Source: Neptuniibacter sp. (lineage in GTDB: Bacteria > Pseudomonadota > Gammaproteobacteria > Pseudomonadales > Balneatricaceae). From it: a stretch of 64,000 bases of DNA. The stretch spans positions 1 to 64,000 of the forward strand of contig NZ_JAAEQH010000279.1 of NCBI RefSeq assembly GCF_024231755.1, read 5' to 3'. The notes beneath the pieces were generated by a model. That model ran no database searches. It was not told the DNA's origin and was given only the letters and a program-made list of their open reading frames with translations. The position numbers and the translations under genes were made by a program. This document shows, one piece after another, positions 1 to 64,000 of this stretch. Within the stretch, counting starts at the first letter, position 1. Each line of letters opens with the position of its first letter.

Positions 1-63
1 AACATCACTGACGCTGGACAGTAGTGCATCCAGACCTTTACCCAGTCCACGCTTTTTAGCCAT
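1..63 (-). CDS. parB: ParB chromosome-partitioning protein, N-terminal 21 codons only
   Basis: Reading the minus strand from the ATG at 63-61 gives MAKKRGLGKGLDALLSSVSD, the typical basic start of chromosomal ParB (Spo0J) proteins with the K-x-GLGKGLDALL signature. The gene runs off the left edge, so the CTPase, HTH and dimerisation domains are not visible. ParB binds parS, slides as a clamp and interacts with ParA. It starts 3 bp after the parA stop, as in the usual parA-parB operon. Four parS-like sites in this window (43545-45728) are its expected targets. Confidence 0.9.
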   Translation of the reverse strand, partial: MAKKRGLGKGLDALLSSVSDV

Positions 64-66
64 TGA

Positions 67-861
67 TTATGCTTCCTGTGATTGTTCTTTTTCTTCCAGT
101 TGGGTACGACGGATCAATTCACCTGCCAATGCCAGGTAGGCCACTGCTCCACGGGAGTTTTTATCATAGAGTAACGCTGGCAGACCATGACTCGGTGCTT
201 CAGCCAGGCGAACGTTACGTGGAATGACAGTGCGGTAAACTTTGTCGCCGAAGTATTCCACCAGGTGGGTAGACACGTCTTTGGTCAGACTCATACGCGG
301 ATCAAACATGGTACGCAGGATGCCCTCAATTTTCAGAGCAGGATTGAGTCGTTTGTTGATCTTCTCAATGGTTCCGATCAGTGAGGATATCCCTTCCAAA
401 GCGTAATATTCGCACTGCATAGGAATAATAACCCCTGCTGAAGATGCTAAGGCATTAACTGTCAGCAGGTTAAGGGAAGGTGGATTGTCGATCAGAACGA
501 AATCATATTCATCATCCACTTCCATCAGTGCCATTTTCAGGCGGAACTCACGGCGAGGAATCTGCAAGAGTTCAACTTCAGCTGCTGTTAGATCCCCATT
601 GGATCCGATCAAGTCATATCCAGCAGGGGTATCTTTGACGATCGCATCCTGAATTTTGGCATTATCCGTCAAAACTTCATAAACGGTATTTTCCAGCGTG
701 TGTTTATCGACACCACTACCCATGCTGGCATTTCCCTGTGGGTCCATATCCACAAGTAAAACCCGCTTTTTCGTTGCAGCGAGTGAAGCAGCCAGATTTA
801 CGCAGGTAGTTGTTTTACCCACGCCGCCCTTCTGGTTTGTGATCGTAAGGATCTTTGCCAC
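67..861 (-). CDS. parA: ParA (Soj) chromosome-partitioning ATPase
   Basis: This 264-aa MinD/ParA-superfamily ATPase has the deviant Walker A motif KGGVGKTT at residues 11-18, with the signature lysine at position 11, and a second motif FVLIDNPPS near residue 120. Proteins of this type bind non-specific DNA as ATP dimers, and ParB stimulates their ATPase, which moves the origin regions apart. The start codon is GTG (861-859), preceded by an AGGGAG ribosome site. The gene lies immediately after rsmG and before parB, the standard gidA-gidB-parA-parB order. Length is normal for chromosomal ParA. Confidence 0.97.
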
Positions 862-863
862 GC

Positions 864-1502
864 CTAGCGTCTCCCTAAAACTAGCAGATGCCTTTCCCCT
901 TCCGTCCCGGGAACATTCAACCGGTGACAGATTTTTAGTTCATAACCATCAGGCAGCGCTGACAGTTCCTCTTCAGGATACAGACCTTTCATTGCAAGAA
1001 AAACACCATCTTTATGACAAAGCTGATGGGTCCAGTTGATCATATCTTCCAAAGAGGCAAATGCACGGGATATGACCTGATCAAAAGGCTCAAAATCGCA
1101 ATTTTCTACCCGATCATTAATCACGGTTAGATTATCTAGACCCAATTCAGTTTTAACCTGCAGCTGAAAGCGAGTCTTCTTACCGTTGCTGTCCAAAGTG
1201 GTGATTGGCAGCTCCGGATAGCATATAGCTAAAGGGATGCCAGGCAATCCAGGCCCACTGCCTACATCAATAATTCTTTTTCCTTCAACGTAAGGAACAA
1301 CGCTCAAACTATCGATTAGATGGCGATCCACCATCTCCATTGGATCTCTTACCGCGGTCAGATTGTAGGCCTTATTCCACTTGATCAGGAGATTAAGATA
1401 ACGAATGAGTGTTTCAATTTTATCTTCGGACAGATTCAGATTCAGTGCCTGAACGCCCTTTTTCAGTGCAGCTTCCAGCTGCTGCTCGGAAACCTGATGC
1501 AT
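864..1502 (-). CDS. rsmG: 16S rRNA (guanine527-N7)-methyltransferase RsmG (GidB)
   Basis: The 212-aa protein has the SAM-binding motif [17 protein letters not shown] around residues 78-94 and the family stretch [20 protein letters not shown]. RsmG makes m7G527 in the 530 loop of 16S rRNA using S-adenosylmethionine; its loss gives low-level streptomycin resistance in other bacteria. Its ATG shares one base with the mnmG stop codon (TGATG), so the two are translationally coupled. Its stop lies next to the parA GTG. Length matches E. coli RsmG (207 aa). Confidence 0.97.
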
Positions 1503-3391
1503 CAGCTGGCAACCTTACCCTTAGTCATTTGGTGTTTCTTCAGATAAACCAGCAGCAGAGAGATAGCTGCCGGCGTCATACCCTGAATGCGTGAAGCCTG
1601 AGAAATTGTCTGAGGTTGAACCTCTTTCAATTTGGCTTTCAGCTCGTTGGATAGGCCACCCACCTGGTCATAATCAAACCCTTCTGGTAGTGGCGTATTC
1701 TCCTGGCGACGCATCTGTTCGATTTCATCTTTCTGACGATCGATGTAACCGGCGTATTTGTTCTGAATCTCAACCTGTTCAGCTACCTGAAGGTCTTCAA
1801 CCCCTTCGCCTTTCAGATGAGCCAGATCGCTGTAGACCAATTCAGGACGTTTCAGCAGATCCGCCAGATTGTATTCGCGAGACAATGGTGTTTTCAGTTT
1901 CGGAGCTAATTCATCTGCTTCCGGTGTTTTTGGCTGAATCCAGGTTGATTGCAAACGCTGCTGTTCAAGCTCAATCGCTTCGCGTTTCTCACAAAATGCC
2001 TGCCAGCGATCATCACCTACTAGGCCCAGTTCACGACCTTTTTCCGTCAGACGCAGATCAGCATTGTCTTCACGGAGGATTAGACGGTACTCAGCGCGAC
2101 TTGTAAACATACGATATGGCTCTGAAGTACCCAGGGTAATTAGATCATCCACCAGCACACCGATATAAGCTTCATCACGGCGTGGATACCACTGGTCTTT
2201 ATCCAAAGCTCGAAGTGCGGCATTCGCACCTGCCAATAACCCCTGAGCTCCCGCCTCTTCATAACCGGTTGTACCGTTGATCTGACCCGCGAAGTAGAGA
2301 CCGTTCATGTATTTGGTTTCCAGGGTATGTTTCAAATCCTGAGGATTGAAGAAATCATACTCAATCGCATAACCCGGACGCACAATATGCGCATTCTCGA
2401 AACCACGGATCGACTGTACTGCCGCCAGCTGAATATCAAACGGCAGGCTAGTTGAAATACCATTAGGGTATAGCTCATGGGTAGTTAAACCTTCAGGCTC
2501 CACAAACACCTGATGCTGATCTTTATCAGCAAAACGCATGATCTTATCTTCGATCGATGGGCAGTAACGTGGCCCAACACCCTCGATAACACCGGTATAC
2601 ATAGGCGAACGATCTAAACCACTGCGTAAAATCTCATGGGTGCGCTCGTTTGTGTGAGTGATATAGCAGCTGATCTGCTGCGGATGGTCGCTCAGGCTGC
2701 CCATGTAGGACATCACCGGTGTTGGTCTATCACCTGGCTGCTCCTGCATCACAGAGAAATCTACACTGCGGGCGTCAATACGCGGTGGTGTACCTGTTTT
2801 CAATCGATCAACTCGGAATGGCATCTCTCGCAAGCGTTCTGCCAAAGCGATTGAAGGCGGATCTCCTGCACGGCCACCCGAATGATTCTCCAAGCCAATA
2901 TGAATCACACCACCAAGGAATGTTCCAGCTGTCAGTACAACTGACTCAGAGAAAAAACGGATACCTGTCTGTGTGACCACACCTTTAACTGTATCTCCTT
3001 CAACAATTAGGTCATCAGCTGATTGTTGAAAGATGTGAAGATTTGGCTGGTTTTCCAGAATATTACGAATCGCCGCTTTATACAGAATACGATCAGCCTG
3101 AGCACGAGTAGCACGAACTGCAGGCCCCTTTCGTGAATTCAGAGTACGGAACTGGATACCACCTTTATCGGTTGCTCTCGCCATTGCGCCATCAAGCGCA
3201 TCGATCTCTTTTACCAAATGGCTCTTACCAATACCGCCGATAGCAGGGTTACAAGACATCTGCCCCAGAGTTTCAATGTTATGTGTTAACAGAAGAGTTT
3301 GTGCACCTGTACGGGCAGAAGCCAGAGCAGCTTCTGTTCCTGCATGGCCACCACCAATAACAATGACATCGTAGCGGGTTGGAAAATCCAC
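1502..3391 (-). CDS. mnmG: tRNA uridine-5-carboxymethylaminomethyl modification enzyme MnmG (GidA)
   Basis: The 629-aa FAD protein opens with the dinucleotide-binding motif [14 protein letters not shown] and contains the MnmG signatures LSCNPAIGG-like ([15 protein letters not shown]) and RLKTGTPPR. With MnmE it installs the cmnm5 group on wobble U34 of several tRNAs, using methylene-tetrahydrofolate and FAD/NADH. The start is GTG at 3391-3389 with an AGAGG ribosome site; MDFPTRYDV follows. It heads the rsmG-parA-parB group. The upstream 1 kb holds the probable origin, the same position as E. coli oriC relative to mnmG. Confidence 0.98.
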
Positions 3392-3480
3392 CGTTGTATT
3401 ACCTCTAAAAGAAAGCGTTCGATCTGTCTGTGTATCTGTAAGGTGAGACGATCTGAAAAAGGGCGGTGATTATACCTCTA

Positions 3481-3975
3481 CCTGACTAACTTAGAAATGA
3501 TCATTTTTTGAACAGAGTTGTTTTCCTCTTTATATAAAGAATAAAAAAGATAAAGAAGATATATGTTTTTTTATTTTAATGATTATTAATGGACAGCCAT
3601 TTTTCTGTTATTAACTCAATATAATCTAATAAAATCATTAAGTTACGTTAATGATAAGTGGTGGTTAATCCTGCCTATATCGTTTGCAGATCTTTGTTGT
3701 AACTTGTGGGTAAAAGGGCTTGTTGTCCACAGATCTGTTTGTTCACAGCCTTACCCCAAGGATTAACCCATCTAGGTATACAGTTTATGCACAGGATCTG
3801 TAGATAACATGAAAGCCTAAAATTTAGGCTTATTGATAATTTCCTACGTATATTATTAAACATCAGCATAACTATATAATTTATATAGTGTTAATTTGAT
3901 TTTATTAAGTTTTTTTCTTGATGTTACTCTGTTGATATTTTTAAATAATTAACTTAAAAATGTGGATAAGATGAT
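3481..3975. other. oriC: Putative chromosomal replication origin (oriC), mnmG-side candidate
   Basis: The long gene-free stretch 3392-4218 is strongly AT-rich at 3515-3660 and carries a cluster of DnaA-box-like 9-mers (consensus TTATCCACA). I see TGTGGGTAA 3705-3713, TTGTCCACA 3723-3731, TTGTTCACA 3739-3747, TTATGCACA 3785-3793, TGTAGATAA 3799-3807 and a perfect inverted box TGTGGATAA 3961-3969. Two GATC motifs sit at the edge of the box cluster and in the AT-rich flank (for example TGATCATT at 3499). The layout of an AT-rich unwinding-like region followed by boxes, next to mnmG, is that of E. coli and Vibrio oriC. The rpmH-dnaA spacer is a weaker alternative with three boxes. GC skew was not computed. 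Confidence 0.6.
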
Positions 3976-4074
3976 AATAACTTTGTATTTAGCTGTTAAA
4001 AAGCTGAGTATTTAGCCGATAATCAAATAGTTACATAAAAAGTTGATCATTATCTGATCGATTGAGTTTCAGAT

Positions 4075-4098
4075 GGGGACAGGTTTAAACCTGTCCCC
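4075..4098. repeat. Perfect 24-bp palindrome with half-copy near dnaA
   Basis: The left arm reads GGGGACAGGTTT and the right arm is its exact complement, giving a perfect 24-bp palindrome centred on TTTAAA. A near-identical half-site (GGTTTAAA-T-CTGTCCCC, 16 of 17 bases) lies at 10259-10275. Sequences of the GGGGACAG type are common as dispersed REP-like repeats in gammaproteobacteria, so I infer a small repetitive element and not an operator. It lies between the DnaA-box cluster and the cobalamin riboswitch. It could form a cruciform or hairpin, but no T-run follows on either strand. Confidence 0.6.
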
Positions 4099-4218
4099 TG
4101 AACTAGTTCCTATATAAAGGCACTTTCTATCTAAAGAATTAGCTGAGTCAGATTCAACCTATCCTGATAGCCTTTCATTTGCATTAGCACCTCTGCCCCC
4201 TTACACTTGCGCCGCAAC

Positions 4219-4425
4219 GTTACTGGTGCCTGAAAAATAGACAGGATAATCGGGAAGTTTGGTGAGCATTTCTGCAATTCCAACGCTGCCCCCGCAACGG
4301 TAATCAGCCCTAAACAGTTAAGTAATCCACTGAGCAAAGGATATTGATTCAGCTTGGGAAGGTTTAACTGTCGTCTTAAGTTTATTAGGACAGGTTGAAA
4401 GCCCGTAGACCGGCCAGTAGCTACA
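4219..4425 (+). promoter_or_regulatory. Cobalamin (AdoCbl) riboswitch
   Basis: The leader of the BtuB-type gene contains the ordered conserved blocks of the class I cobalamin riboswitch: GGTGCCTGAAAAATAG (about 4225), GGGAAGTTTGGTG (about 4252), the B12-box core GCTGCCCCCGCAACGGTAATC (4286-4306, cited by position), CCACTGAGCAA (about 4328), GGGAAGG (about 4355) and AGCCCGTAGACCGGCC (4400-4415). Such elements bind adenosylcobalamin and lower expression of uptake genes when B12 is plentiful. In proteobacterial btuB leaders this is usually by sequestering the ribosome site. The gene start at 4467 follows directly, consistent with translational control. Confidence 0.95.
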
Positions 4426-4466
4426 TTTTTCCATTCATGCGCGGCGGGCGCATATCGAGGATATCG

Positions 4467-6359
4467 ATGAAAGCTAAACTGTCTTTAGCTGTAGCTATTG
4501 CTATGGCACTCCCTGTCTATGCTCAGGAAAACGTAACTGAGTTGGATTCTGTAATCGTAACAGCAACCCGTTTCGATCAGGCTGTAAACACTACACCTAC
4601 TATTGTTAATCAGGTTACTGCTGAACAGATTGAGAAGAGTGGTGCTATAAGCATTGCTGATGTTCTGCGTGTTCAACCAGGCTTGCATGTTAGAGACTCC
4701 ACAGGAACAAATAGTCGTGTTTCTGTATCTATGCGCGGATTCGGTCAGAATAGTTCTAACAATGCATTAATTATGGTTAATGGCCGCCGTCTGAATAACC
4801 AGACTCTAGAAGCACCAAACCTAAATCTTATTGCTCTGCAGGATATCGAACGTATCGAAATCATTCAGGGTAGTGCGGGCACTTTATATGGTGATCAGGC
4901 TGTAGGTGGTGTGATTAATATTATTACTAAACCTATTACAGATGCTAAAGGTCGAGTATCAGTGACTCGTGGTACTGACGACTACGAAGATTACTCTTTT
5001 GCTTTCAGTAAAGGTTTTGATAACGGATTTGGTGTTCGTCTGAGTGCAAAAGCGAAGCATGCTGACAACTACCGTGATCATAGCGCCACAGATTTTAATA
5101 ATTTCTTTGCTGAGTTAGAGAAAAACTACGACACAGGCCGTGTTTTCCTTGAGGTTCAGAAAGTTGAAGATAATGTTCAGCTACCAAACGCGATTAACAT
5201 TAATCAGAAACTGGAAGATAGACGTCAGAGCACTTCTTCAGATTACCTGAATTACGATAGTGATATTGTTTCATTAGGTCTTGAGCAGGAACTTTCTGAG
5301 AATTGGGAGTTTCGTGGTGAATACAGTGTTCGTGACAGTGATGGAGAAGGAATTCTGTGGGCTGCCTATGAGCAAGATACTCGCGTGACCTCCTTCACTC
5401 CGCGAGTTATGGGACGTATTAATCAAGCAGTTGTAACTGTTGGTTATGATTTCCACGAAACTGATTATCAGCGTGGTGGATTTGCACCACAAACCAGAAA
5501 TCAGGAAGTTAAAGCACTTTATGCCCGTGCTCAAATGCCACTCTTTTTGGATAACCTTGAGTTAACCTTAGGTGGTCGTGAAAGCCGTGTTAAAGATCGC
5601 GATTTAGCAAACAATATTGATAACAATCAGTCCCGTTTTGTGAAAGAGATTGGTGTTACTTATCAGCTAGATGATCAACAGCGAGTTTTCCTGCGCCGTG
5701 ATGAAAGTTTCCGTCATGCAAACATGGATGAACTGGCTGCGCTTCCATTTGGTGAAACATTTCTTGAACCACAAGAAGGTGTTTCTTATGAGTTAGGTTG
5801 GGAGTGGAATCCTGCTAACGCACAGGTTCAGGCGACAATTTTCCAGTTAGATCTTGATAACGAAATCAAATATAACGCGCTTACCTATGCCAACGTGAAT
5901 CTAGATGAATCTCGCCGTCGTGGCTTGGTACTTTCTGCGAGCAAAGATATCAGTAAAGATCTTCGTGTAAGCGGTAGCTATAACTATACGGATTCAGAAA
6001 TCCAAGCAGGAACCTTTGCAGGTAATGAGGTGCCTTTCGTACCTGAGCACAGCATTGTTCTTAGCACTGATTACCAACTGAATGCACAAACTAACCTTTA
6101 TATCGATGCTAAATATACAGGTTCGCAGTATCAGGATGATGATGAAGCGAATGCTTTATCCAAAGTAGGTGGTTATACAGTTGTTAATGCCAATGTTTCC
6201 TGGAAAAAGGATAACTGGGATGCATCTTTACGTGTAAATAACCTGCTTGATAAAGAGTATGACGCTTATACGATTGCTGCTTGGTGGTTACCTGGTGGAA
6301 CAGCCTACTATCCGGCTGCTGAACGTCAGATTTTGTTGACTCTGGGTTATAACTTCTAA
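4467..6359 (+). CDS. btuB: BtuB-type TonB-dependent outer-membrane receptor for cobalamin
   Basis: I place the start at ATG 4467 (GAGG ribosome site 6 bp upstream), because the in-frame ATG at 4395 lies inside the riboswitch. The 630-aa product has a signal peptide (MKAKLSLAVAIAMALPVYA), a TonB box DSVIVTATR at residues 27-35, a plug domain, a 22-strand-type barrel and a C-terminal phenylalanine (LGYNF). It should import vitamin B12 or a related corrinoid across the outer membrane using TonB energy. The cobalamin riboswitch upstream makes the substrate assignment firm. No btuFCD or cob genes lie beside it, so the periplasmic and inner-membrane parts must be elsewhere. Confidence 0.93.
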   Translation: MKAKLSLAVAIAMALPVYAQENVTELDSVIVTATRFDQAVNTTPTIVNQVTAEQIEKSGAISIADVLRVQPGLHVRDSTGTNSRVSVSMRGFGQNSSNNALIMVNGRRLNNQTLEAPNLNLIALQDIERIEIIQGSAGTLYGDQAVGGVINIITKPITDAKGRVSVTRGTDDYEDYSFAFSKGFDNGFGVRLSAKAKHADNYRDHSATDFNNFFAELEKNYDTGRVFLEVQKVEDNVQLPNAININQKLEDRRQSTSSDYLNYDSDIVSLGLEQELSENWEFRGEYSVRDSDGEGILWAAYEQDTRVTSFTPRVMGRINQAVVTVGYDFHETDYQRGGFAPQTRNQEVKALYARAQMPLFLDNLELTLGGRESRVKDRDLANNIDNNQSRFVKEIGVTYQLDDQQRVFLRRDESFRHANMDELAALPFGETFLEPQEGVSYELGWEWNPANAQVQATIFQLDLDNEIKYNALTYANVNLDESRRRGLVLSASKDISKDLRVSGSYNYTDSEIQAGTFAGNEVPFVPEHSIVLSTDYQLNAQTNLYIDAKYTGSQYQDDDEANALSKVGGYTVVNANVSWKKDNWDASLRVNNLLDKEYDAYTIAAWWLPGGTAYYPAAERQILLTLGYNF

Positions 6360-6373
6360 GTTTATTAAGTTTG

Positions 6374-6402
6374 AAAAAGGGCTGATATTTCAGCCCTTTT
6401 TT
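6374..6402. terminator. Bidirectional rho-independent terminator between btuB and mnmE
   Basis: AAAAAGGGCTGA-TATT-TCAGCCCTTTTTT forms a strong hairpin with A and T runs on its two sides, so it can terminate both convergent transcripts. It overlaps the last bases of mnmE. Confidence 0.85.
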
Positions 6403-7768
6403 ATTTTCCGATACAGAATGAACTAAAGATTCTTCGCAGAAGATCATCTGAAGAGAATTCCCCGGTGATCTCGTTCAGAGACTGTTGTGCCTGACGTAGA
6501 TCTTCAGCCAGTAACTCCCCTGCTCCATTCATTTCCAACTGATCTAAACCTGTTTGTAGTAGTTCGTGGGCACGTTCCAGTGCGTCTAGATGACGGCGGC
6601 GGGCCATAAAGCCACCCTCTGTGGTGGAGCTGAAACCCATGGATTCTTTTAGGTGATCTCTTAGAAGATCTACACCTGTCTGCGATTTGGCAGAGAGAGT
6701 AATGGTCGTGTGATCATGGGCTTCACGGATATTAATTTCCTCACCACTCAGATCCGCTTTATTGCGAATCACAGTAATACGGCTGGATTCTGGTAGTTGA
6801 TGAACAAACTCGGGCCAGATCTGTTCAGGATCATCAGTCGAAGTACTCTGGCTATCTACCATTAACAGTACGCGATCGGCTTTATTGATCTCTTCCCAGG
6901 CACGGTTGATACCAATGCGTTCCACTTCATCCGGTGCATCACGCAGCCCAGCTGTATCGATAATATGCAGTGGCATACCATCGATATGAATATGCTCGCG
7001 TAGTACATCGCGTGTGGTTCCGGCGATATCAGTCACGATAGCGGTTTCACGTCCTGCCAGCGCATTAAGTAGGCTGGACTTACCCGCATTAGGGCGGCCA
7101 GCAATAACTACGCTCATGCCTTCACGTAACAGACTACCCTGACGGGCTTCCGACTGAACTAGCTCAACTTTACCTAACACCGTTTTAAGATCTGACAGCA
7201 CTTTGCCGTCAGCAAGGAAATCGATCTCCTCTTCTGGGAAATCGATAGCAGCTTCGACATAGATCCGCAGATTGATCAGAGCTTCTACCAGCTCATAGAT
7301 ACGGTTGGAGAACTCGCCTTGTAGAGAACGGATTGCACAGCGTGCGGCTTGTTCAGAGGAACTATCGATCAGATCGGCAATCGCTTCTGCTTGAGCCAGA
7401 TCCAGTTTGTCATTTAGAAAAGCCCGTTCCGAGAACTCTCCTGGTTTTGCCAGACGGGCACCGAGTTCGATAGCTCGTTTGAGTAAAAGGTCGACAATTA
7501 CGGGACCGCCATGGCCCTGTAGCTCGAGAACATCTTCCCCCGTAAAAGAGTTGGGTCCTGGGAAATACAAAGCTATTCCCTGATCAATTTCCTGACCACT
7601 GTTATCAAAGAAGGGGCCGTAATAGGCATAACGCGGTTTAAGTTCGGTTTTTAAAACTGTCTCTGAGATCTGTTTAGCTAATGGGCCTGAGATACGAACA
7701 ATACCAACGCCACCTCTACCTGGAGGTGTAGCTTGTGCGGTAATGGTGTCGTTGTTGGCAAGTGTCAT
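6401..7768 (-). CDS. mnmE: tRNA modification GTPase MnmE (TrmE)
   Basis: MnmE is the G-protein partner of MnmG in cmnm5U34 tRNA modification. The N-terminal tetrahydrofolate-binding domain begins [19 protein letters not shown]. The inserted G domain has the P-loop [24 protein letters not shown] and NKADL. The protein ends with the invariant CIGK, whose cysteine is the family hallmark. I prefer ATG 7768 (455 aa, close to the 454 aa of E. coli) over the upstream in-frame ATG at 7780, which has no ribosome site. Unlike rsmG and mnmG it is transcribed on the far side of the btuB insertion. Confidence 0.97.
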
Positions 7769-7837
7769 AACGGATCTCATTTATACAATTTGGGCGAAGT
7801 TTATCACTTTGTTCTGCTCAGGCATAAAAGCCAGATA

Positions 7838-7870
7838 TAAAAAAGCCGCTAACGAGTAGCGGCTTTTTCA
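7838..7870 (-). terminator. Rho-independent terminator downstream of yidC
   Basis: AAAAAAGCCGCTA-ACGAG-TAGCGGCTTTTT is a near-perfect hairpin with a T-run on both strands. On the minus strand it follows yidC and separates the rpmH-rnpA-yidC transcript from mnmE. Confidence 0.85.
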
Positions 7871-7893
7871 TTAATAGATCTCAGAAATCAGGT

Positions 7894-9534
7894 CTATTCG
7901 TTATCTATCTGCTTGTTGATCACATACTGCTGTGCAATAGACAGAATGTTGTTCACAACCCAGTACAGAGTCAGACCTGCAGGGAACCACAGGAAGAAGA
8001 ATGTGAACAGCAACGGCAGCATCTTCATAATCTTAGCCTGCATCGGGTCTGGAGGAGTTGGGTTCAGCATCTGCTGAATAAACATACTCGCACCCATGAT
8101 GATAGGCAGAATGAAGTAAGGGTCCTTAACAGAAAGGTCAGCTAGGTACAGGAACTCAGCGTGACGCAGATCTACAGACTCCATCAGTACCCAGTACAGC
8201 GCGATGAAGATCGGCATCTGAGCCAGAATTGGCAGACAGCCACCCAATGGGTTGATCTTCTCTTTCTGGTAAAGCTTCATCATCTCCTGAGACATCTTCT
8301 GACGGTCATCACCGTACAGTTCTTTCAGACGAGTCATCTCAGGACCAAACTTACGCATCTTCGCCATCGACTTAAATGCTTTAGCATTCAGGTGGAACAG
8401 AGCTGCTTTAACTACAATCGTGATGCCGATGATTGCCAAGCCCCAGTTACCTACTAGGCCATAGATCCACTTAAGCAGCATGTAAAGTGGCGAAGCAACC
8501 CACCATAACCAGCCGTAGTCTACAGTCAGAGGTAGGTTTTCCTGTGCCAGCTCCATGATCTCCTGATCTTTAGGACCTACATAGAAGTTAGCACTTACTG
8601 TCTTGCTTTCGCCTGCATTAACAAGGAAGTCAGGAGACAAGAAACCAACAATGTAGTTACCGTTCAGCTTGCGAGACTGATAGCTGTATTCAGCGCCCGG
8701 TGCTGGAATCCATGCACTCAGGAAGTAATGCTGAGACATGGCAACATAACCATCAGGGCTGGATTTCTTGAACTGGGCATCGTCCATGTCGTCGAAGTCG
8801 ATTTTTTCGTATGGGTCTTCTGCTGTGGAGAATACACCACCCAGGTAAGACTGCATGCCCATGTCGGTAGATTGAGTAGGATCATCACTGCGGTCACGCT
8901 TGATCTGACCGAACAGATTACCTGCCCACTGTTGCTCAGACTGGTTATTTACGATGAATTCAAGATTGATCTCGTAAGAACCTTTAGTAAAGGTGAAGCG
9001 CTTAGTTACCTCAACACCGGTCTTATCAGTGAAGCTCAGATCTACAGAAAGCTTATCCTGGTCGCCAAGTGAGAACTCATTCTGAGTAACTGTGTAAGTT
9101 GGGCGACCTTCAGGGCTTGCATCTGGACCGTTCTTACCTACCAGACCGCTTTGAGAAACATAGGTACGGTTAGTCGTTTGTTCCAGAAGAACAAATGGCA
9201 GTTCAGATCCCAGAGCTGCTTTATGCTGAGGCAAAGCCGCCTGGATAATATCGCCACCTTTAGTGTCGATGATTACATCCAGAACATCAGTTTTAACAGT
9301 AACTAGTTTTGCCTGTGCAGTGGCCTGAGTCAGAGTGCCTGGTACGTCACCAGTTTGAGCTGTCTCTTCAGCTTTAGGCAGTTCGGAGCTTACCGGTTGA
9401 CTATCATAAGCAGACACAGAAGTAGTTGCTTCTTGGGCAGCAGGTGGCTGACCGTAGTCTTGGTTCCATTGCAGCACCAGCAGATAGCTGATTAAACAGA
9501 GTGCTCCAATAAGAATAATACGCTGTACATCCAT
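7894..9534 (-). CDS. yidC: Membrane protein insertase YidC
   Basis: The 546-aa protein begins MDVQRIILIGALCLISYLLVLQW, an uncleaved first membrane helix followed by a Gln-rich linker and the periplasmic beta-supersandwich P1 domain (to about residue 330). The C-terminal 60-kDa inner-membrane insertase domain carries GNWGLAIIGITIVVK, NPLGGCLPILAQMPIF and WFPAGLTLYWVVNN. It inserts membrane proteins alone or with SecYEG. Length agrees with E. coli YidC (548 aa). It starts 14 bp after rnpA, leaving no room for the usual yidD gene. Confidence 0.98.
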   Translation of the reverse strand: MDVQRIILIGALCLISYLLVLQWNQDYGQPPAAQEATTSVSAYDSQPVSSELPKAEETAQTGDVPGTLTQATAQAKLVTVKTDVLDVIIDTKGGDIIQAALPQHKAALGSELPFVLLEQTTNRTYVSQSGLVGKNGPDASPEGRPTYTVTQNEFSLGDQDKLSVDLSFTDKTGVEVTKRFTFTKGSYEINLEFIVNNQSEQQWAGNLFGQIKRDRSDDPTQSTDMGMQSYLGGVFSTAEDPYEKIDFDDMDDAQFKKSSPDGYVAMSQHYFLSAWIPAPGAEYSYQSRKLNGNYIVGFLSPDFLVNAGESKTVSANFYVGPKDQEIMELAQENLPLTVDYGWLWWVASPLYMLLKWIYGLVGNWGLAIIGITIVVKAALFHLNAKAFKSMAKMRKFGPEMTRLKELYGDDRQKMSQEMMKLYQKEKINPLGGCLPILAQMPIFIALYWVLMESVDLRHAEFLYLADLSVKDPYFILPIIMGASMFIQQMLNPTPPDPMQAKIMKMLPLLFTFFFLWFPAGLTLYWVVNNILSIAQQYVINKQIDNE

Positions 9535-9548
9535 AGGGTTAGGACCAA

Positions 9549-9920
9549 TCAGGTTTTCTTTTGCTTTTTTGATTTATTTATCAGTCGCGACCAACATTTC
9601 TTCATCAGCTTGTGAACTTGATCATTTTCCAGCTCACCCAGACCTCGTCGGGCAAGGATGATCATATCCACTGCAGGCAAATTATCCTGGTTCAGACGAA
9701 AAGATTCGCGAATGATACGCCGAACGCGGTTACGTTTCACCGCCTGACGAATATTTTTTTTGGAAATAACAAAACCAAGTCGGGGGTGACTTAGATTATT
9801 TGGACGGGTAAGTATGAGGATAGGCTGGTCTGGTACTTTCAGCTGTACGTCATCAAACACACTTTGAAAGTCCCTGCCGGTTAACAGACGTAACCGGCGA
9901 GGGTATCTGAATTCGGTCAT
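9549..9920 (-). CDS. rnpA: Ribonuclease P protein component RnpA
   Basis: The 123-aa basic protein has the RNR signature VKRNRVRRIIRESFR around residues 60-75 and the conserved N-terminal RLLTGRDFQSVF. It binds the RNase P RNA and helps recognise the 5' leader of pre-tRNA. It lies between rpmH and yidC as in nearly all bacteria. The C-terminal tail (KKCWSRLINKSKKQKKT) is lysine-rich. The rnpB RNA gene is not in this window. Confidence 0.97.
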   Translation of the reverse strand: MTEFRYPRRLRLLTGRDFQSVFDDVQLKVPDQPILILTRPNNLSHPRLGFVISKKNIRQAVKRNRVRRIIRESFRLNQDNLPAVDMIILARRGLGELENDQVHKLMKKCWSRLINKSKKQKKT

Positions 9921-9948
9921 TCAAATAAACCAGACCGTATTACCAGTC

Positions 9949-10083
9949 TTAAGCAGACAGGCGCTTACGGCCTTTCGCGCGGCGACGGTTGATCACCTGA
10001 CGGCCAGCTTTAGTAGCCATGCGAGCACGGAAGCCGTGTGTGCGCTTACGCTTAAGTACGCTTGGTTGAAATGTTCTTTTCAT
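9949..10083 (-). CDS. rpmH: 50S ribosomal protein L34
   Basis: The 44-codon minus-strand frame from ATG 10083 reads [19 protein letters not shown] at its start and ends [12 protein letters not shown], the standard L34 sequence. It is a very basic small protein of the large ribosomal subunit. It is the first gene of the rpmH-rnpA-yidC cluster and lies opposite dnaA, the classic bacterial arrangement. The spacer to rnpA is 28 bp. Confidence 0.98.
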
Positions 10084-10716
10084 CGGTCAATCCTGCCAAC
10101 GCGTTCGTTAATAACAACGTAGCGATAATTGCTACGCCCAAAAATTGAGAGCGCAGAATTCTAGTGAATTTGTGCCTCGGGTTCAATCAGTTTTTATGAA
10201 TAATTCAATATTTTAGCTTTTTAGGGTGATTTTTCTGTATTTATGCCTGTGGAGGGTTGGTTTAAATCTGTCCCCACTCAGATATTTTGATCAAATTTGT
10301 TATTAAATCTGTTAATTCTGTGGATAACTCAAGAGTTTTACCAGATTTTCATAGGTTACAAGTTGTATAACTTTATGGATAAGTAGTTAGTTAATTGTGA
10401 CAAGGTTGCAAATATGTTCTTGATAAGTTTTCTGGATCCCGCATGCCGTAAGGCTTTGCATCTTTAGGTCAATGTAAAAAAGTAGGAGAAAAAACGCTGA
10501 TTTATTGTGGATAAGTGAAGAGGAACTAGTTAGAATTCAAGAATCTCTTAACAACTTCTCTTTTCGAGGCCCTAAATTTTTCTTGTGGCCTTTATATATG
10601 TCTGTTGTGTAGCTTTCAGACAGCACAAAACAAGTCAGTTGAAAGAAGTCAGTTATAAAGAGTGTAGAGAAAGAACCTATAAACAATAATTACAGGTAGA
10701 GAAGGGCTTCTCCCAT
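10084..10716. other. rpmH-dnaA spacer: divergent promoters and second oriC candidate
   Basis: This 633-bp gene-free stretch is AT-rich and carries two perfect inverted DnaA boxes TGTGGATAA at 10319-10327 and 10506-10514, plus a one-mismatch copy TATGGATAA at 10374-10382. These could serve dnaA autoregulation or, as in Pseudomonas, replication initiation. It must also hold the promoters of rpmH (minus) and dnaA (plus). The repeat half-copy at 10259-10275 lies in it. I do not see a coding frame here. Confidence 0.55.
10259..10275 (+). repeat. Half-copy of the 4075-4098 palindrome
   Basis: GGTTTAAATCTGTCCCC matches the right part of the perfect palindrome at 4082-4098 in 16 of 17 bases. The left arm is degenerate here (GGAGGGTT instead of GGGGACA). 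I infer a decayed copy of the same dispersed repeat. Confidence 0.5.
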
Positions 10717-12342
10717 ATGTCGATGGAACTCTGGGCGCGTTGTTTGCACAGCCTTCAGGAAGAATTTCCGGCACAGCAATACAACACATGGATCAGACCG
10801 CTGCAGGTGTCACAGGATAGTTCAGAGCAGTTGGTACTGGTTGCGCCAAATCGTTTCGTCCGTGATTGGGTTAATGACAAGTTTCTTTCTCGTATTCGTC
10901 AGGTTGTCTGCGATGTAACCGGCGATATCTCTACCGAAGTATCTCTAGAAGTTGCAAACAACAGAGGCATGGCCCCGCGCCCTCGCCCTGCTGCTAACTT
11001 CAATCGTCGTCCGGCTCCCCCTGCTCCTCCTTCTCATGCCCCGCAGCAACAATTTGCTGCTGAGCCTGTAGTTAATAATAATGGAATGGAAAGAGCTGAA
11101 GTTGTTGCTCCATCTGAGCCAGTTAATAGTTTTACACAGCAAGTAGAGCCACCATCTCGTTTTGAACCTGCTGCTGAAGCGCCACGTGATTCCCGTAGCT
11201 TCCCTCCGATTTCACAACAGATTCTGGAGACGACCTCTTCGCAGATCATCATGCCTTCTGCGCCAGCTGCTCCCGAACCGGTTCAGCGTACAGTCGATGT
11301 TGAAGGTGGTTTGAAGCATCACCAATCTAACTTGAATCACTCGTTTACCTTTGAAAGCTTCGTGCAGGGTAAATCCAACCAGCTGGCATTGGCGGCAGCA
11401 CGTCAGGTTGGTGATAACCCAGGCGTTTCATACAACCCACTCTTTATATACGGTGGTGTTGGTTTGGGTAAAACCCACTTGATGCATGCGGTGGGTAACG
11501 AGATGCTGAAACGTAACCCGAATGCCAAAATTGTGTATCTGCATTCTGAGCGTTTCGTAGCAGATATGGTTAAGGCGTTGCAGCTGAATGCGATTAATGA
11601 TTTCAAGCGTTACTACCGTTCTGTAGATGCTTTGTTGATCGATGATATTCAGTTCTTTGCTGGAAAAGAGCGTTCACAGGAAGAGTTTTTCCATACTTTC
11701 AATGCATTGTTGGAAGGTGGTCAGCAGATGATTCTAACCAGCGATCGTTATCCAAAAGAGATCAACGGTGTAGAAGAACGTCTGAAATCCCGTTTTGGTT
11801 GGGGTCTGACGGTTGCCATAGAACCGCCAGAGCTGGAAACCCGTGTTGCTATTTTGATGAAGAAAGCTGATGAGGCTCGCGTCCGTTTGCCTGATGATGC
11901 TGCTTTCTTCCTCGCGCAGAAGATTCGTTCCAATGTTCGTGAGCTTGAAGGCGCTTTAAAGCGTGTTATCGCCAATGCTCATTTCACCGGCAGCGCCATT
12001 ACTACACCTTTTATTAAAGAATCTCTTAAAGACCTGCTGGCTTTGCAGGATAAACAGGTTAGTATTGATAATATTCAACGGGTTGTAGCCGATTACTATA
12101 AGATTAAGGTTTCTGATCTGTTGTCGAAACGACGCAGTCGTTCTGTGGCCCGACCTCGTCAGGTGGCGATGAGTCTGTCCAAGGAGCTGACCAATCATAG
12201 CTTGCCGGAGATCGGTGATGCATTTGGTGGTCGAGATCACACCACTGTGCTCCATGCTTGTCGAAAGATAAAGGAGCTACGTGAGAGTGATACGGATATC
12301 AGAGAAGATTATCAGAATTTGCTACGCCATCTGACGGCGTAA
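10717..12342 (+). CDS. dnaA: Chromosomal replication initiator DnaA
   Basis: The 541-aa protein has the N-terminal DnaB-contact domain I ([20 protein letters not shown]) and a long Pro/Gln/Ala-rich domain II (residues about 90-195). The AAA+ domain has Walker [10 protein letters not shown] and Walker [12 protein letters not shown]. The C-terminal DNA-binding domain IV carries the DnaA-box-reading signature [19 protein letters not shown]. It is longer than E. coli DnaA (467 aa) because of domain II. ATP-DnaA unwinds oriC. It is the first gene of dnaA-dnaN-recF-gyrB, and the upstream DnaA boxes suggest autoregulation. Confidence 0.99.
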
Positions 12343-12395
12343 AGATGTTACCGGCCAACAATGGACCGGCCATATATAAGGTAGGTGGGTAAACG

Positions 12396-13499
12396 ATGAA
12401 ATTTGTCATCTCACGTGAAGCGTTGATCAAACCGCTGCAGTTGGTTGCAGGTGTTGTTGAGCGCAGACAGACATTGCCAGTGCTATCCAATATTTTGCTG
12501 GTAGCTGAAGGGGATCAGCTGTCTATGACCGGTACAGACCTTGAGGTCGAGCTGGTTGGTCGTGTCACACTGGATGAGCCGGCTGAAGCGGGTTCTGTTA
12601 CAGTGCCGGCGCGTAAGTTGATGGATATCTGTAAATCGCTGCCAGACTCTGCACGCATCGAACTGACTCTGACGGGTCAGAAGATGGTGATCAAAGCGGG
12701 CCGCAGTCGTTTTACTCTGTCTACCCTGCCCGCAGCAGAATTTCCAAATGTAGAAGACAGCCCGGAAACTCTGGAACTGTCCATGCTGCAGCACCAGCTT
12801 CGTCATCTTATCGACAAAACTGGTTTTTCCATGGCGCAGCAGGATGTACGTTATTACCTGAATGGTATGTTGCTAGAGATTGCTGAAGGTCAGCTACGCT
12901 CTGTTTCGACAGATGGTCACCGTCTGGCAACCAGCATTACTGAAGTTGAAGCGCAGGAAGGTATGCAGCACCAGATCATCGTACCGCGTAAAGGTATTCT
13001 TGAGCTGGCGCGTCTGCTGCAGAATGGTGATGACCCACTACGTCTGGTCATTGGTGCCAGCCATATTCGTGCTCACGTAGGTGATTTTACTTTCACTTCT
13101 AAACTTGTAGACGGCAAGTTCCCGGATTATGAGCGCGTAATTCCGAAAAATGGCGACAAGATCCTGCTAAGTGATCGTATGGAACTGCGCCAGGTTCTAA
13201 GCCGTATCGCGATTCTTTCTAACGAAAAATACCGTGGTGTTCGCCTAGCACTGTCCAATGGTTACCTGCAGGTAATGGCAAATAACCCGGAACAGGAAGA
13301 AGCGGAAGAAACACTGGCAGTAGATTATGAAGGTGAAAGCCTGGAAGTAGGTTTCAACGTAAACTACCTGTTGGACTGCCTATCTATTCTGAATTCAGAT
13401 GTTGTGCGTCTGACTCTGTCAGATTCCAATTCCAGTGCGTTGGTTGAAGGCTTCGATGAGCCGAACAGCCTTTACGTTGTTATGCCAATGCGTATGTAA
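12396..13499 (+). CDS. dnaN: DNA polymerase III beta sliding clamp
   Basis: The 367-aa protein begins MKFVISREALIKPLQLVAGVVERRQTLPVLSNILL and ends with the conserved YVVMPMRM, both typical of the beta clamp. Three tandem clamp domains make a ring dimer around DNA that tethers polymerase III and other repair polymerases. Length matches the E. coli clamp (366 aa). It follows dnaA by 53 bp, which contains a small CCGGCCA/TGG-CCGG hairpin and an AGGTGGG ribosome site. Confidence 0.99.
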   Translation: MKFVISREALIKPLQLVAGVVERRQTLPVLSNILLVAEGDQLSMTGTDLEVELVGRVTLDEPAEAGSVTVPARKLMDICKSLPDSARIELTLTGQKMVIKAGRSRFTLSTLPAAEFPNVEDSPETLELSMLQHQLRHLIDKTGFSMAQQDVRYYLNGMLLEIAEGQLRSVSTDGHRLATSITEVEAQEGMQHQIIVPRKGILELARLLQNGDDPLRLVIGASHIRAHVGDFTFTSKLVDGKFPDYERVIPKNGDKILLSDRMELRQVLSRIAILSNEKYRGVRLALSNGYLQVMANNPEQEEAEETLAVDYEGESLEVGFNVNYLLDCLSILNSDVVRLTLSDSNSSALVEGFDEPNSLYVVMPMRM

Positions 13500-13526
13500 T
13501 TAAGGTTTTTAAACCGATTTATGATG

Positions 13527-13545
13527 GGGGCTAATGTAGCCCCCG
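13527..13545 (+). terminator. Hairpin between dnaN and recF, possible attenuator
   Basis: GGGGGCTA-ATG-TAGCCCCC is a perfect 8-bp GC-rich stem with a 3-base loop, followed by only GTTTCG. The lack of a clear T-run makes full termination unlikely; it may lower read-through into recF or stabilise the dnaN 3' end. Confidence 0.5.
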
Positions 13546-13566
13546 TTTCGTATCAGCCTACTACTG

Positions 13567-14658
13567 ATGTCCATATCTAAACTCCAGATTCAACACGTCC
13601 GCAATATCAGCTCAATCAGCTTTGAGCCCTCCTCTGCTATCAACATTATCTGTGGTGAAAACGGCAGCGGTAAAACCAGTATTCTGGAAGCGATAAACCT
13701 ACTTGGTCTGACTCGCTCCTTCCGTACTAGCAAAGCACGCCACCTTGTACAGAACGAGCAACAAAGCAGTGTAGTGTTTGCCTCTATTGATCCCTTGGGT
13801 CATGGCCTTAAGCAGTCCCTGGGTGTAGAGCGCCCTATTGAGGGTGAAGCTAGGGTACGTTACGAAGGTTCTGATATTGATATTTCCACCCTTGCAGAGC
13901 TTATTCCCCTACAGGTTATCAACTCAGATACCTTCATGCTTCTGGAAGGATCTCCAGCGATTCGTCGTCAATTTCTGGACTGGGGAGTGTTCCATGCAGA
14001 TAAAGCCTTTATTCAGCTCTGGAGAGCGTTTAAACGGGTATTAAAACAGCGTAATACCCTGCTGAAATGTGGTAAGATTGACAACCAGTTACGTCAGGTT
14101 TGGGATCGCGAATTTGTCGCCTTTTCAGACCAGCTGACCCGGCTGCGCAAAGAGTATCTCAGCCTGTTGAAACCGGAGTTTGAAAAGGTGGTTTCGCAGC
14201 TGTTAGATGATATGCATATTGAGCTGGGTTTCAGCTGCGGATGGGACAAAAAACGCGAGCTGGATGAGGTACTTTCCAATAACTTTGAGCGCGATCTGCG
14301 TCAGGGTTTTACCGGCAGCGGACCGCAGCGGGCAGATATCCGTCTAAAAGTTGACGGACACAATGCTGCAGAGCGTTTATCCCGCGGACAAAAAAAATTA
14401 GTGGTCAGTGCATTGAAGCTTGCGCAAGGTGCATTGTTCCAGCGTATGAACAGCAGGCCCTGTATCTATCTTATCGATGACTTACCGTCGGAACTAGATA
14501 GCCAACATGGGGAACTGTTCTGCAAAGTGTTAGAACAAAGTTCTAACCAGTGTTTTATAACTTGTGTTGATGACAGTTCATTGAAATCGTACTGGCATCC
14601 ACAAACGGATATAGCCACTTTTCGTATCACAGATGGCAACATTGCATTGCCAATGTAA
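13567..14658 (+). CDS. recF: DNA replication and repair protein RecF
   Basis: The 363-aa SMC-like ATPase has Walker A GENGSGKTS at about residues 30-38, the ABC signature LSRGQKK near residue 272 and Walker B YLIDDLPSELD near residue 302. RecF with RecO and RecR loads RecA at gaps on SSB-coated DNA. Its position between dnaN and gyrB is the canonical one, and the length is normal (E. coli 357 aa). No clear strong ribosome site precedes the ATG, which fits low expression. Confidence 0.98.
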   Translation: MSISKLQIQHVRNISSISFEPSSAINIICGENGSGKTSILEAINLLGLTRSFRTSKARHLVQNEQQSSVVFASIDPLGHGLKQSLGVERPIEGEARVRYEGSDIDISTLAELIPLQVINSDTFMLLEGSPAIRRQFLDWGVFHADKAFIQLWRAFKRVLKQRNTLLKCGKIDNQLRQVWDREFVAFSDQLTRLRKEYLSLLKPEFEKVVSQLLDDMHIELGFSCGWDKKRELDEVLSNNFERDLRQGFTGSGPQRADIRLKVDGHNAAERLSRGQKKLVVSALKLAQGALFQRMNSRPCIYLIDDLPSELDSQHGELFCKVLEQSSNQCFITCVDDSSLKSYWHPQTDIATFRITDGNIALPM

Positions 14659-14670
14659 CGAAAAAGTTAG

Positions 14671-17106
<2,436 letters not shown>

Positions 17107-17115
17107 TAGGTTTGT

Positions 17116-17120
17116 AAGTA
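17116..17120. repeat. Target-site duplication AAGTA, left copy
   Basis: AAGTA directly precedes the TGTC left end. The same 5 bp follow the GACA right end at 37230-37234. Five-base duplications are the hallmark of Tn7-family insertion. Only this exact pair of boundaries gives both inverted ends and matching flanks. Confidence 0.93.
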
Positions 17121-17188
17121 TGTCAAATCTCATATTGGGTGAGATACCGTCTCAGAAGTTTGCTACGGTGTCTCATTTGAAATGATAC
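17121..17188 (+). repeat. Tn7-like left end with two TnsB-type sites
   Basis: Site L1 (17121-17147) reads TGTCAAATCTCAT then GAGATAC. Site L2 (17169-17188) reads TGTCTCATTTGAAATGATAC. Both share TCTCAT followed by GATAC about 8-9 bp later. Fewer and more widely spaced sites than at the other end resembles the left end of Tn7. Confidence 0.8.
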
Positions 17189-17194
17189 AGGAAC

Positions 17195-17222
17195 AAAAAA
17201 GCAGCCATTTGGCTGCTTTTTT
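17195..17222. terminator. Terminator inside the transposon left end
   Basis: AAAAAGCAGCC-ATTT-GGCTGCTTTTT is a perfect hairpin with A and T runs, so it works in both directions. It ends the minus-strand cargo cluster and also stands in for the gyrB terminator that the insertion displaced to 37245. Confidence 0.85.
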
Positions 17223-17267
17223 ATTTGGATCATGTCTGATGTAAAGGTTACGAATACTGACCTTTCA

Positions 17268-19700
17268 TTAATCAGCAAGAGCTTCTATGAGAGTATTCAT
17301 TTCAAAGTTGAGTAAGAATTCCGAATAATAGCTGTCGAAAATATCTTTCAAGTATTCAGATAGATCAATTTCAGCATAAGAGTCCGTATTTTCAAGCATT
17401 GGCTTGGTTATCTGATACTTCCTATTTTTGCTGATCATATATAGAAATAATGTATGGAAGTACACCGCTGATACATAGCGCTTATCGGCAACAAGTAGTT
17501 GTTCTTCCGAGCGTAATTTAGACTTGTATGTTTTTAATACTGAACTATCCATATTGATAAAAATCGTATCAAGTTTGTCACCCTCTACAAAAGGATGCAT
17601 GACAGTCGAGTAGTCCATTTCAACAAAGTCTAAGTCCCCCCAGCCCTTGAAACCCTCTTTTGGAGACTCGAAGACTTCTTGTAGCCTTGGGAGACCAATA
17701 TTTTCATTATCCTTATGTTGGTCTGGTATTTTTTTAGGTTTTTGATCTTTATCGGTGATTTTTACAATAAAGAGCTGATTTAAATCTTCACCTGGAGAGG
17801 TTAAAGATGCGTTGATCGTTATTGAGTCTCCGACTTTTACTTCATTTTTAGGATTGATATTGACTCGTATCTTACCTTTACTAGGGCTCGAGATGGCCAC
17901 ATCAATTATTGCTCCTGGGTCCTTTGGCTCTCCAGGTTCAGTACCACCTTCTATTTCATTAGAAGAATGAGACAGAACAGATATCTTTAGCTCGCCAGGT
18001 TCATCAATTCTATCGAAGTACAGATCTTCTACATCAGTGGAGAAGGATAGAGTTTTGTCTCCACCGAGAGGAATTTTAGTAAGTGGAACTTGGTCTTTAT
18101 CTTTCGATTTAAGATCAATATCAAATACTGATGGAAATCTCTTAGGATTGAATGGGATTTCCTGTCTAGGAGTGCTCTTTGGTTTTTGTCGCTCCCTTTT
18201 TTTATCCTTTTTATCGTCCTTGGCATCAAGGGCGAATGTATTACCAAGTAGCTTCATTAGATCCTTATTCATAGGAAGATGCTTACTGAAATCCTTTAAC
18301 AGGTCTTCAGCACTATCAGACTGCGTAGTGATAGAGTCCTTCCATTCCTTATAAATCTCTTTTAATCTTCCCTTAGTTAGTATATCTGCAATTAGTTTCC
18401 TGAGTTGCGAACACTCTTCACCTTGTTTCAATCGATCTCTCGAGCCCATGAAAAGTTCAGTTCGAAAGGAGTTTTTAAGGTTTGTACAATCTACATGAAT
18501 TAATAAGTAATCTTTTAATAAGTTGTACTTAAGAGATCGAGTAATAAATTCTGATGTAAAGCTCCCGTGGACTTGTCCGTTTAATGCAAACATTACGGAC
18601 ATGTTGTTTTTGAAGAATTCTCTTTTAATAGCTTCCTTCGTCTCTTTAGCAGACTTTCCATCAATACGTGGATTAAAGACATAGACCGTTATTTTCAATG
18701 ACCCTATTTCACTGTCATTGTAAGACTCAGAGAAAAATGAACGAATATATTTACTACCATCTTCTTCCAATCTTCTCTTCAGGCCATATAAATGACGTTC
18801 AAGAGCCCTATCTTTGGGGTACCTTTCCTTGATATCAATCGTATATATAGGCAAAGCTGGCTCAAATAAAAACTCGTTTATGCTTTGATTAAGGTCTCGA
18901 GATATAACAGATCTAGAACCTGCTGGTAGGTTGTATGAATAGAGTTTTATGATAGTCCCAGTGGTAAATTCTCGATTATGAAGACCAAGATCTAAACTAT
19001 CGATTTCGAAGGATGGAACTTGCCCATCAACAAGTAAATACTCATACCAAGTATTTTTCCTAGTTGCTTCTTCCTCTGCACTTAGAGGGTGTTTGCGCAT
19101 TATGGTAAAGCCAAACTTTCCTGTTTGATCAAACCTCTTGGATGCAACTAGCTGGTATCTCTTTTTCCCACAAAAAACAACGGCCCCAGCTCCTCCCATA
19201 TTGTATTTACCTTGAACAAAGGGAATCTCATTTTTGTTACCACGTAACAAAGACAAAAATGTATCCCCGAAGTCCTGTGGATGTTGACCTTCACCATCAT
19301 CGTAAATGATGAGCGAAGTGTCATTCCTGGGGCCTCTGGCTAAAATTTGTATCGACTCAGCCTGAAAAGATCTTTTTCCTGGTAGATCCCAACTTTGAGA
19401 AGAAGAGAAAAAGGTTTCTATTCCTTCATTGACAGACTTTGGGGCTTTAGAGCCTTTTGGATCAATACCCGCTTCAAGACAACGGCGCATCAGAATCGCA
19501 TCAATGGAATTTGTTACTTTCTCTACTAAAGCAGGTACTGGGGAGGCCTGTTGATTTTCTATCACCCCGAAGAAGCTCTCGTTATCTCCATAGGGTGTCC
19601 ATGACACATGAGTGTTGCCAGAAATAGACTCAATTACATGGTCTAAATCATTTTCTGTATCGGCGCTATAAAGCTGCACAAAAAGCTGTTCTAAATCCAT
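17268..19700 (-). CDS. Large GHKL-ATPase protein, last gene of the cargo cluster
   Basis: The 810-aa protein carries a GHKL (Hsp90/gyrase/MutL-type) ATPase fold at its N-terminus: an N-box EKVTNSIDAI (Asn64, Asp67), DDGEG at 134-138 and the glycine lid GKYNMGGAG at 164-172. A middle region may be the transducer. Residues about 485-515 are a Lys/Glu/Asp-rich linker (KDDKKDKKRERQKPK). The C-terminal 250 residues include a beta-rich segment (VKVGDSITINASL) of unknown function. No nuclease motif is evident. It starts 100 bp after the receiver-like gene, so it may have its own promoter. Conformational ATPases of this class are frequent in anti-phage loci; the specific function is unknown. Confidence 0.8.
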   Translation of the reverse strand: MDLEQLFVQLYSADTENDLDHVIESISGNTHVSWTPYGDNESFFGVIENQQASPVPALVEKVTNSIDAILMRRCLEAGIDPKGSKAPKSVNEGIETFFSSSQSWDLPGKRSFQAESIQILARGPRNDTSLIIYDDGEGQHPQDFGDTFLSLLRGNKNEIPFVQGKYNMGGAGAVVFCGKKRYQLVASKRFDQTGKFGFTIMRKHPLSAEEEATRKNTWYEYLLVDGQVPSFEIDSLDLGLHNREFTTGTIIKLYSYNLPAGSRSVISRDLNQSINEFLFEPALPIYTIDIKERYPKDRALERHLYGLKRRLEEDGSKYIRSFFSESYNDSEIGSLKITVYVFNPRIDGKSAKETKEAIKREFFKNNMSVMFALNGQVHGSFTSEFITRSLKYNLLKDYLLIHVDCTNLKNSFRTELFMGSRDRLKQGEECSQLRKLIADILTKGRLKEIYKEWKDSITTQSDSAEDLLKDFSKHLPMNKDLMKLLGNTFALDAKDDKKDKKRERQKPKSTPRQEIPFNPKRFPSVFDIDLKSKDKDQVPLTKIPLGGDKTLSFSTDVEDLYFDRIDEPGELKISVLSHSSNEIEGGTEPGEPKDPGAIIDVAISSPSKGKIRVNINPKNEVKVGDSITINASLTSPGEDLNQLFIVKITDKDQKPKKIPDQHKDNENIGLPRLQEVFESPKEGFKGWGDLDFVEMDYSTVMHPFVEGDKLDTIFINMDSSVLKTYKSKLRSEEQLLVADKRYVSAVYFHTLFLYMISKNRKYQITKPMLENTDSYAEIDLSEYLKDIFDSYYSEFLLNFEMNTLIEALAD

Positions 19701-19800
19701 TTAATGATCTCATTAAAAGTTGGTAAAAGATCAATATTTAACTTATAAATATTTACCACGAAGTGATTGCGAGATTAACTGTACCTACTACTGGAAAGAG

Positions 19801-21720
19801 TCATTGATTATCAATTATCTCTATAACTACACCACAATTTAAGGCTTCTCGCCTCCCTACAGTATTATTAGTTACTCCTTTAGTAATGTAACCAAGAATT
19901 AGAGGCTGATTCCCATTCAGCTGTCTTAAAGACTTTATCTGCGTTAGTCCAGTTCCGCTTGGTATATCAATTCCTGCCTCTAAGAGAACTAACAATTCAT
20001 CACTATTTACAACTAAATCTAGCCTTTCTTTGGAGTGTTCACTTACACTATCTATGTCTACTTCGGCTAGCTTAGAGCAAATTTCTTCGCAAATTTCTTC
20101 AGGTAGAACTAGCTTTTTCACTCGATCTTTATTTACGAAACACGTTCCTTCAAGTCCTTCTGCTATTGAGAAAAACTTCTGATCCTCAGAGCCTACAAGA
20201 TAAATATTAACACCAACATTAAATGTTCCAGGCATGGTTGCTATTTGCCCTACCCTACCAATATCAGAGAGTAATAGTTGTTGAAGCTCTAATGCATACG
20301 ATTCACGCATTCGCCCTATGTTATTTACAGTTTTCTCTTGCAGTAGGCTTTTGAGCTCTGAGTGTGAAATGGTTTCTATATGCTTTAAGTCCCACTTAAC
20401 CCAGTATTTCTTATCGTCGTCTTTTTTATAGAAAATAGGAGTCCTTTCCTTTGTACTTTTTTTGTCCCAGTTATCAGAAGTGAGTTCTATTGGGGATCCT
20501 ACTAGTAATAATATGTTCTTCGATCCAGCTCTTTGAAGATCACACGCTGGAGTAACAACTAATAGAATATTAGATGGCTCAACTCTTTGAGAAAAAAGAA
20601 CAAAAGTATCACTAATCTGCTCGCCAGCTTCTTCAAGATTGGAAAGAGATAGAAGATCACCGAAATGAACAACAGGCCCTTCTTCTTGCTTAAGCTCTAA
20701 TCGCTCTGGGCCAATGTATAGAAGCTTATGGACTAGCTCTTGTAGATCAGATGAACCAGTGACATTGGGTGGAGGATAGTTTTCTAAATCAAGCTCATTG
20801 AGATTTATTGCAGCATCAATAATAGATCGTTCTCTCTCGACTTCATGCTTGAGTACATTATCGAAAGTATCTACCAAATAATTGCCAATTGCCTCTCCTT
20901 CCTCTTTTAAAAGTAGCTGATTAATTTGGGAAAAATCAGAAATATTGAGCCTGCGTAAAAGTGAAGTTGTTCTTTGGCTTGCGGAAATCAGGCCTTTTTC
21001 CCAAGCATAGACAAAGTTAGAAAGTTTAAGAGTGTCAGTGTAATGCCTAGCAAGCCTTGATAGTATTCTTGTGAATTTTGGTTTTGAAAGTTCATTTTTA
21101 GGAATAAACCTAAATCCTGATTCGAATAGGCCTGCATTGTCTCGAAAGTAAGAACTCTCAGTTTCCAATCTATTATTTCTAGACGTCAATATTATTAAAG
21201 GAGGATTCTTAGATCTTGCATCTATAATACGTTTAAGGATAGAAATAGATAAATCCATATCGGTATCTGTTTGAGCAGAACTAAGGAATAGGTCAATGAT
21301 GATTAATTCAGCACTTATTGTCTCTGTATCTACGGATCTGCCAGAAGTGCTGCATTCCAGGCCTAACTCTTTAAGCTGATCAATAACTGGTGAGAGGAAT
21401 TCAATATCTTGATTTGTATCGAATTCGTATCTTTCAAATAAAGGTGAAACTAACTCGGTCCTGATGTCAGATCTATGCATCCATAGCTGTTCTACAAATT
21501 CTGCTTCATTGATCAGGTCATCCCCATCTACTTCATCATAGTTAGGATAAAAGCTCTTTATTGTTGCTATATCTTCACTTGTTATATCATCAAAAAAAGC
21601 TGTCCACTCATCATCATCAATAGCAAGGTCACCAGGTGTTGGTGCTGAATCGTAAGCATCATCTATAAGCAATACTGATTTTATTTTTGCTTCATGCAAA
21701 GTGGTACTTAGGTCCGTCAT
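19801..21720 (-). CDS. Receiver-like regulatory protein with a large insertion, partner of the adjacent kinase-like protein
   Basis: The 639-aa protein starts like a response-regulator receiver (VLLIDDAYD, acidic pair Asp20-Asp21). The rest of the fold appears only after about 110 inserted acidic residues: ELIIIDLFLSS (candidate phospho-acceptor Asp143), PLIILTSR (Thr179/Ser180) and FRFIPKNEL (Lys208). These are the five classical receiver positions. Residues about 215-639 show no domain I can name; LLVVTPACDLQ near residue 385 could be a metal or thiol site. Its ATG overlaps the kinase stop by 4 bp (ATGA), so the two are co-translated. I infer phosphotransfer or docking between them; no DNA-binding output domain is visible. 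Confidence 0.75.
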   Translation of the reverse strand: MTDLSTTLHEAKIKSVLLIDDAYDSAPTPGDLAIDDDEWTAFFDDITSEDIATIKSFYPNYDEVDGDDLINEAEFVEQLWMHRSDIRTELVSPLFERYEFDTNQDIEFLSPVIDQLKELGLECSTSGRSVDTETISAELIIIDLFLSSAQTDTDMDLSISILKRIIDARSKNPPLIILTSRNNRLETESSYFRDNAGLFESGFRFIPKNELSKPKFTRILSRLARHYTDTLKLSNFVYAWEKGLISASQRTTSLLRRLNISDFSQINQLLLKEEGEAIGNYLVDTFDNVLKHEVERERSIIDAAINLNELDLENYPPPNVTGSSDLQELVHKLLYIGPERLELKQEEGPVVHFGDLLSLSNLEEAGEQISDTFVLFSQRVEPSNILLVVTPACDLQRAGSKNILLLVGSPIELTSDNWDKKSTKERTPIFYKKDDDKKYWVKWDLKHIETISHSELKSLLQEKTVNNIGRMRESYALELQQLLLSDIGRVGQIATMPGTFNVGVNIYLVGSEDQKFFSIAEGLEGTCFVNKDRVKKLVLPEEICEEICSKLAEVDIDSVSEHSKERLDLVVNSDELLVLLEAGIDIPSGTGLTQIKSLRQLNGNQPLILGYITKGVTNNTVGRREALNCGVVIEIIDNQ

Positions 21721-24074
21721 TTTGTTATCTTCTTTTCAGGTAGCTCTAAAATAAATCGGTGAAGCCGCTTGGTCTTCAGGCTAGGGGTCTCGTCGAGTGT
21801 AAGAATGCCATCGTTGTATTGAGCACACTCTTTAGCAATGAATAGCCCAAGCCCTCTCCTTTTAGTTTTTTCTTTCAAAGAAAAGAATACTTGGAATACC
21901 TTTTCTCTATTTTCTGGCGCAATACCTCTACCATTATCTTCAAATATGATAGTTGGAGGAGAATCGTGTGATGAGATAGATATAGTAGGTATAAACCTAT
22001 CATTACGTTGAGCTTTCATTTCCATCCAGTATTTGGAATTAGAAATCAGGTTTTCTAAGATCTGGACGATCATGCCTTTAACTGCGTTAACTCTGATTGG
22101 TGAATCTGCTAAATCAAGGTTAACTTGGATATGATGACGGTCAAACTGAGCAGAATGTGCTTCAAGTGTATCCTGAATAAGTTCATTTAGTGAGAAACTT
22201 TCTTTACGCTGTCTTCCAGAGACGCTTAGAGGGTCTAGCACTTTAATCCTTTTGCTTAAGCTCTTCATTTGCGACCGGAGAGATTCAAGCTTTTTCTGCA
22301 CAGAATCAGGTACAGTGCTGCCTTTCAGGTCATTAAGATTCGATATGGCATTTTCAGAAGCCCTGGCTAGCTCATGAGCTACCACTTCAACCATAAGACC
22401 AACACCTGCCATCTCTATCATTTGCCGACTTTCTTGCTCAACTTCTTCAATTCTTATTTTTGCTTTTTTAGCAAAGTCAGAGAACTCGAATAGCGTTTGC
22501 TGTAAGTCTTCGATAGCTTCTTTGCCTTCCTTTGGAACCTTTTTCCTTAGAGTACCTAGTGAGCCCTTAGCACGTTGCTCCAAAGTTGCGATTTGAGCTT
22601 TAGAGGTTGATAGGTCAATTTTTTGATTTTTATACTGTTTCTCAATTCTCTTCATAAAGCTGAGTAATTCATCCTGTATGACAAGACTCATTACTTCTAA
22701 AAAAGCTTTTTGTTCTTGGGTTTCTCTTAGCCCTTCGCGGTTGGTTTGGTCAACTAGCATTGGGTTTGTCGTTCTAGAAATGCAAACTTTGCCAATAAAT
22801 TGGGTTTTGTTTAAGGCGTAACCAGATCTTGCAAGGGCTTTTCTATCTAGAGCTAACCAATCATCGTCGTCATCGCCATATGGAAATACACGGAAATCAT
22901 CCCGAAATAGCATGATTCCTGACCACTGACGCTGTAAGGCTCTTACATCTTTTAAGCTGCCAATGCTTTCTATCTTTTTTAATCTTTGTCTATTGAACCA
23001 GTGGGCTTCAAATGAAAAGTCACCGAGATTAAGTAATGCATCATCATGAATTTCTGAATCGGTTCCAATTAAAGATCCCTCTAGATCTACTAAGGTTCTT
23101 ACTGTTTCTTCCTCTTCCTTCGGGTGATCGAAACCAAGATTGTTTGCAGTCATTTTACAGCGTAGAACAGGCTCTCCATTCTCAATTGAGTACGAGCCTT
23201 TAACTGTTGCCTGAGCATGTTCAAGAAGAGTTTTATTCATCCATGGAATTTTTATTCTTTCTTCATTCCAGGATAAAGCTACTCTTGGCCTTTTCTTTGC
23301 GTCCTTGAATGGGTCTGTAAGTCGTGAAAAGTCATGCTTGGCCATTTCTTCTAATCGAGTTTTTGTCCAATCTTCAGAAAGTTTCCCGATAATTATTTTT
23401 GTTCCACTCCAATCGGAGGAGTTCTTATTTTGGCCTTGTGATGGTGTAACGCTTATGTCACTTAACATTGCGTCAGTTTGAGAAAACTCATTCCAATCAA
23501 TATCGAGTATATTTAGTCTTGAGTCATCTTCTGTAGCTGTTTCAACTCTTAAGTGGTCACCTAGTCTCATTGCGGATAGACGACCAATTCCTTTTTCTCC
23601 AAGGTATGGGCTTCTTGAAGCCTTACTTTTAATAGCTTCATCTACAGCTTTTTTCCTTGAGGATGTACCGATAACGAGAAAGTTATTTTCCAAGTCACTA
23701 GAAGACATACCTGATCCAGTATCTGATATGGTTATAGTGCTTGAGTTATATATTTCTTGTAGGGTTTCTAAGAGCTTTTCGGGTGTATGAGATAACTTTA
23801 TCGATTCTTGAGCGTTATCAGAGTTGTTAGCATCAAGGTTAATGGCCTTTAATGCATATAGTTTATGTTTTTCAAAGTTATCGGGATCGACCTCTATACG
23901 ATTCGATAGAGTTAGAAAAGCATTTCTACGTAATAACACATTAAATTCAATAGAGACTCCGCTTTTCGTACGGGCATCAAAACCATTCTTTATTAGTTCA
24001 TAGAAAGCAATAATATCTGAGCTAATTAGTTCTGATCCTAGCTCTAAAACTGCTCTTGCAGAAATTTTGAACAC
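21717..24074 (-). CDS. Double GHKL protein: Hsp90/MutL-like ATPase fused to a histidine-kinase-like module
   Basis: The 785-aa protein has two separate GHKL ATPase cassettes. The first has an N-box YELIKNGFDA (Asn30), DTGSGM at 118-123 and GEKGIGR at 159-165, as in Hsp90/MutL/MORC-type ATPases. A coiled-coil region (about 480-560) leads to a DHp-like helix with AHELARASENAI (His567). A C-terminal histidine-kinase ATPase follows: LENLISN near 675, FEDNGRGIAP near 711-720 and RRGLGLFIAK near 739-748. No transmembrane helix or signal peptide is seen, so it is cytosolic. Start is GTG with a strong AGGAGG site. It likely senses a signal through the first ATPase and passes it to the receiver-like neighbour (inference). 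Confidence 0.82.
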   Translation of the reverse strand: MFKISARAVLELGSELISSDIIAFYELIKNGFDARTKSGVSIEFNVLLRRNAFLTLSNRIEVDPDNFEKHKLYALKAINLDANNSDNAQESIKLSHTPEKLLETLQEIYNSSTITISDTGSGMSSSDLENNFLVIGTSSRKKAVDEAIKSKASRSPYLGEKGIGRLSAMRLGDHLRVETATEDDSRLNILDIDWNEFSQTDAMLSDISVTPSQGQNKNSSDWSGTKIIIGKLSEDWTKTRLEEMAKHDFSRLTDPFKDAKKRPRVALSWNEERIKIPWMNKTLLEHAQATVKGSYSIENGEPVLRCKMTANNLGFDHPKEEEETVRTLVDLEGSLIGTDSEIHDDALLNLGDFSFEAHWFNRQRLKKIESIGSLKDVRALQRQWSGIMLFRDDFRVFPYGDDDDDWLALDRKALARSGYALNKTQFIGKVCISRTTNPMLVDQTNREGLRETQEQKAFLEVMSLVIQDELLSFMKRIEKQYKNQKIDLSTSKAQIATLEQRAKGSLGTLRKKVPKEGKEAIEDLQQTLFEFSDFAKKAKIRIEEVEQESRQMIEMAGVGLMVEVVAHELARASENAISNLNDLKGSTVPDSVQKKLESLRSQMKSLSKRIKVLDPLSVSGRQRKESFSLNELIQDTLEAHSAQFDRHHIQVNLDLADSPIRVNAVKGMIVQILENLISNSKYWMEMKAQRNDRFIPTISISSHDSPPTIIFEDNGRGIAPENREKVFQVFFSLKEKTKRRGLGLFIAKECAQYNDGILTLDETPSLKTKRLHRFILELPEKKITK

Positions 24075-24114
24075 TGAAGATCTCCTCCTTGAATTAAGTT
24101 TAGGAACAACAGCA

Positions 24115-24945
24115 CTACAACGAACAGATCAAGCATGCTTGATCTTCAGGATCATCATCGTCTTGTTGGTATCTAAGAACTTCTTGCCACTTTTGCTCGT
24201 TTATAGAAGACGATTTGCTGATGACACCCTCTTCTTTTTCTCTCTCTTCGGCTCGAGCCACGACTTCATCAAGTGTCTTACCTTGTACCCAGGTATATCC
24301 ATTACCAGATGTCTTTTCAATTTCTTTAGCTTTTTCAAACAGCTCTGGATGGTATCTCTTCAAACCTAGCCATTCATCTTGCCGCTGAAAGAAGCAGAAG
24401 TAACAACCGGATCTAGATCTCCATTGATAGTATTCGGGAATTCCTACGCTATCTTCAAGAATCTGGAAAATATCATCTCTAACTAAGCCATCTTCGATAA
24501 ATGGAAATATAGCGGTAATGTTTTCCTTCGAGCTTACATACCCTTCTCGAAATTCATCAGCTCTTATTCCTACATAGCTTATAACTGGATCTTCACCTAC
24601 AAAGTCTTCAAATGGCTTTATTTTCATTGTACGAGTACACCACCTCTGTCTAGCTGATGGTAAGTAATCATTATGAAGCTTCAACCAATGCGAGAAATCC
24701 CGGCCACTTGAAAGGCGAATGATCTCCTTACCTAGATAGGCCTCCATTTTATCTAAGAATTCATACACTTCTTCAAGTTCAGCACCAGTATCTGTAAAGA
24801 AGTACTCAACACGAGAATGTATCTCTGGATATCGATCCTTCAGGTATATCGCTAATGCTGCACTATCTTTACCACCTGAAATGCCCAGTACATGCCTTCT
24901 ATCATCGGCGACCATTGCGTCCTTCATGTTGCTTTTATTTGCCAC
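24115..24945 (-). CDS. PAPS-reductase/DndC-like PP-loop enzyme with extra cysteine pairs
   Basis: The 276-aa protein has the adenylating PP-loop SGGKDS at residues 23-28, then TDTGAE at 51-56 and RWCTR (Cys103). SGCYFC (Cys181, Cys184) is the pattern of the DndC/CysH-related sulfur-transfer family. It ends ACLICSL (Cys271, Cys274), an extra CxxC. The cysteines could hold an iron-sulfur cluster, as in DndC and TtcA. Relatives activate a substrate by adenylation and transfer sulfur, for example in DNA phosphorothioation. No dndA/iscS, dndD or dndE gene is nearby, so standard Dnd is excluded. Its start overlaps the end of the ATPase gene by 11 bp. Confidence 0.85.
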   Translation of the reverse strand: MANKSNMKDAMVADDRRHVLGISGGKDSAALAIYLKDRYPEIHSRVEYFFTDTGAELEEVYEFLDKMEAYLGKEIIRLSSGRDFSHWLKLHNDYLPSARQRWCTRTMKIKPFEDFVGEDPVISYVGIRADEFREGYVSSKENITAIFPFIEDGLVRDDIFQILEDSVGIPEYYQWRSRSGCYFCFFQRQDEWLGLKRYHPELFEKAKEIEKTSGNGYTWVQGKTLDEVVARAEEREKEEGVISKSSSINEQKWQEVLRYQQDDDDPEDQACLICSL

Positions 24946-27900
24946 TAGAGACCTCTTTTAGTGGGGCTGATGCTTCTTTCGAACCATTATCCTTTGATGG
25001 GCTTAGGAACTCATCTACAAGTTCAGCAAGTACGGCCAGTTGTATTTCTTGATTTGTATCTCCATCTTTCAGAAGACTGAGAACTTCTTGTTTAATATCC
25101 TGAATAGCTGAGTGCTGCTGCTTATCGATTGTAATAACCCGGTCTAAGGGTTCTGCGCCTTTTTTAACAGACTTTAGTAAGAAAACGTCAAAGTCACCTG
25201 AACACTTTTGTTGATATCTATCGCTGTGAACACGGAGGGTCTCAAGGTCTAGTAGCCTTTTTGAGAAATCACTTAGCCTGACCTCTGCTTCAGCACGATT
25301 TCCGTCAGTCCACTTCTTAGCAGGCTTATAACCAAGGAACATCAAAATGTTCTGCAGCCAGCTATCATCGTCTATGCTTGTTTTAGTGAGACGCATAAGA
25401 AATGCTTTTAATCCGTCTATATCAACAGTGTAAAGTTCTAGACCTGAATAACGTCCTACGATGATTCTTCTTAGCTCTTCGAGGCTAGAGTATTCGATAT
25501 TGAAAGCTTGCCCTAAGAGAGTTTTTTGGTGCTCGATTAGCTGTGGGAAAGCGTGTTTTAATTCTCTAAGAGCATTCCTTAACTTATCAGCGAAACCTTC
25601 TAACTCGCCAGGCTCAGAAGATTCCAGGAGTTTGTATCCTAAAGCTTTAGGCAATTCAGAAAATAATAAAGCTTCTGGCGACTTTGCTAATTGATAGGCA
25701 TCTCTAACAGCCTTTGCTTCCTTCGATAAAACTGATGACTTTGTCTTCAGCGTATATTCGGGTAGCTCAGACATAAACTTAGCCAGAGGAGATACCAGTT
25801 GTATGACAGTTCTTTGGTTCTTATTACTAAACAAAGCCTTAGAGTATTCTTCATAAATAGAAGCTTTCAGACCTTCGATTCTAAAACGTTGAACAGTGAA
25901 GGATTCTGGCTTTCTTGAAAAACGCTCTAGATGATCAGGTTGGATAGCAGGTATATATTTCCTATCTTCGTACAAGGCAAGCTCATGACGATCAACTAGA
26001 TATGCTGCGAAGTATACGATGGGTAGTAAACCAAGCTTAATTCCGTAAGGTGGAGCTGATAATATCTTTGTTAACTCTGCAAATGAACGAGGGCTATCTT
26101 CTGTTGTAGCGAAGAAGTCTCTTACGGCATTCCAAGTATCATCAAATTCAGACCCTGTTTCTGGCTCGATGAATCTGTATTCACCCTCTACTTCCTTGTG
26201 AAGCCCTGTAGCCTTCAATACAGCTCTATATATAGCTTTTTCAGGTGGAAATTTATCTATGCCCAGATCAACATTAGATTCGCTTTCCAACATTGCAGTG
26301 AGAAGTTTGTTTCTCCCTGCTACAGCCTGGCTTGAAGGCTTGTCCCTGTTAATAAGCTCGTTATGTATAGATGGGGCTTTGGAATAAACCTCTTCAAAAA
26401 TATTTGAGAGAAGCTCTTGAAATCTACGCTTACTCTCAATGGATACAGGCTCGCCCTTCCAAAACCACAAGTTATTCTCAGGATGCTGCAATAGCTGTTC
26501 TAGCATATTTTGCTGGGTAACTAATATTGCATTCTTACGCTCAACAAATTCTTTCTTTGCTATTGGATCAGAGTTTAGTTCTTGGTACTGATTTTCAATC
26601 TGGCTGAGAGCTTGTTCTTCAACTAACAGTTGCTTCAGTCTGGGTGTATTTGAACACAGAGCTATAACTACAAACTCAGAGTGAGATGCTAAATTGTTGG
26701 TAATTTCTACCTCGTTCTGGGAGGTATCTGATAACACATAGGCAAGGGTTGGCTCATCAAATGTAGCTTGAGTAAGCTCTTCTACCGAGTCGAAGAACCT
26801 CGGTAAAAAATAGCGTAGAGCTCCATTTTGTATTGTGTAGCGCCGAGCAACTATGGGATCAATATATGATCCGTTGTTAAGAGCTTGAGCTACGGAATAA
26901 GCTTTGATTTTGGATACTTCGTCATGGATGCAAGACTCAAGATCAAAGTCACTGCCTTGCCAAACTCTATATTCAGAATTGAACTTGCGGTAAGTAATTA
27001 ACGAGGATGTCTCTAAGACTTGGATTCCTTCTTTAAATTCCTCATAGGATTTACAGCAAGTTTCTAGTATTGGTTCAGAGGCTTTGATACCCCTATTCGA
27101 ACCAATAACATTTAGTAAACCAATAGTTTTAAGAAGTTCTAGTTCAATTTCAGATTGATGATCGAGCCTATCAATAGCAGTAGAGACTTCCACCCATCTC
27201 CTGTTGGTAATATGGTCACCCAGAATCCCAGACCGGCTTCTCATGAAGTAATCAAAGACATCACTTGGCATGATGAATTCTCCAATTCCCTTGAGCTGCT
27301 TTAAAATATGCTGAAAGGCGCTGTCTTCATGACTGGATAGATAACTAAATAGGGTTCTTTCATTCTGAGCCACTTTCTGACACAGCGTTGGTAAAATCAG
27401 AGCTGTTAGAGGGTGAAGTGGATAGCACGAAGAAAATAATTGATTTGCTTCATCAACGTTAAGGCCGTGTGGTAAGGCATGCTCTTCGTGCAGAGTTTTA
27501 ATAATCGGATTAGTTATCGTGTGAACTCGATGGCTATCTTCTTCACTAAAGTCGGTTTGTATCGCGTTGCTGACTACTCGTAGTGTTTGTTCAGAAGATT
27601 CAAGGAATGGTATTTCTTCAAAGCGCCCCTGAACTTTTGACCATTCATGTTTGAGTGTATCCCCTAACCCTTTTGCGTAATGTTCGAGGGAATGGTGCAA
27701 TGAAACGAATAAGCTAAGATTTACATCATGAGCGGCATAAGCATGTTCAGCTAGCTCTTGAAGTAGGTAGATATCATTCGCTTCTGACTGCAGCGCTTCA
27801 AATTCTAGGAACTTTCCAAGCTCGTCAACACATAGCAAAATCCCAGGGCATCTAATTGTCTTTGAAGACTTAAATGCATTCTGTGTTGCCTTGAAAGCGT

Positions 27901-28405
27901 CAATCACATCAGAAGTGGAAATTTTATTCTGTTCAATAATCGTACTTAATTGACTAGTCAGGCTTTTAGATGATGTGTGGTTTTCAATTAAATAGCTTGT
28001 TAATGACTTTAATAGCGAGCTTAAGATGCTACGAGCTAGACCTTGATGTGAGCCAGTTACGAGTACACTAAGATAGCCAGTCGAGGACGATAATTTAGTA
28101 CATAGCTTTTTATTTATGTCTGGACTGTATGCTTCAAGCAGATTCAGACATTCATTTGTTTCTGTTGCTAGTGCGTTAGATAAATATAAAAGAAATGATG
28201 ATTTACCAGACCCATAAGGGCCAACTAGCGACCAGGCTCGAGGTGTTTGTTCTGCATTTAGTGTATCTGCAAAGCGGCTAATTGTACTGATTGCTCTGGT
28301 TGTTGGTATGTAACCTTTAGCAAGTTCTATAGAGCTAGCATCGCGCTCAATATTTATTGATCTTGTATACCGAGAGTTAACTGAAACTTTATTTACTAAG
28401 CTCAT
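24935..28405 (-). CDS. Large P-loop ATPase of the cargo cluster
   Basis: The 1156-aa protein has Walker A GPYGSGKSS at residues 62-70 and Walker B ILLCVDELGKFLE with Asp194-Glu195. TGSHQGLARS lies between and FVSLHHSLEHYA follows as a possible sensor. The rest (about 250-1150) is helix-rich with coiled-coil stretches (for example LEQLLQHPENN) and no nuclease or methylase motif. Overall size and layout recall BrxC/PglY-type ATPases of phage-defence loci, but I cannot show homology. Such proteins often form large assemblies on DNA. Its start overlaps the DUF4007 gene by 4 bp, and its end overlaps the PP-loop gene. Confidence 0.8.
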   Translation of the reverse strand: MSLVNKVSVNSRYTRSINIERDASSIELAKGYIPTTRAISTISRFADTLNAEQTPRAWSLVGPYGSGKSSFLLYLSNALATETNECLNLLEAYSPDINKKLCTKLSSSTGYLSVLVTGSHQGLARSILSSLLKSLTSYLIENHTSSKSLTSQLSTIIEQNKISTSDVIDAFKATQNAFKSSKTIRCPGILLCVDELGKFLEFEALQSEANDIYLLQELAEHAYAAHDVNLSLFVSLHHSLEHYAKGLGDTLKHEWSKVQGRFEEIPFLESSEQTLRVVSNAIQTDFSEEDSHRVHTITNPIIKTLHEEHALPHGLNVDEANQLFSSCYPLHPLTALILPTLCQKVAQNERTLFSYLSSHEDSAFQHILKQLKGIGEFIMPSDVFDYFMRSRSGILGDHITNRRWVEVSTAIDRLDHQSEIELELLKTIGLLNVIGSNRGIKASEPILETCCKSYEEFKEGIQVLETSSLITYRKFNSEYRVWQGSDFDLESCIHDEVSKIKAYSVAQALNNGSYIDPIVARRYTIQNGALRYFLPRFFDSVEELTQATFDEPTLAYVLSDTSQNEVEITNNLASHSEFVVIALCSNTPRLKQLLVEEQALSQIENQYQELNSDPIAKKEFVERKNAILVTQQNMLEQLLQHPENNLWFWKGEPVSIESKRRFQELLSNIFEEVYSKAPSIHNELINRDKPSSQAVAGRNKLLTAMLESESNVDLGIDKFPPEKAIYRAVLKATGLHKEVEGEYRFIEPETGSEFDDTWNAVRDFFATTEDSPRSFAELTKILSAPPYGIKLGLLPIVYFAAYLVDRHELALYEDRKYIPAIQPDHLERFSRKPESFTVQRFRIEGLKASIYEEYSKALFSNKNQRTVIQLVSPLAKFMSELPEYTLKTKSSVLSKEAKAVRDAYQLAKSPEALLFSELPKALGYKLLESSEPGELEGFADKLRNALRELKHAFPQLIEHQKTLLGQAFNIEYSSLEELRRIIVGRYSGLELYTVDIDGLKAFLMRLTKTSIDDDSWLQNILMFLGYKPAKKWTDGNRAEAEVRLSDFSKRLLDLETLRVHSDRYQQKCSGDFDVFLLKSVKKGAEPLDRVITIDKQQHSAIQDIKQEVLSLLKDGDTNQEIQLAVLAELVDEFLSPSKDNGSKEASAPLKEVSSGK

Positions 28406-29313
28406 GATGCAACTTCCTGAGTGCTACTCGTATAGTAGAGAGACAAATAATCAGTTGCTCTTTCTTCCCCTATTTTGAAAATTTGCAGTTGCCCTGCCAC
28501 ATCGCGCAGTTCATATGCATTTGGAATAAGAGAAATCATATCTTCCAGCTTGTTAACGACATCGCTCTCTATGAGGCGGAATACAGCACCGGGGGTTACT
28601 TGATTTGCCCTAGAGTACATAACTTGCTCCAAAGGCACTGAGTTCGTGGTAAGGTTTTCAAAGAACTGAGTAACAGCAAAGGCGAAGATTGCTGTCGGTA
28701 ATTGACTACGATACTTAGGACTTGATTCGAATCCACTGTGGGTATTTGTAATTAAGCCTAAAACGGAAAAAGGAGAATCAAGCGATTCTTCAGCAGGTAG
28801 CTTTCCGTTAGTTTTACTTTTAGTGTACATCCTAGTTATTGCAGAGATGTCATTTTTCAATGTACTTGGCGACACCTTGGTTTTTACATTTTCAGAAACG
28901 TATTCCTTAAGGGTGTCTACTAGCTCAACGGTTTCAAAATTGGTCTTATGAAATTTATTAAAAAACCAAAACCATGTTGTTGCTTGTTTTGGGTTGGATG
29001 CAAGAAGCCAGTGTAACAACCATATAGTTGCTTCATCTTCCAAGTAAGGATCGAGACCTGAATCTGGGTCAAACAGTAGATTCCCCAAATCAGTTGGTTC
29101 TGTTGAGTTTGTTTCAAGCAGCTGGCAAGCCCGTAGCCAGTAACGAATTGATGTGACCATGTTCTTACCGACTCCCAGCTGAACAGTCGCATCATCAGAT
29201 TCGAATATTTTTCTGTCACTCTTTAAAGCGAGAAACCCTTTAGTAAGCCAGCCGTAACGCAGTGCAAACGTTTCGTGTCTCCCAAAGGCTGTAGTTTCCG
29301 GAACTAGCTGCAT
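28402..29313 (-). CDS. DUF4007 family protein, first gene of the cargo cluster
   Basis: The 303-aa protein opens with FGRHETFALRYGWLTKGF and continues VQLGVGKNMVTSIRYWL, which I recognise as the start of the DUF4007 family. To my knowledge, members are found next to PAPS-reductase-like and large ATPase genes in DNA-modification or defence clusters; no biochemical role is established. The aromatic and basic pattern with TSIRYWL suggests a helical DNA- or protein-binding module (inference). It has a weak ribosome site. It heads the operon, with the divergent XRE gene 420 bp away. Confidence 0.8.
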   Translation of the reverse strand: MQLVPETTAFGRHETFALRYGWLTKGFLALKSDRKIFESDDATVQLGVGKNMVTSIRYWLRACQLLETNSTEPTDLGNLLFDPDSGLDPYLEDEATIWLLHWLLASNPKQATTWFWFFNKFHKTNFETVELVDTLKEYVSENVKTKVSPSTLKNDISAITRMYTKSKTNGKLPAEESLDSPFSVLGLITNTHSGFESSPKYRSQLPTAIFAFAVTQFFENLTTNSVPLEQVMYSRANQVTPGAVFRLIESDVVNKLEDMISLIPNAYELRDVAGQLQIFKIGEERATDYLSLYYTSSTQEVAS

Positions 29314-29733
29314 TGATCTTGTCTACCTGTAGAAAAAGACGTCCATTTAGCCTATTTAGTTAGAGCTGAAATTGGCTTCGTCCATGAAAAATAAAACAAC
29401 AGATGAGTATATCAGTTCCTGATAGAAATGATTGCGATTGCAGACTGCTTTACCAATCAATTTTTTTAGTTCGGTTATATCGGAACAGCTTACTTTTGGC
29501 GTATTGGTAATCTGAAAGAGTCGTATGGACAGTATGTTGCTCGTGAAAGCCCCTCTACCACAGGGCTATAGCGTTATTGGTGATTTTCCTAGTTGAGAGA
29601 TTAGCTGATAAGTTACCTATTAAAAGATTAAGATATATCGGTAACTTTATGATTTTTATAGATATGTAGGTGTTTGCGTTGTCTTAAAAATAGCCATATC
29701 CTGACTATATCTAGTCAATTTCAGGTAGTCGAT
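29314..29733. promoter_or_regulatory. Divergent control region between the cargo operon and its XRE regulator
   Basis: This 420-bp AT-rich spacer must carry the promoters of the minus-strand operon and of the plus-strand XRE gene. It holds the imperfect palindrome TTCGGTTATATCGGAA (29470-29485, 12 of 16 symmetric), a second TATATCGG copy at 29634-29641, and a perfect inverted repeat GACTA-TATC-TAGTC at 29703-29716, 17 bp before the XRE start. These are candidate repressor operators. No coding frame of note is seen. Confidence 0.5.
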
Positions 29734-30120
29734 ATGACCCCATTTGGCCGTTACCTGGCAACACTGCGATTGAACCGCCAAGTTAAGCAGAAGGAGCTAG
29801 CTGAAGCTTTGGGGGTTGATCCAAGCTATATCAGCGCTATTGAAAGCGGTAAAAAGCCTCCTCCTTCTAATAGAGTGATTCGTGAAATCGTTGGTGAGCT
29901 AGCTTTGCCTAAAGATGAAGAGGCATTGCTATGGAATTACGCGGATCAGTCAATTCGAGTAATGCACATTCCGGACGACCTACCGTTAGAAACGTATGCG
30001 CTGATCCAGGAATTTCGAAAATCTCTGAAGAGCCTCTCTGCAGGTCAGGTAAATGTTATTCGCTCGGTCATATCAATGGAACGGAATGACTGTAATGAAC
30101 GGCTGAATACGAATATTTAG
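29734..30120 (+). CDS. XRE/Cro-type transcriptional regulator
   Basis: From ATG 29734 the product is 128 aa. I prefer this start because it places an AGG site 8 bp upstream and fits the family start MTPFGRYLATLRLNRQ; an in-frame ATG at 29674 would add 20 unlikely residues. The HTH_3 domain spans about residues 6-60 (KQKELAEALGVDPSYISAIESGKKPP). It is divergent from the six-gene cluster and upstream of tnsA. I infer it represses the cargo operon, itself, or both, keeping a potentially harmful system off. It may also act on the tns genes downstream, 165 bp away. Confidence 0.85.
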   Translation: MTPFGRYLATLRLNRQVKQKELAEALGVDPSYISAIESGKKPPPSNRVIREIVGELALPKDEEALLWNYADQSIRVMHIPDDLPLETYALIQEFRKSLKSLSAGQVNVIRSVISMERNDCNERLNTNI

Positions 30121-30155
30121 GAGAGTCTATATAAAGAAAAACGGGAAAAGCTAAT

Positions 30156-30233
30156 GCTTGACCCGCTTCTGAACGGTAAAGATACCGCTGTGTGAGAACT
30201 ACAGTATCTATTCCCTTCCTTAGCCCGTCAAGC
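30156..30233 (+). promoter_or_regulatory. Nested inverted repeats in the tnsA leader
   Basis: Two nested pairs occur: GCTTGAC 30156-30162 with GTCAAGC 30227-30233, and AGATAC 30180-30185 with GTATCT 30204-30209. The spacer of 164 bp before tnsA may fold into a branched leader or end the XRE transcript; no T-run follows, so a simple terminator is unlikely. Function is unknown. Confidence 0.4.
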
Positions 30234-30284
30234 TACCTAACCAAGACCAAAAATTTTCATTACCAAAAAAGGTAAGGATTTCGT

Positions 30285-31046
30285 ATGTCAAAAATTAGGA
30301 ATGTTGTACCTCTTGGTACGGGGCATGGGTCTACTATGGCTTTGAAAATGACCTCGGATTCAGATTACAAGCCATCCAGGGATCCCGTTACAAGATCTAG
30401 GATGACAGTTCGCGGGCGCTTTCGGTCATCAAAAAGAAGGCCTTCAATCGCTTGGGAGTCTCTCCTTGAGAGGAGTGCTTGCTATAGATTTGAGTTTTCT
30501 CCTGCTGTTATTGCTTTTTATGAGCAACCTGACCCCATTAAGTTTTACTTTCAAGGAAAGCTTTCTAGGTATACGCCAGATTTCAGGCTTCATCTAAATA
30601 ACGGCGAAACCTGGTTTGTGGAAGTTAAACCTCTTAAGCATCTTCAGCGTCCAGATTTGTTTCAGAAATTTCTCACTATTTCGGATGAGTACAGAAATCA
30701 GGGGTACGGTTTTATTGTTATCACTGACGAAGAGCTTAACCACTTTGACTTGGAGTCGAACCTGACTCATATCCATTATTACCGACTTCGTGAGCTGTCT
30801 GATTTGACGATCAGGCAGGCTAGAAACTGGGTGCTACAAACCGATAGCCCAACTTTAGGGAAAATGCATGAATATTTTGGTGATATGACAACAGCGTTTG
30901 TCCTTATTTCCCAGCAATACATTTGTCTGGATCTAACTTCCCCTTTCAGTTCGGGATCTAACTTGTACCTACCAGAGGAGGACCATCATGCAACGCTTTT
31001 GTTTTCGTATCGGACAGCGCCTGCTTTTGAACTCTGTAACCTATAA
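30285..31046 (+). CDS. tnsA: Tn7-like transposition endonuclease TnsA
   Basis: The 253-aa protein has the restriction-enzyme-like catalytic set: Glu58 (WESLLE), Asp99 (RYTPDF) and Glu113-x-Lys115 (FVEVKP). This matches the E/D/E-x-K pattern of Tn7 TnsA, which cuts the 5' ends of the element so that it leaves the donor site by cut-and-paste. A C-terminal winged-helix-type region follows, the part that contacts TnsC in Tn7. ATG 30285 is preceded by AAGGATTTC. Its end overlaps tnsB by 59 bp, so the two are translationally coupled. Confidence 0.92.
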   Translation: MSKIRNVVPLGTGHGSTMALKMTSDSDYKPSRDPVTRSRMTVRGRFRSSKRRPSIAWESLLERSACYRFEFSPAVIAFYEQPDPIKFYFQGKLSRYTPDFRLHLNNGETWFVEVKPLKHLQRPDLFQKFLTISDEYRNQGYGFIVITDEELNHFDLESNLTHIHYYRLRELSDLTIRQARNWVLQTDSPTLGKMHEYFGDMTTAFVLISQQYICLDLTSPFSSGSNLYLPEEDHHATLLFSYRTAPAFELCNL

Positions 31047-32910
31047 GGTCTGGAGGATTCTTGAGAATGGTGACTGTGTACTAGAAAGGGAATCTGATTT
31101 AGCGCATGTAATGCGCTCAAAAACTGAACTACTGAATGCACTTTCTAGTAATTGTTTAAGCTTTGTTTTGGATGGGGCCCAATTACATCGTTCTGAAGTG
31201 CCCTCGATTAAGGGGCCTTTAGACTCTTGTGTTGAAGAAGATCAAGAAACAGCTTTGTACCGAATGTCATATATTAAATTGGCTATCCGAGAGTTTGGAG
31301 AACAACCCTCATGTTCTAAGTTAAAGCCCTATCTACAGCTATTCGCTCAGCATTTAGGTGATAGCAAGCCTCCCGGAGCATATACCGTTTATACATGGTG
31401 GCGAACGTGGAAAGATTCAGGCGAAGATATTACGGCTTTAGTACCTAAGCAAAACAGAGGGCGTGTATCTTCTCATTTACGAGAGCATCATGGGCTTTTG
31501 CTTGAGGTCATCAATGAGCTTCTTTATCAGCGAGTACCGGGTACTAAGCAGGATGCGTATGAGGCATTCCTGATAAAAGCTGAGCAAGCAAACTCGTTGA
31601 AACCCATTCCAGTTCCAATTCCCTCCAGGGCTACTGTATACCGTTTAATCGATAAAATTACCGATCCATATGATCTTGTATTACATCAACAAGGTCGAAG
31701 GGCTGCAGAGCAAGCTTTCCGAGCTACTGGCGAGGGCGTCAGAACTACTCGTATTCTTGAGCGAGTTGAGATAGATCACACACCTATGAATATCATGGTT
31801 GTTGATGAAGTTACCGGTGAAGTAAATGGACGCCCTTCTTTAACCGCTGTGATAGATCACTATTCAAAGATGCCGCTAGGTATCTATATAGGGTTTGAGC
31901 CCCCCTCATTTGTCTCTGTTATTAGGGCTATACGCAACGCAATTCTCCCCAAAAACGATATTGAAAAGCAGTTGCCTGATCCTTCGTTTACTTGGCCTGC
32001 ATATGGAATCATGGCTCTCCTTGCTTGTGATAATGGAGCAGAGTTTCACGACAAGCAGCTTGAGCGGATTTGTGGGGAGTTAAATATTGAGCTTCTTTAC
32101 TGCCCAAAACAGCACCCCTGGTTTAAGGGATCTGTTGAAAGATATGTAGGCCATTTAAACCAATCTCTTGGCAACAAGATGGAAGGAACCACGTTCTCTA
32201 ACATAGGTGAGCGTGGTGACTATGAGTCGGTAAAAGAAGCAAAGTGTACCCTGCAGGAGCTGCAGTGCCTGATACTCAAGTGGATTATTACTATTTATAA
32301 CCACCGTTTTCATGAAGGTATCGGTGAGACTCCATTCAATCTATGGACAGAGGGCTTAAAAAAATTTGAGCCGAGTTTGCCAGTGAGTAAGGAAAGTTTA
32401 GATCTCATTTTTACCAGGGAATTCACACGCAAGATTAATCATGAAGGGGTGAGTTTTAAAAGGCTTAAATATAACTCAGAAGCGTTAGGGATTTTGCGTA
32501 GGCAGTTACCGTCCTCAAAACCTGTCAGAGTTCGCGTTGATCCGGAAAACTTAGGCTCTGTGTGGGTGTTTGATGAATTTAGAGGTGAATTCATTTCAGT
32601 GCCTTGCCGCTCGAAGGTTGTTGCTGAAGGGTTGTCTCTGCGCCAACTAGAGTATCTTTTGGAGAAACGGACAAACCGAAGGAAAGCTGCGGACACCAAG
32701 GAGCTTCTGCAGCGAAAAGTTGATTTTGTTAAGGAAGTTCGTGCAGCAGGTACCGATAAAAGCCTACGACAAAGAACTAAAGCTGCCAGGAATTCCCAGA
32801 ATCCTCTTGTTGAGCCAGCTATCGAACTTCATGAGGAGAAAGAAGTACGTGGCCAGGTTCCTCTTTCGCTACCTGATGATTTAGATGATTTTGATATTCA
32901 GTGGGGTTAG
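30988..32910 (+). CDS. tnsB: Tn7-like DDE transposase TnsB
   Basis: The 640-aa protein has an N-terminal DNA-binding part, then an RNase-H-fold integrase core with catalytic Asp263 (VEIDHTP), Asp348 (LACDNGAEF) and Glu384 (KGSVERY). A Mu-type beta-barrel (about 470-560) and a basic tail follow. TnsB binds the repeated end motifs, cuts the 3' ends and joins them to the target. The ATG has a strong AGAGGAGG site. The C-terminal end (about 610-640) is acidic (PDDLDDFDIQWG), where Tn7 TnsB contacts TnsC. Confidence 0.95.
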   Translation: MQRFCFRIGQRLLLNSVTYKVWRILENGDCVLERESDLAHVMRSKTELLNALSSNCLSFVLDGAQLHRSEVPSIKGPLDSCVEEDQETALYRMSYIKLAIREFGEQPSCSKLKPYLQLFAQHLGDSKPPGAYTVYTWWRTWKDSGEDITALVPKQNRGRVSSHLREHHGLLLEVINELLYQRVPGTKQDAYEAFLIKAEQANSLKPIPVPIPSRATVYRLIDKITDPYDLVLHQQGRRAAEQAFRATGEGVRTTRILERVEIDHTPMNIMVVDEVTGEVNGRPSLTAVIDHYSKMPLGIYIGFEPPSFVSVIRAIRNAILPKNDIEKQLPDPSFTWPAYGIMALLACDNGAEFHDKQLERICGELNIELLYCPKQHPWFKGSVERYVGHLNQSLGNKMEGTTFSNIGERGDYESVKEAKCTLQELQCLILKWIITIYNHRFHEGIGETPFNLWTEGLKKFEPSLPVSKESLDLIFTREFTRKINHEGVSFKRLKYNSEALGILRRQLPSSKPVRVRVDPENLGSVWVFDEFRGEFISVPCRSKVVAEGLSLRQLEYLLEKRTNRRKAADTKELLQRKVDFVKEVRAAGTDKSLRQRTKAARNSQNPLVEPAIELHEEKEVRGQVPLSLPDDLDDFDIQWG

Positions 32911-32914
32911 CAGG

Positions 32915-33859
32915 ATGCAGAGAGATCATCTGGAAACAATAGCTAGATTTAAGAAGACGGTTATTCCTCATCCTCAATATGTCTCTGCATTTGAGCAAAT
33001 TGTTCAAGCATATGAGTTGAATGAGCAGGTTGGTTTTCAACAAAACCTGATTTGCATTGGTGTTTCAGGAACCGGTAAGTCGACGTTAAAACGGAAATTC
33101 TATGATCAATATCCTGTAATTCAAACGGAACTTGGGAAGAGAATTCCTGTGCTTGTAATCGATACGCCTTCCATTCCCACTGTAAAGAATATGGCTGAAG
33201 CTGTTTTGCTTCAATTGGGAGATCCCAACTTCAATAAAGGATCTGCAATTGAGAAGACAGGTAGAATTTTAAACTACATGAAAGCCTGTGAGGTTAAGTT
33301 AGTCATTATTGACGAGCTTCAACATTTCATTGATCAAGGCAACAAGGCTGCTCCTAGGCAGGTATCTGATTGGCTTAAATCACTGATTGATAATTCAGGT
33401 GCATCAACAGTTCTCATGGGTCTCAAGCGAAGTGAGCACATACTTGAAATCAATGAACAGTTGCGTAGACGGTTTAGCCGAAGAGTTGATCTCAAGCCTT
33501 TTTCTATTGCAAATCAGGAGAGCTTTTGGGACTTCTTTAGAGTTATTAAAGCACTAGACAGCGTTTTAATGTTGCCTCAGCCTTTGGAGTTATCAGAAGA
33601 CCTGGTTCATCGTTTCCATTGTGCTACGAACGGTGTCATAGGATATGCGGTTAACCTGATTATCTCTGCCTATCAGGTTGCGGTTAGAAAAAAACAAGAT
33701 GGATTGAATTTACAGTGTTTGGAGCAGGCTTTTACAGAGTCTATTTGGTTAGATGGAACCGGTTGTTCAAACCCTTTCAATCCAAGCTTCAAAGAAAAGT
33801 CATTAACTAAATTTTGGGAGCCATTTAACTCGCTGCCTATGACGGAGTGTGAGAAATGA
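32915..33859 (+). CDS. tnsC: Tn7-like AAA+ regulator TnsC
   Basis: I take ATG 32915 (314 aa), 4 bp after the tnsB stop. The in-frame ATG at 32885 lies within tnsB and has no ribosome site. Walker A GVSGTGKST is at residues 49-57 and Walker B is LVIIDELQHF, followed by the RRFSRR arginine region. TnsC bridges the target complex to TnsAB and controls target immunity. It is much shorter than Tn7 TnsC (555 aa) and closer to the TniB/TnsC of Tn5053-like and CRISPR-associated elements. Its stop overlaps the tniQ start (ATGA). Confidence 0.92.
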   Translation: MQRDHLETIARFKKTVIPHPQYVSAFEQIVQAYELNEQVGFQQNLICIGVSGTGKSTLKRKFYDQYPVIQTELGKRIPVLVIDTPSIPTVKNMAEAVLLQLGDPNFNKGSAIEKTGRILNYMKACEVKLVIIDELQHFIDQGNKAAPRQVSDWLKSLIDNSGASTVLMGLKRSEHILEINEQLRRRFSRRVDLKPFSIANQESFWDFFRVIKALDSVLMLPQPLELSEDLVHRFHCATNGVIGYAVNLIISAYQVAVRKKQDGLNLQCLEQAFTESIWLDGTGCSNPFNPSFKEKSLTKFWEPFNSLPMTECEK

Positions 33860-35736
33860 GTTCCTTAATCATGCCCATTTGTTTTCCAGGGCCTTACAGC
33901 GACGAATCCCCCATAAGCTACTTAATAAGAACCGCAGAAGTAAATTCTTATAAGCACATCACCTGGTTGTATAACCAAGACGCCCCTCCCTTCGTTTTGT
34001 CTCCTGGTAAATTGTTCGATCAACTAACAGAGGCCAATTGGACAGGCTTTGATAAGGTTTCTGCAGATGTTGAGGCTATTTGTAAGCAAGGTGTGCGTAG
34101 CCTGAATATATCGGCAATGCGTTTCTGTCCTAAGTGTATTCAAGAAGAGCCATATCATCGTGCTAAATGGTATTTGGCTGGATCAGTTGTTTGTCTGGAG
34201 CACTCATGTTGGCTAGTTGATAGCTGTCCAGAATGTCATTCCCCGCTCAAATTTAGAGAACTAGATTCTATAGGCTACTGTTCTTGTGGCGCGAGTTTAG
34301 CTTCAGATGCAGTGAGTGCGGCTTCGGAGTCAGCTATTCGGTATGAAAGGTTCTTCAGTGGACTACCTCCAATAGATAAGGATCGTTTTTACTTTTCTAG
34401 CTGCTTCGATGGATCGGATTATTCTTTATCGGAGCGAGTTAATCTTGTAAATATGCTTGCTCGTTGGAGTCTAACGTCACATGAGTATTTCCATGTAACT
34501 GGTAACTTCGCAGGATTAAATTCCTTTCCATCGGCTAAAGCCTGCATTCAGTCATTTGCAGATAGTTGGCTGAAGTCAGAAGAGCAATTTCATAAGTATC
34601 TGGATACCTTGCAGCACAAGATATGCGGGGATCAGAAGGAAGGTGATGAGTTATTCAGGTTTTTCTATAAGAAGATATTTAGAAATCTAGTTCATCCTAA
34701 TTTTCAACTTATTAAAGACTCTATACAGACTTATATGCATGATCATTGGGTGCACTCCATTGACCGGCGCAATAGCTTGTTCATTACAGAGACTATTGCG
34801 AAGCACAAATGGTTAGCGCTTCAGGCTGCATCTAGAGAGCTGTGTATCGGCAAGTCGGTTATCAAAAAAGGTATCGAGTCTGGGGCTGTCAGGCATCAAG
34901 TGAAAAATAGTGAGTCCCGAGAGTTAGTATTGGTTCATCGGGATGATGTGATCAAACTAAATCAAGATAGCACTTCCTACGTAAACACCGTAACAGCAGC
35001 TTCTCTCTTGGGAATAACGAAGAGCCAAATATATGACCTTACCAATGATGGCGTTTTAAGCAGGCATCCGCGACCAGGCTTCCCTCCCTCAGGTGCTTAT
35101 TTTTTAGATGAGCTACAAGGGTTGATGGACAGTTTGAACTCTAGATTGAGTATTGTGGAGCATGATCTGATCTCCCTTCCTGATGCGATTCGCAAGATAG
35201 GAAATGGGATTAAGAGCCCTTTTGTTTCCCTGATCAAAGCGATTTTCTCTGGTGAGGTATCTGCGCAATTAGATCCTAATGAAATAGGTTTTCGGCGGCT
35301 AAAAATTGATTCGCAAGAACTTCGAGCTTGGTATCTAGAAAACACAAAAGAAGCTGCGGCTGAGTACTTCACTATGCAAACGTTGAGAAGCCATTTCCAG
35401 GTATCGTCTGACTTGATTCCTCAGTTAGTGCATAAGGGACTGATACATCGGGTAAAAAAACCATCAAGTGCTGCACATAAATTTATATCAATTCAGGCTG
35501 TTAATCAGTTTAAGGAACGCTATGTTCTTTTATCAAAGCTATCTCTCTGTACATCTGCATCTTCGGCTGCATTGATGAAAAAATTCGAGGCAAATCAGAT
35601 CTTCCCGATAGATCATGATTGGGAGGCTGAGGATCAGTTTGTACAAAAGATTTACTACCGGCATGACCTGCTATCGATACCTGATGTACAAGTTTTCGTT
35701 TCTTCAATGGCGGATTGGGAGTATGAGTCGTTTTAG
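33856..35736 (+). CDS. tniQ: TniQ/TnsD-type target-selection protein
   Basis: The 626-aa protein has a TniQ N-terminal domain with the zinc ligands Cys91-x2-Cys94, Cys113-x2-His116, Cys124-x2-Cys127 and Cys142-x-Cys144. Several helix-turn-helix-like segments follow (for example TAASLLGITKSQIYDL near residue 377). Proteins of this length act like TnsD: they bind a fixed attachment site in the chromosome and recruit TnsC. Since the element lies directly after gyrB and no other targeting gene is present, I infer that this protein reads the end of gyrB. TniQ proteins used by CRISPR-linked elements are shorter. Confidence 0.9.
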   Translation: MSSLIMPICFPGPYSDESPISYLIRTAEVNSYKHITWLYNQDAPPFVLSPGKLFDQLTEANWTGFDKVSADVEAICKQGVRSLNISAMRFCPKCIQEEPYHRAKWYLAGSVVCLEHSCWLVDSCPECHSPLKFRELDSIGYCSCGASLASDAVSAASESAIRYERFFSGLPPIDKDRFYFSSCFDGSDYSLSERVNLVNMLARWSLTSHEYFHVTGNFAGLNSFPSAKACIQSFADSWLKSEEQFHKYLDTLQHKICGDQKEGDELFRFFYKKIFRNLVHPNFQLIKDSIQTYMHDHWVHSIDRRNSLFITETIAKHKWLALQAASRELCIGKSVIKKGIESGAVRHQVKNSESRELVLVHRDDVIKLNQDSTSYVNTVTAASLLGITKSQIYDLTNDGVLSRHPRPGFPPSGAYFLDELQGLMDSLNSRLSIVEHDLISLPDAIRKIGNGIKSPFVSLIKAIFSGEVSAQLDPNEIGFRRLKIDSQELRAWYLENTKEAAAEYFTMQTLRSHFQVSSDLIPQLVHKGLIHRVKKPSSAAHKFISIQAVNQFKERYVLLSKLSLCTSASSAALMKKFEANQIFPIDHDWEAEDQFVQKIYYRHDLLSIPDVQVFVSSMADWEYESF

Positions 35737-35743
35737 TTTAGGG

Positions 35744-35764
35744 TGGGATGCACAGTTGAAGTTT
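35744..35764 (+). repeat. 21-bp direct repeat, left copy
   Basis: This segment starts TGGGATGCACAG and ends GAAGTTT. It recurs with one change at 36113-36133, so the pair flanks the small antitoxin-like gene at 35767-36042. It suggests a local duplication or an inserted cassette. Confidence 0.75.
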
Positions 35765-35766
35765 CT

Positions 35767-36042
35767 TTATTCGTCTTCAGATCGGCAATGGTGCTTTCTG
35801 CAGACGCTGAGCTTTAATTCCATATCTTTTAACATGTTGATTACAGCTTCTAGGCTATCCTCTTCCAAGGACCCCACAGAAGCCTCATTGTTATCTACGT
35901 GATGTTTCTTGACGACAAGTTTGAACGCAGCAGCTATATATTCTGGGTTTTCGGAATCTAATGCATCTTGAAGAAAACCAGCTATAGCCTCCCTAGACGT
36001 TAGAGAATTTGCTGGGTCATAGGGCGTAATAGAGTCTGTCAT
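35767..36042 (-). CDS. Small antitoxin-like protein, possibly decayed
   Basis: The 91-aa product has MTDSITPYDPANSLTSREAIAGFLQDALDSENPEYIAAAF at its start (given in part). The pattern of a helical leader with xxIAxFLxxALxxxNPxYIAAA resembles HI1420-type addiction-module antidotes. The helix-turn-helix that should follow is not recognisable; instead there is a His/Cys tail (VCRKHHCRSEDE). No toxin gene is beside it. It sits alone on the minus strand between two 21-bp direct repeats. It may be a remnant or a diverged antitoxin; I am unsure of function. Confidence 0.5.
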   Translation of the reverse strand: MTDSITPYDPANSLTSREAIAGFLQDALDSENPEYIAAAFKLVVKKHHVDNNEASVGSLEEDSLEAVINMLKDMELKLSVCRKHHCRSEDE

Positions 36043-36112
36043 TGATGTATTTGCCTGTAAGAGTCCCTAAGTAATAGTAGATGATACTGGTGGTATTCTG
36101 AAGAAATAGGCT

Positions 36113-36133
36113 TGGGATGCTCAGTTGAAGTTT
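36113..36133 (+). repeat. 21-bp direct repeat, right copy
   Basis: It matches 35744-35764 at 20 of 21 positions (T for A at the ninth base). The copies are 369 bp apart and enclose the antitoxin-like gene. A terminator hairpin starts 4 bp after this copy. Confidence 0.75.
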
Positions 36134-36136
36134 AAT

Positions 36137-36174
36137 GAGTAAGAGGGGCCCGACACAGCCCGTCTTACTCTTTT
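36137..36174. terminator. Bidirectional hairpin terminator
   Basis: GAGTAAGA and TCTTACTC form the outer stem with a GGGC/GCCC inner pairing, and TTTTA follows on the plus strand. On the minus strand it lies 10 bp after the small Asn-rich gene pair; on the plus strand it would stop tns read-through. Confidence 0.65.
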
Positions 36175-36183
36175 ATGGATCAA

Positions 36184-36345
36184 TCAGGTTTCAGTCTGGT
36201 CTGGGTCTTGGGTGTTATCTGATTTCCCGCCATACTCTTCGTGATTTGGGTTCAACTGATTAGAGTGATTATCCAGACTAGCCCAATATGCATCATTGTT
36301 GGGGTTCATACTGTCACTACGATCATCGTTTGATGTTCTGCTCAT
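36184..36345 (-). CDS. Very small Asn-rich protein (53 aa) with two NPN motifs
   Basis: From ATG 36345 the frame reads MSRTSNDDRSDSMNPNNDAY and ends TQDPDQTET. The motif MNPNNDAYW and the later QLNPNHEEY look like an internal repeat. An AGGAAA ribosome site precedes the ATG by 4 bp. Small proteins with an NxxNPNN-AY core occur widely in gammaproteobacteria, without known function. It lies 2 bp after the 44-aa gene, so both form one transcript. It is hydrophilic and probably disordered. Confidence 0.65.
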   Translation of the reverse strand: MSRTSNDDRSDSMNPNNDAYWASLDNHSNQLNPNHEEYGGKSDNTQDPDQTET

Positions 36346-36347
36346 TT

Positions 36348-36482
36348 TTATTTCCTATTTGGGTTTTTCGCTGCGCCGATCTGGCCATTTCGGTGAGCAT
36401 TGGTTTGGTTATTGCCTGTTGTTCCTCTATTGGTGTTTCTTGCATCTGCACGTTGATTGTTTCGATTCGTTGGTTTCGTCAT
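36348..36482 (-). CDS. Very small Asn/Arg-rich basic protein (44 aa)
   Basis: From ATG 36482 the frame reads MTKPTNRNNQRADARNTNRG and ends NGQIGAAKNPNRK. A GAGGA ribosome site lies 9 bp upstream (GTGAGGACAGAC). Composition is almost only polar and basic, so a nucleic-acid-binding or disordered role is possible. It is followed after 2 bp by the 53-aa gene. The plus-strand frames that overlap it lack ribosome sites. Function is unknown. Confidence 0.65.
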   Translation of the reverse strand: MTKPTNRNNQRADARNTNRGTTGNNQTNAHRNGQIGAAKNPNRK

Positions 36483-36598
36483 ATGTCTGTCCTCACGGTT
36501 GAATGAGGTTGCAGAGTAAGTAACGAACCCCCATATTTCTAATTAACAATAGGAAACTACTAGTTAACTTTGATTAACTCTCATGGAATCAGAGGCTT

Positions 36599-37099
36599 AT
36601 GAGCTTGCAAGGAAAGTTGGAAGTATTAACACGTGATCGATCTTTTGATGATCGTAAGGTGCTCAATGGTGCTGACTTGATTAAGACGGCTAATCAATTT
36701 GGCCTTACGTACGATCAGATTGCAGAATTATGCAGTGTATCAAAAACAACTGTATCTAATTGGGGAAAGCAAGATCACAAGCAATTACCGAAGAGAGCTC
36801 AGGTGGAAAAGTTACTGAATCGAATTGGTCATGGACGTTTCAAGTGTGAGCTTGAGCCGTTGAGTGATGCCGCTATCGAATACCGTAGAGGGTTATCGAC
36901 AATAGTGGCCTGTACTTTTTTTCTAATGATTCTTGGTGTTGTTTGGTATGTTGTCTGGAAGCCCTGCTCGGATAATTGGGAAGAATGTAGTGCTTTGCCT
37001 TGGTACGAAAGACCACTATTTACATCTTATAAAGCCAAACAAAATATTGAAGATTTTCGGCAGTATATGAAGCAAAAAGAACAAGTTGGTGCCGAGTAG
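36599..37099 (+). CDS. HTH protein with a C-terminal membrane anchor
   Basis: The 166-aa product has an XRE-like helix-turn-helix at about residues 30-58 (YDQIAELCSVSKTTVSNWGKQ). One hydrophobic helix follows (about 100-118, TIVACTFFLMILGVVWYVVW), then a 45-residue tail with two cysteines (CSDNWEECSA), probably outside the cytoplasm. This layout suggests a membrane-tethered regulator. The ATG has an AGAGG site 6 bp upstream. The stop codon abuts the innermost end repeat of the transposon (37099). It is divergent from the Asn-rich gene pair, which it might control. The exact role is unknown. Confidence 0.7.
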   Translation: MSLQGKLEVLTRDRSFDDRKVLNGADLIKTANQFGLTYDQIAELCSVSKTTVSNWGKQDHKQLPKRAQVEKLLNRIGHGRFKCELEPLSDAAIEYRRGLSTIVACTFFLMILGVVWYVVWKPCSDNWEECSALPWYERPLFTSYKAKQNIEDFRQYMKQKEQVGAE

Positions 37100-37229
37100 T
37101 ATTAGATATGAGATTTCGTTCGAATCATCGTATCCGATGTGAGATATTGGATACCTAGTGAAATCTCATTACGGTTGATATCCCCTGCTCTTTCGTAACT
37201 CTTCGTATCGCACGAAATGAGATTCGACA
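37099..37229 (-). repeat. Tn7-like right end with four TnsB-type sites
   Basis: Read from 37229 inwards, the end starts TGTCGAATCTCATTTCGTGC and GATAC. Sites: R1 37204-37229, R2 37161-37182 (opposite orientation, AAATCTCATTACGG), R3 37129-37146 and R4 37099-37116. All share ATCTCA followed by GATA/AATAC. Dense sites at this end resemble the right end of Tn7, although here tniQ, and not tnsA, is nearest. Confidence 0.8.
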
Positions 37230-37234
37230 AAGTA
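37230..37234. repeat. Target-site duplication AAGTA, right copy
   Basis: AAGTA follows the GACA end exactly and equals 17116-17120. See the element entry for the inference. Confidence 0.93.
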
Positions 37235-37244
37235 TGTACTTACT

Positions 37245-37276
37245 AAAAAGCCCTGGTAGAGATACCGGGGCTTTTT
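37245..37276 (+). terminator. Original gyrB terminator, displaced by the transposon
   Basis: AAAAAGCCC-(TGGTAGAGATACC)-GGGGCTTTTT is a strong hairpin with a T-run. When the flanks are rejoined it would lie about 24 bp after the gyrB stop, so it is probably the native gyrB terminator. It may now serve the convergent gene at 37299-37712. Confidence 0.8.
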
Positions 37277-37298
37277 ATTGATTGAAGAAAGGTTTTAA

Positions 37299-37712
37299 TC
37301 AATCATCCGAACAAACGGCGATATGGTTTTTCGGTAAGGCTGATGAATGGTGATGAGCAATCAACCAGCCTGTTGATTGCTTCTCAAGCACAAAGGTAAA
37401 TCGGGAATCTAAATCTATCTGCTGACCACTACTGTCCCAGTGGAAGGTATAGAAACCGTCAAGGATTGCGCTATCACTGTACTCTTTTACATTGATCTCT
37501 GTGATTTCAACTGAGCGTTTCTTAAGCTCGAATAACCCATCAAAGTACTCTTTGATTAACTCGGGTGTATCGCGGTAGAAAGGTGAGAGTGTGCCGAGTA
37601 AAACTCCATCATTAGCATAAAGCTTACAGATATCCTGAGAGTGTGTTTCCTCAAATGCAGAAGCCCATCTGGCAATTACATCTTTGATTTCCTGAGCACT
37701 CAAATTTTCCAC
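37299..37712 (-). CDS. SnoaL/NTF2-like protein of the SgcJ/EcaC type
   Basis: The 137-aa cytosolic protein has the cone-shaped NTF2-like pattern: EIKDVIARWASAFEETHSQDICKLYANDGVLLG at the start and FTFVLEKQSTGWLIAHHHSS at the end, where the two histidines line the pocket in this family. Members include polyketide cyclases, isomerases and CaMKII-association-like domains; the substrate cannot be told from sequence. It is a single gene between the gyrB terminator and the cytochrome pair, with 131 bp upstream. It is native chromosome and not part of the transposon. Confidence 0.75.
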   Translation of the reverse strand: MENLSAQEIKDVIARWASAFEETHSQDICKLYANDGVLLGTLSPFYRDTPELIKEYFDGLFELKKRSVEITEINVKEYSDSAILDGFYTFHWDSSGQQIDLDSRFTFVLEKQSTGWLIAHHHSSALPKNHIAVCSDD

Positions 37713-37843
37713 CTTCGGCTGTTAGTTAAAACGTAGCACTATTAATGAGATCAATACCTTGCAATATATCCTAGGAATTACACTTATTTCCAGAATATAA
37801 GTGCTGTAATAATAGTTTCGATAACAGCAATTCAGAATAATAT

Positions 37844-38503
37844 TCAGATCGGTAAACTAAAGAGCCAATAGGTTAATCCGGCTGACGGTAAAGCGGCAAT
37901 AAGTAGTTTAACCAGGCTCATATCTTCTCTGGCGGGTTCATCGCCCTGCTCTGTTTTTTTTCCATGAACCATTGCAGGTACCAGCGCTTCTTTAAATTTG
38001 ACCTTGTAGAGAATAATGGCCAGCACATGTATTCCCACCAATATCTGTAAGATCAGCTGAATAACTTCATGAACCTGTCCAGATAGTTCTGACGTATCTC
38101 CACTGACATAGTTATAAAACGGCCCGTTCCAGATGATATCGTCTGTGGACATCATTCCAGTAAGAAGCTGAATAGTTAACAAAACGAGCACAAGCACAAC
38201 CATCATGCTGCCTGGTGGTGTATGACCGTAAGATGGCGTGTGCTTCGATCTGAGCAGATCTTTACTATATGACATTAGCTCCATAGGGCTTAGTTTTAGT
38301 GCGCTGAAACGGGCATAGCGCGTACCTAAAAACCACCAAAGTACGCGGAACAGGATAAGGCCTGACATCAGGTACCCAGCATAGAAATGCCATTCCAATA
38401 GGTCATCACTTTCACCGCTGATAATCATAAAGATAAATAACAGTACCAAGCTCCAGTGAAATATGCGGGTTGGTAGATCCCAGATTTTGACCATTGTGCC
38501 CAT
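37844..38503 (-). CDS. Cytochrome b561-type membrane protein
   Basis: The product (about 219 aa) has four hydrophobic helices and the heme-ligand context of the Ni-hydrogenase-type cytochrome b family: WDLPTRIFHW at the start, EWHFYAGY, and VHEVIQLILQILVGIHVLAI. It should carry electrons between quinol and the periplasmic cytochrome c' next door. I take the second in-frame ATG (38503), as the one at 38515 touches its AAAGG site; this start is uncertain. b561-cytochrome c' pairs are common in marine gammaproteobacteria. It is preceded by a hairpin at 38529. Confidence 0.85.
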   Translation of the reverse strand: MGTMVKIWDLPTRIFHWSLVLLFIFMIISGESDDLLEWHFYAGYLMSGLILFRVLWWFLGTRYARFSALKLSPMELMSYSKDLLRSKHTPSYGHTPPGSMMVVLVLVLLTIQLLTGMMSTDDIIWNGPFYNYVSGDTSELSGQVHEVIQLILQILVGIHVLAIILYKVKFKEALVPAMVHGKKTEQGDEPAREDMSLVKLLIAALPSAGLTYWLFSLPI

Positions 38504-38528
38504 GTTAAAGATCATCCTTTCTAAACGT

Positions 38529-38553
38529 AAAAGGCCTCATCAAGAGGCCTTTT
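38529..38553. terminator. Hairpin between the cytochrome c' and b561 genes
   Basis: AAAAGGCCTC-ATCAA-GAGGCCTTTT is a perfect 10-bp stem with a 5-base loop. The minus-strand T-run is only TTTT, so on that strand it may attenuate transcription from cytochrome c' into b561 and not stop it fully. Confidence 0.7.
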
Positions 38554-38573
38554 CTTTTTTATAACTCGCCTTA

Positions 38574-39035
38574 TTACTTAGCTCTGTACTCTTCATGGCA
38601 TGCTTTACAGGCTTTACCTACAGGGCCAAAACTAGATTTAAGCGCGCCAAGGCCATTACCTGCTTCGCCAGCCAAAGTCTCAACAGCCGCTTTCCAGTTG
38701 CCGCTTTTCTCTTTTACATCTGGAAAGTTTTCCCAGATGCCTGGTTTCGCTTTGGTGTAATCAAGCTGCGAGTTGTCTGAACCTTTTGGCCAGAGCATTC
38801 CGTTGTTCAACTTGCTTAGGCTGTAGATATTATTGGCAGCTGTTGTTGCCTGTTCAGCGTTGTATTCTTTCTTACCCTTCACCATCGCTGCCAGTTGACC
38901 AAAGTTAAACTTCAACATCTGGTAGTAACCCTGGCGGGCTTTGATCTGGTCTTCAAATGGTTTTTCTGCGTAAACTGGAGTAGCGATTACTGCTGTTACT
39001 ACTGTGCTCAGAACGATTTTTCTTAGGTGCTTCAT
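38574..39035 (-). CDS. Cytochrome c' (class II c-type cytochrome)
   Basis: From ATG 39035 (AAAGGA site 9 bp upstream; a TTG two codons earlier is less likely) the product is 153 aa. It has a signal peptide MKHLRKIVLSTVVTAVIATPVYA and a single C-terminal heme site CKACHEEYR. This four-helix periplasmic fold has a five-coordinate heme with His and can bind NO or CO, so roles in NO protection or electron transfer are usual. The b561 gene after it is its likely electron partner. Confidence 0.93.
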   Translation of the reverse strand: MKHLRKIVLSTVVTAVIATPVYAEKPFEDQIKARQGYYQMLKFNFGQLAAMVKGKKEYNAEQATTAANNIYSLSKLNNGMLWPKGSDNSQLDYTKAKPGIWENFPDVKEKSGNWKAAVETLAGEAGNGLGALKSSFGPVGKACKACHEEYRAK

Positions 39036-39129
39036 GCTCAACAGTCCTTTAGTTTCTCACCGAGTTTGACAATCATATCTCAATATATTGGTAGCGGCTA
39101 ATATAGCATTGTTAAGTTAAGTTAAGTTT

Positions 39130-40068
39130 TTATATAACTTTTGTGAGCTTCTTCTTGTCGAGGCTACAGCCTTTAGCGATCTCAATAAACGTGCTGATCT
39201 GTTCATTTGTTGTATCGCTGCTTCTTGTCCCTAAGTGAATAAATTTGTGTATCCCCTCTTCGCCCAAACGTGCCGTCTTGATCGGTAATGTTCCTGAGTA
39301 CTCATCAGCTAACCATTTAGGCAGTGCGGTAACGCCCCTGTTTGCAGCTACCATCTGAATGATAATTTCCGTAGCTTCGATCGTTTTATGTTTTATAGGG
39401 CGGCAGTTATCAGGTAACAGAAACTTTTGAAACAGATCTAGCCGCTCAATAGACACGGGGTATGTGATTAAGGTCTCTTTATTTAGGTCCTGTGGTTTTA
39501 GTGATTCTCTTTGTGAGAGAGGGTTGTCATCACTAACTACAGCAACGAGTTCATATTCGAACACGGGTTCAAAGTTTATCGCACTCAGCTCTATTGGGTC
39601 AGGTGTTACTAGAATATCAATATCATGGTTGAGTAGTGCTGCTATGCCACCAAACTGGAACCGTTGTTTAACATCCAGGTCTATTCCTTGGAACCTATTC
39701 AGGTAAGCAGCCGAGACTGTTGTTAGCCACTGATAACAAGGGTGACATTCCATACCTATATGTAGGTTGCCGACTTCATTATTAGCAAACTCTTTTAGTT
39801 TGCTATCTACTCTTTCAAGTTGAGGCAGGATGCGTTCAGCTTCCTTCAAAAGGTAGTTACCAGATGGAGTAAGATGGATATTTCTCCCTCTTTTCTCCCA
39901 AAGCTCACAGCCTAGGACATCCTCTAATTTTCGGATGGTATGGCTTAGCGCTGATTGAGTGAGGCAGAGTTTGTCTGCAGCAGCGGTTAACGAGCCCTGA
40001 CGATTTATCTCCCTGAGTATTTTTAAATGTGCTCTTTCTATCAATTTTGGTCCATCAACAAAGGCCAT
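39130..40068 (-). CDS. MetR-like LysR-family regulator
   Basis: The 312-aa protein has the N-terminal LysR winged HTH (LREINRQGSLTAAADKLCLTQSALSHTIRKLE) and a co-inducer domain. IGMECHPCYQWL, ETLITYPVSIERLD and MVAANRGVTALPKWLADEY match the MetR subgroup, which senses homocysteine and controls methionine genes. No metE or metH is adjacent and I see no clear TGAA-N5-TTCA box, so the target is unknown. It is upstream of, and on the same strand as, the cytochrome c' gene, 89 bp apart. MetR assignment is by resemblance. Confidence 0.8.
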   Translation of the reverse strand: MAFVDGPKLIERAHLKILREINRQGSLTAAADKLCLTQSALSHTIRKLEDVLGCELWEKRGRNIHLTPSGNYLLKEAERILPQLERVDSKLKEFANNEVGNLHIGMECHPCYQWLTTVSAAYLNRFQGIDLDVKQRFQFGGIAALLNHDIDILVTPDPIELSAINFEPVFEYELVAVVSDDNPLSQRESLKPQDLNKETLITYPVSIERLDLFQKFLLPDNCRPIKHKTIEATEIIIQMVAANRGVTALPKWLADEYSGTLPIKTARLGEEGIHKFIHLGTRSSDTTNEQISTFIEIAKGCSLDKKKLTKVI

Positions 40069-40308
40069 GAAAACAGGCTGTTATTCTTCATGATTGCTGT
40101 TCTCTATCCTAATGAAAAATATTGGGAGAAAGATGAATGGTATTACTACTAAGCCCTGTACTTAAATTCTGGTGCACTTTGAACGGGTTATAAAGGGAAC
40201 TGAAACTAGCTTTTACTGTTAAGAGATATTTTATTCTGGACGATAAGAAGGTCTGTATGGCCTTATCTAATGCTCTATTCTCTAAGGCAGCTTCTGCCCA
40301 GGTTGGCT

Positions 40309-41823
40309 TTATGCTGCTGAAGGCAGTTCAAACTCAAACTTGGTCCCTTGATCTGGTTTACTCTCAACCCTTATAGGGCAGTTATGAAGATCCAAAATAC
40401 GTTTAACAATTGCAAGCCCCAGACCGTTTGACTCGGTTCCTTTTCTGCTTTTATCAGCGTTGGCGTAAAAGCGATTGAAGATGTGAGGTAGATCCTCCTG
40501 TCCAATACCTACCCCGTTATCCATAATGCTCACCTTGATTGGTTTATATTGCTGCTCTGTATTTTGTTCTAGTACAAAAGTGATTTCACCACTCATAGGC
40601 GTATGTGCAATAGCATTGCGCACTAGGTTCTCAAAGACGCGTTGGATCAGACTTATATCTGCGATCACCGAGATGTTTTCTTGTGGGCTTTCTAGCCGCC
40701 AGGTAATTCCCTTCTTCTGCAATTCCAGCTCAAACTCTTGCATAGTGTCATACACCAACTCAGTTAGTGAGAAGCTTTCTACGTTGGGGGATGTGGTTGC
40801 CGCTTCTAGCTTTGAAAGCTCAAACAGCTCGCCAACAAGATTACTCAATCGTTTTGAGCTGCTCATCGCGGTGTTCAGATAATACTGTCGTTGCTCTTTA
40901 GTGAGGCTATTATCTTTGATAATTAAGGTTTCAAGATAACCTTGAATCGATGCTAAGGGGGTTCTTAGGTCATGGGAAACATTGGAGATCAGTTCTCTTC
41001 TCGTTTGATCAGACTCTTTGAGTAATTGAAATTGTCGGCTTATTTCATCCGACATCTCTTCAAAGGTTGAAGTCAGAAGAGTGATTTCATCTGTACTTTT
41101 CACATCACTTTCAGCCTTATCGCATGCGACTGTTTTAGTGTGCTGTTGGGTAAAGTTACAAATTTGATGTGTAAGGTTGTGAAGCCTGCTCAAAATCATT
41201 CTGAAGACAAGCAATCCACAAAGCACGGCTAATAGAGAGACCAATGCAATGTTTACTATCAACATGCTTGCACTGTAGCTCTTCGATGCCAAAGTGGTGA
41301 TGTCTTCGTACAGGCTGCTACCCAAAACTACATACAAATAGCCATGCAGTTCACCTTCTATTCTTAGCTCTGTTGCTGAGAAAACTTTATGTTGGTTATT
41401 TGCTTTAGGGTCCTGGGCATAGATTGGTAGTTCGTTGCTAGTTGCTAATATGAATTGTCGAATAGGCGCCAAGTCGATATGAGTTTGTTTTATCTTTCCT
41501 TGTTCTTGCCCATGAGCAATGACATTACCATCCCTATCAAGAAGGTAAGCTTCAACCATTGGGTTGATAATCATGGCTTGCTGGGAAAGCTGTTTAATTG
41601 CGTCTAAGTTAACGCTGTTTTCCCGGCCAGAAAGAAGTTGGTATTCGTCGTTAATGTACATAGCAATGCTGGCATTAAGCTTTTGAATGGATTCTTCATG
41701 GAATCGATTCATCCAATATTGGGTGCTTAATAACATAAAGACCCCTGACGCAAAAACTATCCCGATGAGAGCAATCGCCAGTTTTGTATTGAGTGGGCTT
41801 TTAATCCAGTAGGGTAATGCCAT
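40309..41823 (-). CDS. Membrane sensor histidine kinase
   Basis: The 504-aa protein has two membrane helices (about 13-33 and 184-208) enclosing a periplasmic sensor of some 150 residues. HAMP-like DEITLLTSTFEEMSDEI, a HisKA segment VSHDLRTPL (His284) and a HATPase with NLVRNAIAHT, DNGVGIG and GLGLAIVKRI follow. It autophosphorylates and passes phosphate to the regulator encoded just before it. The two genes are 22 bp apart. The signal is unknown; the divergent outer-membrane gene at 42850 is a plausible target of the pair. Confidence 0.92.
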   Translation of the reverse strand: MALPYWIKSPLNTKLAIALIGIVFASGVFMLLSTQYWMNRFHEESIQKLNASIAMYINDEYQLLSGRENSVNLDAIKQLSQQAMIINPMVEAYLLDRDGNVIAHGQEQGKIKQTHIDLAPIRQFILATSNELPIYAQDPKANNQHKVFSATELRIEGELHGYLYVVLGSSLYEDITTLASKSYSASMLIVNIALVSLLAVLCGLLVFRMILSRLHNLTHQICNFTQQHTKTVACDKAESDVKSTDEITLLTSTFEEMSDEISRQFQLLKESDQTRRELISNVSHDLRTPLASIQGYLETLIIKDNSLTKEQRQYYLNTAMSSSKRLSNLVGELFELSKLEAATTSPNVESFSLTELVYDTMQEFELELQKKGITWRLESPQENISVIADISLIQRVFENLVRNAIAHTPMSGEITFVLEQNTEQQYKPIKVSIMDNGVGIGQEDLPHIFNRFYANADKSRKGTESNGLGLAIVKRILDLHNCPIRVESKPDQGTKFEFELPSAA

Positions 41824-41845
41824 TGCTTTTACCTATTCTGTACTG

Positions 41846-42559
41846 CTATGCAGACAACGTTTTCTCTTCTAGTTTGTACCCTACGCCCCAGACGGTAACG
41901 ATGATTTCTGGATTGTTAGGATCCCTTTCAATTTTTGATCTAAGCCTGTTTATATGAGAGTTGACGGTATGTTCATAACCTTCGTGTCCATAACCCCAAA
42001 CGTTGTCTAGAAGCTCAGAACGCTTAAACACGCGGCCTGGGTGTTTTGCAAAGTACTTAAGAAGATCAAATTCACGTGATGTCAGTTCTATGCCTCGACC
42101 ATGCAGTTCAATTTGGTGGTGAGCATCATCAACCACTAAAGAGCCTACAGTGACTTGAGTTTCTGGAATTGAACTTTTTTCTTTCAGTGCTGCCTCTCTA
42201 CGGAACACTGCCTTAATACGTGCAATTAGCTCCATAATGCTAAAGGGCTTTGTGATGTAATCGTCTGCCCCCAGGTCTAATCCCAGAACCCTATCTAGCT
42301 CAGTTGCTCGGGAGGTCAGTAACAAGATAGGGACATAGCTGTGCTCTTTTCTGAGTTTCCTGCATATCTCTAGCCCAGAAGGACCTGGCAGCTGTATATC
42401 TAAAATGATCATGTCCCAGTTTTCGTTCAGGCTTTTATACAATCCTTCATGACCATCTTTTGCATGGTCAACCTTTGCGCCTAAATCACTTAAATGCAGT
42501 AATAGAATCTGTGCAATCTCTTCCTGGTCTTCAATTACCAGAATCCTTTTGTTTTCCAT
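41846..42559 (-). CDS. OmpR/PhoB-family response regulator
   Basis: The 237-aa protein has an N-terminal receiver (acidic Glu10-Asp11, phospho-acceptor Asp54 in MIILDIQLPG, the KPF lysine near 105) and a C-terminal winged helix of the OmpR type (LTSREFDLLKYFAKHPGRVFKRSELLDNVWG, HINRLRSKIE). It is transcribed with the kinase downstream and is divergent from the outer-membrane barrel gene. The 290-bp spacer is the natural place for its binding sites. Domain content is complete and unremarkable. Confidence 0.95.
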   Translation of the reverse strand: MENKRILVIEDQEEIAQILLLHLSDLGAKVDHAKDGHEGLYKSLNENWDMIILDIQLPGPSGLEICRKLRKEHSYVPILLLTSRATELDRVLGLDLGADDYITKPFSIMELIARIKAVFRREAALKEKSSIPETQVTVGSLVVDDAHHQIELHGRGIELTSREFDLLKYFAKHPGRVFKRSELLDNVWGYGHEGYEHTVNSHINRLRSKIERDPNNPEIIVTVWGVGYKLEEKTLSA

Positions 42560-42849
42560 ATGGCCCTTCTCAATTCTTTAGTGCTTCTTTTTTTCTACGA
42601 AGCAGTCTTGTTGAAGTGTGACAACCCGGAAGCTAATAAATTCTATATGACAATTATCACGTGAATATCACAGCGTATTTATATTCATCACAAACCGTGA
42701 GATCTGTTTCTTCTCCGTGAATGTTGCGGATATTTTCTTAAGAATTTCCTTACTTCTGCTGGATAATCGTGTCGTCTACTTTCCTTAAACTACGACAGTC
42801 CCCTCGATTACTTAGGGCAGTTAGCCCAACAGAAACAAAGGAAACAGAG
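42560..42849. promoter_or_regulatory. Divergent promoter region between regulator and barrel protein
   Basis: This 290-bp spacer holds two repeated CGTGA segments (ATCACGTGAATATCAC near 42656 and CTCCGTGAATG near 42714) and TTCTTAAGAATTTCCTTAC near 42734, with CTTAAG and CTTAC 12 bp apart. These are possible response-regulator direct repeats. No gene is seen on either strand. Confidence 0.35.
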
Positions 42850-43512
42850 ATGATAAAAGTTAAAGATCTAGGCTTTACTGCGTTGATGCTTGGTTCACTA
42901 GGTATAAGCGCAAGTGCATTAGCTGCGGATGGGTTTTATGCAGGCGCTAAACTCCAGAGCTCTACATTTGGGCATGAGCTTCAGCGAAATACGGGAGCTG
43001 CTGATAATCCTAGTATTACTACTTTTGCAGAGGAAACAGATGTTGCTGGTGGCGTTTTTCTTGGTTACAAAATGCATGTAACTGATGATACCTTTGTCGC
43101 TGCTGAGCTGTTTTATAACTCTGAAAGTGCTTCTACGACAAACATCAATAATATGCTCCAGACACAACTTGAACTGGAATCAACATACGGTGTCAATTTC
43201 AAGGCAGGTGTAGACGTTACAGAAAAGTTCTCTGTTTATGGTATCGCCGGAGCAACTTGGCTGGACTTCGATATTCACAATAGCTACCCATTCGCGCCAC
43301 CCATGCGTAGCGGTAGCACAGATGAGGTCGGTTTAAGTCTTGGTGCTGGTTTTGAATATCAGGTCGACAGTGCTTGGTCTGTCAAAGGTGAATATGTACA
43401 GGTTAAAGATGTGAATTTTGATCCTCTGCCTGAAGTCGCGATCCCTGGGAAGATTAACCCTAACGAGGTCGACTACGATAGCCTTTCTATTGCTGTCAGC
43501 TATTCCTTCTAA
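42850..43512 (+). CDS. Outer-membrane beta-barrel protein (OmpW/OmpA-like barrel)
   Basis: From ATG 42850 (AGGAAA site 8 bp upstream) the product is 220 aa. It has a signal peptide ending SASALAADG and alternating hydrophobic strands (FYAGAKLQ, GGVFLGYK, FVAAELFYN). The last strand, SIAVSYSF, ends in phenylalanine, as in eight-stranded small barrels. I chose this start over an in-frame ATG at 42769, which adds residues before the signal peptide. It lies divergent from a two-component system, a frequent arrangement for regulated porins. Ligand is unknown. Confidence 0.85.
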   Translation: MIKVKDLGFTALMLGSLGISASALAADGFYAGAKLQSSTFGHELQRNTGAADNPSITTFAEETDVAGGVFLGYKMHVTDDTFVAAELFYNSESASTTNINNMLQTQLELESTYGVNFKAGVDVTEKFSVYGIAGATWLDFDIHNSYPFAPPMRSGSTDEVGLSLGAGFEYQVDSAWSVKGEYVQVKDVNFDPLPEVAIPGKINPNEVDYDSLSIAVSYSF

Positions 43513-43544
43513 AAGTCTCTACCCCCCCCCTTCGTTAGAGATGT

Positions 43545-43560
43545 TGTTTCACGTGAAACT
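43545..43560. other. parS: parS-like site 1
   Basis: TGTTTCACGTGAAACT matches the bacterial parS consensus TGTTTCACGTGAAACA at 15 of 16 positions. It lies 33 bp after the barrel gene. ParB, encoded at the left edge, should nucleate here. Confidence 0.85.
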
Positions 43561-43580
43561 TTTAGTTTTATATAAAACAT

Positions 43581-43596
43581 TGTTTCACGTGGAACA
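43581..43596. other. parS: parS-like site 2
   Basis: TGTTTCACGTGGAACA differs from the consensus only at one arm position (GGAACA), a variant found in functional sites. It is 20 bp after site 1, giving a tandem pair. Confidence 0.85.
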
Positions 43597-43628
43597 AATT
43601 AAATACCAAATTATAAATACAAAGATAT

Positions 43629-44984
43629 TTAGTAGGTTGAACTGGTTTTTGCTGACCCCCAGGTTTTATCAATAAATCTGATGAAATCATGATTGTCAGT
43701 TAGTAGCTGGCTTCCCTTATTAATCAACTTATCTACCTGATCCTGCTGTAGGGTGAAGCTTGTTGGTATACTGTTGAAGTATGCTCTTTCCTCTGGATCA
43801 GTTAGATCCTGCAGTCGCAATTTTACAAAGTAAGGCGTAACTTTGTTTTGTGTGGTGCTAATGCTTGCTGCCCATTCTTCAAGTTTGGACTCAAATAACT
43901 TTAATGTGGCGGCATTGTATCTATGAATTTGAATGTCTGTGACTGCATTAATCGACTCACTTAAGCTTGGCTCTTCAAGGCTAGTGTCCATTTTGTGTTG
44001 CGGTTCAGTGGAGGCGTCAACAACAATGACTATTGCTGCCTCGGGGTAGTCCTTATTTCTGTTACTGCTGAGCGCTTCAGCACCACCTGCTAATTCGACA
44101 GTTTCGTAGATAGCTCTCAGACCAAGGTTGTCTGTTATACCCCCGTCGACAAGGTGGATATATTGTCTGTTGTTCTTATCGGTCAGAGTTTCAAGTTTTT
44201 TGATTACCAGTGACATCTCTTCATCATTGGCAAGTCTTGCTTTCGCTCTCTTAAGCCATCCAGGCACGCCCTGACCGCAGCCTTGGTAGTTTCTAACGAC
44301 AATAGGATTGAACAGTAATGGTACTGCTGCTGATGCGACAACGGCTCTTGATACGGGAAACACACTCACATCAGAGCACAACAAATCAAAGTATTCGGGG
44401 GTGAATGACAGGCGTACGCCCCTCCCTAAATCTGAGCTGTTGAGAATGATATTGGGGCCAGCTCCTTGTGTAAGTTGTGATATCTGGGCACCAGAAAATA
44501 GCTGTTGGTCAAAGTATTCTATTGCTGCCTCACTTCTCCCTTTGTTGCTTGATAGATGTGAGAGTGAAGAGGCTCTCCTTACTATCTGGCTTTCATTGTC
44601 TTGGTAAAGAAAGTTCTCTCTGTATTCTGTGAATATTCGTTTACCGTTTAGCCCGTAGTAAGCTGCTGTAATGGATCCGCCGGATACGGCGCTAATGCTG
44701 TCTACTTCATCTAGCAGTGTCTTTTTATCACTTAACTTTATGCTTTCCAGAGCTTGTAGTACGCCGAATGATAGGGCTGCTGCTCTGCTGCCCCCTCCTG
44801 AGAAAGCAAGGATAATGGTTGCATCGTTCTCGTTTATCCGTGCTCTTTCTCTCTGTGTGTTAAGTGAGAGCTCATTTACTGAGAGTTTCTCTGTATTCTC
44901 TATTACACCGTATGATGTGCAGGCTGATAGAAAGCAGCTAAAGAATGTGACAATTAATAATTTAGCTGTTGTTGAAAGTTCCAT
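43629..44984 (-). CDS. Patatin-like phospholipase lipoprotein
   Basis: The product (about 451 aa from ATG 44984; the ATG at 44996 lacks a ribosome site) has a lipoprotein signal with lipobox LSAC, so it is probably lipid-anchored. The patatin fold has the oxyanion stretch FSGGGSRAAALSFGVL, the nucleophile motif AVSGGSITAAY and the catalytic Asp in LVDGGITDNLG. It should hydrolyse acyl esters of lipids in the envelope. It follows gmhB in the place where plsC is often found. No other lipase genes are near. Confidence 0.9.
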   Translation of the reverse strand: MELSTTAKLLIVTFFSCFLSACTSYGVIENTEKLSVNELSLNTQRERARINENDATIILAFSGGGSRAAALSFGVLQALESIKLSDKKTLLDEVDSISAVSGGSITAAYYGLNGKRIFTEYRENFLYQDNESQIVRRASSLSHLSSNKGRSEAAIEYFDQQLFSGAQISQLTQGAGPNIILNSSDLGRGVRLSFTPEYFDLLCSDVSVFPVSRAVVASAAVPLLFNPIVVRNYQGCGQGVPGWLKRAKARLANDEEMSLVIKKLETLTDKNNRQYIHLVDGGITDNLGLRAIYETVELAGGAEALSSNRNKDYPEAAIVIVVDASTEPQHKMDTSLEEPSLSESINAVTDIQIHRYNAATLKLFESKLEEWAASISTTQNKVTPYFVKLRLQDLTDPEERAYFNSIPTSFTLQQDQVDKLINKGSQLLTDNHDFIRFIDKTWGSAKTSSTY

Positions 44985-45085
44985 CTCTTGTCCCATCTTT
45001 AGGTTTTGTGCATGATTTGCTTAAGTTAGGGCTATGCCGAATGCTAATAAGTATTTCGGCTATCTGCTGATCTTTTGGTTGCCTA

Positions 45086-45101
45086 TGTTTCACGTGAAAC
45101 A
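45086..45101. other. parS: parS site 3, perfect
   Basis: TGTTTCACGTGAAACA is identical to the consensus. It forms the core of a larger perfect palindrome (45081-45106, arms GCCTATGTTTCAC and its complement), between the patatin gene and gmhB. Confidence 0.93.
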
Positions 45102-45131
45102 TAGGCGAAAATAAATAGACTCATTGAATTT

Positions 45132-45689
45132 TTAGTTCAGTATTGAGTCCGCAAATGCTCTCAGGTTGTCAAAAACTATAGTACCGTTTGGTAGTTCCTT
45201 GCCAGCACTGAGTGTTCTTTCTCCTTTACCTGTTCTAACAAGTATCGTAGTGCAATTGAGCTTAGAACCAGCCTCTAGATCTCTAAGGCTATCCCCTACT
45301 GTTGTGCAGCCTGTTAGGTCATCGAGTTTAAATTTGTCAGCAATGGTGCGGAACATTCCGGGCAGTGGTTTCCTGCAGTCGCAGTTGTCGTCCGGCCCGT
45401 GTGGGCAAAATTCTATAGAGTGAATTTTGCCACCGTTTGACTCTACAAGAGATCTAAGCTTCTCATGCATCGCGTCTAGGGTCGCCAAAGTAAAATATTT
45501 CCTTGCTAAGCCAGATTGGTTTGTAGCGATGCAAATAGTGAATCCGGCTTTGTGTAGGTCTGCGATTGCTTCAATGCTCCCTTCAATAGGTATCCACTCA
45601 TCAACAGACTTTACGTATTCATCAGAGTCTTGGTTTATTACACCGTCCCTATCTAGGATTATTAATTTTTCTGGGGGTATCGTATTCAC
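45132..45689 (-). CDS. gmhB: D-glycero-beta-D-manno-heptose-1,7-bisphosphate 7-phosphatase
   Basis: The 185-aa HAD phosphatase has the nucleophile motif LDRDGVINQD, ATNQSGLARK as motif II and the zinc-binding loop CPHGPDDNCDCRKP, the family signature. It dephosphorylates heptose bisphosphate in ADP-heptose synthesis for LPS core. Length matches E. coli GmhB (191 aa). It follows glyS, a common gammaproteobacterial order; the terminator and a parS site lie between. It is one of the few LPS genes in the window. Confidence 0.93.
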   Translation of the reverse strand: MNTIPPEKLIILDRDGVINQDSDEYVKSVDEWIPIEGSIEAIADLHKAGFTICIATNQSGLARKYFTLATLDAMHEKLRSLVESNGGKIHSIEFCPHGPDDNCDCRKPLPGMFRTIADKFKLDDLTGCTTVGDSLRDLEAGSKLNCTTILVRTGKGERTLSAGKELPNGTIVFDNLRAFADSILN

Positions 45690-45712
45690 TTCAGGTACCA
45701 GTTCTGCTGTTA

Positions 45713-45728
45713 TGTTTCACGTGGAACA
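45713..45728. other. parS: parS-like site 4
   Basis: TGTTTCACGTGGAACA equals site 2. It sits in the gmhB-glyS spacer, 3 bp before the glyS terminator hairpin. Confidence 0.85.
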
Positions 45729-45730
45729 AA

Positions 45731-45757
45731 AAAAGCCGGCTATGTAAGCCGGCTTTT
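45731..45757 (-). terminator. glyS rho-independent terminator
   Basis: AAAAGCCGGC-TATGTAA-GCCGGCTTTT is a perfect stem, and on the minus strand TTTTTTT follows after the hairpin. It should end the glyQ-glyS transcript. Confidence 0.88.
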
Positions 45758-45778
45758 ATTTTATCTAAATGGCTGGGA

Positions 45779-47827
45779 TTATCCGAGCACTGAGATATCA
45801 GCTACGCCAAGGAAGAGAGCTCGTAATTGGCTAAGAAGAGCCAGACGATTATTCTTAACGGCTTCGTCATCTGCCATAACCATTACGTCTTCGAAGAAGG
45901 CGTCAGTAGATCCGCGAAGGCCAGCTAGTGACTCAAGCGCTTCTTGGTATTTACCTTCTGCAAATAGTGGTGCAAGTGCGGCTTTCTGGGCTTCGATATC
46001 AGCCGCAAGTGCTTTCTCTGCAGCTTCAGCAAGTAGCTCGTTGTTAACGTCAGTAGTACCTGTTACACCCTGCTTACTAAGAATGTTAGATACACGCTTA
46101 TTGGCAGCAGCAAGAGCTTCAGCTTCAGCAAGAGAGCGGAAGTGATTAACCGCTTTAACACGACGATCGAAGTCTAATGGACGGCTTGGTTTTAGCGCCA
46201 ATACAGAAAGGAATACTTCAGCATTGATATCTGCGTCTTCGTACCATGCGCGGAAACGCTCAAGCATGAAGTCTAGAACTTTATCTTCTAGGCCTTCGCG
46301 TCCTGGTAGATCGTTGTGATTGTTAGCCGCAATAGTTAGTAGCTCTCGCAGGTCCAGGTCTAGTTCGCGCTCTACGATAATTCGCAGCACGCCTAGTGCT
46401 GCACGACGTAGTGCGAATGGATCTTTAGAGCCTGTAGGTGGCTGATTGATGCCGAATAGGCCTGTTAGGGTGTCTAGGCGGTCAGCAATTGCTACAGCGA
46501 TGCCAGGAGCTGTCTGAGGCAGTTCGTCGCCAGCAAAACGAGGCATATACTGCTCATTTTGAGCTAGTGCTACATCCTGATCTTCGCCATCATTCAGAGC
46601 ATAGTGGTAACCCATCAAACCTTGCAGGTCTGTGAATTCGTAAACCATGTCTGTAAGAAGATCGGTTTTACATAGTAAGCCAGCGCGTTCTGCCTTAGCT
46701 TGATCCTGATTTAGAGTCGCAGCGATCTTGCCAGACAGCGCGCTGATGCGTGCTGCTTTATCGTAAACAGTGCCAAGGTCTTTCTGGAATACGATGGTTT
46801 TTAGCTTCTCAATGCGAGATTCCAGCGTAGTCTTTTTGTCGGTTTCGAAGAAGAACGCAGCGTCAGATAGGCGTGGACGAATAACCTTCTCGTTACCTTC
46901 AATTACCTGCTGAGGATCTTTAGAAACGATGTTGCAGATCGTTGTAAAGTTAGGCAGAAGGTTGCCATCAGCATCCAGATGGTGGAAGTACTTCTGGTGC
47001 TCTTTCATTGAAGAGATTAGCGCTTGCGCTGGTACTTCAAGGAAACGCTCTTCGAAGCGGCCTGTTAGTGCTACTGGCCATTCGTTAAGTGCTGTAACTT
47101 CATCAAGAAGATCTTCGTCGATCTGAGCAGTCGCATTCAGCTTCTCGCCTTCTGCTTGAACTTGCTCGTTGATCATCGCCTTACGGATGTCGTAATCAGC
47201 GATTACCATACCCGGGTTTTCTAGACGATCAGCGTACTCAGATGGCGCGATCAACTCGATCTCTTGGTTGTAGTGGAAACGGTGACCGCGAGTCTTACGG
47301 CCCGATGTCAGACCAAGAATTTCACAATCTACAACTTCGTCGCCGAATAGCATTACTAACCAGTGAACTGGACGAACGAACTCAACACGAGATGCACCCC
47401 AGCGCATGCGCTTAGGGATCGGTAATTTGTTTAGAGATGTTTCTACAAGTTCAGGTAGCAGAGAAGATGTCGCTTTGCCCTCTTCCGTGTTCTTGAAGTT
47501 GTAGTACTCACCTTTGTTTGTATCGATCTTTTCAAGCTGATCGATAGTCACACCGCAAGAACGAGCAAAACCTTCGACCGCTTTTTCTGGAGCTTTTACA
47601 GAAGGGCCACGTTTTTCGATTTCGCGGTCAGCCTGTTTATCATCTAGCGCGTTGATCAAAACTGCTAGGCGGCGAGGAGATGCATAACTCTTTACATCAC
47701 CAAAATTAACTCCCGCTTCTTTTAAGCCAGCAGTAATGCCAGAAGTGAAAGCGTCGGACAGAGTTTTGAGGGCTTTTGGTGGTAGCTCTTCGGTTCCCAA
47801 CTCAACGAGAAAATCGTGTTGTGCCAT
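45779..47827 (-). CDS. glyS: Glycyl-tRNA synthetase beta subunit
   Basis: The 682-aa protein begins with [23 protein letters not shown] and contains KRMRWG and GYHYALNDGEDQDVALAQNEQYMPR, all typical of the bacterial GlyRS beta chain. It has the C-terminal anticodon-binding part (about 580-670). With GlyQ it forms the alpha2-beta2 enzyme that charges tRNA-Gly. Its ATG shares one base with the glyQ stop codon, which couples the two. Length agrees with E. coli GlyS (689 aa). Confidence 0.97.
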   Translation of the reverse strand: MAQHDFLVELGTEELPPKALKTLSDAFTSGITAGLKEAGVNFGDVKSYASPRRLAVLINALDDKQADREIEKRGPSVKAPEKAVEGFARSCGVTIDQLEKIDTNKGEYYNFKNTEEGKATSSLLPELVETSLNKLPIPKRMRWGASRVEFVRPVHWLVMLFGDEVVDCEILGLTSGRKTRGHRFHYNQEIELIAPSEYADRLENPGMVIADYDIRKAMINEQVQAEGEKLNATAQIDEDLLDEVTALNEWPVALTGRFEERFLEVPAQALISSMKEHQKYFHHLDADGNLLPNFTTICNIVSKDPQQVIEGNEKVIRPRLSDAAFFFETDKKTTLESRIEKLKTIVFQKDLGTVYDKAARISALSGKIAATLNQDQAKAERAGLLCKTDLLTDMVYEFTDLQGLMGYHYALNDGEDQDVALAQNEQYMPRFAGDELPQTAPGIAVAIADRLDTLTGLFGINQPPTGSKDPFALRRAALGVLRIIVERELDLDLRELLTIAANNHNDLPGREGLEDKVLDFMLERFRAWYEDADINAEVFLSVLALKPSRPLDFDRRVKAVNHFRSLAEAEALAAANKRVSNILSKQGVTGTTDVNNELLAEAAEKALAADIEAQKAALAPLFAEGKYQEALESLAGLRGSTDAFFEDVMVMADDEAVKNNRLALLSQLRALFLGVADISVLG

Positions 47828-48786
47828 TATTTGCTCTCCTCGCAGTTAGCCAGAACTTCTTGGCGAAGCGCTTCTGGTGCCAGTGGGAAGCCCAGTTCTT
47901 TACGGGCATTAAAGTATGCGTGTGCGACTTCACGGGCTAGTGTGCGGACACGCAGAATGAAACGCTGACGTTCAGTTACAGAGATAGCATGGCGCGCATC
48001 CAGTAGATTGAACGTGTGAGACGCTTTTAACACCTGCTCGTAAGCAGGAAGAGGAAGCGGTGTTTCCAGAGAAAGCAATTTGTTACATTCAGCTTCGCAG
48101 TTGTCGAAGGTTTTGAATAGCTCTTCAACGTTTGCATGCTCGAAGTTGAAAGTAGATTGCTCAACTTCGTTCTGGTGGAATACATCGCCGTAAGTAACTT
48201 TAGAACCATCTGGGTTTACTGCCCATGTTAGGTCGTAAACGCTGTCTACGCCCTGCAGGTACATTGCGATACGCTCAAGGCCGTAAGTGATTTCGCCGGT
48301 TACAGGGTAGCATTCAAGACCGCCTGCTTGCTGGAAGTAAGTAAACTGAGTTACTTCCATGCCGTTCAGCCAAACTTCCCAACCAAGACCCCAAGCGCCC
48401 AGTGTTGGAGACTCCCAGTTATCTTCTACGAAGCGAACGTCGTGAATACCAAGATCGATACCCATACGCTCTAGAGAGCCCAGGTAGAGCTCCTGAATGT
48501 TGTCAGGAGATGGCTTAAGAACAACCTGGAACTGATAGTAGTGCTGTAGACGGTTAGGGTTTTCACCGTAACGGCCATCAGTCGGACGACGGCTTGGCTG
48601 CACGTATGCAGAGCGCCAAGTCTCAGGTCCAATTGCACGAAGAAAAGTTGCAGGATGGAAGGTGCCGGCACCAACCTCCATGTCCAATGGTTGTACGATT
48701 ACGCACCCATGCTCTGCCCAGTATTCCTGCAGAGCTAGGATCAGACCCTGAAATGTACTTACGTCTGGGGTCGCCTTGTCAGTCAC
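47827..48786 (-). CDS. glyQ: Glycyl-tRNA synthetase alpha subunit
   Basis: I take GTG 48786 as the start because AAGGTG lies 6 bp upstream; a TTG 18 bp earlier is the alternative. The 319-aa protein carries the class II motifs [35 protein letters not shown] and [23 protein letters not shown]. It supplies the catalytic site of tetrameric glycyl-tRNA synthetase. It is the first gene of glyQ-glyS. Its C-terminal end is slightly longer than E. coli GlyQ (303 aa). Confidence 0.97.
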
Positions 48787-48949
48787 AGCGTTCACCTTTT
48801 GCAAATATGCCGCATGTTAAATCGCTTAAGTTGCGATGCGGCACCTGTATTAGCCCGAAAAATAAGGCGGCAATTATACAACAAAAAATGAACAGCAGGT
48901 GTCAGGAAAAGCGCTGAAATAGCGATAAATTGGCAATTTTAACTAAAAG

Positions 48950-48976
48950 AATGGGCAGAAGGAGTTTCTGCCCATT
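48950..48976 (-). terminator. Terminator downstream of ytoQ
   Basis: AATGGGCAGAA-GGAGT-TTCTGCCCATT is a perfect 11-bp stem. On the minus strand CTTTTAGTT follows, so it can end the trkH-ytoQ transcript just after the ytoQ stop at 49000. Confidence 0.8.
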
Positions 48977-48999
48977 GGAGATTAATAGAGAAGCTGGAA

Positions 49000-49446
49000 T
49001 TAGTAATCCAGGCAAAGGTATTTCAGGGTCTCAATTACCTGTTCTGTATTCTCTGCAACAGCATGAGCGCAAGCATCAATCTCTTTTAGAGGATGAGTTA
49101 ATTCTGGCGCATGTTCAACGATTAGAGACTTGCCATTCGCAATGGCAAAGCCAGCATCAAATGCTGCATTCCACTGGCGGTATTTATCACCAAAACGAAC
49201 AATTACGATGTCAGCTCGTTTGATCGCTGTCATATGACGCATAGTGTTCATCTTGGCGGATTTGTGATCAGTCCAGAAATTTTTCTCTTCAGGGCCAAGG
49301 ATCTCTGTTGCGCATCCGTCACTGGAATCATGGTCGGTATTCGGTGTAAGGATCTCAACAGGCAGGCCATTCTCATTAACAGCCTTTTTGATTTTGTCAC
49401 GCCAATCGGTGTGAATCTCGCCAGATAAGTAAACTGTATAGCGCAT
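49000..49446 (-). CDS. ytoQ: YtoQ-family protein
   Basis: The 148-aa protein begins MRYTVYLSGEIHTDWRDKI and contains EEKNFWTDHKSAKMNTMRHMTAIKRADI in part, the pattern of YtoQ, named after a Bacillus subtilis protein. The fold appears related to nucleoside 2-deoxyribosyltransferases (the VRFGDKYRQWNAAFDAGFA block). Substrate is not known. It lies 46 bp after trkH on the same strand, so it may be the last gene of the Trk transcript. Confidence 0.85.
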   Translation of the reverse strand: MRYTVYLSGEIHTDWRDKIKKAVNENGLPVEILTPNTDHDSSDGCATEILGPEEKNFWTDHKSAKMNTMRHMTAIKRADIVIVRFGDKYRQWNAAFDAGFAIANGKSLIVEHAPELTHPLKEIDACAHAVAENTEQVIETLKYLCLDY

Positions 49447-49492
49447 GGTTAGACTCGTCTAAATTTAGTGTGTGGAGGCAGTCTGTGCTGCC

Positions 49493-50941
49493 CTATCGTT
49501 TCCAGAATGCTGGTGTGAATAGTACCAGCAATGTAAATACTTCAAGGCGGCCCAGCAGCATGGCAAAGCATAGAACCCACTTTGCCGGTTCATTCAGATC
49601 ACCGTAATGGGCAGAAACATCTCCCAGCCCAGGACCAAGGTTATTCAGTGTCGCGCCAACTGCTGACCATGCTGTTACCTGATCTAGGCCAGTAGCCAGA
49701 AGAACAATCAGCATAATAACGAACACAATTAGGTACACGGAGAAGAAACCCCATACCGCTTCTAGAACCTTGTCTGAGATGGGCTTCTTACCGAGTTTTA
49801 CTGGGATAATTGCGTTGGGGTGAACCAGGCGTTGGATCTCACGATAACCCTGTTTAAGAATTAATAGTACGCGGATAACCTTCATGCCACCCCCTGTGGA
49901 GCCTGCGCAGCCGCCGGCGAAGGCTGCTACAAATAGCAGGAATGGGAGCATTACAGGCCAGTGAGCGAAATCAGCGGTGGCAAAGCCTGTTGTTGTTGCG
50001 ATGGATACCACCATGAAGGCAGCTTTTCGTATAGATTCGCCGGGTGCGTAGGTCTCGGTGCTTACCAGAGCAAATATTGCGATTACAGTGATGGCAGAAA
50101 GCGTCGCCAAGTAGAATTTAAACTCAGGGTCTTGTAGATAATGAGTTATTGAGTGTTGACGCCAAGCGAAGAAGTGCAGGCCGAAATTCACTGCAGAGAT
50201 GGTCATGAAGAAGATGCAGATCATCTCAATGGCGACTGAATCAAAATAACCGATACTGGCGTCATGGGTGGAGAACCCCCCGATGGCGACCGTTGAGAAA
50301 CTATGGCTGACGGCATCAAACAGATCCATACCTGCGATCCAGTAACCTAATGCACAGGTTACCGTCAGGGACAGATAGATATACCAGAGAGCCTTGGCTG
50401 TTTCGGTAATACGTGGTGTCAATTTGGAGTCTTTCACAGGACCAGGAGTTTCGGCGCGGTATAGCTGCATACCACCGATACCGAGCATTGGTAAAATAGC
50501 CACGGCCAATACGATGATACCCATCCCGCCAAGCCATTGAAGCTCCTGACGATAGAATAGAATGGATTTTGGCAGGTCATCGATCCCAGTAATTACGGTT
50601 GCCCCGGTTGTAGTCAATCCAGAAAGAGATTCGAATAACGCATCAATGAATGTCAGATGTGGATTGTCCGTCAGCATAAACGGGAAGGCACCGAACAGAC
50701 CCAGTACCGACCAGAACAGAACTGTTACAAGGAATCCATCTCGGGTCCTTAAGTCCTGTCTTACTCTGTAAACCGGTATCCAGATAAAAAAACCGGTCAT
50801 CAAAGTGATCAGGAATCCGGCGATAAAGGCCAGTTCGGCTCCGTCGTCGTAAAGATACGAGATCCCGAGAGGTGGCAGCATAGAGATGCTGAAGATCATC
50901 AGCAGGATGCCAAGAATTCGCAGGATGACTTTGTAATGCAT
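49493..50941 (-). CDS. trkH: Trk potassium uptake channel subunit TrkH
   Basis: The 482-aa polytopic membrane protein has about ten hydrophobic helices and four pore-loop repeats (for example TTTGFATADF, SGLTTTGAT, GGCAGSTGGGMKV), which build the K+ selectivity filter. It is the channel half of the Trk K+ uptake system and works with the cytosolic TrkA. Length fits E. coli TrkH (483 aa). It follows trkA by 15 bp. Confidence 0.96.
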   Translation of the reverse strand: MHYKVILRILGILLMIFSISMLPPLGISYLYDDGAELAFIAGFLITLMTGFFIWIPVYRVRQDLRTRDGFLVTVLFWSVLGLFGAFPFMLTDNPHLTFIDALFESLSGLTTTGATVITGIDDLPKSILFYRQELQWLGGMGIIVLAVAILPMLGIGGMQLYRAETPGPVKDSKLTPRITETAKALWYIYLSLTVTCALGYWIAGMDLFDAVSHSFSTVAIGGFSTHDASIGYFDSVAIEMICIFFMTISAVNFGLHFFAWRQHSITHYLQDPEFKFYLATLSAITVIAIFALVSTETYAPGESIRKAAFMVVSIATTTGFATADFAHWPVMLPFLLFVAAFAGGCAGSTGGGMKVIRVLLILKQGYREIQRLVHPNAIIPVKLGKKPISDKVLEAVWGFFSVYLIVFVIMLIVLLATGLDQVTAWSAVGATLNNLGPGLGDVSAHYGDLNEPAKWVLCFAMLLGRLEVFTLLVLFTPAFWKR

Positions 50942-50956
50942 CGGGTAAGTATCCGC

Positions 50957-52333
50957 CTAGAAGAACGTCAGACCGACCTGGAACAGACGCTCCACTTCGG
51001 TGATTCGACGTTTATCAACAAGGAATAGAATAACGTGGTCGCCACTCTCTACCACAACATCGTCATGGGCGATCAGTACTTCATCGTTACGTACAATCGC
51101 TCCGATGGTTGTGCCGGGTGGCAGGTTAATCTCTTCAATGGATCGACCTACTACCTTGGAAGATGACTTGTCACCATGAGCGACCGCTTCCAGCGCCTCA
51201 GCAGCACCGCGACGGAGTGAGTGAACTGCTACTACATCACCGCGACGTACGTGAGTAAGCAGAGCACCAATGGTTGTTTGTTGTGGTGAGATAGCTATGT
51301 CGATAGCACCGCCTTGTACCAGATCAACGTAAGCTGGATTGTTAATCAGGGTCATCACAGTACGGGCACCCTGACGTTTTGCCAGCATGGAGGCCATGAT
51401 ATTGGCTTCATCATCGTTGGTGAGTGCGCAGAAAACATCGGTATCTTCGATATTCTCTTCGATAAGTAGTTCACGATCTGAGGCACTACCCTGCAGGACA
51501 ATGGTGTTGTCCAGATGACGGGCCAGCCAGTTACAGCGCTGAATACCACGTTCGATGATTTTTACCTGAAACTCATCCTCAATCGACTCTGCGAGACGAG
51601 CTCCGATATTACCACCACCAGCGATAATGATGCGTTTATAAGGATTGTCTAGACGGCGAAGTTCGCTCATTACTGCACGGATATCTTTACGCGCGGCGAT
51701 GAAGAAAACCTCATCGTCAGCTTCAATGACAGTATTACCTTCAGGGATTATCGGGCTGCCGCGACGGAAGATGGCCGCAACGCGGGTATCAACATTTGGC
51801 ATATGCGCGCGAAGGTATGAGATCTCGCGGCCAACCAGAGGGCCACCGTAATAGGCTTTCACGGCTACTAGTTGGGCTTTACCCTCGGCAAAGTCGAGTA
51901 CCTGCAGTGCTCCTGGATGCTGGATCAGTCGCTTAATATGCTTGGTAACCAGCAGCTCAGGACTAATACGTACATCAATTGGAATGCCCTTCTCACCAAA
52001 GATCTTCTGATTCTTACGCAGATAATCGTGTTCGCGTACTCGAGCAATTTTTGTTGGTGTATTAAAAAGGGTCTGGCCGATTTGGCAGGCGATCATGTTA
52101 ACTTCGTCGGAGTTGGTCACCGCGATGAGCATATCGGCGTCCTGTGCGCCTGCTTGATCAAGCACTGAAGGATAAGAGGCCTTGCCTTCAACAGTACGGA
52201 TATCAAGGCGGTCCTGTAGCTCTCGTAAGCGTCCGGTATCGGTATCTACGATAGTGATATCGTTATCTTCGCTAGCCAGGTTTTCTGCCAATGTGCCGCC
52301 TACCTGACCGGCACCAAGAATAATGATCTTCAT
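50957..52333 (-). CDS. trkA: Trk potassium uptake regulator TrkA
   Basis: The 458-aa protein has two tandem RCK units, each with an NAD-type Rossmann motif ([17 protein letters not shown] at the start and [17 protein letters not shown] near 233) followed by a TrkA-C domain. It forms a ring below TrkH and gates it in response to NAD(H) and ATP. Length equals E. coli TrkA. It lies in the def-fmt-rsmB-trkA-trkH cluster, 56 bp after rsmB. Confidence 0.97.
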
Positions 52334-52389
52334 GATCAGCCTTTTACTACTGCTGTAATTTAGCAGGTGCTAAAGATGTTTATGCGAGC

Positions 52390-53688
52390 TTACTCTGTTT
52401 TCTGCAAAAGTGCATAGTAGAAACCATCGTGGCCGTTTTTTTGCGGGAACAGCTGTCGTCCATATTCCCGTTCCACCCCCCAACCTGCATCTATCGGCAG
52501 ATGTTGGGTATTAGTACTTTGCTCAATAAAACGTTTCACCAAACGTTCATTTTCCTGAGGAAAAATTGAGCAGGTGGCGTATAGAAGTTTTCCACCGGGT
52601 TTTAATAGTTCCCAGCAGTTCTGCAAGATAGCAAACTGGAGTTTGGATATTTCATGAATATCCTCACCTTTTTTAAGGTATTTTATATCCGGGTTGCGAC
52701 GAATAACACCGGTGGCTGAACAGGGAGCGTCCAAAAGAATTCGGTCGTATTGCTCACCCTTCCACCATGTTTGTGAGGAGGCATCCGCAATAATGAGGTT
52801 AGCTTTAAGGCGCAACCGTTTTAAATTTTCTTCGATCCGTCCAGCGCGTTTCTCTTCAAGTTCTATAGCGTCAACTACGGCTAAAGCGGGTTCTGTTTCG
52901 AGAATATGGCAAAGCTTGCCCCCTGGTGCCGCACAGGCATCAAGCACTCGCTGACCTGGGTGCAGATCCAGTAGTTCAGCAGAGAGTTGAGCTGCTTCAT
53001 CCTGAACGCTGAAAGCACCGACATTGTATCCAGGCAGTGATTCCACATTTACTGATTCAGCAAGACGTAACCCCTGTTCGCTATGAGTTGTTACCTCAGC
53101 TGAAACAACGGGCTGAAGTTGCGTAAGGTAGCTTTGACGGTCTGTGGCTTTTTGGTTAACACGTAAGGTAAGCGGAGCTTGTTGATTGTTGGCTTCCAGT
53201 ATCTGCTGCCAATGCTCTGGCCAGTTATTTTTTAACTTGGCGATCATCCAGTCCGGATGGTTAAAAGTATAACTATCGTTATGAGCCAATTCGGCTTCTA
53301 TCTCGGTCTGCTCCCGTTGAAAGCGTCGTAATAGAGCATTGATAAGCTTACCTGCTCCTGGTTTTTTGAGAACCTTACAGGCTTCTACGCTTTCGTTAAT
53401 CGCCGCATGCCCCGGGATACGGGTGTGGATTAGTTGGTATAAGCCAATCAGGGCGACAGCACGGGCATCGATGTCCTTGTATTTGAAGGGACGGTTCTGA
53501 AGAAGCTTAAGTATCTCGTTCAGCTGTGGGTAGAAACGCATAGTGCCATAGCAAAGCTCACGCAGCAGTCCTCGGTCTTTTTCCGGACAGCGTTTTTCTA
53601 CAGTGGCAAACTGAGTGTTCAGGGAGCCTTTGTTTAGTAGCAGCGGGGTTAGAACCTGTGCCGCCAGGGCGCGGATATTTACAGCCAT
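52390..53688 (-). CDS. rsmB: 16S rRNA (cytosine967-C5)-methyltransferase RsmB
   Basis: The 432-aa protein has an N-terminal NusB-like RNA-binding domain (LLNKGSLNTQF, GHAAINESVEACK) and a C-terminal SAM domain: DACAAPGGKLCHILE, and the two catalytic cysteines in LLDAPCSATG and LYATCSIFPQEN. It makes m5C967 in 16S rRNA. Its start lies 4 bp after the fmt stop, as in the conserved fmt-sun order. Length agrees with E. coli RsmB (429 aa). Confidence 0.97.
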   Translation of the reverse strand: MAVNIRALAAQVLTPLLLNKGSLNTQFATVEKRCPEKDRGLLRELCYGTMRFYPQLNEILKLLQNRPFKYKDIDARAVALIGLYQLIHTRIPGHAAINESVEACKVLKKPGAGKLINALLRRFQREQTEIEAELAHNDSYTFNHPDWMIAKLKNNWPEHWQQILEANNQQAPLTLRVNQKATDRQSYLTQLQPVVSAEVTTHSEQGLRLAESVNVESLPGYNVGAFSVQDEAAQLSAELLDLHPGQRVLDACAAPGGKLCHILETEPALAVVDAIELEEKRAGRIEENLKRLRLKANLIIADASSQTWWKGEQYDRILLDAPCSATGVIRRNPDIKYLKKGEDIHEISKLQFAILQNCWELLKPGGKLLYATCSIFPQENERLVKRFIEQSTNTQHLPIDAGWGVEREYGRQLFPQKNGHDGFYYALLQKTE

Positions 53689-53692
53689 AAAA

Positions 53693-54637
53693 CTATCCCA
53701 ACGTTACTCCAGCACTGAGTTGTTCTCGTTTGGAGTTTAGCACTGCAGCTGCATCCATTGGTTTTTTTCCGGGCAGTTGTAACTGAGTAATCTTCAGTGC
53801 ACCTTCCCCACATGCCACAACAATGCTTTTTTTGTCGGAAGGAAGGATTTCACCCGCCGTACCTGATTGTTCCAGCAGTTCACAGCCAAGCAGCTTCACT
53901 GCATCTTCACCTAACTTAAATGTAACTGCTACGCGTGGGCTCAGCGTGCGTACTTTTAGATCTATATCTGCAGCTGAAGCTGTCCAGTCGATAATGCCCT
54001 CTTCCTTCTTGAGTTTGGAAGCGTAGGTAGCCAGTTCACCGTTCTGAGCTTCTGCGGTAATAGTGCCCTGTTGGAACTGTTTCAGTGTCTCAACCAGAGC
54101 ATCGCAGCCAAGATCAGCCAGACGGTTAAATAGGCTGGCGGCAGTATCTGTTGATTCAATAGGAGTGAAAACCTTATACAGCATATCGCCGGTATCCAGA
54201 CCTTCATCCATCTGCATAATGGTCACACCAGTTTCTTTATCTCCAGCCAGCATTGCACGTTCAACGGGTGCAGCGCCACGCCAGCGAGGAAGAATTGAGC
54301 CATGTACATTGATACAACCTAGGCGGGGTGTCTCAAGAATCGCTTTTGGTAGCAACATGCCGTAGGCAACCACAACCATAATGTCGGCTTTCAGGTTAGC
54401 GAGTACTTGCTGTTCCTCTGCTTCTTTTAGGCTGTGAGGCTGATAAACCGGAATGCCATTTGCGTTTGCCAGGTCTTTAACCGGACGTGGAGCCATCTGG
54501 TTTTTACGTTTTCCTTTCTTATCTGGCTGAGTGTAAACAGCAATAACTTCGTGCTCACTGTCCAGAATCGCTTGCAGGTTTGCTGCGGCGAAATCGGGCG
54601 TGCCGGCAAAGACGATACGTAGCGGCTGATCTGACAT
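53693..54637 (-). CDS. fmt: Methionyl-tRNA formyltransferase
   Basis: The 314-aa protein begins LRIVFAGTPDFAAANLQAIL and has the active-site motif NVHGSILPRWRGAAPVERA, with Asn and His used in formyl transfer from 10-formyl-THF, and a C-terminal OB-like domain. It formylates initiator Met-tRNA. It lies 69 bp after def with a hairpin between; def later removes the formyl group, so the two enzymes act in sequence. Length agrees with E. coli Fmt (315 aa). Confidence 0.98.
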   Translation of the reverse strand: MSDQPLRIVFAGTPDFAAANLQAILDSEHEVIAVYTQPDKKGKRKNQMAPRPVKDLANANGIPVYQPHSLKEAEEQQVLANLKADIMVVVAYGMLLPKAILETPRLGCINVHGSILPRWRGAAPVERAMLAGDKETGVTIMQMDEGLDTGDMLYKVFTPIESTDTAASLFNRLADLGCDALVETLKQFQQGTITAEAQNGELATYASKLKKEEGIIDWTASAADIDLKVRTLSPRVAVTFKLGEDAVKLLGCELLEQSGTAGEILPSDKKSIVVACGEGALKITQLQLPGKKPMDAAAVLNSKREQLSAGVTLG

Positions 54638-54658
54638 GGATCTTCTCCAAATAAAAAC

Positions 54659-54685
54659 AGGCTTGCCGGTAACACCTGCAAGCCT
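54659..54685 (-). terminator. Terminator or attenuator between def and fmt
   Basis: AGGCTTGC-(11 nt)-GCAAGCCT pairs perfectly, and on the minus strand TGTTTTTATT follows. So def transcripts may stop here, and fmt may depend on read-through or its own promoter. Confidence 0.75.
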
Positions 54686-54706
54686 GCATGCAATTCAGTA
54701 ATGGAA

Positions 54707-55222
54707 TTAAGCCTGTTTTTCCTGCAGCTTGTGAATCTTCTCAAGCTTGCTTTTGATGCGGTTGCGCTTAAGCATGGAGATATAATCCACAAAAAGTTTA
54801 CCGTTTAGGTGATCGAGTTCGTGCTGGATGCAAACAGCCAGCAGGCCTTCGGCTTCTAGCTCGTAGGCTTCACCGTTGTAATCCAGAGCTTTTAGTTTGA
54901 CGCGCTGAGGACGTTTGACGTTTTCGTAAAAGCCCGGAACCGACAAACAGCCTTCCTGATATTTATGTAACTCTTCATCCAGTACTTCGAACTCAGGATT
55001 GATCATAACCAGAGGTTCATTCTGATCGTCAGAGATGTCCATAGTTACAATACGTTTGTGGATGTTGACCTGAGTAGCTGCTAGACCAATGCCTGGGGCT
55101 GCATACATTGTTTCGAACATATCATCGATCTGTGCTCGAACCTCATCATCAACGGTTTCTACAGGTTCTGCTATAGTGCGCAGGCGTGGATCCGGATATT
55201 CCAGAATGGTCAGTTTTGCCAT
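54707..55222 (-). CDS. def: Peptide deformylase
   Basis: The 171-aa metalloenzyme has its three motifs in order: [18 protein letters not shown] (metal-binding Cys) and QHELDHLNG (HExxH zinc/iron site). It removes the N-formyl group of new proteins. It begins the cluster def-fmt-rsmB-trkA-trkH and is divergent from the LysM-dprA group, 203 bp away. Length matches E. coli Def (169 aa). Confidence 0.98.
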
Positions 55223-55425
55223 GATTGAATACTATCTACATTTATTAGCTGCTATTTACTCGAATTTTCAGACTCTTAGCCGAAATATATTATCGAGAAG
55301 AATAGCGAAAAAAATTAATCTGCCTATTATACTGAATAGAACGCTCAATGCATTGTCGTTACTTTCATTACCTCAGAGGGATTGCCTTCTTTAGGGTGTA
55401 GATGGAAGGAACAAGGGAACTGGAC

Positions 55426-56457
55426 ATGAAAAACTTGCTTTGCAGTTTGCTCGCCTTCGTAATGCTCTCTCTGTTGCCTGTTCAGGCTGAGACACGCAAG
55501 GACACACTGCTTCTCCGTGACGATCATCCGCAAGAGTATGTTGTGGTTAAAGGGGATACCCTCTGGCATATTTCCGGACGTTTTCTGAAAAGTCCGTGGA
55601 AGTGGCCTGAGGTTTGGGGGGTAAACCCTCAGGTTGATAACCCCCACCTGATCTATCCCGGCGATATTATTTATCTGACCTGGGTGGACGGTAAGCCTCG
55701 TCTAGGCGTGAAGCGTGATAGTAGTATCTATCCCAAAGCACGTGTTAGCCCGTTGGAACAAGCGATACATGCAATTCCGCTTCGGGACATCATCAGTTTC
55801 CTGAATGATAACCGTGTGTTGTCAGAAGATTTGTTGAAGAAAGCTCCTTATGTTTTAGGCGGACAGAGTGAACGCATCATCGCTGGTGCCGGCGATCGTA
55901 TTTATGCTCGTGGTACTTTACTGGAAGATCAGCGTCGTCAGGGTATCTACCGGGCTGCTAGCGAATATAAAGATCCAGATACTGAAGAGTTTCTGGGTTA
56001 CGAAATGCTGAAGATTGCTGATGCTGATGTAGTTGCTCACTCTAAAGATGAAATAGTCACACTGGATGTCGTTAAGTCTCACAAAGAAGTGCGCATTCTG
56101 GATCGCGTTGTGCCGACAGAAGAGGTGCGTATCCAGTCTGTATTCTATCCCAAGGCATCTCCTGAAGGTGTTGAAGGTAAAGTGCTCTCGGTTCTCAGCG
56201 GTGTTCGTGATGCTGGTCAGTTCAACGTGGTAGCACTCAACCGCGGAATGCGTGAAGGTCTTGAAGCTGGTCATGTCTTTGCAATCTACCGCAAGGGTGA
56301 GTTGATTAAAGACCCAGTAACTAATGAGATGCTGAACCTCCCACCAGAGCGTTCTGGTGAACTGATGGTCTTTAAAGTATTTGAAAAGGTCAGCTATGGC
56401 CTGATCATGCAGAGTACTAATGTTGTTTCTATTGGTGACGAATTACGCGAACCATAA
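55426..56457 (+). CDS. Periplasmic LysM-domain protein
   Basis: I use ATG 55426 (AGGGAA site 8 bp upstream), which gives a clean signal peptide MKNLLCSLLAFVMLSLLPVQA; the in-frame ATG at 55402 would precede it. The 343-aa product has one LysM domain (EYVVVKGDTLWHISGRFLKSPWKWPEVWGVN, to about residue 90), which binds peptidoglycan. About 240 residues with no catalytic motif follow. The gene sits upstream of dprA, where a LysM protein is usual in gammaproteobacteria. A cell-wall role is likely; the function is unknown. Confidence 0.88.
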   Translation: MKNLLCSLLAFVMLSLLPVQAETRKDTLLLRDDHPQEYVVVKGDTLWHISGRFLKSPWKWPEVWGVNPQVDNPHLIYPGDIIYLTWVDGKPRLGVKRDSSIYPKARVSPLEQAIHAIPLRDIISFLNDNRVLSEDLLKKAPYVLGGQSERIIAGAGDRIYARGTLLEDQRRQGIYRAASEYKDPDTEEFLGYEMLKIADADVVAHSKDEIVTLDVVKSHKEVRILDRVVPTEEVRIQSVFYPKASPEGVEGKVLSVLSGVRDAGQFNVVALNRGMREGLEAGHVFAIYRKGELIKDPVTNEMLNLPPERSGELMVFKVFEKVSYGLIMQSTNVVSIGDELREP

Positions 56458-56469
56458 AAGGTAAATAAT

Positions 56470-57600
56470 ATGACGGTTGATCCAAAGGACTGGATCACCG
56501 TTGCCGCCCTACCCGACTTGGGTGCGGCTTCCATCAAAAAACTGTGGGATGCTGGCTGGACGCCGGAAAAGCTTCTCGCAGTCGATGTGATTGAATGGCA
56601 GCGGTTAGGTCTTAAGCAGAAAACAATCAATGCCCTGAATGGGCTGTCTCAGAACAGAAATACCCCCACTCTAACTCGAGTAACAGAGGCGTTAGCCTGG
56701 CAGGAGCGTTTTACTGATGCGCATATTTTGCCTGTTACACACACTGACTACCCTGCTCTCTTGCGTGAAATCTATGATCCTCCAGCGGTGCTTTTTGTCA
56801 GAGGGAATCTACAAGCATTAAATCTACCGCAGCTAGCTATCGTTGGTAGTCGTAACGCTTCAGTTACAGGCTTAAAGCAGGCATACGACTTTTCCTCCTA
56901 TCTGTCTGGGCATGGTTTGGTGATTACTTCCGGACTTGCTTTGGGAATAGATGCATCTGCGCATCAGGGGGCTGTCGATAAGGCGGAGAAAACTGTTGCG
57001 GTGTTTGGTACAGGTATCGACAAGCTTTATCCGGCGCGTAATCGAAACCTTGCAGCACAAATTTTGGAGCAGAATGGTTGCTGGGTAAGTGAATTCTTTC
57101 CTGGTACTCCTCCATTAACTTCCAACTTTCCGAAAAGAAATCGGATTATCAGTGGAATGAGTACCGGGGTGCTAGTTGTCGAAGCGGCTTTGAAAAGCGG
57201 TTCACTAATTACGGCGAGAATGGCGTTGGAACAAAACCGCGAGGTGTTTGCAATTCCTGGTGCTTTAAATAACCCGCTAAGTAAAGGTGGGCACAGGTTG
57301 ATCCGGGACGGAGCCTATTTAATTGAAAGTGCTGAGGAGATTATTGAGCAAATCGGCCAAATATTGGGTGTTTTTTCGAACCAATTGAACCCAGAGCATA
57401 CCTCAGATGAAAAAGCGCTCACAGACGATCTCAGCCCGAGTGAGAGCTTGTTGCTGAATTTCATGGGGTTTGAGGTGCTGCATATTGATCAAATAAGCCA
57501 AAACAGCGGTTTTTCATTGCCGGAGTTGAGTCAGCTCCTCGTTGCGCTGGAACTGAAAGGTTTGGTGGCTCAACATGCTGGTGGATATATGAGACTCTAA
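56470..57600 (+). CDS. dprA: DNA-processing protein DprA (Smf)
   Basis: The 376-aa protein has the Rossmann-like DprA core LAIVGSRNASVTGLKQA, ITSGLALGIDASAHQGAV and PLTSNFPKRNRIISGMS. A winged-helix C-terminal domain (about 310-376) follows, as in many proteobacterial DprA. It loads RecA on incoming single-stranded DNA in transformation. It starts 12 bp after the LysM gene stop, so both form one transcript. Whether the host is competent cannot be told from this window. Confidence 0.94.
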   Translation: MTVDPKDWITVAALPDLGAASIKKLWDAGWTPEKLLAVDVIEWQRLGLKQKTINALNGLSQNRNTPTLTRVTEALAWQERFTDAHILPVTHTDYPALLREIYDPPAVLFVRGNLQALNLPQLAIVGSRNASVTGLKQAYDFSSYLSGHGLVITSGLALGIDASAHQGAVDKAEKTVAVFGTGIDKLYPARNRNLAAQILEQNGCWVSEFFPGTPPLTSNFPKRNRIISGMSTGVLVVEAALKSGSLITARMALEQNREVFAIPGALNNPLSKGGHRLIRDGAYLIESAEEIIEQIGQILGVFSNQLNPEHTSDEKALTDDLSPSESLLLNFMGFEVLHIDQISQNSGFSLPELSQLLVALELKGLVAQHAGGYMRL

Positions 57601-57708
57601 ATCCCTTCCAGACAGGAGTTGAAAAAAGCACCTTGAACATTTAGTGTTCAGCCTCCTAAACTTGCCCGGCTTTCGGGTAAGTAACCATAATTGGGGAAGC
57701 TATAAAAG

Positions 57709-59222
<1,514 letters not shown>

Positions 59223-59255
59223 CATTCCTTGAGCAATGTATAGGTTTTTTCAGCT

Positions 59256-60083
59256 ATGACTGAACGTTATGCCGTTTTTGGTAACCCCATTAAACACTCT
59301 AAGTCACCTCAGATTCATTCCGCTTTTGCTGAGAGTACTCAGCAGGATCTGACTTATGAAGCGATCTGTGTACCAGAGGGGGAATTTGCAGAGCATGTAG
59401 ACTCTTTTCTTTCCGGTGATGGTCGTGGTTTGAATATTACGATCCCTTTCAAGCAGGAAGCGTGGGATCTGGCGGATATTCGGAGCCCTCGTGCTGAGCT
59501 GGCTGGAGCAGTGAACACCCTATATCGTAATGACCAGGGGCAGCTCTGTGGGGATAACACCGACGGTATCGGCATGGTGCGTGATATTGTTAGTAACCAC
59601 GGTGGCACGATTGAAGGAAAAAGGGTGCTAATACTGGGTGCAGGAGGGGCAGTACGAGGTGTGTTACAGCCTGTTTTGGAGCAAAGCCCGGCCAAATTAG
59701 TGATTGCTAACAGGACGGCGTCCAAGGCCGTTGAACTAGCTGATCTGGTTGCTGATCTGGGTGACGTTACGGGTTGTGGGTACGATACATTGGGTGAAGA
59801 ATGTTTCGATCTGGTAATCAATGGTACCGCCGCTAGTCTTCAGGGAGAGGTACCTCCTCTGCCAGACAATACTCTGGCTGAAAATGCCTGGTGCTACGAC
59901 ATGATGTATTCTGCAGAGCCAACAGCTTTCTGCCTTTGGGCAGAGAAAATGGGCGCAGAGAAAGCGATTGATGGCTTGGGGATGCTGGTGGAACAGGCTG
60001 CGCAATCATTCCTGATTTGGCGGGGGGTAGAACCTGATTCTCAAGCGGTTATCAGGCAGATCAGAAACTCTTTAACTGCTTGA
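59256..60083 (+). CDS. aroE: Shikimate dehydrogenase
   Basis: The 275-aa protein begins MTERYAVFGNPIKHSKSPQIHSAF, the AroE substrate-binding start. It has NITIPFKQEA with the catalytic Lys and Asp102-type residue (GDNTDGIGMV), and the NADP motif VLILGAGGAVRGVLQPV. It reduces 3-dehydroshikimate to shikimate in aromatic amino-acid synthesis. It is the last gene of dprA-tsaC-hemF-aroE, 33 bp after hemF. Length agrees with E. coli AroE (272 aa). Confidence 0.97.
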   Translation: MTERYAVFGNPIKHSKSPQIHSAFAESTQQDLTYEAICVPEGEFAEHVDSFLSGDGRGLNITIPFKQEAWDLADIRSPRAELAGAVNTLYRNDQGQLCGDNTDGIGMVRDIVSNHGGTIEGKRVLILGAGGAVRGVLQPVLEQSPAKLVIANRTASKAVELADLVADLGDVTGCGYDTLGEECFDLVINGTAASLQGEVPPLPDNTLAENAWCYDMMYSAEPTAFCLWAEKMGAEKAIDGLGMLVEQAAQSFLIWRGVEPDSQAVIRQIRNSLTA

Positions 60084-60298
60084 TGTTTTGCCTTGTAGGT
60101 TCCCAACACTGCTTACACCTTCGATGGTGTGGTTTCTCTATTGCTTGAACACCGGGCACCTATAAGTGATACTGACCCTGAGATGAGAAAGGCTGCAAAG
60201 GAGAGTGGGGTGCATACTTTTCTTGTGCGTCTCATATTTTGACATTGTGCGTTCCAGTGAGCGCTGAAAGCAACTTCTTATCGACCTTTCCTTAATTC

Positions 60299-62974
60299 AT
60301 GCGTCTATTTTTTACCCTATTCCTATTCTTATTTGCAGTACAAGCGACATGCCGTTTCTTGGCGTCAGATTATCTTTCAGTGGAGATGATGCAGGTTTCT
60401 GGACTCTTTTCAGAACTGGTTGTTGCTTTATCAATTGCTGGAATTTGCAGTTACTGTTGGCGTTATAGATGGCTGGCAGTTAGCTTGCTTTTGACATGGC
60501 TAATTTTTCAGTTTGCTAATCTTGAGAGCCTTATCGCGCTGAATAAGCCTATCTCGCTGAGTGATATACATTACGCAGGGGATAGTGATTTTCTGGCGGG
60601 TTCGTTCTCGGCTATGAGCTTTCCCGTATTTTATTTGGCCGCTTTAATAACCTTTGTTTTTGTGGTTTTTCACCTGCGATCACAATCAGTGAACAAAAGC
60701 ATCTTCACTAAATCTGTGGTTTTCATGGCATTGATTGCCAATACCTTTGTCAGCGTAGAAGCTGATTCCTGGCTGGAAACCAATCCAACGATGTTATCTT
60801 TTTTGTACATCGCTAATGATGACTCTGCAGCAATCTATGTTGCTGATGAAACCTTTGATGCTGTGTCTGCAGATATTTTCTCTAATCAATTGCAATTATC
60901 AGGCGGAGAAAAGAAGGATCGCAATGTTCTTATTGTGGTCTTGGAAGGGATTCCCGGAGCTTATGTTAGTTCAGTAAGAGATTATTTTGGTGTTGAAACC
61001 AAAGAGTTAATGCCTAATTTGAGCAAAATAGCAGAGTTAGGGCAGGTAACACCAAGCTTTATTGCCCATAGTCAGCAGACTATTCGAGGCTTGTATAGCA
61101 TCTTGTGTGGTGATTACAGTAAGCAGTCACGTTCGACGGTTAAGGCGCTGGAATACCTGCAGATACCTGCAAACGAGCGTCCGGCTTGTTTGCCTCAAAT
61201 ACTAAAAGAGGAAGGTTATCAAACCTCATACATGCAGGCTGCGGCTTTGGCTTTTATGTCCAAAGATCAATTTATGCCTGCAGTTGGCTTCGATCAGGTT
61301 AAAGGCAAGGATATTAATCAGAAGCAGTATGTAGATTTTGGTTGGGGACCTGATGATCGTGCATTTCTTGAAGCGGCTTCAGAGCATATTGCTGATCTTA
61401 ATTCATTGGATAAACCCTGGTTGTTGACGTTGTTAACTGTGGGTACGCATCACCCATATGCCGCACCTGAGAAATTGGTAGAAGAATATGGAACACCAAA
61501 GGAAGCTGCAGTTGCTTATTTAGATCAAGCGGTTGGTGCGTTTATGACTCGTTTGGCTGAGATGGGGGTACCGGAAGATACCTTAATCATCTTTACCTCC
61601 GATGAATCTCACGGCGTTGCAGGACACCCTTACGGGAATAACTGGGGGCTGAATATAGCTTTAGGCCCTGATGTTAAGCCGGGTCTTAAGCAGGGTTTAT
61701 ATGGCCTAAGTGATACCGCGTTGTCAGTATTGGATTATCTGGGAGTTGCGGATAAAAGTGGGCATCTGCTGGGGCGAAGTTTATTCCGCGAATATGAACA
61801 ACCACGCTCGATGCTTTTCCACTCTACTCAGAAATTTAAAGCTGAAGATGGCCAACATGTATTAGCTTGTAATCACCGCCGTAAATGTAGCGCTATCGGT
61901 AACGAAACAGGTTTGTTGTTTGCGCCTCACTACACAACGTCCCGATTACAAGGGGAAGACAACGACAAGGTATTGTCGGAGATTTCTCTTTTAGGTCGCC
62001 GTGCTGACCAATCACTGAATGGTCGTTTGAGTAATGAGAATATGGAAATTGTTCTGCAAAAGAACAGTCGTCATGATTTGTCGAAGCATTCCGACATGGA
62101 ATTAATCAGTGGAGGGAATCTAATATCTCTTCCCGATAAACGGAAAGTGAAGGTGACATTACGCTTGCTTGCACACAGTGATACAGCATTGAAGTTGCGT
62201 AATTCAGGCCATATTCGTTTAACTGCCACACCGTTTCCAACAGAGTTTGATCGCTTTAAATTACCTGAATTAAAAGCGGGTGACCTACTGGAGCTGGATT
62301 ACAGCTTTTATAGCAATAAAGGCATCCAATATTTCTCACCCTTTTTGGAAGCAGGGAGTGATGGTGAGGTCGAGATTCTTGAGTTTAAGGTGAGTGCAGA
62401 GCCCGCGGAAGAACATGATTCGTTAGGCTTTAGTGTTGATAAGCTAAACGTAACTGCCAACAATAAAGTTACAGATCACTTGCACAACTCTGCAGGTCCT
62501 AAATTCGTATTTAAAGAGTTGGTTTTACACAGCTTTACAGGAAAAGATCAGGGTAAAAACACGTTGATAGCGGGTTGGGGGATACCTGAATCTTGGGGTG
62601 TATGGAGTGTGGCCGATCAAGCTGTATTACGCTTTGCTGTTGATAATCAGGCATTGCCCTTAAAGAACTACAGTATCAAATTGAAGCTGCAAGGCTTTAC
62701 CGCTAATCAGAAAAAGGAACAGAAAGTCAGCTTCAAACTCAACGGGGTTATGATTTCTGAACAGGTGCATAGAATTAATCATCGCGCACAAGTTTTGGAT
62801 CTGCGTTTGCCGGAAGGCGTGCTGCAAAATGGAAGTAACCTGTTGCAAGTGAATATTGAGGACCCGGTATCGCCTTTACAACTAGGGATTGATACTGATT
62901 CAAGAGCCTTAGGGCTGGGACTCAAAGCGATGCAGGTTGTAGCATACAGCGATGACTTAGTAGAGCTACAATGA
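60299..62974 (+). CDS. Membrane sulfatase-superfamily protein of the LtaS/MdoB type
   Basis: The 891-aa protein has about five N-terminal membrane helices (to about residue 160) and a periplasmic alkaline-phosphatase-fold domain: VLIVVLEGIPGAY (metal site), SQQTIRGLYSILCGDY (nucleophile Thr), VGTHHPYAAPE and IIFTSDESHGVAGHP. This is the phosphoglycerol/phosphoethanolamine transferase group that decorates periplasmic glucans or polymers. Residues about 560-891 are an added beta-rich part with a GWG-PESWGVWSVADQAVLRF stretch. The ribosome site is poor. The exact acceptor is not known. Confidence 0.82.
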   Translation: MRLFFTLFLFLFAVQATCRFLASDYLSVEMMQVSGLFSELVVALSIAGICSYCWRYRWLAVSLLLTWLIFQFANLESLIALNKPISLSDIHYAGDSDFLAGSFSAMSFPVFYLAALITFVFVVFHLRSQSVNKSIFTKSVVFMALIANTFVSVEADSWLETNPTMLSFLYIANDDSAAIYVADETFDAVSADIFSNQLQLSGGEKKDRNVLIVVLEGIPGAYVSSVRDYFGVETKELMPNLSKIAELGQVTPSFIAHSQQTIRGLYSILCGDYSKQSRSTVKALEYLQIPANERPACLPQILKEEGYQTSYMQAAALAFMSKDQFMPAVGFDQVKGKDINQKQYVDFGWGPDDRAFLEAASEHIADLNSLDKPWLLTLLTVGTHHPYAAPEKLVEEYGTPKEAAVAYLDQAVGAFMTRLAEMGVPEDTLIIFTSDESHGVAGHPYGNNWGLNIALGPDVKPGLKQGLYGLSDTALSVLDYLGVADKSGHLLGRSLFREYEQPRSMLFHSTQKFKAEDGQHVLACNHRRKCSAIGNETGLLFAPHYTTSRLQGEDNDKVLSEISLLGRRADQSLNGRLSNENMEIVLQKNSRHDLSKHSDMELISGGNLISLPDKRKVKVTLRLLAHSDTALKLRNSGHIRLTATPFPTEFDRFKLPELKAGDLLELDYSFYSNKGIQYFSPFLEAGSDGEVEILEFKVSAEPAEEHDSLGFSVDKLNVTANNKVTDHLHNSAGPKFVFKELVLHSFTGKDQGKNTLIAGWGIPESWGVWSVADQAVLRFAVDNQALPLKNYSIKLKLQGFTANQKKEQKVSFKLNGVMISEQVHRINHRAQVLDLRLPEGVLQNGSNLLQVNIEDPVSPLQLGIDTDSRALGLGLKAMQVVAYSDDLVELQ

Positions 62975-63139
62975 CCTAGAAGCCCTCTTTCTTACTTTAA
63001 CTGTTTGATTTTTATACATCTGTCATGAATTCCTTCGTTACGGGTCAGGGTGCTTGCATGAGGCGCTCGCGCGGCGTATAACTGCTAGAAAGCAACTTCA
63101 CGTTGTATCCTTCTTTCAGACGTCAGCGGGAGTACCTGT

Positions 63140-64000
63140 ATGGTAACGGAAACCCGACTTACCCCTGAACAGCTCTACTGCAGCTGTGATCCTGAACTAC
63201 TGCCTTTTAAAACCACATCCACACTTGAACCGTTCTCTGGATTCTTTGGTCAGAGCCGTGCGATTGAGGCGATGGACTTCGGTATTGGTATGCGCCGGCC
63301 GGGTTATAACTTGTTTGTGATGGGTAATCCGCACACCGGAAGGTTTTCCTTTGCGATGGAAAATCTGAAAGCAGTGGCAAAAAAAGAGAAAAAGCCGGGT
63401 GACTGGGTTTATCTGAATAATCTTTCAGATAACCGTAATCCGCTCTCAATACAGTTCCCTGCAGGTAAAGCACAGCAGTTTAAGCGGGATATAAAAAATA
63501 TCATTGAAGGTGCGCTCACCGAGATGCCCGCTGCTTTTGAAAGCCCGACTTACCAACGCAAGAAAAGTAAGATCGAACGTGATCTCAATAAATATTACGA
63601 TCAAGCGATTGAAGGGGTAGAGCGTGATGCACGTGAGCACAGTATTGCCGTGTATCGTGATGCTGGAAGCATAGGTTTTACGCCAGTAGCTGATGGACAG
63701 GCTATGGATGAGGCTGTTTTTTCTCAGTTGCCTGAGGATATCAGGGATGCTTTTACAAAAGCGATCTCTAATCTTGAAGATAAACTGAATGAATCGCTTA
63801 CTGGCTTACCTCAATGGCGTCGTGAAGCGGCTGAAAAGCTGAAGAATCTGGACCGGGATACTACACGTCAGGCCATTGCTCCTCTGTTCCAGCCGGTAAA
63901 AGATAAATACGCCAATATCTCCTCCGTGGCAGATTACCTTTCTGAGATGGAAACTTCATTGGTAAAGAACTGTGGTGAGATAGTCGGTGATGACAAACTG
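63140..64000 (+). CDS. Lon-like ATP-dependent protease (LonB/YcbZ type), 5' part
   Basis: From ATG 63140 (GGGAG site upstream) an open frame of 287 codons runs off the right edge. It begins MVTETRLTPEQLYCSCDPEL and has LEPFSGFFGQSRAIEAMDFGIGM, then a degenerate P-loop GNPHTGR, as in AAA_32 ATPases fused to a Lon protease domain. The inserted coiled coil (about 140-240) fits the family. The Ser-Lys protease dyad would lie beyond the window. It is separated from the sulfatase gene by 165 bp. Confidence 0.85.
   Translation, partial: MVTETRLTPEQLYCSCDPELLPFKTTSTLEPFSGFFGQSRAIEAMDFGIGMRRPGYNLFVMGNPHTGRFSFAMENLKAVAKKEKKPGDWVYLNNLSDNRNPLSIQFPAGKAQQFKRDIKNIIEGALTEMPAAFESPTYQRKKSKIERDLNKYYDQAIEGVERDAREHSIAVYRDAGSIGFTPVADGQAMDEAVFSQLPEDIRDAFTKAISNLEDKLNESLTGLPQWRREAAEKLKNLDRDTTRQAIAPLFQPVKDKYANISSVADYLSEMETSLVKNCGEIVGDDKL

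Follow-up and report, generated by a model that had tools for sequence, protein, structure and literature searches.

The 64,000-nucleotide stretch of Neptuniibacter sp. DNA analysed here (the window) contains a Tn7-like transposon whose cargo combines the SspB-SspC-SspD core of a DNA-phosphorothioation (PT) system with a histidine kinase (HK), a receiver protein (REC) and a second GHKL ATPase (GHKL2). We propose, with a probability of about 0.58, that this cluster is an Ssp phosphorothioation defence system whose restriction or response arm is a phosphorelay.

A Tn7-like transposon carrying sspBCD

The features of the element are, by position and strand:

17116-17120, no strand: target-site duplication AAGTA, left copy
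17121-17133, plus: transposon left end, TGTCAAATCTCAT, matching the right end in inverted orientation
17268-19700, minus: GHKL2, second GHKL ATPase, 810 aa, optional component; HATPase_c_3 at 0.0028, weak and under the cut-off
19801-21720, minus: REC, receiver (response-regulator) protein, 639 aa; AF2 pLDDT 88.6, receiver fold Z 11.6
21717-24074, minus: HK, soluble double-GHKL histidine kinase, 785 aa; HATPase_c_3 6.8e-18, HATPase_c 2.8e-15
24115-24945, minus: sspD, PP-loop/PAPS-reductase-like sulfur transferase, 276 aa; PADLOC SspD 1.4e-106 over residues 17-275
24935-28405, minus: sspC, P-loop ATPase, 1156 aa, overlapping sspB by 4 bp; PADLOC SspC E=0, 1306.6 bits
28402-29313, minus: sspB (DUF4007), 303 aa, first gene of the operon; PADLOC SspB 1.2e-91, Pfam DUF4007 2.8e-83
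29674-30120, plus: XRE/HTH_31 regulator, 360 bp from the divergent sspB; Pfam HTH_31 1.6e-12
30285-31046, plus: TnsA; Pfam Tn7_TnsA-like_N 1.8e-08
30988-32910, plus: TnsB transposase; Mu-transpos_C 1.2e-11, rve 1.6e-05 (under its cut-off)
32885-33859, plus: TnsC/TniB ATPase; TniB 1.1e-27
33856-35736, plus: TnsD/TniQ target selector; TniQ 9e-12
37217-37229, minus: transposon right end, TGTCGAATCTCAT on the minus strand, paired with the left end
37230-37234, no strand: target-site duplication AAGTA, right copy

The cluster lies within a complete 20.1-kb transposon (17121-37229) inserted after gyrB. The element encodes TnsA, TnsB, TnsC and TniQ (together spanning 30285-35736), has inverted ends starting with TGT and is flanked by a 5-bp target duplication, which bears out the proposal of an earlier note on this DNA that the genes are Tn7-like cargo. 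The GC content of the cargo is 0.39, compared with about 0.455 in the flanks. All six genes lie on the minus strand, from 29313 down to 17268, in the order sspB, sspC, sspD, HK, REC and GHKL2, with intergenic gaps of -4, -11, +40, -4 and +100 bp, and they face the XRE gene and the transposition genes; the coordinates confirm the layout described in that note. A search for the repeat end at two other loci with gyrB-adjacent clusters (L013 and L085) found none. A phage origin of the cluster was rejected: none of 50,697 phage records contained a match to REC or GHKL2, and viral contigs yielded two HK relatives, both weak.

The first three genes had been taken as part of a set unlike any described system and lacking the partners that define Ssp. 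PADLOC instead identifies them as SspB, SspC and SspD, encoded by adjacent genes in one operon, so the trio is assigned to the Ssp DNA-phosphorothioation module and is rejected as an undescribed set; only SspE and SspFGH are missing. Pfam agrees with the earlier domain calls for DUF4007, for the PAPS-reductase-like PP-loop (6.5e-10, with an SGGKDS loop in the translation) and for both HATPase domains of HK. The P-loop called in SspC is weak in Pfam (KAP_NTPase 0.0025 and AAA_22 0.0041, both below cut-off), and its residues G62, G65, G67, K68 and S69 are invariant in seven sequences. No cysteine desulfurase (SspA/IscS) is encoded in the cluster; an IscS-type enzyme with an SSGSAC motif lies on another contig of the genome, and in the Vibrio Ssp system iscS was used alongside sspBCD (PMC8092258). 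A Dnd system was rejected, since DndB, DndD and DndE are absent among the seven proteins scanned and SspD gives only weak DndC matches.

The PADLOC scan of the same seven proteins returned no match to SspE or SspFGH. In the genome, which is 88.7% complete, PF03235 / GmrSD_N gave no match, and a search for SspH matched only one 898-aa ORF, through its FtsK-like end. HK, REC and GHKL2 showed no match to a named system in the libraries used, and to that extent the earlier claim of novelty stands; no nuclease was recognised in any of the three. The cluster thus shares the sspB-sspC-sspD core with SspABCD-SspE and SspABCD-SspFGH systems (PMC8092258), but where those carry SspE or SspFGH it encodes the HK-REC pair and GHKL2.

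The histidine kinase and its receiver

HK consists of a paraMORC-like ATPase domain followed by a DHp domain with His567 and an HATPase_c domain. Its catalytic residues are invariant in 61/61 aligned members, with one glycine kept in 60/61, and a sequence search of residues 1-620 against solved structures returned 136 chains, the best 60 of which are all Hsp90-type. HK just missed the Pfam family HEF_HK (7.3e-05, 23.6 bits against a cut-off of 24.1), which was matched by five of seven HKs at E<=0.1.

HEF_HK (PF19191) and Response_reg_2 (PF19192) were described in 2021 as two-component-like elements beside type II restriction-modification (R-M) systems (PMC8011034); the terms phosphorothio-, Dnd and DUF4007 do not occur in the main text of that paper. 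They resemble the present pair in having an HATPase_c_3, DHp and HATPase_c kinase that adjoins a receiver protein, and profile comparison matched both HK (probability 100, E 8e-49) and the C-terminal part of the receiver (probability 92, E 5e-7). These profiles place the HK-REC pair in the HEF_HK/Response_reg_2 family, as one of its branches. Its partner differs: the six genes include no methylase, and where the described pairs have a C5 methylase this one has SspBCD. It also differs in that PF19191 falls just under its cut-off and PF19192 is unmatched. The available part of PMC2292703 places MORC/paraMORC GHKL ATPases in R-M systems, encoded, as here, beside DNA modification genes. HK differs from the proteins described there in its additional GHKL domain of kinase type and in being paired with a receiver, and no fused nuclease was recognised.

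The receiver-like call for REC found no support in Pfam, where no receiver family matched any of 48 members and Response_reg_2 matched 0/48 at E<=1; it is upheld by the structure model, which folds as a receiver (best Z 11.6, in a VIA-align comparison that took in only the receiver part). The model comprises a receiver domain at about residues 12-230, with a helical insertion, and a beta-rich C-terminal output domain at about 345-540. D20, D21, D143 and K208 are kept in 48/48 members, as is S/T180, so that the predicted phosphorelay residues of HK and REC are all intact. REC alone, used as a query against 369 genomes of the source's class, gave no other good match and one marginal one (E 6.7e-4), and neither REC nor GHKL2 had a sequence match among solved structures at E 1.

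At the level of fold, the output domain may be PemK/MazF-like. Foldseek ranked MazF/PemK first in two libraries (probability 1.00, E 0.010 and 0.011, matched query range not given), with no match at E 0.001 in either, and hhalign against a profile of ten PemK sequences gave the C-terminal domain a probability of 0.07%. A Cys-Asp motif conserved in REC is missing from the Acinetobacter baumannii and Polaromonas members.

Association of the pair with Ssp loci

We looked at the best 80 of 186 HK relatives, found with a seed alignment drawn from Ssp-linked plasmids, and counted Ssp matches above 40 bits. SspB, SspC or SspD is matched within the locus in 70 of the 80, three of which (L040, L065, L081) carry only weak or broken Ssp matches, and SspC lies elsewhere in the genome in six of the other ten. 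The four loci where no Ssp was found (L024, L046, L062, L066) are on contigs that end near HK, with about 10 kb free of Ssp on one side of HK in all but L046. REC directly follows HK in 75/80 loci, being partial or broken in some (L032, L040, L065, L081), and the remaining five are contig ends. On plasmids, all 15 HK relatives at a coverage of at least 80% have Ssp, as does one partial relative, giving 16 records. The recurrent association of a sulfur-transfer enzyme, a large ATPase and a two-step sensor that the earlier note suspected is therefore borne out in 76/80 genome loci and in these plasmids.

The reverse does not hold. Of 72,556 plasmid records, just 67 contain SspC and 16 of these carry HK-REC, and the pair occurs in 0/10 other SspC loci sampled from 398 genomes. 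Most SspBCD loci thus have no HK-REC, while HK-REC is seldom without SspBCD among the relatives examined; the proposed co-occurrence holds in one direction. In 10/80 loci, and in L152, HK-REC separates sspC from sspD (L010, L065 and L078, with overlapping or broken stop-to-stop frames, were left out of this count). Distances correlate strongly between HK and REC (r 0.971) and between SspC and SspB (0.974), and less between the pair and SspC (0.62); the combination of HK-REC with divergent SspBCD suggests that the pair follows the mark. Among 47 loci with full SspBCD and flanks of 9 kb or more in each direction, 27 have neither SspFGH nor an ORF with the DGQQR motif, which we take to mark SspE-like proteins. 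SspF, G or H genes are present in 26/80 HK loci, and a DGQQR ORF in 8/80. Some HK-REC loci have helicase, PLD-like and GHKL genes as recurrent neighbours. Relatives adjoin C5 methylases in 3/3 cases, and sampled weaker plasmid relatives have a DNA methyltransferase nearby in 4/4.

A survey in 2021 found neither SspE nor SspFGH at 2,211 of 2,678 sspBCD loci, and its authors proposed that the restriction partners await discovery or that such loci are genuine orphans (PMC8092258). HK-REC is a concrete candidate for the missing partner in part of the loci that lack SspE and SspFGH. Among the relatives examined it almost always accompanies SspBCD; its phosphorelay residues are preserved, and the ssp operon can enclose it.

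Proposed phosphorelay and alternative readings

In the proposed mechanism, SspB, SspC and SspD would place phosphorothioates on the DNA of the source strain, using sulfur that probably comes from the IscS of the cell itself. HK would act as a soluble sensor: the paraMORC/MutL-like ATPase clamp in its N-terminal half would engage DNA and sense how it is modified, either directly or via Ssp proteins. On foreign or unmarked DNA, its C-terminal kinase half would autophosphorylate on His567 and pass the phosphate to Asp143 of REC, whose beta-rich output domain would then become active and stop the phage or the cell. GHKL2 might assist in this variant, its simplest role being that of a further restriction component of the DNA-clamp kind. 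We leave the effector step as a candidate only, because no nuclease was recognised in HK, REC or GHKL2.

The strongest alternative, which we nevertheless consider unlikely, is that HK-REC is a regulator that adjusts how much ssp is expressed or how much PT is present, for instance to limit self-damage, while SspFGH, SspE or other nucleases restrict where present. The pair is of two-component type and can lie within the ssp operon, and it could be regulatory in the 26 and 8 loci that also hold SspF, G or H or a DGQQR ORF; the helicase, PLD-like and GHKL genes near some loci point the same way. However, none of 48 receivers has a DNA-binding Pfam domain, an XRE gene already faces sspB, and no other known Ssp effector was found in 27 of the 47 wide-flank loci or in the source genome at its 88.7% completeness.

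Somewhat less likely still, GHKL2 would be the true restriction enzyme of the cluster, an analogue of SspE, and HK-REC would merely control it. The GHKL assignment itself, weak in Pfam, gains from seven residues (E60, N64, D67, D134, G136, G138, G164) that are invariant in nine aligned sequences. All six close relatives of GHKL2 (five at 49-55% identity and one contig-end fragment) lie beside sspBCD. Three of them, on plasmids, were found independently of HK-REC, and one of these three, in Hymenobacter (L091), has no HK-REC match in 28 kb; of the distant relatives, two adjoin N6/N4 methylases and one is near dcm. The other three close relatives came from HK-selected loci, and we lowered our estimate of this reading slightly for that reason. 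It is further weakened by the presence of GHKL2 in only 3/80 HK-REC loci, these three having been found through HK, by the lack of a recognised nuclease, by the low pLDDT (44.4) of a structure model built from three sequences, and by the DUF262 gene at the Hymenobacter locus, which could be the restriction part there.

An improbable reading takes SspBCD as an epigenetic PT writer that stands alone, and HK-REC-GHKL2 as a distinct defence system carried as a passenger in the same island. The distances do fall into two loosely coupled blocks, and Tn7-like elements collect defence genes, according to the available part of PMC8649781. Against this, the pair occurs with Ssp in 76 of the best 80 loci and in 16 plasmid records, despite the rarity of SspC on plasmids, and separates sspC from sspD in ten loci. 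A reduced type 4 (phosphorothioate) BREX, which shares homologues of these three proteins as stated in the available part of PMC12839542, is very improbable and was rejected: SspC matches the BrxC model (7.6e-126) and SspD and SspB match BrxP weakly, but the SspC, SspB and SspD models score far higher, and PglZ and BrxL are not among the matches of the seven proteins scanned.

The phosphorelay reading can be extended tentatively. A soluble clamp-ATPase kinase that would read phosphorothioate here, and methylation in sister systems, might respond to unmarked DNA by phosphorylating the receiver, whose putative PemK/MazF-like barrel would be the antiphage or growth-arresting effector. If true, one interchangeable restriction arm would pair with chemically unrelated DNA marks. 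The finding also joins the literatures on phosphorothioation defence and on methylase-linked HEF_HK/Response_reg_2 pairs in a testable idea, that of a signalling pair reading DNA marks.

A similar arrangement occurs in A. baumannii. In the available part of a 2025 report (PMC12421847), sspE was not found beside other ssp genes in 5,518/5,530 cases. The authors suggest that the same region, which encodes a two-component system among other things, may represent a new variant, and also report restriction-endonuclease genes in it. We set the record CP040048 (L151), which may itself not be global clone 2, beside the global clone 2 Ssp locus of that report. Its proteins have diverged (30% for HK over residues 2-468), its receiver lacks the Cys-Asp motif and the 23 kb analysed contain no GHKL2 match, but the layout is the same as here, with sspBCD, HK and receiver, a DNA-binding gene, an annotated endonuclease in the position of TnsA and a TnsB-like transposase.

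The Ssp cluster and its Tn7-like element

The six genes are present where the earlier note placed them and form one apparent operon, with spacings of -4, -11, +40, -4 and +100 bp. An XRE gene stands opposite the cluster, 360 bp away, followed by TnsA, TnsB, TnsC/TniB and TniQ. The proposal that the cluster is Tn7-like cargo was borne out, as all six genes lie inside a transposon of 20,109 bp with a GC content of 0.40, against about 0.455 in the flanks. At its two ends the transposon carries TGTC(A/G)AATCTCAT in inverted orientation, and the insertion site is just 3' of the stop codon of a gene that we take, from reading its protein sequence, to be gyrB.

Features of the element
17106: end of the gene read as gyrB
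17116-17120 and 37230-37234: 5-bp duplication AAGTA, outside the transposon ends
17121-37229: transposon
17268-29313, minus strand: sspB, sspC, sspD, double-GHKL histidine kinase (HK), receiver protein (REC) and second GHKL ATPase (GHKL2), in transcription order
36599-37099: 166-aa protein with a weak HTH_23 match, the last ORF of at least 100 aa before the right end

Judged by its matches to PADLOC models, the trio is SspBCD: the 303-aa protein matches SspB (1.2e-91), the 1156-aa protein SspC (E 0, 1306.6 bits over residues 1-1058) and the 276-aa protein SspD (1.4e-106 over 17-275). SspA is absent from the six-gene cluster; an IscS-type enzyme with an SSGSAC active site is encoded elsewhere in the genome, and a published Vibrio system combined iscS with sspBCD (PMC8092258). 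Among seven window proteins, no PADLOC match to the known effectors SspE and SspFGH was obtained. In the window's genome (88.7% complete, 384 contigs), no GmrSD_N domain was found, and the sole SspH matches fell in an 898-aa ORF, via its FtsK-like end; at this completeness an unlinked effector may have been missed.

The 3' end of gyrB looks like a recurrent landing site (window 17106-17268; L013, Chitiniphilus, 14406-14580; L085, Burkholderia latens, 14342-14620). In the latter two loci the sspBCD-HK-REC cluster ends about 0.2-0.3 kb from the stop of a gyrB with 60% and 58% identity, respectively, to that of the window; searches of both clusters for a Tns match and a repeat end found neither, and no literature was found on gyrB, TnsD, Tn7-like elements and attachment site together. 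Two more Tn7-like transposase sets adjoin ssp genes (L059 13564-18012 and L119 4461-8819). The ssp genes may be recurrent Tn7-like cargo; in the accessible portion of a survey of such cargo, "phosphorothio-" occurs once only, within the reference list (PMC8649781).

Association of the kinase-receiver pair with Ssp

Searching with REC alone gave eight plasmid records, and all six that were fetched carry sspBCD genes in the stretch (cut at the stretch edge in L004). A genome scan with HK residues 1-620 returned 186 relatives; the examination covered the best 80. REC lies directly 3' of HK in 75 of these 80 loci, partial and broken frames included, and in the remaining five the contig ends within 74 bp. 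SspB, C or D is matched inside 70 of the 80 loci (three weak or broken), with all three genes in 59; six of the other ten have SspC in the same genome, and four are contig-end cases. The order sspB-sspC-HK-REC-sspD occurs in 10 of the 80 and in a further locus, L152.

Among plasmids, a search with HK residues 1-500 matched 62 records (60 listed), while SspC occurs on 67 of 72,556. The 15 HK records with at least 80% coverage, together with the partial match CP035931, are all among these 67, and tabulated positions put their HK no further than about 13 kb from SspC (hypergeometric estimate 1e-37 for 12 distinct hosts, treated as unrelated). In the other direction, SspC was found at E 1e-30 in 11 of 398 genomes of the window's phylum, its own counted, and HK-REC was beside SspC in none of the other ten, about 14-17 kb being covered on each side (less in G397, right, 9 kb; G448, left, 11 kb; and G732, left, 3 kb). 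The earlier question whether the trio travels with the GHKL and receiver genes is thus answered in one direction only: HK-REC goes with Ssp, but most Ssp loci are without the pair (HK-REC in 0/10 genomes, HK in 16/67 plasmid records).

Record titles of HK relatives name Pseudomonadota, Acidobacteria, Planctomycetes, Verrucomicrobia, Bacteroidota, Chloroflexota, Gemmatimonadota and others, many being MAGs whose labels may err. One contig labelled Akkermansia muciniphila MAG (L010) has an HK 62% identical to that of the window, with ssp and sspFGH genes, which may reflect mis-binning or transfer.

In a comparison of 61 loci, the correlation of distances is 0.971 for HK-REC, 0.974 for SspC-SspB, 0.887 for SspC-SspD and 0.62 for HK-SspC; at 55-65% HK identity, median SspC identity is 25% in the window's 13 pairs and 36% in 171 other pairs. 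The pair has thus joined divergent SspBCD sets without leaving Ssp, from which we infer that it relies less on specific protein contacts than on the DNA mark.

Conserved residues and kin of HK and REC

HK carries an N-terminal HATPase_c_3 (6.8e-18) and a C-terminal HATPase_c domain (2.8e-15), its DHp region scoring just below the HEF_HK cut-off (23.6 against 24.1 bits). Across 61 loci with all five proteins long enough for alignment, E26, N30, D33, A34, D118, G120, G122, G159, K161, G162, G164, H567, E568, N675, N679, D713, G715, G717 and G743 are invariant (61/61), with G741 conserved in 60. This conservation of catalytic residues indicates that both ATP sites and the phospho-histidine have been kept.

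An alignment of 48 receivers, picked from 77 listed, has D20, D21, D143 and K208 invariant and S at position 180 in 47 (T in one), so that the receiver residue set is complete. Its model (pLDDT 88.6, from 48 sequences) matches receiver domains over residues 13-229 with Z up to 11.6 (2.5 Å, 117 residues); the first strand is followed by a helical insertion. Residues G354, C393, W443, R489 and G491 of the C-terminal part never vary, and D355 and D394 are kept in 45 and 47 of the 48 receivers, respectively; Cys-Asp is absent from the A. baumannii and Polaromonas receivers. Foldseek ranked MazF first in PDB (E 0.010) and a PemK-like protein first in BFVD (E 0.011), each with probability 1.00; no match in either library reached E 0.001, and an "endoribonuclease" ranked 11th in BFVD (E 0.21). 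Sequence profiles did not support kinship of this part with PemK (probability 0.07%). On the model, a PemK-like barrel is possible, and RNase activity would be a guess.

The HEF_HK/Response_reg_2 combination was reported in 2021: it resembles a two-component pair and lies next to R-M genes, C5 methylases in particular, across 644 regions (PMC8011034). Among 274 genomes of the window's class, three hold such a locus. Their kinases match the HK profile with probability 100 (E 8e-49 over 667 columns) and their receivers match the C-terminal part of REC with probability 92 (E 5e-7), R-V-G being shared by all three and P-A-C-D-L by two. The partner in all three is a C5 methylase adjoining the kinase, whereas that of the window's pair is SspBCD. 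Weaker plasmid relatives of HK number 46 (41 Campylobacter); in all four sampled, the gene directly 3' of the kinase bears the annotation response regulator or hypothetical protein, and a DNA methyltransferase is no more than about 4 kb away. In these neighbourhoods the family adjoins DNA-marking enzymes, the window's branch adjoining the phosphorothioation writer.

Role of the pair and of its neighbours

In our view HK-REC probably serves as the response arm in this variant of Ssp (probability just under 0.6). Among the best 80 of 186 HK loci, 26 carry SspF, G or H genes and eight an SspE-like ORF with the DGQQR motif; the 57 loci that extend 9 kb or more on each side include 47 with complete SspBCD, and in 27 of the 47 neither SspFGH nor DGQQR is present. 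A. baumannii CP040048 (L151 10989-23377) is laid out like the window: HK, REC, sspD, sspC and sspB, then genes for a DNA-binding protein, an endonuclease and a transposase. The transposase scores 173 bits against the TnsB profile of the window, and the endonuclease is TnsA by position only. Over the 23 kb read, SspF, G and H profiles gave no match and no SspE is annotated. All four A. baumannii SspC plasmid records have HK, one partial. The link between HK-REC and Ssp has been hinted at in print for this one lineage; we recognised no description of HK-REC as a general Ssp partner in open-licence literature, and its generality is what is new here. The alternative that HK-REC regulates Ssp appears unlikely.

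A further alternative, rather improbable and possibly overlapping with regulation by HK-REC, is that restriction is really carried out by GHKL2. Three plasmid relatives of GHKL2 at about 49-53% identity (L006, L091, L092) all occur with sspBCD, and L091 has no HK-REC match but DUF262 and SIR2 genes. Three more (L047, L076 and a contig-end fragment in L048) lie inside HK-selected ssp loci and are not independent. GHKL2 is found in 3 of the best 80 HK loci, and among 398 genomes a close copy only in the window's own. Distant relatives adjoin N6/N4 methylases (L149 11187-12449, L150 7453-8655) or lie near dcm (L094 9462-11702), which hints that GHKL2 too may be a restriction partner; the gene tables of two others (L093, L095) hold no methylase.

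Other effectors may be present at some loci: near HK-REC-ssp genes, a GHKL ATPase recurs in 8 cases, a PLD-like protein in 9 and a ResIII helicase carrying a PLD-like domain in 12.

Example loci for recurring neighbours
L052 16065-18104: GHKL gene
L044 13927-14871: PLD-like gene
L028 4684-7068: helicase gene

These recurring neighbours recall MORC-type R-M sets.
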